From Clytia hemisphaerica (Eukaryota > Cnidaria > Hydrozoa > Leptothecata > Clytiidae): a stretch of 64,000 nucleotides of DNA. The first letter of the stretch is position 1, and each line of letters begins with the position of its first letter. Below, piece after piece: positions 1-64,000 of the stretch. The stretch spans positions 1,118,948 to 1,182,947 of the forward strand of contig CACVBU010001307.1 in the NCBI GenBank assembly GCA_902728285.1. Direction: 5' to 3'. Below the pieces are notes generated by a model. That model made no database searches and was not told where the DNA came from. It worked only from the letters and a program-made list of their open reading frames with translations. The translations under genes were made by a program, and so were the position numbers.

Positions 1-299
1 CAGCAATTTAAAGTTCGGGCAAAAAAGTAGCTTTTGGGCAAATTGATAAATTTATTCGAATATTCCAATTTGAGAGGGATTTATAGACTTCTAGGCTATA
101 TTCTGAGCCCTATTGGACCATTCTTGGACTTTTAGTTCCTCAGATCCTAAGGTCCTAAGTCTTATTACGTCTAGCGTTAAAACTCAAGGTTAAAAAAAAA
201 AAAACTCCACCCGTCCAACCTAATTTAGAGCGCTTCCCAATCGTTTGTGGTTGTAAGATTTCGTGGGAATTTCCCTTTTTTCTCAAATATTATGACTTT

Positions 300-620
300 T
301 GATTGTAGTTCTCGATTTTGAGCTTTTGCTTATGTGGACTGTAAAACTGTCCGCCATATTGTAGTTCTTTTTGGAAGGTAAAAATAGGATAAAGCAACAT
401 TTCTTTTCGAAAATAAGGTATCTTAAATCTGTTAATAGTGTTCAATTATATTTTTCAACACCAAGTACTTTTTTTGTGGTTTGGAATTTTTGTGTTTTTC
501 TTTCAAAATGGCGGACTCGTCAATTGCGCCTAGTCTACTACGCTTGACTCAGCGTCATCAAAAATTATCAAAAACCAAAGTTCAGCCAGAAACCAGACTC
601 TAGTCTATAGCCTCAGAGTC
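300..620 (+). repeat. Dispersed repeat, family shared with 36190-36480
   Basis: This stretch reappears in inverted orientation at about 36190-36480. Both copies carry the motif around a Lys/Val-less stretch 'GCTGACGCTGAGTC' or its complement, a 'TTTTGGAAGGT' block and a 'TTAACAGATTT' block in matching order. There is no convincing reading frame, so it is an interspersed element of unknown class. Boundaries are approximate. Confidence 0.6.
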
Positions 621-695
621 AGAAGATTTTTTTTACGATTCAAAATTTCTTATTAATGTAAATGAAATTTCTTTTCAACGAGGGGGGGGCAAGCA

Positions 696-976
696 TTGAA
701 GTATAAGCCCGAAGGGCTAGAATCGAATCTCTAACCTTTCTCAGGCAAGAAAAAGTGAAGCCTTAAAATATGCGCCTTATTTTTGACGACGGATTGAATC
801 TAGCAATTCTTTTGTTTTCGAGTGATATTTTTTTCGAAATTTAGCGGTAAATTTTAGTTTCAATCTGCCATTTGTGTAAAAACAAGGCAGGCCGCGCAAC
901 TTTGGTAGGATTTCTTGGCTTCAAATCCTACCATTACCAAGGAGATTCGATTCTAGCCCTTCGGGCTTATACTTCA
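696..976 (+). mobile_element. MITE-like element, family M1, copy 1
   Basis: The terminal inverted repeats are about 33 bp and start TGAAGTATAAGCCCGAAGGG. Each end contains its own small hairpin (AGCCC-GAA-GGGCT). The 281-bp interior is non-coding. A second copy in reverse orientation lies at 3079-3361, and the two flank the 123-bp satellite. It is a non-autonomous DNA element; the superfamily cannot be told because no clean target duplication is visible. Confidence 0.8.
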
Positions 977-1340
977 TTGGGGGCAAGTATGTAAGATCTC
1001 CCGATTCGCACAAGTGTCTAGGCGGCCTTAAAGTTTCTTGTTTGAAGAAAACTCGTCCCAAGCCCCCAATTTGGCAAAAATCAAGGAGACTGCCGAATAT
1101 ATTTTTCGAAATTCATAAACGGAGGGGGGTTAGAGGCGTTGATAGTGGAAAAATCAAAAAAATACGAAATGGGGGAGTGGCGTTTATTAGGTTGGCAAAC
1201 GATATCATACTCCAGGATGTATCGTCTCTTATTTTCCTCCTATTTTCTACTTTCCTATCTTCTATCCTGATTTTCTGTCTTTCTCAAGTGTTTCTAACTA
1301 TTTTTAAGTATTTTTCTGAAATTTGCCCGTACCGGTGAAA

Positions 1341-1430
1341 CAGGTCTCCGACCCAGGCTCGAACCACCAAATGCAAGCGACCTTGGCTTAATAACCCAAC
1401 GCCTAACCGCTTACGCCAACGAGACACGGT
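1341..1430 (-). repeat. tRNA-derived SINE-like fragment
   Basis: Read on the minus strand it has an A-box-like TGGCGTAAGCGG, a B-box-like GGTTCGAGCC and short complementary ends (GTCTC/GAGAC). The anticodon arm is weak and the variable region is long, so a working tRNA is unlikely. It shares CATTTGGTGG-TTCGA-CC-GGTCGG with the tRNA-like sequence at 3811-3895, which argues for one SINE family. Confidence 0.5.
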
Positions 1431-1486
1431 AGAATGCTGTCATTCACAAATACTTATAGCGTGTAATTTACAGACCCTAATTAAGA

Positions 1487-1600
1487 AGTTAAGTCACAGG
1501 GTACGAATGACCCTAAGAAGGCCTTCGGCCTTATATTGTGACTCTCGAGCTCCAACCCTAACCCTAACTGATAATAACCGAACCCCCGTCTAGGTCCGCA
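1487..1600 (+). repeat. Dispersed repeat fragment with telomere-like hexamers
   Basis: Part of it (AAGTTAAGTCACAGGGTACG, then a 'CCTTCGG' hairpin) recurs near 14325-14375. The following part (GAGCTCCAACCCTAACCCTA, then CTGATAATAACC) recurs at 11860-11895. The CCCTAA hexamers match the common animal telomere unit but number only two or three. It looks like pieces of one interspersed element. Confidence 0.45.
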
Positions 1601-1807
1601 GATTGAAAAATTTCACTTGCATCCTGGAGTATGATATCGTCTGCCAACCCGTTTATTGCCCCGCAGGGGCTTTTGTTGCTTCACGTAGCGGACTTGCTCG
1701 CCAGAAAAATATTCATGTTCATGTTGTTTCTTCCGATTCTGAGCGGGCCGCCGCGGTTAAAAAATGTTCGCGCGCACCTAATATTATATCTCTTTCGTTT
1801 GCTACTT

Positions 1808-2682
1808 CAAATCAATAACTCTTGATTGAAGGCCATATACCTTTCGGTAATTAGTTCTTAGAAAGTAAACAAAGGATGGCGAAAAAATTGAGCATACTTA
1901 TTTTTATTATAAGCATCTACTTTATAAGAATCAAATCAATATCTCTTGATTGAACACAATATGCCTTTCAGTAATTAGTTCTTACAAAGTAAACAAATTA
2001 TGGCGAAAAAGATAAGCATATTTATTTTTATTATAAGCATCTACTTTATAAGAATCAAATCAATAACTCTTGATTGTAGGCAATATGCCTTTCGGTAATT
2101 AGTTCTTAGAAAGTAAACAAAGGATGGCGAAAAAATTGAGCATACTTATTTTTATTATAAGCATCTACTTTATAAGAATCAAATCAATATCTCTTGATTG
2201 AACGCAATATGCCTTTCAGTAATTAGTTCTTACAAAGTAAACAAATTATGGCGAAAAAGATAAGCATATTTATTTTTATTATAAGCATCTACTTTATAAG
2301 AATCAAATCAATAACTCTTGATTGTAGGCAATATGCCTTTCGGTAATTAGTTCTTACAAAGTAAACAAAGGATGGCGAAAAAGATGAGCATGTTTATTTT
2401 TATTATAAGCATCTACTTTATAAGAATCAAATCAATAACTCTTGATTGAAGGCAATATGCCTTTCGGTAATTAGTTCTTACAAAGTAAACAATCGGTGGC
2501 GAAAAAGATGAGCATATTTATTTTTATTATAAGCATTTTTTTATAAGAATCAAATCAATAACTCTTGATTGAAGGCAATATGCCTTTCTGTAATTAGTTC
2601 TTATAAAGTAAACAAAGTATGGCGAAAAAGATGAGCATGTTTATTTTATTATAAGTGACTACTTTATAAGAATCAAATCAAT
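1808..2682 (+). repeat. 123-126 bp tandem satellite, seven units, dimeric pattern
   Basis: Seven head-to-tail units begin near 1808, 1934, 2057, 2181, 2305, 2429 and 2551. Each has CAATA(A/T)CTCTTGATTG, a small palindrome around GGCAATATGCC, a 'GTAATTAGTTCTTA' block and an AT-rich tail. Units 1 and 3 match each other better than their neighbours, as do units 2 and 4, giving a dimeric higher-order repeat of about 248 bp before regular monomers. It is non-coding and lies between two inverted M1 elements. Confidence 0.85.
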
Positions 2683-3078
2683 CAAAAGAATTTTTGGCCT
2701 TTCCACTGTGATAACATGTGAGTGATAACTTCTCTTTTTGAGATGTGAGCGACCGTCTATCGCATGTCATCTCAAATGTAAAGTTGAAACTAGTCCTTCT
2801 TCCCCCGACTTAAATTTTATCGATAAAACGAATTTAAAATCTACACATGCGTTATTTTGCTTACTTAGGGATATTTCGAAAGGAAGCTCTGCGGGGCATT
2901 CTTAGCGACAGCTACTTGCTAGTTAGGCACCTGAAGGTAATTTATAAACGTTTTGTCAATCAAGAAAAGTTAAGTTTTAAGATTTGCACCGCTTTTGAGA
3001 TGACGGATTGAATCTAACGTTTTCTTGGTTTTTAAACGATACATTTTATTTTAGACGATTTTTGAGACCTGTACCCAA

Positions 3079-3361
3079 TGAAGTATAAGCCCGAAGGGCT
3101 AGAAGTCAATCTCCTTGGTAGCATTTGAAGCCAACAAATCCTACCAAAGTTGCGTGGCCTTGAACGGCTCGCGTGGTTTTTACACAAATGACAAATTGAA
3201 ACTAAAATTTACCGCTAAATTTCGAAAAAAATATCAGTTGTAAACAAAGGAATTGCTAGATTCAATCTGTCGTCAAAAATGCGGCACATTTTTTAAGGCT
3301 TCACTTTTTCTTGCCTGAGAAAGGTTAGAGATTGAACTCTAGCCCTTCGGGCTTAAACTCA
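3079..3361 (-). mobile_element. MITE-like element, family M1, copy 2
   Basis: This is the same element as 696-976 in opposite orientation. It starts TGAAGTATAAGCCCGAAGGG and ends with the complementary CCCTTCGGGCTTAAACTCA. The interior matches the reverse complement of copy 1 with scattered substitutions. It is non-coding. Confidence 0.8.
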
Positions 3362-3387
3362 ATGCCTGTACCTGTAGGCTCTGCTCT

Positions 3388-3541
3388 AAAGTTTTAGCCT
3401 CGTTTTGGCGGAAAACTCGTCCCCAGGCCCCAAAAATCAAGATTTTTAAAAAATGAAAAAGATTCTTCCAGATATTCACCCAAGGAACAAGTGTGCAAAA
3501 TTTCAGCTAAATCCGACAATTTTTGAAGTTTCCAGGCTGCT
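3388..3541 (+). repeat. Diverged unit of the 155-bp repeat
   Basis: It begins AAAGTTTTAGCCTCGTTTTG and continues through CTCGTCCCCAGGCCCC to TTTGAAGTTTCCAGGCTG, the same order as the units at 4049-4828. It is separated from that array by unrelated sequence, including a tRNA-like fragment. Confidence 0.7.
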
Positions 3542-3810
3542 TTTTTTAGGGGAAACAATAATTACAAGGTCTCAAAAGAAGGAAAAAATTTTCCGGGGGT
3601 TTTGTTGTTTGGAATTGCTTAGGCCAGGATTGCTAGTAACGGCTTGTCACTGTGCCGGGTGCATACTCGGCGCCTTGGGCCCCACAGGGTTGCTAGTAAC
3701 GGCTCGAATTTCAGTCAGGTTAAAAAAGGGGCAATTTTACTCATATTATAATAACATTACCCCCGTCTTTTTTGTCATTCTATAAGTATTTCCAAATTTT
3801 AAGTTTTGCT

Positions 3811-3895
3811 GTGCGAGTGTGGCTCAACGGATAGCGCGCTGGGTTTCTGATCAGAAGTTCTTTCATTTGGTGGGTTCGAACCCCGGTCGGGTCGA
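3811..3895 (+). repeat. tRNA-Arg-like sequence, probably a SINE head
   Basis: The A box TGGCTCAACGGATAGCGC and B box GGTTCGAACCC are excellent and resemble eukaryotic tRNA-Arg. Aligning on the A box puts TCT at the anticodon. The anticodon stem and acceptor stem do not pair well, and the B-box neighbourhood is shared with 1341-1430. A pseudogene or SINE head is more likely than a functional tRNA gene. Confidence 0.5.
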
Positions 3896-4048
3896 TAATT
3901 CAAGGTCAGTTAAAACACTTTAGAATAGTCAATAAACATAGTAAACTGTCGAACGTGCTAACCGCACTGGCTCAACTTCAGTATCTTTGAAATCATTCGT
4001 AGGCCCAATTGTAAACTTAATGGCTTAAGAAAAATTATAGCATTTTGG

Positions 4049-4828
4049 GTTTTAGCCTCGTTTTGGCAAAAAACTCGTCCCAGGCCCCAAAAATTAAAAT
4101 TTTGAAAAAATGAAAAAAATACCCCAGGGATTTGCCCAAGGATCAAGTGTGCAAAATTTCAGCCAAATCGGACCATTTTTGAAGTCTCCAGCCTGCCCCA
4201 AAGTTTTAGCCTCGTTTTGGCGAAGAACTCGTCCCCAGGCCCCAAAAATCAAAATTTTGAAAAAATGAAAAAAACACCCCCAGGAATTTGCCCAAGGATC
4301 AAGTGTGCAAAATTTCAGCCGAATCGGACCATTTTTGAAGTCTCCAGCCTGCCCAAAGTTTTAGCCTCGTTTTGGCGAAAAACTCGTCCCCAGGCCCCAA
4401 AAATTAAAATTTTGAAAAAATGAAAAAAACACCCCCAGGGATTTGCCCAAGGATCAAGTGTGCAAAATTTCAGCCGAATCGGACCATTTTTGAAGTCTCC
4501 AGCCTGCCCCAAAGTTTTAGCCTCGTTTTGGCGAAAAACTCGTCCCCAGGCCCCAAAAATTAAAATTTTGAAAAAATGAAAAAAACACCCCCAGGGATTT
4601 GCCCAAGGATCAAGTGTGCAAAATTTCAGCCCAATCGGACCATTTTTGAAGTCTCCAGCCTGCCCCAAAGTTTTAGCCTCGTTTTGGCGAAAAACTCGTC
4701 CCCAGGCCCCAAAAATTAAAATTTTGAAAAAATGAAAAAAACACCCCCAGGGATTTGCCCAAGGATCAAGTGTGCAAAATTTCAACCCAATCGGACCATT
4801 TTTGAAGTCTCCAGCCTGCCCCAAAGTT
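4049..4828 (+). repeat. 155-156 bp tandem array, five units
   Basis: Five near-identical units start near 4049, 4200, 4355, 4511 and 4667. Each runs from GTTTTAGCCTCGTTTTGGC through GTCCCCAGGCCCC and ATTTGCCCAAGGATCAAG to GTCTCCAGCCTGCCC. The regular unit keeps long open frames on both strands (a 179-residue minus-strand frame, for example). These are periodicity artefacts: they repeat the same peptide and match nothing recognised. Related single copies are at 3388-3541, 5281-5440 and, reversed, 22020-22405. Confidence 0.9.
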
Positions 4829-4836
4829 TTGGTGAC

Positions 4837-4862
4837 AGACACACACACACACACACACAGAC
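4837..4862 (+). repeat. CA/CAGA microsatellite
   Basis: A short (CA)n run followed by CAGACAGACA closes the 155-bp array. The same CAGACAGACATTCTCAGATT tail is seen near 5398 and, reversed, near 22065, so it belongs to the element. Confidence 0.85.
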
Positions 4863-4877
4863 AGACATTCTCAGATT

Positions 4878-5140
4878 GGGCTCTTCCAGAAAAAATCCGT
4901 TCATGGGGGGTGGAGGATATATTATTTTTTTCATGAATTACCCCTGGACATTTTGATTTTTAGCCCCCTGGACACGGGTTATACCCCTGGACAAACATCA
5001 AATCAACCCCGTGGACACAAAAAATTACCCCTGGACATTGGAATTTAACCCCTGGACATTGCAATTTTTTGGTATTTTTTCAATACCCCTGGACAATTCA
5101 TCCTCCACCCCCCATGAACGGATTTTTTCTTGAAGAGCCC
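4878..5140 (+). mobile_element. Inverted-repeat element with ATT target duplication (Harbinger-like MITE)
   Basis: About 41-bp terminal inverted repeats start GGGCTCTTCCAGAAAAAATC and include a C6/G6 run (GGGGGGTGGAGGAT). ATT flanks both ends (4875-4877 and 5141-5143). The uninterrupted sequence CAGATTCTAGCTCAACTG survives near 5409, which serves as an empty site and proves insertion with a 3-bp duplication. A 3-bp duplication with GGG ends suits PIF/Harbinger-type MITEs. The interior is six or seven copies of ACCCCTGGACA separated by AT-rich spacers. Relatives: 32555-32846 and 50597-50918. Confidence 0.85.
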
Positions 5141-5280
5141 ATTCTAGCTCAACTGAAGTTGAGAATAAGTTAGAAAAGTCACCAGGGGGTCAAAAAGAAG
5201 CCTCAGAGAAGATAGGCAGAGATAAAAAGTCGATGTCGGTTTTCCTTCTTTTGAGAGCTTGTAATTATTGTTTCCCCTTT

Positions 5281-5440
5281 TTTAGCCTCGTTTTGGCGAA
5301 AAACTCGTCCCCAGGCCCCAAAAATCAAATTTCAGCCAAATCGAACAATTTTGGAAGTCTCCAGGCTGCCCCTAAGTTTTGGAACATACACACAGAAAGA
5401 CAGACATTCTCAGATTCTAGCTCAACTGAAGTTGAAAATA
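5281..5440 (+). repeat. Single copy of the 155-bp repeat family
   Basis: It contains TTTAGCCTCGTTTTGGCGAA, CTCGTCCCCAGGCCCC, GAAGTCTCCAGGCTGCCCC and the CAGACAGACATTCTCAGATT tail, ending in the palindrome AGCTCAACTGAAGTTGA. It lies 0.4 kb beyond the 3' end of RPS10. Confidence 0.75.
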
Positions 5441-5824
5441 AGCAATTTTCAGCTTATAAAAAGATATCATGACGTCAAAAGCAAACTTGAGAATGATTGA
5501 AAAGTACCTGAATGCGTTGCAATGGTTGGCAATGATTCATTTCTACAAAAAAGAGAGAACGAAGGCCACCTCAATTTTAAAGTTTGCTTTTAACGTTATT
5601 ATCAGGGATAATGGCTATTTAAAGTTGCTGAATAAAATAACTACTAAAAACGTTGCCTAATTTACAGTATGCAACTGTTAATGGACAGAGAGAACTTTGA
5701 TTCTTTTTTAATACCTGAAGTTTATGAGTAAAACTTTCAGAGAGGCACTGCCAAAATTATGGTTGGAGCAAGAAACTTGGTTAAAGGAAAAAATGATCAA
5801 AGTTATAGGTTTCTGTACAAGGTA

Positions 5825-5830
5825 TTTATT
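5825..5830 (-). promoter_or_regulatory. RPS10 polyadenylation signal
   Basis: AATAAA on the minus strand starts 7 nt after the RPS10 stop codon, which would give the very short 3' UTR common for ribosomal-protein mRNAs. Confidence 0.6.
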
Positions 5831-5837
5831 GTGATCA

Positions 5838-8800
5838 TTATGATGGTGGTGGTGCACCGAAGCCGCCGCCATTTTGAGCTGGTGGAGGGCCACCACGTCC
5901 ACGACCAATACCGCCAAATCCACCACGCTAAAAAAGGAAAACAACAACGAATTAAAGGTAACATTCCATATAGTGAAAAGATTTTAGATAATGCATGCAA
6001 GGAAAGATTTCACTTTGCATCAGGAGAAAATCTTTTTATTTGAGGCGGCTTACGGCGTCTAAGCCAATAAATACTTTAAATTGGAGTAAATGTCTTTTTA
6101 AATTTAGTTGCGTTCTACCTATTATTAGATAAACACAGAGGATATAAAAATATTTATATAGCATCTTGATGGAGCCAAAATTCCATTATCAAGGGAACCT
6201 TGGATACGAAAAGATGCAGTCCAGATAAGATTTAGTGCATAACCAATTAGCCCAGGTCCCCCAAAGCTTATTGATTGATTGGATGGAGTAATTAAAGTGA
6301 CTTGGCTGGACTTGGTTGTATACGGTAGTATTCCAACTTAAGGCTTTTGCTTTAATTCCAAATCTAATACAGTGAATAATTCAGATATTTAGAGGAGAAT
6401 GTCTTTTTAACTTTAGTTGCGTTCTACCTATTATTAGATAAACACAGAGGATATAAAAATATTCATATTGCATCTTGATGGAGCCAAAATTCCATTATCA
6501 AGGGAACCTTGGATACGAAAAGATGCATTGACATATGGGATGGACTGGTATCTGAAGTGCCTTCCTTTCCTTAGTAGTCAACCCCACAACGACTAGTGTT
6601 GGTTAATTTTTCTAATCAATTAGATGATTCCAGACCAATCTATCAGGCACCGTGAGTTAGTCTTAAAATATAAGGCTTTTAGGGGCGTTTCAGAACTAGG
6701 GGTAAGGGGTGGGGCTTTTCCTGTTACCATCCCTGAACTTTTGATGGTCTTTTTGAATTAAATCTGGCTTAAAAGGTTCTTGACAAAATAAGGTATCTTT
6801 TAACAAACTTTTTTGGTAACGCGACATATCAGGCATGAAAAATTTCCTGAGGCAAGAAGGCTTATTTTATACTAAATATTCATTAGCAATAAATTACAGT
6901 TTGAGCAGGCTTGAGCAATATATCAGAGATAAAAATAAATTTGAACTGAGAATGTGTCTTCAATTTAAATTACACTTTCTGTCAGAAATGTCATCATGCT
7001 CAAGATGTAAAAAGTTTTAGGTGTCAAAATTTTATGTTGAAGCTTTGTTATATAGTCGAAAGCTTTATTTCAGGAGCTTATGAACATTAGTTTCCCCACC
7101 GAACAGAAAAGCCCACCCTCTAGTACCAATGTGGTTGAGACGTCCAATAGAAATTAAAAAATTCTAAAAAGCGAACAACCAGCAATTTAGATTTCTTTTG
7201 AATCAAAGGTAGAAATGTCTTTTTAAATTTAGTTGCATTCTATCCATCGTTAGATAAACACAGAGGATATAAAAATATTTATATAGCATCTTGACGGAGC
7301 CAAAATTCCATTATCAAGGGAACCTTGGATACGAAAAGATGCAATCCAGATAAGATTTAGTGCATAACCAATTAGCCCAGGTCCCCCCAAGCTTATTGAT
7401 TGATTGGATGGAGTGATTAAAGTGACTTGGCTGGACTTGGTTGTATACAGTAGTATTCAAACTTAAGGCTTAATTCCAAATTTAATACAGTGAATTATTC
7501 AGATATTTAGAGGAGAATGTCTTTTAAACTTTAGTTGCTTTATATCTATTAATAGATATACACAGAGGATGTAAAAATATCATTGTTGCATCTTGATGGA
7601 GCCAAAAAACCATTAACTAAGGAATTTTGGATACGAAAAGATTAATGAAACATAACATGGCAAGCAAATATAACTATAAGAATCTTAAGATCACCCAGGG
7701 GGGGGGGTCGGTACTTAAATCTCAGACATCATGACATTTAGTGACGTGGTGAAATAAAAGAAATTTTTGAAAAATCTTAGTATTTTGTTCTAAAATCAGC
7801 CAAAATGGAGCATTTTTTTAACAATTTTGGAAAATATATTTTTTTTTTCAGGAATTTTCAAAAAAATCTTCAGAAATCTTTCAGAATTTTTCCAATTTTT
7901 TAAATATTTTTATGTACAGTTCAGCACAGTTTAGTAATAAAATTATATTATTTTGCAGATTTGATGCACTAAATTCGACTAGGTTTGTAACAACGACCCC
8001 ATTTTGATAAATTTAAAGCCGTAAGGCAATTACTTTTTTATTTTCTGGTTTACGGAATCGTCGACGTTTTTTTTGCAAAAATAAAATTGAAATTCATAGA
8101 AATTTTATTTATTTTTGCACTTCCGATTCTGTTTAATCTGCCATGAAATGGATTTTTTTTAGAAAACTTCATTTTATAAGAGCAGGAAAGGAAGATAAAA
8201 GGGTATAAAAACAGATATCTCTTTTTCCCAATATGCTTCCTCCAATTTCCAGCTGAAAAACTTTCTTTGATTTTCTGCTGTGTATGTAAGTTTCCTCAAA
8301 ACACATTTTATTTTCTCCAACATTAAAGTTTGAAAACAACAATTTTATTTTTATTTTTTTCCATCCTCCGCTCCAAAAGATCATCTCCAACAATGTCCGT
8401 AAACCAGAAAATAAAAAAGTACTTGCCTAAAAGGGCAAAAAATGGGTGGTATCTATGTTAAATTGCTCAAAATAATTTTAGTACATGTGTACTAAAATAA
8501 CATTTTCGAAAAATAGGTGGGGGTATGTCAAAAATTAGCGAAAATCCTTTTAGTACTCATGTATGTCTTACATTTTAGTACTGACCCCCCCCCTGGATCA
8601 CCGTAAGGCAAACCTGGACTCATGTCAACTAAAATTCTGATTAGATATTACTAGAATTACTTACGAATTCTGGCTTGAAGTCTGATCCAGCTCCTCCTTT
8701 GTCTCCACCATCACGTCTGTAAGAATCACGGTCACGGTCATCTCCTCCTCGTGGTCCAGATCGGTTCTCTCTGTCTAGAGATAACAGTCAGATTGTTATA

Positions 8801-10980
8801 TAAGCATAAGCTCCTGAAAATACTCTTGAAATTTGATTGAAGACAAAATGTCTTGTTTGGTGATTTAAGGAATGGTTAGCTATATAAAATAATTCTGGAC
8901 ATTTGTAATTTACAGGGTTAAGGTTTATATTGAATAAATTATAGCAAAATACCTATTCGTTGAGAACAGTAACTATTTCTAATTTTTCAGGCATATACAA
9001 ATTAACATAAGTATACCTTTCCATGATGGTTTTGGTGTATCACTCTTGCTGGTAGTTTTCTTCAAAGTTGCTGGGACAATTTCAGGTGGGAGGTGGAGGA
9101 AGTCTCTTAAGTATTGAATACCCTCGTTTGTCAAGTAATAATAACCATGTCTCCATGCAAAGTTTTCTCTGACATAACCACGAGATTTCAATGACTAAAA
9201 AGTGGAAAAAGAAAATAAGTCTGCTCTTCTTATCTATACTTGACCAATTGAATTAATTGAACCTTAGAAAGGTTCAACAATGCTGATTTAGCAATATTTC
9301 AGAATTGCTCATGCATGTGCACTGCTAGCCTAACCTGGAGATCCATGCTTTCTTATTCTATATACTGATGGCGAAATATATGCCGTGAAGTCAGGTAACT
9401 TGCATCAGTGGAGGCTAACATGCATAGCCATCAAATGAATGACCTGTCTGGTCCTTAAAATACAAAGTTAAATAAAAACAAAAATGGCAGAGTAGAGCTG
9501 CGAGCGAAGCTGCGTAGTTAATTTGTTTTGAAATTTTGCTGCTTTGATTGGTCAGTCATTTGAGGGCTATGCATGTTAGCCTCCACTGATGCAAGCTACC
9601 CGACTTCACGGTAGATGGTTAGGGTTGAGAGTTTGAATCTCCCAGATCCTTATGACTGTTGAAAACACAGTTAATCAAATTCTGTTATTCTTTTACTGGT
9701 AACACTTTCAGGCTGTTTTTCATGCCCGGTTATCAGACGCTGCCCCTCCTGAAATCACTAAAATTTTGGTAAAAACAGCCTTTTTAGTGGAGAAACACGA
9801 GAAAAAGTGCCCTTTTTTACCACCAACGGACGCTGCCCTGCCTTTCTAAAATATGGCCTGACTTTCATAGAGAAAATGCACGTTCTGAAATTTGGTTTTT
9901 AATTTAGTAGATGAGGACAGCGCCAACTTGGAATTTCCAACTGTAAATTTATCTACCTCACAGCTCGTACCCGTCCTGTCTGATACTAGACAGGTAATCG
10001 TTTGTGCATGTTAGTAAGTGTGACAAAATTAGATAACATTTTTGAACCGAAAAAATAAACTGGATTAAAACACATTTTTCACACATGTGAGGTCACATTC
10101 AGAAACTGCTTTTGACTCAGCACTGAGAATCAAACTTCCAAGGCCGTTCTGTAAAAAAATTGTTTGGTTCCCATCATTGAACTTTGAAAAAGTGGGTCAG
10201 TCAGTTGGTGGTAAAAAAATTCTGTTGTACAAATACCAGGCATGATAACGTGGCTTGTCTTCACACGACATCTTTGTCTTGATTTCCATTCGGTCCAAAA
10301 AATAAAAGCAGGTAAAAATAATCGAGAAATAGCTGTTCGAATTTATTTCAGTTCCCGTGATCAGAGGGTCACAAAAGAATTCTAGCCCAGCAGCAAACCA
10401 GCTTCCTGACCCTTCAACTGCTATTTCTGATTAAAAATTAGGGTTGGTCAGGTGATGGGAACCAAACTAATTTTTACAAACATCAGCCTAACAAAATGAG
10501 GCTTTGTGAGAAAAATCAAATTGTGAACGACTCTCAAGCATGTGATTTCATTCCATCTGCCTTGTACTTCTGTTGTACTACTTGAGAAAAGATTTCCTTT
10601 TCATGTATTTGGCTAACATCTTTTTAAAATTTCAATCCATCCAGGGATTATGTTTTTCAAGTATAGAATTAAAATCCATTATTGTATATGTTGTCTCACT
10701 CCCATCCATAAAAAAAAAGAACCATGTTGTTTATCAAACCAAAATAATGACACATCTTTGCAACTTCTTCTTCTTGATAAATATCAAGATAATGTAGTAG
10801 ACGCTTATTATCTTCCAGCCAATCTGTGAAATTTACCTTCATAGCCATCATAACTTGGACATTTCTGATGGAAGTCAATTCATTGTGACTTGGTTTGTTA
10901 CCATCTTTGATACAAACCATAACTCCATCTCTAAAAAGAGCTTCGTAAATGGCGACACGGTTCTTCTTTGTGATGATCAT
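5838..10980 (-). CDS. RPS10: 40S ribosomal protein S10 (eS10)
   Basis: Small-subunit ribosomal protein eS10, 173 residues. Coding exons on the minus strand are 10837-10980, 9017-9194, 8665-8774 and 5838-5927; all junctions are GT-AG and phases agree. The N-terminus ([20 protein letters not shown]) and the core block [18 protein letters not shown] followed by [14 protein letters not shown] are the conserved winged-helix part. The tail is Arg/Gly-rich ([13 protein letters not shown]) and ends GAPPPS, as in animal eS10 (human is 165 aa). The ATG lies one base after an acceptor (TTTTTCAG-G-ATG), so a non-coding first exon with a 5' UTR intron is expected; I could not place that exon with confidence. 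The last intron (2.7 kb) hosts four H/ACA-like RNAs in sense orientation plus a foldback element at 7696-8595. Confidence 0.96.
6088..6218 (-). ncRNA. Box H/ACA-like snoRNA, copy A
   Basis: It lies in the last intron of RPS10 on the host's strand. Read 5' to 3' on minus: outer stem GCATCTT/AAGATGC, internal pocket, upper stem CCAA-TTCC/GGAA-TTGG, then an H box ATATAA (ANANNA), a second hairpin with base TTTTTA/TAAAAA and upper stem around GTTTATCT/AGGTAGAAC, then ACA three bases before the inferred end. The length is 131 nt. The fold and boxes are seen directly; function as a pseudouridylation guide is inferred from the architecture and the intronic ribosomal-protein location. Confidence 0.72.
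6397..6527 (-). ncRNA. Box H/ACA-like snoRNA, copy B
   Basis: Best-formed copy. The outer stem is 8 bp (TGCATCTT/AAGATGCA) and the upper stem CCAA-TTCC/GGAA-TTGG. The base of the upper stem is 15 nt from the H box ATATGA, the spacing expected for a pseudouridine pocket. The 3' hairpin closes with TTTTTA/TAAAAA, then G, ACA, TTC. The pocket strands of the first hairpin are TTCGTAT and CTCCATC. The RNA target was not identified. Confidence 0.75.
7213..7343 (-). ncRNA. Box H/ACA-like snoRNA, copy C
   Basis: Nearly identical to copy A, with H box ATATAA and ACA at the 3' end. One change falls in the pocket (CTCCGTC instead of CTCCATC), and the 3' hairpin loop also has substitutions. A pocket change could alter or weaken the target match. 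Confidence 0.7.
7515..7645 (-). ncRNA. Diverged H/ACA-like copy D (paralogue or pseudogene)
   Basis: Same length and order as the other copies, with GACATTC at the 3' end. The outer 5' stem is shortened to ATCTT/AAGAT and no ANANNA hinge is obvious. The 3' hairpin tip has changed to a perfect TATATCTA/TAGATATA stem, which looks compensatory. The inner pocket motif CTCCATC is kept. It may be a decaying copy or one with a changed fold. Confidence 0.5.
7696..8595 (+). mobile_element. G-tract foldback element, 7-bp target duplication (family GR1)
   Basis: The ends are CAGGGGGGGGG and CCCCCCCCCTG, flanked by the direct duplication GATCACC (7689-7695 and 8596-8602). A second inverted pair lies inside (TTTTTTATTTTCTGGTTTACGG at 8034-8055, complement at 8396-8420), so the 900-bp element can fold back. 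It is non-coding and sits in the last RPS10 intron. Relatives by ends and duplication length: 25426-26637 and 54373-54967. Confidence 0.82.
9383..9611 (+). mobile_element. MITE-like element with about 60-bp inverted repeats
   Basis: The arms are CCGTGAAGTC...GCATCAGTGGAGGCTAAC at 9383-9444 and the complement at 9550-9611, with few mismatches. The core is about 105 bp and contains a GAGCTGCGAGCGAAGCTGCG block. It is in the first coding intron of RPS10. Confidence 0.8.
9730..9870 (+). repeat. Dispersed repeat, inverted copy at 63660-63790
   Basis: Shared blocks include CCTGAAATCACTAAAATTTT, GGTAAAAACAGCC and CTTTCTAAAATATGGCCTGA. The second copy lies in opposite orientation near the right end of the window. 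No reading frame is kept. It lies in an RPS10 intron. Confidence 0.65.
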
Positions 10981-11945
10981 CCTGAAAAATTAAGGGAATA
11001 TCTGGCGTTATTCTGAGTGTAAGGTTCGGTCAGTTGTGTAAATTTCCATTAATCGAAGGGGTAAAAGCTCTCTGCAGATAAATCGATCAATCTGCAATAC
11101 TTGAAGACAAGTGATCAATTGGATATTTGTAGCTGAAAAATATAAACATACTTCAAGAAGTCGCTTCGAAGCGGGATTTCCTAGTAAAAAGATCGATCGC
11201 GTCTCAAGGTACCATTTTGTTGGCTATTTTACCGAACAAAACAATGGAAAGCAAAGTAGCCATAAAAATATCATAATATTTTGATAAATACTTTCTAAAG
11301 GAGTTTTTTTGTAAAGATCTTATTTTTTGAAATTAAAAAAATTTTAAATTTTTATTTTGAAGTATTTATCTGAGCAAAATTTCTTTTTTTTCTTAACTTT
11401 TCATCTACGTATCAACTATGAATTCATTCCATTGTAAACAATAATTTTCCGGGGGTCAATTGAATAAGGTAAACTCACTATTACGACCTGAATTTGACAA
11501 ACATGCCTTTTTGTATTAACATTATAAAATCAAAATATTATGGTTTTTTAGAAAAATTAGCTTTTTGGTTGTTCGGATTTTATTTTGTAGTTATTTTTAT
11601 TTGAAAAACTATTAAAAATCCCCCTATATAGTTATGCATTTAAAAAAAAGAAGAGAAATCGGCGAAATCAGCGCGAGATCAAAAGTTGGATGGTCGTGGT
11701 TTCTTCACAAAGACGAAAGACAGATCTGGACTTATTTCGTACTTTCCAGTCTCTTGTTCGTAGTTTTTCTGACTTTCTGTTTCTTTGTGAGTTATTTCCT
11801 ATGTTTTCTAACTTACTGAATGACCGACAGATCGCCACCGGTGGGATTCGAACCCTTCGAGCTCCAACTCTAACCCTAACTGATAATAACCCAATTCCTA
11901 GCTAATCTGATACGTAACCACACCCATACCCAACCCTACCAGGTC

Positions 11946-12283
11946 CCCGGGGGGGGGGGGGTACTAGGATTGCGAGCTGACGGGGGGGGGTGCCGCCCGA
12001 CTTTCGAACTTTGGACCCTTACCGGGACTAAAAAGGAGAAAACAAAGGAAAATTTTGGGAATTTTACGACCCTTAGCGGGACTAATTTGACCAATTTTGA
12101 CCAAATTTCGATCTTTCAGGGGGTAAAAAGTTGAAATGTTCCTTTTTTTCCGACCCTTACTGGGACTGAAATTTGATTTTCTGATTTTTCCGACCCTTAG
12201 CGGGACTTTGGAAGTCCAAAAAAGGTACCCTTAAGGGCGGCACATACCGTACCCTCCATTTGCCTAAGTACCCCCCCCCCGGG
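11946..12283 (+). mobile_element. G-tract element with 8-bp target duplication (family GR2, copy 1)
   Basis: The ends are CCCGGGGGGGGGGG-TACT and AGTACCCCCCCCCC-GGG. The flanking direct repeat is ACCAGGTC (11938-11945 and 12284-12291). The interior has four spaced copies of GACCCTTA-NN-GGGACT. An 8-bp duplication is typical of hAT-type transposition, but the CCCGGG ends are not the usual hAT ends. It is non-coding. Confidence 0.83.
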
Positions 12284-12764
12284 ACCAGGTCGCCTGCAGG
12301 TCCTGACACTATTCCCGCATACCGGATCCGAAAAATAGATACATGTCTTTCGTTTTTATGAAGAAACCTTCACCAAGTTGGATAGGATGCTGTAGGATGA
12401 AGGTCAAAACTCAAATCAAAATTGTCAATACCCTCGTTATGTTATGGAACGTTATGGATCATATGTCTTACAACTCTATAACTTAATAACTCAACCACCA
12501 CAAAAGTAAAGCAGTAAAGGTATCAAATGTCTGTCTAAGGTATCGTAAAAACTTCTATCTCTCTACAGGTATTTCTATAAAAGAAACTCGGACGTTTTTC
12601 TGTAGCGTTTTATCCGCACATCAGATGCATCCGGACTGATTAACGACCTGTTCGGTGTGTTAAGAGTTGTTCAGATTGTCTGGTGGTAAAAAGTTTTCTC
12701 ATTTGACACCAGACATTTCATGTCCGGTGCTACTGTTGTAACTGTTGTAATTCCAGTGCATTGG

Positions 12765-13337
12765 CAGTCGGGTGTTTAAGATAAAAACTGCAATTATTGC
12801 TCTTTTCGGAAATTATTGCCGAAAACGGCAATTTTTTTAACGATGAAATGCTGAATCAGCAGAAAAATAAAAAAGTAAATAAATGAAAATTGCCGTTTTC
12901 GGCAATTATTGCCGTTTTTGCAAATAAAAGTTGAACACGTGGTATTTGACACCCTCGCGATAAGTAGGCCCACTGTGCCTCGTTTAGTTTTGTTTTCAAC
13001 TGGTTTTTGTTGGAAATACAGATAGCAAAATCGAGTCATATGTAAACAAATTTACAACGGGGGTTTTGTTATCTCTTTCTGGCTGTCTCTTTTAACTTAT
13101 TATTTTAGAACTTTTCATGTTATTGAGCAACGAAAAATTGAAAAAATCACTTTTAAAAATCCGAAAAACCTTTTTCTCGATGCAATTTTACTATTTTCAA
13201 ACACCTCTGACATCTTTGCCCTTAAAAGGACAACACATTTTGCTGATTCAGCATTTCATCGTTAAAAAAATTGCCGTTTTCGGCAATAATTTCCGAAAAG
13301 AGCAATAATTGCAGTTTTTATCTTAAACACCCGACTG
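12765..13337 (+). mobile_element. Inverted-repeat element with CAGTC ends and ATTGG duplication
   Basis: The arms are about 95 bp (CAGTCGGGTGTTTAAGATAA and its complement). ATTGG flanks both sides. The palindrome TTGCCGTTTTCGGCAA and half-sites of it occur repeatedly in the arms and interior. The arm GATGAAATGCTGAATCAGCA is itself palindromic at its end. Short ORFs across the arms are mirror images and not genes. It shares CAGTC ends and a 5-bp duplication with 45176-45625. Confidence 0.78.
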
Positions 13338-13733
13338 ATTGGCAGGGCGTTGTGACCAGTCAGTTAGTGGAAATACCTCCATTTAAAGCATGTTCAAAGT
13401 TCATCACAATAACGACTTTCTTTTTATTACGGAAACAAAACAAGTGAGAACACGAAGAACTAAAAGTCAGCACTCCACCGAAAAAACGCTCTGTTCGCGT
13501 CGAAAAAAATATGCTTAATTAGGATAGAACTCCTGACTGCTTAGTAGGAGAACGTGTACTGTCAATCAATAAGGAATTTTATAACTCTTCATGGCAGATT
13601 AAAAAAGACAGTTAAAAAACAAAAGTTTCTTCATTTTTCATTTTCGCATTTATGGGGAAGATTGAAATTTTCAGAAGATGCTTTATTTGATACGAGGATT
13701 CCCATTTCCGTAAAATTGTGATTCCCCCATGGT

Positions 13734-14712
13734 TGCAGAAAGGACCCCCCCGGCGCACCGGAAACCACCGGTGCAAAAAGTGCCGTTTTTTTCGTGCACC
13801 GGAACGTTCCGGTGCTTCCGGTGCAAGATTTTTCTGAATCGAGCTGCACCGGAACGTTCCGGTGCTTCCGGTGCATGATTTCCACGTATAATTTAAATAT
13901 AAATGCGATAGCGCTCGCTGCACTAATCAGGCGAGGCCAATTTAATTTGTTGTTCTACGGGCCCTACCGACCCTATTTTTGCTAAAATCAAAAAAATAAT
14001 AATTTCCACTACAATATATTTTACACACTAGTTATTTGTAAGAATTAAACTTGAATAAAGCTAAAAATTAATTCAAGAAGTCATAAAAAGCATTCCATGA
14101 CACTAAAATTTTACTATGATCTTCATCGAAGATAAAAAAACAAAGTGAATTTTTGATCCAGATACTTTTTGGAAAATGTTCTCAGTACCTTACCAACCCT
14201 GATAAATGAAAAATTTATTCTTATTTGCCGACCGACCGACCCATATTTTTCTAACGATCCGTCCGTAGAACAACAAATTAAATTGGTCTCGCCTCATGTA
14301 AAAAGTAACTACGCACGCGCGAATAAGTTAAGTCACAGGGTACGAGTGCCCCTATGAGGACCTTCGGTCCGATCAGATGCGTACTTCTTTGTTCTTTATT
14401 TAACGACGATGTTCCCATGTGTGATGCACGTGATAATTTTTTATAATTGAGCAAAGTCCGCCATATTGTATTATTCCCGACTAACTCTATCGCTGGATAG
14501 CCTGTATCCGACAATCATACCTTTTATTGCCCAGTGATCAATTAAAAAGTTCGGTTGGTACTGGCTAATCGCATTTTTTTTTCGTGACCCTGTCTAAACA
14601 GCTTTTTATAGAGCGTGTGAAAATCCCGGAATTTTCCTGTGTGAAAAATGGTGTTTTTTAGCTGCACCGGAAAACACCGGAGATTTCCAGTGCGCCGGGA
14701 GGGTCCTTTGCA
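13734..14712 (+). mobile_element. Inverted-repeat element with CACCGG palindrome array
   Basis: The terminal repeats are TGCAGAAAGGACCCCCCCGG and the complement GGGAGGGTCCTTTGCA. The left part carries repeats of the palindrome CACCGGAACGTTCCGGTG, the right part a degenerate copy. The element is interrupted by a second element at 13929-14294. It is non-coding; the two short minus-strand ORFs over the CACCGG array are artefacts. Confidence 0.72.
13929..14294 (+). mobile_element. Nested MITE-like element
   Basis: Inverted repeats AGGCGAGGCCAATTTAATTT and the complement (14262-14294, with GTAGAACAACAAATTAAATT) bound a 366-bp AT-rich element inside 13734-14712. Subterminal CCTACCGACCC and GACCGACCGACCC blocks are alike. 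Confidence 0.7.
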
Positions 14713-16644
14713 AAATGGTAGCTATGGGTAATTATGGGTAATTCCTTTGTTCTTTTGCTATTTCTTTTCTTCTGTGTGATGTGAAGACTCTTCACAAATC
14801 GAAGTACTTCCACTAACTGCCAGTCAGTATGGACTCGTATATCAAGATTACGGGATTTCGAGTACGGGCTGATTTTACTTTCGTTTTCAGTGGTTTCATT
14901 TTCGATTTCAAGCCAACATCTTAGCAACGGGGTGCTCACCCATAGTTACGGGGATTTTTGCAAAAAACTAAACATAGAAAATTTTCCAAAACTCCCATTT
15001 CGATTAATGCAATTAAAAATGGACTTTTCTATGTTTCACTTTTTTTCACCTATTCTTCAAAATGAAAATATTTAAGAGCCATTTTCTGTAAAAATCAGAC
15101 AAAATCAGGCAGGTCGAGGAAGTGATATCCTCAGATTTTGCCAATTTTTGGATATTTTGCTCAAATACATGAAAATAACATCCTGTGAAAATTTTTTTGA
15201 AAAATCTTTTTTCGCTCCCAAGATATGGGCCTTTAAAATTTGGGCCAATTTGCCCAAAAAAGTGCACTTTTGATAAATCTTTGACTTCAAGAGCAATTTT
15301 AGACATGATCAAGCTTAAGATTCATTTCAAAACATATTTTCCTGGAAGAAATCCATGGGTACTTTGAAAAAATGGCATTTTGAGGAAAAACTTTTTGACC
15401 CTATGGCTAGAAATCATTGCCTGAAATCACAACATTTCTAATTTTGAATAGATTTTGAGAGCAATTAGCTGGCTTGGCCACAAGTGTCACATTGATATTT
15501 TTGTATATTTCTGAAGTCTCTATGGTCATCTTTAACTTTCAATTAAAATTGTCATGTGACACTTAAGGCCACGCCCTAAAATGGCGGTTAAACATAGCTT
15601 TTCGCTCAATTTTTAGTATTTTCAATGAGCTTTTAAAGCCATGGCCCTAAGTTCCACCACTGAAACAAACCTTTTTTAGTTAGTGTTTTGGCCATATTAC
15701 CCAATCCTAAAATCAAACCCATGTGTTCTAATACCATTTTTGCACAATTTATCTTGGAAAATCTTTTTAAGTCATCAAGACTTAGCCAATTTTTCCCTTA
15801 GCAACGCATTGTTTTTCCCTAGCAACCAGGCATCCAGCTCTATCAAAATCTTCCAAACTGTTTCCTAGTGGTTCCAGACCATGGTCAATGTCTTAGATTG
15901 CAATATCAAAGTCTTGGCCACAATTTTCACTGAATTTTAGGGCAAATTAGGGTCGCAGAGACAGAAATGTAAAGTACTGTAGTTAGAGTTCATCTTTAAG
16001 GCAGTATAGCTTTCTTCAAAGTTCTTTTCTAGGTCTGTGTAGTATCTATAATGATAAAACAGTACAAAGGTATGAAATGCAAGAAGAGACTTACCTTCAA
16101 AGATCAATTGCAAATAATTTTTAGCATTTGAAAACAAAGAAAAACAAGAGACTTAGCGTTTTTCCTTAGTGGTGAAATTTCTTGTCAAAAGCCTCATTTC
16201 ACCTGTTAAAAGAACCTTCAACTTCTATGCTAAGCACCCCCACTTAATTTTCTCTTAGTATTTCCTCTGCAATAATGTTAAAAACATTAGAATCAATTTG
16301 ATTTGATTTAGGGTTTTGCAACAGGCATCACGAAAATATTGATCCAATCATCGCGTCTTTATCGGCGATCCAAAAAAATATCTGCAATCTGATTGGTTAA
16401 AAAGAGTACAATATATCTTGTATTTTACATGTACAAAATATAAATTGACAAAAAGATGTTGTTGCATTGTAGCGGTAGCAGCAATCTAACGTCACATTGC
16501 TACAAAAGTGCCCAGCGCTTTTTTCCAATACAAAAAGTGCATTTTTTGGGTCACCGATAAACTAGTTATCACTATCAGACATTTGCTGGTATTATACAAT
16601 ATGAAAAAAATTCACTCGCTCCGGATTTTCTGTATATTTTTCCC
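14713..16644. other. Non-coding interval, nothing recognised
   Basis: AT-rich sequence with short chance frames only. I see no splice-linked exons, RNA gene or clear element ends. Confidence 0.5.
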
Positions 16645-16915
16645 GCCTAAAGCAGTGCTGCAAATAGGGCAATTTCAGTTGGCCGGTAATTTTTCGAGTG
16701 TAACGAGCAGCGGGTCTGGCGGAACCATCTTTGTAGTCTGTTATTACAGATTGACTTAAAAACTGTTCCTCTTTTAATTAGAAGCGTATTATGTATTAAT
16801 CTAAGCCTCTAATCTTCAAATTTTAACCGGACAAAATGAAAAATTGAGCTTCAAAACTACGAAATAACCGGTAATTACTGGTCACCAGCCGTTATTTGCA
16901 GCACTGCTAAAGGCA
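16645..16915 (+). mobile_element. MITE-like element with GCAGTGCTGCAAATA ends
   Basis: CCTAAAGCAGTGCTGCAAATA-type sequence at the left is mirrored by ATTTGCAGCACTGCTAAAGG at the right. Subterminal GGCCGGTAATT and ACCGGTAATTACTGGT blocks also mirror. A weaker outer inverted pair (16550-16640 against 16920-17000) suggests the element sits in the middle of an older foldback. Confidence 0.65.
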
Positions 16916-18589
16916 CAAAAAATATTGTATGGAAAAATCTCGGAACTCGTAAAATATTTCTTATATTGTACTGGCAGCTATCCGATAACTATTACATATT
17001 GCAAGCGAAAAAGGAAAAAACAGCAACATAGTGCATCAAAATACAGCGACACAGTGCGATCTCCGCGATATCGAAATTGAAGGGTAATTTCACTGGATTC
17101 ATTTGCAAAATTAAAGATGGCAGACAAGGAAGTGTGTTGATTCCTGTTTTTACAGGCTTGTTATTTCACTTTGAAACAGCTGTGCCAAAGCCATTTAATT
17201 AACATAACCGAGAATTATAGATAGCAAATAATGTGAATACGCTTCTCTCACCAGGTAGGCTTTCACACCTCAAAGGGAACAAATCTTTGCAACAAGAAAT
17301 GTGTAATTTGCGCAAGCGTCCGAACAAAGATATAAAAAAAAGTCTGTTCTTCATCAGGAAATTGTGGACACTCGGTAACTTTGACATGTCAATCAATAGC
17401 GCACACTGGAAAAAGTGTCTCTAGAGAAAACAACATAAAACAAATAATGGCGTCAAGATGTTAGCATCGACTGAGTGTGTGATTAAATTGTTAATTACTT
17501 CTTTAAATCATGTACTTTTAAAATGCTTTAAAATACATTTGGTTGTGATTATGGGATGGTGAAAGTTTGATTGATAAACTTGGTTGAAGTATTAAAACAA
17601 ATTTGTTCTCAAAGAGATTTAAACAGTAAGTGAAAATACAGGCCAGATATCAACAATCCCATGTTTTGACCAATCGTCCCAAGTCAGAGCCGTTGACAGT
17701 ATAAACTTTAGTCACGCTAGTCAGTTTCCCAAAGGTACTGAAATCTACTATTTTTTATCATGGTCAGGCACCATGTTGTCTTCCTTCTTCTCTTACTTGA
17801 AAAAATACAGACCAGAATAAAATTTCTGAAAAACACAGAAAATGTTCTGTTCTGTAAAATTAAGGATGCCACTCTTATATCTTTTCCATCTTTTGTTTTT
17901 CAATCTACCGGGTGGGCAAAAAAAACGCAACATAATTTATTTTTGACGTATCTTCAAAAGTAATTGAGCTTACTTTACAATTTTCACAGGGATTTTTACT
18001 TACCTAGTTTCCATCATTATGTACACAATAGCATAATGACTTACTTCAATAGGCTGAATTATATTATTATTTTTGAAGTTGCTACCCATATATTATGCAT
18101 ATCATACATTATGCTTATGGGTATTATGCATATACAAACCCCATCACAAAGCGTTTTTTCATACACCATGTGTATTGACCACGTAATAATATGTATCTTT
18201 GAATATCTTAATTGCATCATACGTCATCATACAATGTTAATTGAAATTATTTTTCAGATTCATAAATTCTGGCCTAGCAGATAACTTTCCTCCACAAATA
18301 TTTGGTTATGGTAATTCTGGAACACCCACATTTAGGTGCATTTTAGCTAAATATATTGTGATTGTTTTTGTCTTACTATTTATTAACATCACCTAAAGCT
18401 ATTTATAAGGACAATCCAATTCTTGTGTCTCAATGTGTTTAAGACCCCCTCTATATCCCAGAAATTGCACATTTTAACATTGTTAAGAGGATAGAAATCA
18501 AAGTTACCTTGAAGAATAAGCTTCAGTTCTTACAGATATGATGACAGATATGTGAAATATCTGTCATTATAAGCCTTTCCAGGTAAATT

Positions 18590-19862
18590 TGACTCCCCAA
18601 GCGATTTGGAGTACACAAAAGTCCGATCGGTCTAATTACCGTTCCTCTTTGGCCTCTAATGGACCGGTCTTTTTACCGCTAAGGCCGTTCAAATATCGAA
18701 CGAAAGGGGCTGATGCATGGCGGATAATGAAAATTGGCCATAGCGAAGAGGCTTCAAGGCCGCTAAAGGGACCCTAGAACGGTCAAATACCCGGTCCGCT
18801 TCGTCCCAATGGCCGCAATTTAGTGATAGAGACTTATCGATAACGATAACAAAATTTGCAATAGAAAATTAGCAATAAAACTTTATCGATACAACTTAGG
18901 TTATTGTATTTTTTTAAGTGTCCGAATTTTTACAAACAAAATGTCTTAAGGCATAGTAGGTTGCATGAGTACGATAACAGAGTTTTTAAGAAACAGAACA
19001 CCCCTGTTTCTTAGCCACAACTTTTGTTTAGCCGATCCGTTTATAACATCATAGAATTTCTCTAAAGCATTGTTGTTTTATTCATAAATTTCCCTAGAGT
19101 TTCTAATGCACACTTTTATCAACTTGTTTTTCTTTGTAAGTTTTAACAATAATAGTCAACAAATGTCAACTCGTTTTCTACATTTCTTTCACTAGCATCT
19201 CGCATGCTTAGTTTTATCAAATCGCTTTCTTTGCAATTTTCACAATCTTCTCTTAAAATGCTTAGTTTTATCAACTCACTTTCTTTGTAACATTTACAAA
19301 CACATCGTGACCAATTTTATCAAAAAGCCTTATTGTCCTTATCATTTTTAGCGATAGAATTTATCGATATAATTTTATCGAGAAAAAACTTTATTGAGAA
19401 AGACTTTCCAACGATAGATTTGATTGAACTTCCTTATCGGTACAAGCCAGCCTATCGATGAAGAATCTGCAGTTATCGATAAAATAAATCAAGCTATTGA
19501 TAATTTTACAACGATACAACTTTTTAACATATTTTATAATATTACAACAGGTTAATATATCGAAAAGATTTTAAAATGCTAAACTTTATTGATTTCTCCT
19601 CAATTCTATTTTTTTTAAAGATCGTACTTTCTAAGATTGAGTTTTTTAGAATCGGACTTTCGACCGCTCCAGACGCTGCTTGGAAGTCTCTTGCTCAAGA
19701 AAGGGCAGCTAAAAGAGCGGTCTCAAGCGGACCTTTAAAAAATTCTCTCGCCCACTTGGAGGCCGATCTTCACGAACAACGGGCCGCTAAAAGTTATATT
19801 TCGGCTGCTTCAAGACCAGGGCTGATTAGTCTTTTGTGTACTCCAAATCGCTTGGGGAGTCA
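18590..19862 (+). mobile_element. 1.27-kb foldback element with TTATCGATA array
   Basis: The arms begin TGACTCCCCAAGCGATTTGG and run through AGTACACAAAAG; the perfect complement is at 19831-19862. The outer zones hold repeated GGCCGCTAAAG/ACCGGTC motifs. The centre holds about ten TTATCGATA-type palindromes between 18835 and 19510. It is non-coding; the 97-residue frame at 19576 runs through the right arm and is not a gene. Confidence 0.78.
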
Positions 19863-20352
19863 CATTTAGTCAACTTACAATTATGAGCCTTTTAAGTTTT
19901 GCCTGGAAAGCAGTGGAAAGGCTTATGATGAGGTCATTACAAAAGTTTCAACACTCATAACTTTTGATAGAAACAATTTCAAGGCATAGTTTATATATTG
20001 AGGTGTTTAATGATCTTTCAAAGATACTTTCATTTCTGGTCCAGTTTTATGGTTGTGTAAATTTTACTTTTTTCAATATTTTAGAATAAAAACAGGCTTT
20101 TGGGTATAAAAAATCAGTAAAGGAAGCTAGAAGTGCTACCTTGTCATATTGATGACAAAATTTATTTTGTACTTTTTTGTACTTTATGAAAATATATGGA
20201 CAAATCTTTCACCCAGCTAATGGTCTAGAAACAAAAATTACCTGAATTTTTCTAAGATATCTGTTTGATTATGATGAGCTGAAAATAAATTATGTGATAT
20301 TTCAACTTTTTAACTCCAATAATTTTTAGCATGAAGAAAGAAAATTGAGAAA

Positions 20353-23300
20353 ATGCGTTCAACAATATGTGTCTTGTGTTTTATGTTTCTTCGGAAGATT
20401 TTATTAACTTATGCTCAAAATAATGACTATAGTTGCTATGACTTTTTGTATAACCCAAGAGTTTGTTTACCTGGTCCCATTGATATTGCTGAAAATCATG
20501 AAATAAATGTTGATGATAAATATACTTGTGGTACCCCACCAACAAAATATTGCCGTAGTGCTGAGCCTTCAGGTTGTTTTATTTGTAATGCTAGTTCAAC
20601 TATGAACAATCATCCAGTGCGCCACATGACAGACAAAGACTTTCCATTGAATTTTTGGGACTTTGGTTATAAGCCAACTTGGTGGCAATCTATAACTTGG
20701 TGGGATGCTAAGCAAATGAATATTTTGACCGATGGTACACTTAAAATTAACTTGACACTGTCAATGAACAAAAGTTATGATTTGACTGGATCATTCCAGT
20801 TAACCTTTTACTCTAGTAAACCACACGCTTTTGTAATTGAAAGATCCTCTGATTTTGGTAATAGCTGGAAACCTTATCGTTATTACGCTGATCAATGTGC
20901 TTTGAGGTTTCCCAGAATCAAGTTGGAATTTCAAAGAAATGATGAACGGGAAGTGTATTGTATTGAACATCAATCATTAGATGCAGTCCAAGGCAGTCAA
21001 GTGAAGTTCGAACCAAGTTATACAAAAGATAATTTTTGGTCTAAAGATACCCAAGATTATATAACAGCAACGGATTTTCGGATATCATTACAATACCCAT
21101 GGACTGATAACAATGAAAAAATCAATCAAGAATCTTTTTTGAACAAGTATTATTATGACATTACAGATGTTCAAATCCATGGAAGGTGTCATTGTAATGG
21201 GCACGCTCCTTATTGCGATAGTAACAAACAATGTTTTTGTCAGCACAACACAGCTGGTACCGACTGTGAGAAATGCATACCACTTTTCAATAATAAACCA
21301 TGGAAACCAGCTGAAGCTTCAAACAAACCTAATCCATGTGAAGGTACAGTGCTTACTCATATTACAGTTAACTGAAAGGATTCATTGTCTTTTCAAAAAC
21401 GTGTTAAAGTGTTGAATCCAGATCAGGAATCATTTATAACAACTGAGAAATATCAGTCCAAACTTCTCTGTTGAGATTTATCTATGTATTCAATGATTTT
21501 TAGTTTGATGAAAAAAGGAGATTTTTTAACTTTCTTTATTACCCAAAATTTCCCGGCTCCTTTTGGAGATTTGAAATGAAATATTTCTTTCACTTTTTTT
21601 AGCATGTAATTGCAACAACCATGCAGGCAGTTGTCACTACAATGAGACACTTGAACATGGTGTCTGTGATGAATGTAGAAATGGTACAACAGGTTATCAC
21701 TGTGAACGGTGTGATGATTTCCATTACAGAAACATATCATTGCCAATAAATGATGAAAGAGTTTGCATAGGTGAGTATTTTTTGTTGGTAAAATGTAATT
21801 GTCACGTGAGTAAAGGTTCTTTCTTGTAAAATTTGAAATTTTGTAATCCAATCCTACTTTTGGTATTGCATCGAAGTATACTGCTTTTACATGAGAAGGA
21901 GGCATGTTGAAGCAAAGAAAAACCAGTAAAAAATGAGGTTGGTAATGAGAGCAAAAATTACATTAGGTTGTGCTTTAAAAAAACAAATAATTTTAAGCCA
22001 ATTAATTTTGAGAGTTCTAGTTCTAGTTCTAGTTCTCAACTTCAGTTGAGCTAGAATCTGACAATGTCTGTCTGTCTGTCCGTTCGAAAGCTTTGGGGCA
22101 GCCTGGAGACTTTAAAAATTGTTCGATTTGGCTGAGATTTTGCACACTTGTTCCTTGGGTGAATATCTGGGGGCGATTTTTTCATTTTTCAAAAATTTTG
22201 ATTTTTGGGGCCTTGGGGACAAGTTTTTACGCCAAAACGAGGCTAAAACTTGGGGCAGCCTGGAGACTTTAAAAATTGTCAGATTTGGCTTAAATTTGGC
22301 ACACTTATTCCTTTGATGAATATCTGGGGGTCTACAATTGGGCCTATAAATAATTTGAAGCTACTGAAGTTGAGCCCAGTGCGTTGCGCACGTTCGACTA
22401 TTTTATATTTGCATAAGACATAAAATACCTAATCTCGCAAATTCTACGTAAAAATATAAAAATGAAAAGGTTTTTAAAATAGCTAAGATAAAGATATGAA
22501 AGAATTAGAATAGATAGGAATTTATACAATTTTAAATTAGATTTATTAGATTAAAATTCATAAAAGTTTAAAAAAGTTCAAAAATAGTACAGTAATAAAA
22601 AGTGTTAAATCTCAAAGAGATTGAAGCTTTAGTATAATGTGAGCTAGGATGAAATATCTTATGTAAATCTACATTAACTACAAAGCGAATCCTTCTTTGA
22701 TTCTAACAATTAGCTACAATTTCCGGACCTTTTTTTTGAGTATGATGATTGTATTTTTCTTCTTATTTAGCCTGCGATTGTTTTTTACCTGGAACAACTA
22801 ATAATGGAAAATGTTTACAAAACTCAACAATCAATCAAGCTGCTGGACAATGCCCCTGTAAGCCAAATGTGTTTGGAATGAGATGTGATGAGTGTAAAGA
22901 TGGTTATTTTGGATTAAGATTGTCACCTGATGGAAACTGCGAAGGTAATTCTGTCTTTTGAGGCTCTAAATGGAAATAAATTTCAAAGTTCAGTGCATTC
23001 TTTTTGTAATGTCAACAAAACAAAATGAGAAAAATGTTTCAATTTTATTAGTCTGTGTATAGGTCGCAAAATGTATTGGGACAGCTGTCGACTTCATGGT
23101 TCAATCAAGGATTTATTATACACTGGATATACAAGTAACAGATTTTTGCCGATTTCTCGTGTACTAGCTATGTCCGCAGTAATGATATTATTGTTCACTC
23201 TCCTTCCCTCATTAAATGATTTTTCGAAGCATTTTTATTGCATTTCTTATCGAAAATCACTCATCCAATTCCCAAAAGAGACTTAAAACTTTTCTGTGAG

Positions 23301-26300
23301 AATCAGATTCTTCCACTTAATTGATAATAATAAGTCGTTATGACGTTTCAAGCTGTGAGAAAGTTGCAAAAGACGTGTTGTGTATAAGAAATTTAATGTT
23401 GACACCGGAAATTTTCAAACTTCATCCTCAAAAAAACCACCTTGCCACCACGTGCCTCCATAGGGTTTTCATACCACAGTGGAGCCAAGACGCTCAAGTC
23501 TTATGTATGTTTAATTTCAGCTCTTCTGGGGACAGTCTTAGAAAGATATTTCCAATTGAAAATTTTGTGTCACTATAAGCATTTTGTCTGAATTTCTTGT
23601 CTAATGATGTTTTTCTCACATTAGATTTCACAAATGTATCGTATCCGGCTTGGAATACTAGCCTTACTTTAAAAGTTTTTTTTCTACATACAAATGTACA
23701 AAAAGAAAGAGCTAGAGAACTTTTTAAAAATAAGACTGATAAATTTTTTTTAAATCAGACATCTTCGAGCCGCCATGACAGTTGTCCTTTGCGGACAAAG
23801 CTAGAACATCAATTGTTTTCTGAAACAAAGGAAATTCAATGATCGCTCTCCATCGTTTTATGAGTCGTTTATCCAGTGTATAATAAATCTTTGGTTCAAT
23901 TTAGCTAAAGTCGATTACAGCTGATTACAGGTGTTTCTAAGTTATTACCCTTAGTTAAGGGTCCTGGAAACAAGCTTTGAATGGACCTCCAAATAGTTAG
24001 AAAAATACTGAATTTGTGCACGTTTGACTATACATTATACACACTTTGAGAGCAACAATATTATATATTTTTTATTCCCTAGCTTGTAATTGCTCAATTA
24101 ACGGAACCATCCAAGGTGAAACAAACTGTGACCAGAAGACTGGGCAATGTAAATGTAAACCAACCATAAGTGGACGTACTTGCTCACAATGTCAACCTGG
24201 ATATTTCAATTTCCCAGAAACTTTGACTGATGAATGCGAGGGATGTGATTGTAAGATTGGTGGTTCTTACAATGAAACTTGTGACCAAGAGACTGGTATG
24301 TTTCAATACATTCAAAATACTGACATTTTCTTTTAATATTACTATTGAAGATTTCTTTGACTTGTACTTTTTTAGATATTTGGATATTCACGTCATTGGC
24401 TCCTGAGAGAAACTCTTTGCCTGATTTTTGCACAAAATTTCAACCTTTTGTTATTGAGATAGGTATTTCTCTCTATACAAGATAAAAATCAGAAATAATT
24501 TTCTTTCTTAGGATCGTGTTATTGTCGTTTTGGTATTTCTGGTGGTCATTGTGATCAAATAACCAGCGGAATGTATGTGCCATCCTTCAATCATTACATT
24601 CTGGAAGCTGAGCAAGGCGGAGGATCATTCGAGAGAATGTCAGATATTGACGGCTATGGCCAACGCTTCTCTGGATATGGGTATGCTTTGGTCTATGCAT
24701 CTGGCTCGGTTGAATTGACATTCACGCCTGACATGACTAGACTGTAAGTATTGCCACTTGAACTAAGTAAATAAAAACTTTCTCAAACAGCTTCAAGAGT
24801 GGCAACAGTGTGATTTTTATCTATTCTGATAGTAGTAATTTGGACAAGGGACTGTTAATTATAGCTGTTATTCGACGAATCAAGAATACATTTGTGGACA
24901 TTTGATGTCCTTCAATTTTTTCTCTTATGTTCTTTCTTAGATTTCACATCCAGATTCGATACAAAGAACTTGTATATCCACAAAACGTATCCATTGAGTT
25001 ACACTTTTCCAACACTGGATCTACCATCCAGCTAATCTCAACTGCGAACATACTCCAAAGTGGAACGGATAAAATGATACTAGCACAAGTCATATTGGTC
25101 AGTGGTGGAAATTACACATTCAAAATCACCAATATGGACACAAACGATCAATCTATGATGTTAGATTCGTTAGTTCTGCTACCCGATTACAAGGGAGTGG
25201 ATTTACATCGCAATGGTGGGCCATCTGTTGAGCTCATTGCCAACTGCTGGAATAAAAGTTTAAGTTCAATGACTTTTGAGGTGACTGAAGGATGCAAAGA
25301 TGTTGTGTTTTCAACAAATATTGAGATTTATGATGGTTCTCAGGGTAAATAAAAAAAGGTTTCCTAGAGGAATCATCTTTTTGTATAATATGTTAAATAA
25401 AGCTTGAAATTCAGCCAATCAGAGACAGGGGGGGGTCAGGGTCCAGGATACCAACCCAGGGCCCAAAAACCTGACTTTTCAAGATTTGAAAGTAGTAGAC
25501 ACCACCACCCCCTAAATTGGTATCAATACCAACTTGAAAACCCCAATTTTCTAAAAAAGGGGGGACCCACCCCACCTAAATTGGTATCGATACCAACATG
25601 AAAATCTTGATTTTCTGAAAAAGGGGGGACCCACCCCCTAAATTGGTATCGATACGAACTTAAAAATCCCAATTTTTCAAAAAAAAAGGGGGACCACCCC
25701 CCTAAATTGGCAATCAGTAAAAATGCAAGAAGTTTATATGCATAGGATACTAAAGTCTATTCACAATAAGTGTGCACTCTTTCTTCTTTTACCTATAATT
25801 TTTGAAGGAATTCTTCAATCTTTATAAATTTGGTATCATTGGAAAGATATTAGTGAGTGGAACAGTTTGAAATAAAAAATTCTAAAATGAAGATGAAAAT
25901 GAAGATTTTTTAGAAAAGTGCTATAACTATCATTTTCACTGAGGTGAATCCTTGATCATCCAACGTCATCACTGTGAAAAAATTTCTCAAAAATAATCAT
26001 TCAGTCAAAAGATATCAAACAAAGTTATAAGCTGATTGACGCCTAAAAATGCTGTTCTCTGCTCTTTTTTGGGGTCTATCACTTATTTAAACTTTGTGTC
26101 ATAACTTGATATTGAATAAATATTTTAGTAAAATTTCTTCACAATGATGACCTCCTAAGATCAAAGAATCTCTCCAGTTAAAATGAAAGTTATAGCACTT
26201 TTCCAAAAGATCTTCATTTTTTTCTTCTTTATTTTCATATTCGTTTTTGGAATTTTTTTAAAGACTTATTTCAAATTCTTCCACTCACAAATATCTCTCC

Positions 26301-29300
26301 AACGATACCAAATTTATAAAGATTGAAGAATTCCTTCAAATGTTATAGGTAAAAGAAAAAAGAGTGCACACTTATATCCTGAACAGACTTTACTTACATT
26401 ATACAACATTTTAAGTCAGATACCAATTTCAAATTCAACAAAAATTAAAAAAAAAGAGGACCCATCCCCTCATTTTGGTATCGATACCAACTTAAAGATT
26501 CCCTTATTTTCAAAAAAAGGGGGACCCACCCCCTCATTTTGGTATCAATACCAACTTGACTTTTTGAAATTTGAAAAAAAAAATTGACACCACCACCCGG
26601 CCCTGGGTTTGGTATCCAGAATCCTGACCCCCCCCTGTCAGAGACTGTTTACTTTTTGGTTTTTCTTGCAAATAACACGAAGTAAAAAATGAAATTAATT
26701 CAAAATTCTTCTACTCTTCTTTCAATCTTTGCAGGACAAATGATCCTAAATAACTTTAATCAATCATTTACAAATTCTATTAACAAAAGAACGCTCAGGG
26801 GATGCTTACGGCTTTGTTCCAGTACTAGTAGTGAGAATGTATCAATTTAGCTTACCTTCATTCTTTTTTCAAGAATGCAAATGTGATGCTATTGGTTCAT
26901 GGAATAGCACGTGTGAGACGTACGGTGGACAGTGTTATTGTAAAGAAGGTGTGATGGGAAGAAAATGTGATCAATGCATGGCTGGTTACTTCAATTTCAC
27001 CACCAACGGATGCCAAAGTAAGATACAATAGGGTTGGCTTCATCTGGATTATTTAATTTCCCTTCTTCACCTTCTCAAAATTACTCTCGGTTACCTATAA
27101 ACAGTATCACCATAAGTTAATTCAACCCTTGATATTCCTATTCTGACTCCCCCCTTTTTATAAAACTCTGTTTTTAAAGGCTAAAACTAAAAGTATATAC
27201 CTTATTACACGAATATTCTTAGGCAAGTATTCAACGGCCTTGAAATTAACACGCAAAAAAATTAACACAAATTTTATCTGTTTTTTTCAAAGACGGCTGG
27301 TTTTAATTAAGGGGGTTTTTATTAACACGAAATTTTTCAACAATTCGTGTTAATAAAATGACTAGTAATAATTCGTGTAATAAGGTATTACCTAATTGGG
27401 TCTATCTTGCCCATTTTTGGTGATTTTTAGTCGGTCAGTTTTTGAAAATTTGAATAATTTTTACATTATAGAATGTGAATGTGACAGTACAGGATCAACC
27501 GATTTCGCTTGTAATGTTGAAAGTGGACAATGTTCTTGTAAAAAAAATATCATCACTCGTACATGCTCTCAATGTCAAACGAATTACTTCGGTTTTGGAA
27601 CGCTGGAAGGTTGCATAGATTGTGGCTGTAATATGAACGGATCATCCAGTTTACAGTGTCTTGATAATGGGATATGCGTGTGCAAGGAAAGTACACAGGG
27701 CCAAAAATGTGATCGATGTCAAATTAATTATTATGGGTTTTCTGGGACTGGATGCAAGTTAGTAGAAAGTCTTTTTTGCCTCCTCCCTTTTTAAACACTG
27801 ACATAGAAAAAAAGTATAACTTTATATGAAGAAGATGCTATCTTTTCTCATTATAGATCTTATGAATTTTGCGTAGTATGACCCCCCTCATGGTATTGTC
27901 TCTTTTAATATATCCTCATTTCCCTTCTACCCCGCCATCCCCCTTTTTTGGGAAAATTTCCCTTAGCCTTCCTTTTTTGGCGTCCGGAAAGTTTTATTGA
28001 ATGTTTTATTCATTTGTTCTTAGTCGTTGTGGGTGTAATGAAGATGGATCAGTCAGCTTGCAATGTGACCAAGACACTGGTAAATGTCCATGCAAGAGTA
28101 ACGTCATCACCGAGAAATGTTCATCATGTAAACCTGGTTATTTCAACTTGATGAAGGAGAATCACCAAGGCTGTCAGGAATGTTTCTGTTTCAACAAAAC
28201 AGACATATGTAGCTCCGCCTCTGGTTACGAACTCCAACCTATTCCATCTGATTTATTTGACTGGACACAAATTAACGGTGGTAATTTTGAAACATCCGAA
28301 GCTGGAATCACTTTTAACATGACTGGTGGTTATTTTGTGCTTTCAGCTCCACAAGAGTACCTTGGTAATCGACTTTACATTCTACAACAGGAATTAACAC
28401 TGGAATTCAATTTCGATTACCAAACATCGGTATCTGTCAATCGGTCTGTATCCTTGATTCTGATTGGTGGGACTGATCACTTCTTCCTGAGTTACACAAT
28501 CAATAACATTACCAGTGGTGTTGGTCAGAAAGCCAGCGTTCGTATTGATGCAGAAAATACAGACTTAGATTTATGGAAAATCCAAGCAATCCTTGCAGAT
28601 CTTGAATCACTTCAAATTCAGTTTCAAGGAACAAAAGGAGATGTGGGAATTTTTCAAAAATTGACAATGATGAAAGTTGTACCAATTAGGAATGATGCTG
28701 GTGATTTTGGTGGTGTTGAACATTGCCAATGTCCTCAAAATTACACTGGTGTTTCGTGTCAGACCTGCTCTTCAGGTACGGTTTTCATCTTACAATTAAA
28801 GTCAACTCTCTTTAATTCGAACCTCTAATTATTCAAATCTCTCTATAATTCGAACTAAAATGGTCCCCAAGCTGAAAAGTGCTTTAAATCAATCTCTCTA
28901 ATTTCGAATTTTTCTCTGATTCGAAGAAAGTTTTTGATTTCTTCTAGATCAAATTAGAGGAGTCAGTTGTATATACTTTCTTTTCGATTCACGACTGGAA
29001 CTCGTGTTTTCATACGTTGGAATTATGTCCTCTAAACTTTATCAAAGAATTTAACAGTTTTTTTGCTTGAACATAAAACAAACTGAAGTGACTTTTTCCA
29101 AATCTATTGGCTGTTGATGATGTAATGCCATTTACAATCGCCACGACTATTCAATAGTAGCCGGCGATTGAAATGTCATTTAGATTTGGAAAAGTCACTT
29201 CAGATTGTGTTTATGTTCTTGTTATTTCACAAAACTAAAACCAGTTACGAAAATGTATAATTTTATCACAGGCTACACCAGAGAGAAATTAATCACTGGT

Positions 29301-32300
29301 CCATTCGATCGTTGTGTATTATGTTCGTGCAATGCTCGTTCAACAGACTGTAATCCGGAGACTGGCATATGTTCTAATTGTCAACATGGTACGGAAGGTG
29401 ATCATTGTGAGCGTTGCCAACCGAACGTTGAGGAACCGGATTGTGAGCAGTGTTCACCGGGCTTCTATGGGTATAACAATCCAAGTTTTGTTGGTTGCAA
29501 AGGTATATTATTTTTACGAATATCATCTCAACAACGCAGTATGCTTTCTACAAGTCACGCGGTCTAGTTATACTTTTCTTCACTCTCTGTCTGTACTAGT
29601 ATTTGAAATGAGTTAACAAAAATTTGCCCTTGAAATGAGAGTGAAAAGAGGTTATTTTCGACTTTAAATATATTACTTGGACCAGTACATCGCCAATTAA
29701 GTAGTTCACCTAACAGCTAAGATTTTTTCGACCACGCATGGGTCCGGGGAATAGATTTTGCTTCGTAAACAGGCCCTCTTATAAGATCGCTACTTCACTG
29801 AAATTCGTCACATTATACGAGGCAAAACTTGAGGGTATTATGATATGAAATGTAGGTTTGTCAGCCTGCCTGTACATTCTCAACATTGCTTTTTTCAAAC
29901 CAAAATAATTCTGCCTCTGAATAGTTTGTTTCTTATCCATACTGCATACATCAATGGTATAAGTAAGAAGCCTTTAGGTAAAAGAAGCCCCTCTCTGATG
30001 AAAATAAATTCTATTATCCCTCCTCCCTTTATCACGTTCCAGAGACAGTGCATTTTTGACAGTGGAAAGGATAGGTTATATACACAATATATATACTATA
30101 ACACAGTAATGTGAAGTGGCTTTGAGAAAAGGAGCGATGTCTCTTATAAGAAATAGAGAGTTTGTAACATCCTCTTGATAGGGGGGAAATATATAGTACA
30201 CTGATTGATGATATACACTGCCAAGTGACGCACATATTCTAAAAACTTTATCTCATTACTATCTAGTTTTCTAGGTCAAAACCAATTTAAATTTCCACTT
30301 CGTTTTTTTTATTTGTAGCATATCGTTTTTATACATTTGAATTTATCATTGTAGCTTGTGATTGCATTGGTGTGAATACGATTAACAATCGTACAGATGT
30401 GTGCGATCTAACGACGGGACAATGTCCTTGTAAAGAAGATATCGGAGGGCGGAGATGCGATCGTTGCGCTGAAAATGCTGTTAATATCAGTCATGCATGT
30501 ACAGGTAATAAAAAACACCTTTCGTGTTTGTTTTTCCTTTCAAGATCATTTGAAGAATTTTCGAAACGGATTGGTTCAATAGGATGTTTTAGGGTGCGTT
30601 TAATTCAATCAGCGCGCTCTGTTTCGGCAGACTTTTCTAGTATTAACTGAAAGTGCTTTCTAAGTAAGTGTCCCCTATTTTAAAGTGACTGTAGTGCAAA
30701 GATAGAACATTGTGGGTTAAGTCCCAGGCTGTACTCAATACTTCGTACTTAGTACAAAATGTTGATGCCTGTCTCTTCGGTATTCGGTAATGAAGAGAAT
30801 GATTGAGGGTAAGTGGGGGTAATCTAGGGAGAAAGAGTGGTGCTCCCTCCTACTTTTGGTAGATAACTATCGAAAGAGGAGCCTAAGGGTCGACTGCGAC
30901 TGTGGTTGCATAATTACTAATACTCCATGAACTTTTTGTTAGAAAGAGGTATCGCCGTGTTTCTCTCAAAAGCAAATATAGTCACAGAGCCTTTAAAGTT
31001 TTACGATGTTTCTAGTTCACCCAAAACATACAGTATCAATGTTTTTTAAGCTCCTGACTTTTGTTGACAAAAAATAGTAAAAGATAACTCTAGCAAGCTC
31101 TATTTACTCAATATTTTTATACGCGCCTCTATTTGCAGCGTGTTCTCTATGTCACGGCTTGATTCAAGATGAAGTTCATCTCCTCAGACAACAAATCAAG
31201 ACCTTTCAGCTCATGGTCCAAAATGCAACACGGGCTGTTCACCTGGTTTCAAATGACACTTTTCCAGAACTACTCGCTAACCTGTCGTCGACTGTTCTTC
31301 GTATATTATCAGAAGTGAAGTCTACAGCTCAACTGGAACATGAGCTTTATCAGGAGTTTGATAATTTAGGTAAATTTCTATCTTCAGTTTTTGAGACTGA
31401 GCTATTCAAATAGTGGACTTGTGTCAGTTCACCTGATTCACAACATTTTTGAACAAAAGTTAAGGAAAAATCCACTAAAATATTTTTTAAGATTTTTGAG
31501 TGTGTGTCGTAATTTATAACATTTTTGTAGTACTTCATTTTTTAACTTTTTGCGAATTTGATCGGTACTTTTTCCCAAGTCTCGGTACTATTAGGTAGGA
31601 ATTAAAAAAAATATATACGTTTATACTGAGATTATCCTCAATTATGAGTTTTAAAATCCGAATCTTTATTCCATTAGGTGATACGTTGAAGGAACTAGAA
31701 ACGCGATTAGAAATCAACATCACGCAACGTGTCAACATTATTCGTGCCCAATCTTCAAATATCATGACGCATGAAAATCAAACACGTGACACGATGGACA
31801 CTATTCACGATTTCCTATGGTTTAGTGTTTACATAATTAATACTGAATTGACACCTAAGTCTGGCAATGCGTCCATTCTATTGAAACAACTTCAAGACTT
31901 AGCAGATAATTTCACAAGCATTGCCACTAAACGCATTTCATCGTACGCTCCAGTTCTACTCAACATTGACCAGTTATTCAATGCGTCGAATCAAATCTTG
32001 GTCAAGACAGCTGCAATTACCAATATAAGTATGAATATCGACTCCAATCTGACCAATACCAAGTCTGAATTAACCGATTTCAGTAGAGCAGTGTCAGGTC
32101 AACGAATGTTATCTTCAAGCCTTTACAATACATCATTGGAGATTCTAAATCTATCAAAAGATTTGCTGGCGAATATCACCAGAACTGGAGATGAGATTCA
32201 AGACCTCGATGTGAACTCTGCCAAGACGATTCTCAACGATTTGCAAAGTAGGAACGAAACTTTGTATCAGAGTTTATACCGTTTGAAAGATCATCTCCAA

Positions 32301-34931
32301 AACCTTCAAGAGACCTTTACATCATTGATGTTTGATTCTAAAAGATCGTTAAATCATTCCTCAATGGTGTTGAAGAGCGCAAATACAACGGTTAAAGAAA
32401 CTGAAACGCTTCATAAACAAGTTTCTCAAATCAGGTATCAATCTTTATCAATCAAACCAAAGTTGGGTTAAGTTTTAAGAACACCTATGTTCAGTTCTTT
32501 AAGGTCTATCTCTTCGATCCTTTGGAGTCACACACTACGAAAGGCTTAGATATTGGGCTGTTCCATTAAAAATTCTATAGGGGTGGACGAACCTTTTTGA
32601 GTCAAAAAAAGATTCTTGGAAAAAATACCCCCGGGAAAATGGCAAAAACAAAGAAAGTGCTGGAAAATTCATATGACAGTGGACGAGTCAAAATAGTCTT
32701 TTACCACCTGAATATTTTAGAATAACTTTTTATCCCCTGGAAAAATGAAAAAAAACAGTCCTGTACCCCCTGGAAACTCTTCTCAGATTTACCCTCTTGA
32801 AGTATTCCTCCACCCTTTCTGTATGGATAAAAATTGGAAATGGCCAATTACCTAGTCTAGCAAGCTAGACGACTAATTTATACATAGTAGAAATAAAGCA
32901 AAAAGTAATGAATGGAACAATTTTAGTCGTCTAGAAACCTTTGTGCACTAACTCCAAACAAAATAAAAGTGTCAATATTGCAATTATAATTTTTTCCTGC
33001 TCAAAATAATTCTTGAGAAAAAAATATGTGTGGATTTGTGTATTGAAAGTTTTTCATTTGAGTTGATTTCTTTTTGAGAGTTTGTTGTTGTGCTTGATAA
33101 ATTGTTTTCTCGCTAGGCAAGTTTCTGCGTAGCTAGCCCCTGTATCTATAAGGCTGGAACACCGGATTCTTCCAGTCGTTTATACAAACTAAATCCCGTA
33201 TTATTATTATTATTAGTATTGGTATTATTAGTATTACACGCATTATAAACGACTCCAGTCTACCAATTACCCGAAAGTAGTTATATGAATTTTTGAAATA
33301 CTGGACTTTATTTTCGTATCATCTCCACTTCATTGTTTCACAGAGACGGTGTCTTCAATGCATCGAAGGTGTCAAATGCAACATTTAATACAGCGCAACG
33401 TATGTTGGTAGTATTAATGGATTATGAAAATGCTATCATCAACTCGTCACAATCGCTGAAAGATTCAATGGCACAGTTAGATAAGGTACCTTTTTGAAAC
33501 TTTGTTATTAAAATAATATCAAGCATAAGGAAGGCCAATCTTCCCGCACCCTCCTTGTTTGTGATATCCATCTCATAACGCCATATCTTACGGAATCACG
33601 TGTAAAAAATAAGGTTTTCTTCAATTTTGAACACTAAAGCGAATCTAGTGGACTGTTAGCACTTCCTGGCAATACATTTCAAACATGCGGACGTAAGGTA
33701 ACTGAAATACGTAAGCATTCGTGAAAAAAAAACGCCAAGAAAAGCAATGGTGAAGTAAAAAATACAGTAATTTGCATTGTGTACACGAATACACGCTTTT
33801 TTGATACTTTTTTATAGTACTCGGTTTATGAGGCTGATATTTTCGTGATCTTAAAAAGTTTAAATTTTGTTAAATTGTTCTGAATTTTCCACTTGTTGAC
33901 CAATTGGATTAAATTCTCTTTCTTACCTGCTACTGAACACATTCTTTCTCTTTGCAGCTTAACAAGAGCAGTATTGAAACAATCAAATACGTGAAAAGTA
34001 TGAAATTGCAAGTGACAGATATCTTTCGAAACGTTTCAAAAGTTTTCAATAAGAGTACTGATCTACAAAGTAGGACTAATGAACAACGACAGGTATGAAC
34101 CTTTTTAATACCCTAGACTAAGCTATATTCACCATCTTGAGTTTTTAGAAAGTTGGTATTTTTGTAGCACTACTCGTTGTATATTTGTAACATTATTTGA
34201 ATTCATGAAGTTTTTTGTCTGAAAATATTTTGACTACTCATCATCGAATTGGCACCATTAGGGTACCAATTTAGAAAAACTCCGTTCAAAGATTTTGTTT
34301 GGTGGGATCAAGAAACTGTATCCATGGTAATAAGAGTCAATGGTGACAAAGCGTCTTAATTTATATCAAAAGACTTCATGAAAATGCAATACAAATTGTG
34401 TTTGAATATGAAATTCTTCTTTTCTAGGATGCATTAAATGTACTTACTACATTTCGAGATCTAGAGAAGAAGCCTGTTTTCAAAACCAATATGACTGAAA
34501 TCCGAGCTATGTTTCGTAAAATCAACTCCCTCGGTTACGAGGGTTACGCTTTAAGCGTTCGGTGTAACGCAACTTCTAGTCAAGTTCTCAACTTGACTAA
34601 ACAAGTCAAAGATAGTTTGAAATGGGCAAGCGAGGCAAAATCGGACCAATCGAAGCAAGCTGGTGATGTTCGACGTTTGTTTGAAGAGATGGAGAAAATT
34701 GTTGTTTTGAATTCAACCCACGTGACCGAATTAACCAATGAAATCAACCAATCACGTGACGTCTTTCAACAAATGAGTTTAACGCATGCGCTGATGGCTT
34801 TGAGAAAAGCACGTGATGAGCAAAAAATAAAAATTGAATCACAGAGGCAAAGCGTTAAAGAGATGAAAGAAGAAATTAGGCAATTGAGGCAACTCTATGA
34901 GCAAATGAAAAATACAAAAGGATGTGGTTGA
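20353..34931 (+). CDS. Laminin chain with LN, LF-type and L4-type domains and C-terminal coiled coil
   Basis: Basement-membrane laminin subunit, 1837 residues. Coding exons: 20353-21343, 21603-21770, 22771-22944, 24083-24295, 24512-24743, 24941-25344, 26874-27017, 27472-27757, 28024-28775, 29272-29502, 30355-30504, 31139-31369, 31678-32434, 33344-33485, 33958-34092, 34428-34931; phases agree throughout. Order: signal peptide; LN domain (~30-277) with gamma-like TCGTPPTKYC and DITDVQIHGRCHC; LE repeats from 278; laminin IV type B/LF-like domain (~536-727, from MYVPSFNHYILEAE to LVLLPDY); about four LE repeats; laminin IV type A/L4 domain (~940-1105, GGYFVLSAPQEYLG); LE repeats; heptad coiled coil from about 1250 (ACSLCHGLIQDEV) to KGCG-stop. 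No LG domains follow, and no beta-type disulfide knob is seen in the coil. The start is the first ATG; an ATG at 20331 is closed by a stop. LF plus L4 on one non-alpha chain is atypical. Chain class is inference: a gamma-like or ancestral beta/gamma chain, or an alpha-like chain lacking LG domains. Confidence 0.93.
22020..22405 (-). repeat. 155-bp-repeat family element in laminin intron 2
   Basis: Reversed copy of the element at 3388-5440, with about one and a half units. It keeps both outer ends: the CAACTTCAGTTGAGCTAGAA palindrome with the GTCTGTCTGTCC tail on one side, and GTGCGTTGCGCACGTTCGAC on the other. This defines the unexpanded element. Confidence 0.75.
23060..23930 (+). mobile_element. 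Imperfect foldback element in laminin intron 3
   Basis: GGTTCAATCAAGGATTTATT followed by ATACACTGGATA (about 23089-23120) is mirrored by ATCCAGTGTATAATAAATC followed by TTGGTTCAAT (about 23871-23904). Outer CAGCTGT and TACAGCTGA blocks also mirror. Frames of 70-85 residues across it are not linked to laminin splice sites. Confidence 0.55.
25426..26637 (+). mobile_element. 1.2-kb foldback element with TTGGTATCGATACCAA array (family GR1)
   Basis: It lies in laminin intron 6. The ends are CAGGGGGGGGTCAGGGTCC and the near-complement; TCAGAGA is duplicated at 25419-25425 and 26638-26644. Arms of about 500 bp pair almost end to end, with the turn near 26030. Each arm carries two or three copies of the palindrome TTGGTATCGATACCAA set between GGGGGACCCACCCCC spacers. 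It is non-coding; transcribed with the gene it would form a very long hairpin. Confidence 0.85.
28800..28975 (+). repeat. Short inverted-repeat element with TTCGAA motifs in laminin intron 9
   Basis: AGTCAACTCTCTTTAATTCG on the left is mirrored by TTAGAGGAGTCAGTTG on the right. TAATTCGAAC-like motifs recur in between. It resembles the CAGTTGACGCTC family at 38927-39135 and 46508-46684. Confidence 0.55.
29069..29218 (+). mobile_element. 150-bp MITE in laminin intron 9
   Basis: Inverted repeats of about 37 bp, GAACATAAAACAAACTGAAG continuing through TGACTTTTTCCAAATCT, and the complement at 29182-29218. The small core includes TTCAATAGTAGCCGGCGATT. Confidence 0.8.
32555..32846 (+). mobile_element. 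GGGCTGTTCC-type element in laminin intron 13
   Basis: The left end is GGGCTGTTCCATTAAAAATT preceded by ATT. The right end is degenerate (GGAAATGGCC) and followed by AATT. The interior carries spaced CCCCTGGAAA/CCCCCGGGAAA motifs. It is a relative of 50597-50918 and, more distantly, 4878-5140. Confidence 0.65.
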
Positions 34932-35417
34932 TTGTTTTGAAGACCAGAGCCAACTTGAGTTTAGAGCTTTAGGTCTTTGATTATTTTATCGAGTCTTCAG
35001 TTCAGTTTACTTGTTTTTCAATCTGAAATTTTGCCGAATTGAATTGAACCTTTAACATACTTTTGGTTGGAATTGTATACAAGACAAAAAGTTAAAAGTA
35101 TAAAAATATTTTCGCACTTTTTTCACCTTTTTTATTGTTTTATTTTTACACATTTACATCTTTATATTATTTTTTGCAACGAAATTTTGGTACTGGAGTG
35201 ACATGAATTAATTTTTTCAATATATTCTGTATCTTTAAAAGCATTATTTTTCTAAGTTATTGTTAAAAACATTTTGCAGTGTGTGTATATATTTTGTGGC
35301 ATAATTATTAGTATGTATGAAATTAATTAGTTTAGTCTCTTAGAATTTTAATTCTTAAATTGAATACACTTTTCAAGCATTTTCATCCCAAGTTCTTTCA
35401 CTGTAAGTTTTGTCGAA

Positions 35418-35423
35418 AATAAA
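35418..35423 (+). promoter_or_regulatory. Candidate laminin polyadenylation signal
   Basis: AATAAA about 490 nt after the laminin stop codon. Only its position supports the call. Confidence 0.4.
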
Positions 35424-36189
35424 ACTTTTCTGTAAATTAGTTCAAACTATCTTCGTTACCAAGGTAAGAAGACCACCTGTAACCTTAAAGAGGATTGGAT
35501 TCGAGTTAACCAGGATCGAATGACGTCAGATTTCTGTTTTGCAGAGTGTGTTAATACAAAAAACTTAGACATCTGTCGACATTCTACCCTGGCAAACTCA
35601 ACTAAGGTTCATTTTCTTTCAGTTTTTGGCGCAACAGGATCAATGAGATCTTAGACCCTTGAAACCCAAATTGATTTTAGACCTTTGAAACCCAAATTTG
35701 TATTAAAACGTAAGGACCATCAATATAATTTAAACCCCTTTTACTACGGTTATAAAAAGTTGGTAACTGTCTTAATACCTTTTTTTGTAAATTTTGAAAA
35801 TATTTTAGTCACAGATTGACACATTTTAACGCTTTCTTTTTACGAAATTTAACCTTATAAAAACTGTATATTACAAAATTTATTAGATTGACATTATTTT
35901 GAAATTTTTATTTTTTAACCAGGTTTGAGAACAAAATTAATTTAATAGGGTAATATAATTAGGAAATTTATTGATAATAAAAATATAGTTTGCTGCTTCA
36001 CTTGAATTTAGTTGGAACCACTGTAAAATTATACGATAGTATTGATGTGATATAGTCTGGAACATTTTACCTGACCACGAAAAAGTTTATAACAATTGGA
36101 ATCGAATTTTCTTAAGGTATTCCTACAGTTCTGTAAAGGAAACTTAAATTTTGATGTACGGATAGAAATCATACTTATATTCGGGTAAA

Positions 36190-36480
36190 TACTAGACTAG
36201 AGTCTACTTCTGGCTGAACTTTGATTTCTAATAATTTTTGCTGACGCTGAGTCCAGTGAAGTAGACTAGGAGCATTTGACGAGGTCGCCATTTTGAGAAA
36301 AAATGTCAAAATTCAAATAACAATAAAAATACTTAGAGTTGAAAGAGAAAATGAGGAACAAACATCATTAACAGATTTGCAATGCCTTATTCTCAAATAA
36401 AAACATTGCTTCATACTGTTTTCACCTTCCAAAAGCAACTAAAATGTGTTTTATAGTCCGCCTAAGTAAAAGCATATTGC
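36190..36480 (-). repeat. Inverted copy of the dispersed repeat at 300-620
   Basis: It carries CTAGACTAGAGTCTACTTCT, GCTGACGCTGAGTCCAG, CGCCATTTTGAGAAAA and TTCACCTTCCAAAAG in the order expected for the reverse complement of 300-620. Confidence 0.6.
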
Positions 36481-37314
36481 CATACATATACTGCCGGGCC
36501 ACTTAATCACACTATCCAGTCAGGATACATAAGCGAAAAACTTTATGCTTTTCTAAAAATGTTCAAACAACGTCAAAAACAAGGTGTGGCCATATTTTTT
36601 TTCAAGTGGAAGGGTCAAACTTGACTAAATTGACTAGTTCAAACTTTAAGCCGTCATTGTTTTGGAATTAAAAGGAACAAGGATCTCGTCTATAGCTCAT
36701 TGGGAAAGTTATGGTCTCTTCTTTCTGACAAAGTAATATGTGACTAATAATTCTTCATTTTTTAGATATCAAAAAATTGAAATTTAAAATAACAACTAAT
36801 AGTAATAATTGGAAGAAGATCAAGTCGACTGAAGAACCGAAATTTTCATTGTTGTTGGTTTCTTCATTGTGTTGTGTTATGTTGTGTGTCGCCCGTTTGA
36901 AAGATGACTCATATGGAAAGTATTTACGTGAGACAGTATGTATTTCATAAATTTTCATTCTGAGAGAGATTTGTGTTTGCAGTACAAAAGAGGTTTTCCT
37001 GCTTAAAATCTCGAAACTCGAACAAAAAACTTTGCCTTATTGGCCTTATTGATCAAATATTCTAATGACTTTTTTGCTGGAGTAATTCAAGCGACATTTC
37101 TATAAATTTTGAGACGAACTCTTTAACCTGGCTAGAAAATTGTCATGGGGGTTGTATAATGGACTCTAATGCTGAAAATCTCTCTATAGGTATTTTATAG
37201 AAGAGGTCTATCATTGCTGCGCGAGTAGCTGCTCTGGTCTTCCATCGATATTGGTATTACGATGTCAAACATATACTGAAAATTAGGTAACTCTTGCTCT
37301 TTGTGTCTACTTAG

Positions 37315-37480
37315 AAAGTTTGAAACATATGAGTGAAGGTAGAGAGTCATATTTCCCTAACACCCTGCCTGGAAGTGCTTATGGGATTCAAACACAGTCC
37401 ATTGCGGTGCAAGTCTGTGATCGAAATCTTCACACAACCAATCGACAGAATGTTAGTGAAACACAATGATAGCCTTAGTT
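37315..37480 (-). repeat. tRNA-derived SINE-like repeat, copy 1
   Basis: Reverse complement of the repeat at 49440-49625. The pair share GTGCAAGTCTGTGATCGAAA and, on the minus strand, a B-box-like GTTTGAATCCC. It is less well preserved than the other copy. Confidence 0.6.
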
Positions 37481-37653
37481 TAAAACAGTTTGAGAGGGCC
37501 CGATAAAAATTACTGGAACTTCACTTGTTCAAGTTAGAATTCTGTAATTGCTTTTTATTCTTGTGTCTTGTGTGGTTTTTTGTGAGGAGTCAGGTTGAGC
37601 AATGAAGATTGTGAATGAGAGCCTGTATGTGAGCGTAGGGTTTTCAATATAAT

Positions 37654-37659
37654 TTTATT
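37654..37659 (-). promoter_or_regulatory. Candidate aquaporin polyadenylation signal
   Basis: AATAAA on the minus strand about 485 nt beyond the aquaporin stop. Another candidate is at 37554-37559. Neither can be preferred from sequence alone. Confidence 0.3.
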
Positions 37660-38142
37660 ATTTTTAGATAAAGATTTTAATGTTTTAAGTTATATAAATA
37701 TACAAATAAATTTTAAAACAATACAAATGGAAATGATTAAGATAAGGTTTCTAAGACTTTTGAATAAAAGAACAATTATAAAAAAAGACAAAGAGTTGAT
37801 TAGATTTCAAAATTTGTTTGGAATATTAATTAAAAGAAAAATGGGAATTTCCATTTGGTCTAAAATAAGATTAATTGGACTCGGTGGGTACTAAATTTGA
37901 CTCTTGATTTCGAAAACTAAGGTTTGGATACTTGGAAATACTCCTCACACTCTCTTACGCTATCACCACAAAGGTCTTTGAAGACGAATGGCCAATTTTC
38001 TCTGTTCTTCTAATATTGAAAAAGGCATTCGAAAACGGTTGACCCGAATACTTCAGTCAAATGCCGATCAGAAAGTAACATCCTTAGTCGGTATCAGTAT
38101 AAGAGGTTTTAGTTCAACATCGACCTGCAGCATAGTCAGCAT

Positions 38143-40969
38143 TTAGACACTTGAGTTTGAAGTGCTTTTGATTTTCATATGAACAGTTGGCATAGGTTGT
38201 GCTTTGTCTTTGGGTTTTTCTTCACCAAGTTTGAAAATGTATTTGTAAGACAAAGACGCACATAATGCTCCTACCAATGGACCGACCCAGTAAACCTGTC
38301 AAAGAAAGATAGGAATGAGTAAATCTTCTTAACTGAGGGAGTTTATAGAAGTACCTGTACCATAATTGGAGATGGCACGATTTCAATTAACGTTTTATTT
38401 GGAAACAATGCCCTGGGAGAATCTTTCTTTGTGAATTAGGATCGTATTTAGATTTAGAACGCCATATGGATCCTATAGTTTCTTCGATGAAGTCCATTTT
38501 ATGTGGGTAGCCCGGTACTACTAGAGTTTTTGAAAGTCTCTCGATGTTTTTTAACTGGTTAACGTGTTCAAAAGCCTTACCCAGTGTTCGTGGACAAGGT
38601 TTCCAGTAACAGCTGCAGGTCCAAAAGCACGAATAGGATTGACTCCAGCACCAGTGAATGGCATCTAAAAGATATTTATCAAGTGTTTGGTTACGCAAGG
38701 GAGATTTTAAATAGTTTCATACAATAGTTACTTCTTAAGAGATCCCTGTAGCTTATAGTGCGTCTCGTGGAAAAGGCATTGTTTAGTAATACAGTATTGC
38801 TTGAAATCAAAATCGTTTTCCTGGCAGCATCAAAATTTTGTGTTCCAGTCTCAAGAAGAGCATACGTATAACTTTCGATTATGGTTTCTACAATCTTTGA
38901 CTTTTGAACTCTAAGCTGTGGTAGTATAGTTGACGCTCTCTAATTTGATATTCAAGGGGAATAAGGGAGCTTTATCGAATAAGGAAGCTTTATCGAATAA
39001 GGGAGCATCGTTTATGAGAGTTTCTTGTTGACGGGGTCTTTCAATTCCATTGAATAGGGGAGCCTGTCGAATAGTAGAACGTCAAATAAGAGAGCCTATC
39101 GAATAGTAGAACGTCGAATTAGAGAGCGTCAACTGTATGTTTATCCACTTACTCCCATCAACATTGCGACTGCTACAGATAGACCAACGACCATGTTCGA
39201 TTGTAACAAAGAGAATTGGTTGTCAGGATCTCTTGCTGCAATGATAACTAACATGACAATGAAAGTTAAAGTGAGTTCGACCACGAATGCAACTCCAACT
39301 AACAGATCATCGTGAATGGATAATGTTCCAAGATGACCACGGACATTGGATGGTGTGTAGAGATAAAGAAGACCAGCTCCGGCACAACCTGGTAGAACAG
39401 GGTAGAAAATAGATATCGATCAAAGTTAGTTTATACACCTATTAACCCTAGAAAGAGTGTGGAGACTTAAGTCTTGCTCAAAAATTGTCCAAACCTTGAA
39501 AAAGATAATCATTTAGGTTTTAAGATTAATTTTCTGAGTCAGCACAAAACGATATTTTAGCCGAGTTAGCAATGCCATTGAGACCATATAGTACGTTTCA
39601 ATGCCAATCTTTTGATTCTAGTTTAAAAATGTAAAAATTATATTGGGTAGTTGATGACTACATCACGAAATAGTTTGGGTCATTTCGGACCCCTTTCGGG
39701 ATTTAATTCCCGGGGACAAATTTTGAAAAGCGACACTATTTTTGTTATCTACTTTTCATGATCTTTAAGATAAACCTCATTATTGACTTTGCACGGTTGC
39801 ACGTATAAACTTGAAAAGGCGAAAATTTAAACTTAAATTTCTTTACATTTTTTCCAGGCCTGATCAAGTTATCAAACGTCTTTTGGAAGGTTTAAATTGG
39901 TTGTAAAAATTCATGAATCAACATGTCCGTGTATACATGCCAAGACCTCTTTTTGACATTCAATCACAATAATACCAAGTAAGTTTTAGTGTATTTTGTT
40001 GCTACAAAATATGATCCTTATTCATTTAAAGTCAGATTGATGTAAGATCTATGAAATTTGAGACCGCTTTCCCTTGCGATAGATATCTACAGGAGTCACT
40101 CCGGCTAAGGAACAAACCCACAATCTCGCGCACCGTAACCAAATCTCTTTGCAGAAGGACTTTGTAGGTCCTATGCTATTTCAGGTGCCACTATGATAAT
40201 TGAATGATGTATTATAGTGACGACGGAAGAGTTTTTGAATATTAGCTCCTCTTTTGCCTAAAGTAAGTATTTTTTTTAAAATAAAACATCACTTAATTAG
40301 TAGATTTTCATTTTGCTCTGTAAAAAGTGATCAGACTAGCCCGTAGTAGTGAAACCATCACCCGAGACAACCCTGCAAACCCACCCCTCCTGTAGTTATT
40401 CTGAAAAAATGGTACCTGTATAGCTCCTTGAAATAAGAGCAATCAGTTGTCCACAGATCAACAGTAGTTTGAACTTAAGTTTGTAAAGTTTGTTGTCAAA
40501 TACAAAGCCTGGTCTCCTAAAACATTGGTGAAAATCTAAATTCTCAAAAGGGAATGATATACTTACTGCCAGCGACTTGAACAGCAGCGTAAACAAAAAA
40601 TCGAACGAATTTAATTTCACCGGCAACCAACAACCCAAATGACAAGGCTGGGTTAAAATATCCCAATTTCTCAGCTGAAACTGTAATCAAAACAGCCACA
40701 ATCCCTCCAACGCAAACGGCTTGGTGTAAATCAGACCTTGGTTCTCCCAAGTTAAGACTACATCCACACGCAATAATTGTAAATATTAACGTGTAAATGA
40801 ATTCAGCAAAAACGTATCGCCAGAAATTTGGTTCTGTTGGCTCGTAAAGCCCGATTTTGTCTCGCCATGTTTCGCCGCGTGCTTTCACAAGCAAAACGGT
40901 TCTCTCGCTTGGTGTGGAGACATAAGTCTCGTAAGTCGATACTTTAGACTCGCCTTCTTCTCCAGACAT
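38143..40969 (-). CDS. Aquaporin (MIP family channel) with NPA and NPI motifs
   Basis: Six-helix membrane channel for water or small neutral solutes, 291 residues. Minus-strand exons are 40567-40969, 39153-39388, 38581-38664 and 38143-38295; GT-AG sites and phases all agree. The first half has FWRYVFAEFIYTLIF and the pore motif GYFNPALSFG. The second half has GVAFVVELTLTFIVMLV, GLSVAVAMLMG and the second pore motif TGAGVNPIRAFGPA. The alanine of the second NPA is isoleucine, while the pore arginine after it is kept. Aligned without gaps to vertebrate aquaporins, the usual filter histidine falls on a methionine in VAMLM, so permeability may differ from a strict water channel (inference). The tail is Lys/Ser-rich. 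An in-frame ATG at 40990 would add seven residues; MSGEEGES was preferred as a typical cytosolic N-terminus. Confidence 0.93.
38927..39135 (+). mobile_element. TA-flanked element with AGTTGACGCTC ends, aquaporin intron
   Basis: The ends are TAGTTGACGCTCTCTAAT and ATTAGAGAGCGTCAACTG, both next to TA, which suits Tc1/mariner-pogo type insertion. The interior repeats TCGAATAAGGGAGC and TCGAATAGTAGAACGTC. It is the same family as 46508-46684. Confidence 0.75.
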
Positions 40970-41785
40970 ATTTATTGAATTTGTTAACAAAATCTTTCAA
41001 TACCACCTTTCGCTAAAAGCGTTTACCTTGACAAGTCAGAAAAGAAGGATTGAATCGCCAAATCATTTAATTAAGCCACTACCCCTTTTTTAATGAATCT
41101 AGACCCCAGTCCCCCTTCTTTCTATTTTTGCAAGCACACCAGCGAACTCTAAAATAAATACTAGAATCTCATAAAGGATTGATTCTGCTAGACTATCGAT
41201 ATGAAAAACGAAATATTAGGTTTCTTTTGATTTGAAAAGATTGCGTGTAGGTTGAAAATAGTATTATGAAATTTAGCCTGAAATGCTCATTAGGCTTTTT
41301 CACGACCTTTACTGGTGTAAATTTAATATGGTTTCTTTGTCCATTCCAGTTCTTAAAGTTTGAGTTCAGTATTGTACACGTAGCTGATGAACTCATCGTT
41401 CAAATTGTTCAATTAGAGGTTAGGATAAACAAATAACATGTTGTGTTGTTTACTTTCAAAATTCGAAAGTTTTGATGTCGTATAATATTGTAAAGAAGAT
41501 ATACACTGTTGTCAAAAAATATTGACTCTCTTTTAGTTTTCTTTTACTATCGGTTTTATTTTCTAAATGACGGATATAGGCTTTCCGTTTTTAGAGCTTA
41601 AACCTCGCATAGATCATCTCGTTTTTATCGGAAGAACCCCTTTAGAATGTACACTTGACCTACATTCTAAACTCCTCGAGAGAAAAAAAAACTAGGAGTG
41701 ACACAGTATCTTATTAGTTAAATTCTGTTACTATTTTATGCGAGCTATATTTTCATATCGAAATCGATAACGTTGAAAGATAGTT

Positions 41786-41937
41786 CTAGGCGTAGTAGTA
41801 AATAAAGCAATCATCGTCATTCACTTCACTGTAAGATGTTTGGGTAGGATTCCCACTCGATGCTGCCATTCCCTTGAAAATACTTCGCCTGAGCTTACCC
41901 ATATGAGGGGAATTGGGTACCATTACTCTGATAAATA
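41786..41937 (-). CDS. Possible terminal exon of an unknown gene
   Basis: On the minus strand, TTTATTTATCAG (a good acceptor) is followed by an open frame of about 50 codons. It reads VMVPNSPHMGKLRRSIFKG, later SYSEVNDDDCFIYYYA and a stop. The base composition is less AT-rich than the surroundings. No matching upstream exon was found between 42 and 47 kb and the peptide was not recognised. It could be a last exon, a relic or chance. Confidence 0.2.
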
Positions 41938-43663
41938 AAAGATTGTTGGGAATTGTTAGTCGTTGCATCTGATTTGGTAATGCGTAAGATTTCTGCCTCA
42001 AAAAAATTAGAGTGAGAAATTCGAATTTAGCGCTGTCCTCACTTACTAAAATAAATACCAAATTTCGGAAGTTGCGTTTTCTCTAAGAAAGTGTGACCAG
42101 TGAAAGAATAACAGAATTTGATTGGCTGTGTTTCCAACCGTCATTAGGATTTGGGAAATTCAAACTCTCAGCCCATACCTTGCTATATATTTCGCCATCA
42201 GTATATGAAATAAGAAATCATAGCATGGATCTCCAGGCTAATGCCAACCACATCGGCAAGCAGGGATATCCTTCCTTTCTTAATTGGTCTAAATATTATG
42301 TCAAGGGTTTCTGAATGCTTTCACGTCACAATTTAAAGCATTTTGGAAGTCTAATCGAACGAATCGAACGAGTTGGGGCATTTAAAGAGAGATTCGATAT
42401 CTTTGCATATGAGGAAAAGTTTATGGTAACTTCTTCTTCGTCTTTAAGCCTCGTGGAAATTTAATTATTATCCAGAGTTTAAAATGACCCGGACGCAAAA
42501 GTGTTTGATCGACAACTTCAAATGATCGTTGCTGTGTTCATTCAAACCCGTGCAATGTCTTGGAACGCATGTTATCAATTTACACAAAAGTATTAATAAA
42601 AACAACCTCCCCTAGACACCTTCAGAATTACCTTAATCCTCCCCTAAATTAGGTTAACCTTTTCTTATTTTCATTATCTCAAGTCAAAATATGACCTTCA
42701 CGAGAAACAAAATTTTCACGTGGACCCACGTGGACGCTAAAAATAATGATATATAATGTCACATGTTTGTTTATAAATCCTTTTTAAAATATTGGAAACA
42801 ATCCAAAGTCAATTACTACTTAAAATTTTCTTGTAATTTAATCCGTCAGATGACTTGAATACATGCGAGTTATATAATATATGTAATTTTGTCACGATTT
42901 TTGTGCTTTTCATAGGTTGAGATAGTATTGTCTACCCTCAATAAATCATACGATTTAAAAATCATTAGATTTGATGTTCTCGGTCGGAACTTGTCTGGAA
43001 CAAGAGATGGCTTCTAGAAAAATCTTATTGTTACCTTAATCATGTTTTCTTTTTTGGCACGGAATCTTTAAGATTGTTTCCCTACTAAATGGAACATAGA
43101 GAACAAACAATTCCACTAAAACTAAACTGACCGCCGGAGGCGGTTTCTTTCATAGTGGTACGCTAATCTCGTTTTGCCTTGGCTCACTACTTTGTCTACC
43201 ATTTACTTTCGGTTTTTTTAACTAGATTACCCAGGTGTTTCTCTTTTTTTTCCCTGAATGTCTTTTATTCGGAATTGAATAATCGAGACATGAAAAATGA
43301 CTATATTGTAATCTGTTTTCAATGAATAATCTAAAATGTACTGGAGATGACATGTACGATGTAGGCGTTAATAATAATGTGCGCGCGCGCTCTTATTTCA
43401 CGAGCGTGATGGAAGGCGGTCGTTTCAGTGTGGTTTACATCCACACTGTGACCTAGTATAGAATCATGTTAACACTCTGAAAGAGAATCTGGAGCGTTAT
43501 TATGTTCATTTTTGTTCTACACGCGAGCCCCAATTCCTTGTTCTAAGAAAATGAATGGTCGTCTCTGAGTGATACAAATTATTAACTAATTGACATGTGA
43601 TGAACTTGTGGTCTTAATTGGAAAGTGTGTCAATATCACATGAGATTATGAAGAAATTATAGG

Positions 43664-43967
43664 CCCGGGGGGGGGGGGTACTACCCTTGTCGACCGACGG
43701 GGGTGCTCCGCTGAGGTTCGAAAAATGGACCCTACGTGGGACTCGAAATTTGCGAAAAAAGTGACCCTGAATGGGACTGAAATTCCAAAATTTTCTCAAA
43801 TGTTCTACTTTTTCCCCAAATTTTCCAAAAATAGGCACCCTACGAGGGACTGATTTGTCTATTTTGGTGTTTTTGCGACCCTACCTGGGACTCGTGGAGG
43901 TTAAAAAGGTACCCTGACCAGCGGAGCATCCCGTAACCCATTTTGCCCTAGTACCCCCCCCCCCGGG
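43664..43967 (+). mobile_element. G-tract element with 8-bp target duplication (family GR2, copy 2)
   Basis: The ends are CCCGGGGGGGGGGG-TACT and AGTACCCCCCCCCC-CGGG. ATTATAGG is duplicated exactly at 43656-43663 and 43968-43975. The interior has four spaced ACCCTAC-NN-GGGACT motifs. The perfect duplication suggests recent insertion. A 74-residue minus-strand frame inside is not a gene. Confidence 0.85.
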
Positions 43968-45175
43968 ATTATAGGATACCAATATCATGAATTGAAATAT
44001 CATTATTGAAAGTTGATTTCTAAGTGTAGCTTTTGAAATACTTGCGCTACAGTATTTATACTTCTAGAAAAGCTGAAGTTTTGACTGATAAATCAAAACG
44101 TCACTGTTATAAGGGGAAAGTATTCTATTAAGACGGTCTGACAGTTCGCTCTAATACTTTTACATCAGTTTATATATTACTATGTTAATAAGTATATAGT
44201 TAAAACTGTTTAACTACTAAAATAATGTTAAGAGATATTGATAAAACATGAGGAGAATGTTATTGTAAACTAGAATATATGGTTGCTTTTTCATATACTC
44301 TTCATCTTTGGCATGAGAAAACTCGTTCACTGCGTATTATCAGCTTTCTGATGCTCACTGATAGAGCTAGTTGTTGTTATTCTTTGACGTCCATCAGTGT
44401 AACGTAAATAAAGCCTGGGATGCACGTGGACAAGGTTGACGTGTGTTGTCAGTTCTTTAATGGTTTGATCTGAATGCGTTCGGTCATCTCAGAATCAGAG
44501 CAAAACCATTTCCTCTTTTTGGGAGGCCATTTTGTTCAGAGCGAGGTGGAGCCGTAATGTACGATCAAGTTCTTTTGGAAAAACCATTTTTAGATTTTAG
44601 GAATGCAGGGAAATGACTTAGATATAATACTTTGTCACTATCTAAGAAAATATAGTCTTCAGGTTGAAGAAAAATTTGTGAACGTGTTTGCTTTTAAAGC
44701 AAGTTTACAGTCGGTAGACATGGTGGTCTTCGAAACTGCTACCGTGTCATTTTTTCTTCCTAACCGGTTATTGCAGTAACTGTTTGTAAACTCTGAGAAA
44801 ACTTTCCCGCGTTATTAAGCTGTAATCGTTCAGAAATGACTAGAAAATGAGAAGGAAATTTCGAAATATTTTTTTTATTCGCTTTTTCGTTTCGCTTTTA
44901 TATTTGGTTCACTCGTGATCTATTGAAATTTGACTCTCATCCGCGCAACGAAAGGACCTCACTTTCTCTCTCACTTTCTCTATTGGTTAGCAACGGAAAA
45001 TATTTTTGAAGCTCACATGATCAACCATCAATGTTTTCTTAGTCCTTAAAATTCAGGTAGTTATCTAATAATAATCAGACCATTTTTCATTCCAAAATAA
45101 TGTCGGTCGGATACAATGCCTTTGTAGTTTGTTCCGAGTGTTTCAAACCACATCTGCATTCCCTTGTGTTGCAAT

Positions 45176-45625
45176 CAGTCTGTGCCACTAACCCGATCGG
45201 GAAGATTCTTCCGAAATGGGAAGAAACTTCCCGAACAGGAAGAACTTAGGTGAATTTTTTCTTCCTGATTGGGAAGATTCTTCCTCTTTGGGAAGATGAA
45301 AAATGACTGAATCTTCGGCGAAACTGTACGATGACCGGCGAAACATTGAAACATTTTGGAGCTGATAAAGCATCAAATTTTAAGATTTTTCACCGAAAGA
45401 AAAATAAACTTTACCGTGAAAATTTGGTTTAATTTTGAAAAAACTGCGTTAACTTCCCAAACGGGAAGTTTCAACCCGATCGAAAAGTCCTAGGTAAGTA
45501 AAAAAGCGGGAAGATCTTCCCGTTCGGGAGTCAAGTTAATTTCCCGTTCGGGAAGGTTCTTCCCATTTCGGAAGAATCTTCCCATTTTGGAAGAATCTTC
45601 CCGATCGAGTTAGTGGCACAGACTG
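45176..45625 (+). mobile_element. CAGTC-ended element with GGGAAGATTCTTCC array
   Basis: The terminal repeats are CAGTCTGTGCCACTAACCCG and its complement. GCAAT is duplicated at 45171-45175 and 45626-45630. Most of the element is an array of the palindrome GGGAAGATTCTTCC and variants, at least eight. It is non-coding and shares ends and duplication length with 12765-13337. Confidence 0.8.
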
Positions 45626-46507
45626 GCAATGGCTCTCTTATTAAAGAAAGGTGTTCCGAAAGCCCCAAAACAGGGTTTATATAAGAACAATTTTATAATA
45701 GCATATGACACAATTTTAGCCAAAACCCTATTACGTCAAGAAATGAAAGAAGAACATTTAAGTGTGAAAATTACAAAAAATAGCCTCAGCTAAATGTCTT
45801 GGTTGTAATAACAAAGAGTGTATCACCTCTGACTTGTAGCACCTAGTTAGATTCCCAAAAAGGAGTTCTATAGATTTATAACGCTCTTTACATTGAGTTT
45901 CAACTCGCTTTATCGCTGGCTATCTCCTTGTGCGATAAGTACAACTTCATCTCAACAATAGAAAATACATGCTCATTTGGTCGTTTGCATTTAATTGAAA
46001 CAATTAAGCAAGTTTGTGTATTTGTATGAGATGCGATGAATGGGTTTTGGAATGAAGTACCTGTGTATAAGAATACCCGTCATTTTTTTAAGAACATCCA
46101 AAAGCCTTCGATTATTCTTAACTTTTTTATTTCTAAGCCTAAAAATTATTTTAACCATTTTCTGAGTATTTTTGTCCGTTTTCCTATAAAATCGCCAAAG
46201 CCTTATAAAATGTTCTTAACTTGTTCTTAACATTTTGGCCATCGCAGCCTCATGTTCGAAAAAAAAACGTGTAGACTAAGAATTTCTTACAACGGAAAAA
46301 GAGAAAAATGTCACTTGATCACTTTTTTTTAAGACAAACAATTTTTTGTTTATACATGACGCTATTGTTTGTTTTATGGTACGAGTGGAGAGCGTGTTTT
46401 AAGGTATGTTAGAGGGATCTAATGGAGGTAGTTCATGGTTAGTAAGAGATGCGTCAACACGAGCAGGTCACAAGGATGAAATACTCTTCGATTGGTGTGA
46501 TCATTTA

Positions 46508-46684
46508 CAGTTGATGCTCTATAATTCGATCTTTAAGGGAATTGGATTTTCATCGAATAAGGGAAATTATCGAATAAGGGAGCGTCGTTTATGAGAGTTT
46601 ATTCTTGTTTATGGGGACTTTAAATTTCATCAAAATAAGGGAGCCTATCGATTAGTAGAACGTCGAATTAGAGAGCGTCAACTG
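46508..46684 (+). mobile_element. TA-flanked element with CAGTTGACGCTC ends
   Basis: CAGTTGATGCTCTATAATTC at the left and GAATTAGAGAGCGTCAACTG at the right, both bordered by TA. The interior repeats ATCGAATAAGGGA. Second member of the family in the aquaporin intron. Confidence 0.75.
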
Positions 46685-47065
46685 TAGTAGTATCGATCAT
46701 TTATCGAAATTTGATTATGAGACTTCTCTTTTGTTTGCGGCTAATTTTTGATAAAACAATTCAATTTAGTTTAGTTAGTTAGTTATCAACAGTCAAACAG
46801 TGTTCTTAAAAACTTCGGCACATTGTTTTAATGTAATAAATTTATAATAGTTCAAAAAGCAGAATTTCTGCAACGGGTTGCAATCAAGCAATAATATACC
46901 AAGAATAACATTCTTTTGAATGTCATGTGACCACTAGCTTTGAAGAACTGAGGAAAATATAGAAATATGATGATGTGTTGGGTGGGTGAAATGTTGATTT
47001 TAAACTTATAAAAATATAATATTTTTATTAAAAAACAAGTATCTGAAAAAAGAAAGCAAAAAAAA

Positions 47066-60646
<13,581 letters not shown>

Positions 60647-61010
60647 AGAAACTTCTTAATTTCAACCAATAGAAAAGTGAGAACGATAAGTGGGTTCCAT
60701 TCTTCCAATGTTGTCGACCATAAGAATTTGGCCACTAACTGTCATGAAGTTACTAAAACTGTGCTTCGCTATTTTTTAATGAAAATTCAATGAAAATAGT
60801 TCTTTTAGGCTTTTTGAAAATTTCAATGTTTCAAGACTTTTTAAATGATTTTTTAAGTATTTTATTTTACAAAATTTTAATAGATCAAATTTTATATTGT
60901 AGTTTTTCTTAATGTTCGAATTTTGTGTACAAAAAACGTAAAGAGATTTTGATAATTTAACACGTGGACTACTTATATTAGCCTCAATCTAAGTACTATG
61001 ATTTTTATGG

Positions 61011-61130
61011 ATTATTAACCGAAAAGCCGGTCTCTCTGGCAAAATATTGGAACGAGCGAAGCGAGGTCCAATACGAGCGAACGAGGTCGATATTTTGCAA
61101 GAGAGACATGCTTCTGAAGGTTAATAATCC
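61011..61130 (+). mobile_element. 120-bp inverted-repeat element
   Basis: GGATTATTAACCGAAAAGCC and TCTCTCTGGCAAAATATTGG are mirrored by ATATTTTGCAAGAGAGAC and GAAGGTTAATAATCC. The core is GAACGAGCGAAGCGAGGTC and a variant copy. Confidence 0.7.
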
Positions 61131-61131
61131 A

Positions 61132-61669
61132 TTTATAGCCCTGCAAAAATAAAGTAATAAAAGTAATTGACATTTTAACCCTTTAACTACCGATGTCGGC
61201 ATATGCCGACATGAGCATTTTCGATTTCTTTGCCGATGTCGGGATTTGCCGACATGGGCACTTCCCATTTCTTTGCCGCAAAATTTAACACTTCTACAAA
61301 GATTTTGTATTAGATGGTTTGAAATGAAAAAAGATAATAGTTAAAAGCTTTTCTATGTTGAAAAATAACTATTCAACAATGTTCAACTCAAAATTATAGT
61401 CCTTGGCTGATACTTCATATATTATTCAGAAAATGAAGTCAAAATTGCTACCTTTTGCCCATGTCGACATATGCCGAATGTCGAACCTTCTTTTTTTCCC
61501 GTGGCAAATAGGTCGAACCTTAAAAAATACGAACGGCAGTTAAAGGGTTTAATGATGTCAATTTCATAACTGGTCACTATGGAGAAATATTGACCGTCCA
61601 CGTGACATTAATCATCCAATCAGTTTTCTTATAAATGATTGACAGTTGTATTGCAGGGCTATAAGGTTT
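61132..61669 (+). mobile_element. Element with TATAGCCCTGCAA ends, carrying a nested element
   Basis: TATAGCCCTGCAA at the left and TTGCAGGGCTATA at the right are perfect complements. Subterminal GTAATTGACA and TGATTGACAGT also relate. A second inverted-repeat element occupies 61184-61548. Confidence 0.65.
61184..61548 (+). mobile_element. Nested element with TGTCGGCATATGCCGACA palindromes (piggyBac-like ends)
   Basis: Ends TTTTAACCCTTTAACTACCG and CGGCAGTTAAAGGGTTTAA resemble TTAA-CCCTTT ends of piggyBac-type elements. Three palindromes of the type GATGTCGGCATATGCCGACA lie inside, two at the left and one at the right. It is non-coding. Confidence 0.65.
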
Positions 61670-61818
61670 ATTATTGCATCCCTGTGTTAAACGCTATCTT
61701 TATACCAGTCTACTCTATCATGAAATTGGTCAAAAATTAAGAATATCAACATCATGGAATTTTGCAATAGAACTTCAAAATTTCACGAAAGTGTATTTTT
61801 TTTGCCCAAGATATGTAT

Positions 61819-61868
61819 TACCAAGGACACTTGTATAGCGAAGCTACGCTATACAAGTGTCCTTGGTA
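61819..61868. repeat. 50-bp near-perfect palindrome
   Basis: TACCAAGGACACTTGTATAG at the left is the exact complement of CTATACAAGTGTCCTTGGTA at the right. Only the central bases depart from symmetry. It could extrude as a cruciform or be a collapsed MITE. Confidence 0.85.
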
Positions 61869-62884
61869 TTACATGTTAAATTTAAGTTGAATGTATTTTT
61901 ATCAAATTGAAAGAATATTTTACAAAAAGTTAAGAATATTCATAGTGAGACGGAAAAACACCATTCTTATAAAAAAGTGTGTAATGTATCCGTTGGTTGA
62001 AGAGTACCTGTGTCACTAGGATAAACTCAAATGATGGGAAAAGTTTCTGGTACGGAGCCAGCCCCAGCCACTAAGATTTGGTTATTTGACCATTTTGTCA
62101 TTCTTAGAAAGTTGGCAGGGTTTATCATACTGTCACCAGAACACACATACACATACACATAGAAAAGAAGTCATATCTGTTATAAAGTTTGTTATCAATA
62201 TTTCTTGATCTCGTATATGTGGGTTTGGAGTGAGCCGCATCTTTCGAAATCGAATGTATTTTCATCCTTACTTAATTGACGTCATTATCTTTTGATAATA
62301 CTGAATTTTTTTCAGTCGTTTTTTACTGTATGAGGTTTTTTTGGTTTTGATGATATTCCCTGATAAACCCTCAAAGCTGACTGCAACGTTGCTGTAACGT
62401 TCATCTAACGTTATGTGGACGTTAAGACAACGCTTTGTCAATTGATATTTTTTTAATGGAATCTTTATAAAAAAATTGACCTGTGCATTTCGAAATTGGT
62501 GTGGGATTTTCTTACATTTATTTTACGGGCATTTCTAAACTGTTGCTCTCTAAAAGTACTTTTTTGTCGATGTCAATAACTTTCCTCATCATTCAAATGG
62601 CAAGGTTCTTATCTTGAATACACGTTAGATTTTTGCTCAGGCTCCCCTGTCTGTTCCTAATCTTTCGAGATTTTTAGTCTTGAAAATGTCCTGACAATGT
62701 TCTTCATGCTTGATTTATTGAAGTAAAGACTAAAAAATGGTCTTACAACAGTCTGAAATCTGAGACTCGGGTTGTTTTTAATTTAATCTAATGTTTTGAC
62801 CATGTTTTATTCATAAATTTGTAGTTTTGAATTTTTTGTTGAAGATCCACCCCTGTTCTTACTAATTTTGCTTTAACACTGGAA

Positions 62885-63100
62885 AATTCGGCCAAAACTT
62901 TGTCCGGGTGGTAAAATTATTCTACAATTCAGCCCCATTGAGAAAATTACTTTGATATTATCCCTTTTGGAAATTTAATTGAAAAAATTGCACTCCCCAC
63001 TAGAATTTTTAAGCTGGAAACAATATAATTTTTATCCCTCTCGGGATTTTGATAGAGGTTTTTATCCCCACTTTGGGCAATGAGACAGGCGTGTGTTTTA
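62885..63100 (+). repeat. Diverged copy of the 48703-48921 element
   Basis: It shares TTCAGCCCCA-TTGAGAAA, TTATCCC-CGGGATTTTGATAG and TTTTTATCCCC with a following GAGACAGG. The order is the same as at 48703-48921. Confidence 0.5.
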
Positions 63101-63272
63101 GAATGATAGTAGAAGCTCAAATTTAAACGCTCATTCAAAAATAAACCGATCTCTTTATAATTTCATCGAAAATGAGCTTTCCAGAAGCTCCTCCGGTCTG
63201 AATGTTACCTTCAAATTGTCAAAACATACCATTTTACGTAGAATTTCACTCAAACATTTCAAAAATGCAATT

Positions 63273-63423
63273 ATGATATATTCATGACGTAATGTTTTCT
63301 ACGGAAAGACCCTGGTTTTTGCCAGTAGTAGCAAATTTTACACAGCCTTTGTCTAGTTTGAATTTGCCACTACTGGCTAAAACCGGGGTATTTCCGTAGA
63401 AAACATTACGTAATGAATATCAT
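63273..63423 (+). mobile_element. Foldback element with about 55-bp arms
   Basis: ACGTAATGTTTTCTACGGAA followed by CCCTGGTTTTTGCCAGTAGT is mirrored by CTACTGGCTAAAACCGGGG and TTTCCGTAGAAAACATTACG. The loop is about 35 bp. Confidence 0.8.
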
Positions 63424-63659
63424 GAATAAACCTAAAAACCTATAACCATTTCAAGTACAGCCAGTGTTTTAACCTCTCATTCTAGTCGTCAGTGAATATG
63501 CTCATTCGAATATGAAAGACGCCCTGAAATTTTTTATTAAAATGTATCGGTATTTTTCACCTTTAAAAATTACGATTTGCATTGATGGTATTATAATTTT
63601 GTCATTTGGGTCTCTTATCTTATTAGTATTTGCCTATCATAGATCCACGAAATATTATC

Positions 63660-63790
63660 AGGCCATATTTTAGAAAGGCCCGTTGGTGGCCAAAAACGGC
63701 AATTTGTCTAGTGTTTTTCTGCTTAAAAGGCTGTTTTTACCAAAATTTTAGTGATTTCAGGAGGGGTAGCGTCTGCTAACTGAACGCTAA
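63660..63790 (-). repeat. Inverted copy of the repeat at 9730-9870
   Basis: GGCCATATTTTAGAAAGGC, GGCTGTTTTTACC and AAAATTTTAGTGATTTCAGG match the complement of the copy in the RPS10 intron. Confidence 0.65.
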
Positions 63791-64000
63791 AATGGCATAA
63801 AAAATGGTCTGATTTTGTTCTGACAGTAGCAAAAATTTTGTAATACATTTCCTTTTTTTTTCTCATACAGAAGACGTCAATGATCAATGTTATAAAGATT
63901 AGAATCATCCTTAAAAAGCGTTTTTTCGAAAGAAATCAAAACGCAAGTTCCTCCCATCGAATTCTGGATATTCAATTGTTATAGACCCCAGCTGTCACAA

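Follow-up and report, generated by a model that had tools for sequence, protein, structure and literature searches.

The 64,000-base window of Clytia hemisphaerica DNA analysed here carries on its + strand a laminin chain gene (20353..34931). The coding sequence, rebuilt from the window sequence, consists of 16 exons joined in one frame of 5,514 nt, encoding 1,837 residues and containing a single, terminal stop. Exons 1-8 lie at 20353-21343, 21603-21770, 22771-22944, 24083-24295, 24512-24743, 24941-25344, 26874-27017 and 27472-27757, and exons 9-16 at 28024-28775, 29272-29502, 30355-30504, 31139-31369, 31678-32434, 33344-33485, 33958-34092 and 34428-34931. GT-AG boundaries are found at all 15 introns, whose lengths range from 197 to 1,529 bases. 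Ten of the 15 junctions are phase 1, three are phase 2 and two are phase 0. Eight introns are located at the ends of LE modules, seven of them in phase 1. The initial annotation had proposed 16 phase-consistent exons ending at 20353 and 34931, and this model was reproduced exactly.

The encoded chain starts with a probable signal peptide (residues 1-21; 20353..20415, +), seen on reading the sequence as a hydrophobic N-terminus with R-K at residues 14-15. The domains follow in the order LN, LE1-4, a six-Cys LE5, LF, LE6-9, LE10 split by L4, LE11-12, CxxC, coiled coil and a penultimate Cys. The earlier placement of LN, an LE array, two IV domains, a coiled coil and a final Cys in one frame was confirmed in this order by the rebuilt coding sequence and Pfam.

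The intron directly after LF is 1,529 bases long and contains a foldback element (25766-26375) with arms at 25766-25875 and 26266-26375 that are 93% complementary. A second arm pair inside the element is 78% complementary, and 64-base tandem repeats flank it at 25508-25710 and 26447-26582. An extra short exon near 26736 in this intron was considered and dropped, because joining 25344 directly to 26874 alone restores the LF-LE6 join.

Neighbouring genes and repeats

The neighbours on the - strand are ribosomal protein S10 pieces (8982-10989; two ORFs matching S10_plectin, E 2e-22 and 6.6e-12) and an aquaporin-like gene (39144-40996; MIP in two pieces, E 3.4e-9 and 8e-13). On the + strand, trefoil (47437-47727) and GH31 pieces (52139-52378, and 52845-53108 slightly under the cut-off) were matched, and because of these matches the ORFs at 47437-53108 are probably an alpha-glucosidase gene. 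With different genes around it and no LamG match in 9 of the 10 downstream ORFs considered (see below), the laminin gene thus appears to be complete. No domain match was obtained for the ORF at 58038-58265.

Several repeats are present in the window. A tandem array with a 124-base unit (about 7 copies) occupies 1807-2682. A 156-base repeat forms an array of about 5 copies at 4049-4830 and has inverted copies in laminin intron 2 (22087-22331); a 28-base stretch of this dispersed repeat gave 0 matches in the viral contig and genome contig collections. An inverted repeat at 12765-13337, with 100-base arms (99% complementary) and 373 bases between them, looks like a young MITE-like element. Scans of the window with Rfam (gathering threshold) and for tRNA were empty.

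LN domain and LE repeats

The LN domain (residues 26-278; 20428..21186, +) is gamma/netrin-1-like by Pfam and PDB sequence comparison. It scored 145.9 bits in the Pfam search of the whole protein (cut-off 25.9). When LN alone was compared with PDB sequences, laminin gamma1 was the best of the 21 listed, with 99.7 bits. Among the same 21, the netrins scored 95.0 (netrin-1), 94.7 (netrin-G1), 58.0 (unc-6) and 45.2 bits (netrin-4), and the other laminin chains 61.3 (beta1) and 38.2 bits (alpha5). The margin of gamma1 is small over netrin-1 and large over beta1 (38.4 bits). With a query of LN plus LE repeats, beta1 (4aqs, 232.3 bits) was at the top of the 27 PDB sequences listed and gamma1 (4aqt) scored 185.2, but these scores are not length-matched, since the 4aqs chain spans more LE repeats than 4aqt. 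Against the LN-LE1 chains of 8dmk, the LN plus LE query scored 155.6 bits with gamma1, 106.5 with beta1 and 57.1 with alpha1.

Among the three crystallised laminin LN types, only gamma1 is described as having a calcium site, with the side chains of Asp106 and Thr114 as ligands (PMC3409155). D94 and T109 of the window LN align with these two residues, in a gamma1 numbering derived from the crystal construct, APLA plus residues 34-395 (PMC3409155). The calcium loop is 7 residues longer in the window chain than in gamma1, so that the match of D94 to Asp106 falls in a weakly aligned stretch. An equivalent site is present in netrins G1 and G2 (PMC3409155), and the site is thus not exclusive to gamma chains. 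The description of the LN as gamma-like holds, with gamma1 as best match and both calcium side-chain ligands aligned, netrin-1 being close behind. Relatives of the LN exon protein were sought in two contig collections; 8 and 2 peptide-pattern matches were obtained, of which 0 were confirmed.

Pfam detected EGF_laminin in 13 stretches of the whole protein. LE1-LE4 (residues 279-498; 21187..24243, +) have 8 Cys each by Pfam and Cys count. The truncated LE5 (residues 499-535; 24244..24570, +) has 6 Cys and is without the 7-8 pair, comparable to beta2 LE5, which is described as lacking this pair ahead of LF (PMC5338690). LE6-LE9 (residues 729-923; 26876..28180, +) again have 8 Cys each by Pfam and Cys count. 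By Cys count, LE10 (28181..29321, +) is divided into 3+5 Cys around the L4 insert and is followed by the atypical LE11 (10 Cys) and by LE12 (8 Cys; 29322..31140 for both, +). Cys counts of the LE repeats are preserved across introns, LE11 being the exception; it has 10 Cys against the usual 8 and an extra PNVEEPDCEQC stretch (29322-30356). Two patterns for the nidogen-binding motif of the gamma1 LE8 loop were run on the window chain and gave no match.

LF domain

The first IV domain (residues 536-728; 24571..26875, +) is encoded by parts of exons 24512-24743 and 24941-25344 plus the two opening bases of exon 26874-27017. In the whole protein, LF was scored by Pfam at 18.1 bits, against a curated cut-off of 27. 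When the region was scanned alone, only LF was matched (24.4 bits, E 2.2e-5, 2.6 bits under the Pfam cut-off), and no L4 match was found in it up to E 10. Of the 210 profile positions, the LF match takes in 111-208 and hence concerns the second half of the domain.

Comparison of the region with PDB sequences gave 5lf2, the laminin beta2 LE5-LF-LE6 structure, with a whole-chain E of 1.4e-6 in two co-linear pieces. The pieces are individually weak (13.0 bits with E 0.45, and 12.4 bits with E 0.68); the first begins in LE5 and the second crosses the LF-LE6 join. Two unrelated PDB matches of the region (E 0.48 and 0.7) were treated as chance. The LF-LE6 join itself is seamless, IYDGSQ-ECKCDAIGS being aligned with beta2 VYNGALPCQCDPQGS.

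In the beta2 LF crystal, Glu573, Glu575 and Asp719 are the calcium side-chain ligands, Cys752-Cys768 is the helical disulphide and Cys657-Cys685 the sandwich disulphide (PMC5338690). In the 5lf2 alignment, E547, E549 and D668 of the window chain face the three ligands, a correspondence that covers side-chain ligands only and was obtained from the alignment and by counting printed residues. C695-C711 (spacing 16) faces the helical Cys752-Cys768 (spacing 16). Among the beta2 residues in contact with LE5, Ser774 and Gly782 are matched and Ser776 faces Asn; only the second position of the beta2 aromatic pair Tyr562-Phe563 is aromatic in the window chain. The sandwich disulphide is absent, with 0 Cys between residues 529 and 695. 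When the LF region was shuffled 20,000 times, the residue pattern E.E..D..C15C turned up in 3 of the shuffles. It also has a second match in the chain at residues 198-401, outside LF, and is a loose control only.

These results agree with the annotated LF type of the first IV domain through the LF-only Pfam match, the calcium ligands, the helical spacing and the truncated LE5, even with a score below the cut-off and the sandwich disulphide missing. It had been suggested to check whether this domain would score as L4 instead; LF was matched, with zero L4 matches up to E 10.

L4 domain

The second IV domain (residues 936-1104; 28217..28723, +) lies within one exon, inside LE10. It was matched by Pfam as Laminin_B/L4 with 24.1 bits in the whole protein (cut-off 22.4). 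In the isolated region, searched for matches up to E 10, L4 was the sole match (29.9 bits with E 5.6e-7, over positions 2-107 of the 136 in the profile). The L4 type given in the annotation is thus borne out above the Pfam cut-off in both searches. In the comparison with PDB sequences, perlecan 9i5b was matched with E 4.6e-19; this match supports mainly the LE part, because what 9i5b spans is the last part of L4 together with the next LE. No laminin L4 structure was found among the 13 PDB sequences listed for this region.

Coiled coil and C-terminus

By the Cys list, a CxxC (C1250 and C1253; 31141..31152, +) is placed at the head of the coil. The coiled coil proper (residues 1254-1835; 31153..34922, +) was delimited by heptad periodicity and the Cys list. 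The power at the heptad period (3.5 residues) is 1.65 over 575 coil residues, against 0.35 +/- 0.11 in shuffled sequences, and 0 of 500 shuffles reach 1.65. No PDB match for the isolated coil was found up to E 10, and the coil gave no beta/gamma typing. The coil also had Pfam matches below threshold, among them Laminin_I (15.1 bits, cut-off 34.6, over a 182-residue part), Caprin-1 and bZIP, and these were discarded.

The beta-knob in the coil of beta chains is Cys-rich. Between C1253 and C1836 the window chain has one Cys only (1716), and it is therefore without a Cys-rich beta-knob. The translation ends in Cys-Gly-stop (34923..34931, +); the last Cys is residue 1836 of 1837 and the chain end reads KGCG, so that there is no Glu after the last Cys and the C-terminal Glu of gamma type is absent. 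The gamma1 C-terminal Glu is required for alpha3, alpha6 and alpha7 integrins (PMC6238537). The gamma3 chain is likewise without this Glu, according to a title in the reference list of PMC6238537.

Ten + strand ORFs of at least 50 aa are listed between 34932 and 38400; LamG was searched in nine of them (all except ORF 37982-38143), with no match up to E 1. The chain had been described as being without LG. The + strand stop at 34931 and the 9 of 10 downstream ORFs to 38400 without LamG agree with this description within that range.

Discussion

One laminin gene with a gamma-type LN, an LF and an L4 is confirmed at this locus. Its product, a large protein of the basement membrane, thus unites features that vertebrates divide between two chains. 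The marks of a laminin chain are present, namely LN followed by LE repeats and a C-terminal coil with Cys at head and tail. An LG after the coil, as in alpha chains, was not found within the ORFs scanned to 38400. From the beta-chain set, LF occurs between LE5 and LE6 (with a Pfam score under the cut-off), while the beta-knob and the lack of L4 do not apply. From the gamma-chain set, the gamma-type LN with its calcium site occurs, while L4 without LF and the C-terminal Glu do not. The mixed composition described in the initial annotation is upheld in its parts (gamma-like LN, LF, L4, no LG found), with LF scoring under the Pfam cut-off, but it is less new than the vertebrate baseline suggested.

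A further chain type common to Amphimedon, Nematostella and a sea urchin is reportedly described in the abstract of Fahey & Degnan 2012. Beta/gamma-like ('chimeric') laminin chains are described for Oopsacas minuta and Amphimedon queenslandica in passages of PMC10280926, where the beta/gamma-like chain is set apart from alpha-like chains and from a gamma-like chain that has one LamIVA. These passages, which cite Fahey & Degnan 2012 and Whittaker 2006, are the only description of a beta/gamma chain in the literature surveyed. The chain type is thus not new, being already described in sponges (PMC10280926). In our own reading of PMC10280926 and of the 2012 abstract, the beta/gamma type has IV-B and IV-A in one chain, and by Pfam domains of both types are present in the window chain. 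In contrast, Porifera including Amphimedon are credited with orthologues of the alpha, beta and gamma subunits in part of PMC4582122. The split between alpha and beta/gamma is placed before the beta-gamma split (PMC9788559).

We consider it very probable that the locus holds an intact gene whose product is a secreted laminin chain of the beta/gamma-like type that sponges have, the assignment to this type following the published text description of the sponge chains. A lineage-specific hybrid made by exon shuffling, in which a gamma chain gained LF or a beta chain gained L4 and a gamma LN independently of the sponge type, would account for a gamma-type LN alongside a beta-type LF insertion, and the phase 1 introns at 7 of 8 LE ends would permit such module shuffling. 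However, LF occupies the position that it has in beta2, where it follows an LE5 lacking the 7-8 pair. An independent origin is also unneeded, because chains of such mixed type have been reported in a demosponge and in a glass sponge (PMC10280926), and we regard the shuffled hybrid as unlikely.

In the gene model, built from genomic sequence, LF is directly followed by the intron of 1,529 bases that contains the foldback repeat. At this point two genes, one with LN-LE-LF and one with L4 and the coil, or alternative transcripts, could have been merged. Such a merger is highly improbable given the seamless LF-LE6 join compared with beta2, the open frame, and the LE Cys counts kept over the LF-LE6 and later LE junctions (LE11 being odd). 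The LF score under the Pfam cut-off, the missing sandwich disulphide and the fold common to LF and L4 (PMC5338690) would all suit a gamma chain of the usual kind in which the first IV domain had diverged strongly from other L4 domains. The region is nevertheless without an L4 match up to E 10 and has an LF match at E 2.2e-5, and LF is also indicated by the three side-chain calcium ligands, by the spacing of the helical disulphide and by the truncated LE5; this reading is extremely improbable.

For the preferred beta/gamma-like chain, gene structure, domain identities, site residues and heptad periodicity are direct results, and a role can be proposed from known laminin biology, in which the coil serves trimer formation, LN the polymer node and LE the spacer rod (PMC6744579; PMC5338690), LF and L4 being peripheral inserts of unknown function in the same sources. 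The window chain would be secreted and is most likely a non-alpha subunit of a laminin heterotrimer. Its coil would pair with those of an alpha chain and a second non-alpha chain, and disulphides from the CxxC at the head and from the penultimate Cys would hold the three together. The LE array would give the short arm its rod-like form, LF and L4 being inserted peripherally, and the gamma-type LN that forms the tip may join a calcium-dependent polymer node. As the chain lacks the gamma-type Glu at its C-terminus, the integrin contact known for gamma1/gamma2 chains would not come from this subunit.

It can also be asked whether the window chain keeps the ancestral layout of both canonical chains, as a surviving intermediate of the beta/gamma split. 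We hold this only tentatively and think it rather doubtful. Were it true, a beta-like short arm would result from losing L4, and the gamma layout, LN-LE1-4-(LE5 with L4)-LE, from a single deletion that starts inside LE5, ends inside LE10 and removes LF; the position of the gamma1 L4 in LE5 is inferred from the equation of LEb2-4 with LE7-9 (PMC6744579; PMC3409155). Gamma LN chemistry would then already have existed alongside a beta-type LF. Laminins found the basement membrane, and for the origin of their three specialised chains a complete beta/gamma gene offers exon phases, LE counts and site residues with which descent of beta and gamma chains by loss from one two-insert chain can be tested against later shuffling; for a wider reader, it is one more case of a reported chain type. 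What is worth keeping is a gamma-type LN with a beta-type LF insertion, without beta-knob cysteines and without the gamma C-terminal Glu.

Among known systems, netrin-1 and netrin-G have an LN nearly as similar to that of the window chain as gamma1 (95.0 and 94.7 bits), with the calcium site of G1/G2. Netrins are not known to have LF or L4. Unlike the window chain, they are described as missing the coiled coil along with most of what makes up the C-terminal part of laminins (PMC9788559). Laminin beta1/beta2 resemble it in an LF after an LE5 without the 7-8 disulphide, in the calcium ligands and in the helical disulphide spacing. They differ from it in that the window LN scores 38.4 bits less with beta1 than it does with gamma1, and in that the window chain has L4 and is without beta-knob cysteines and the LF sandwich disulphide. 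Laminin gamma1 is the best LN match and shares with the window chain both calcium side-chain ligands, an L4 inside an LE and, as far as found, no LG, whereas the window chain has LF, no Glu after the last Cys and no nidogen-motif match. The sponge beta/gamma-like chains are likened to the window chain by their published description, in which beta and gamma characters are mixed in one chain as they are here.
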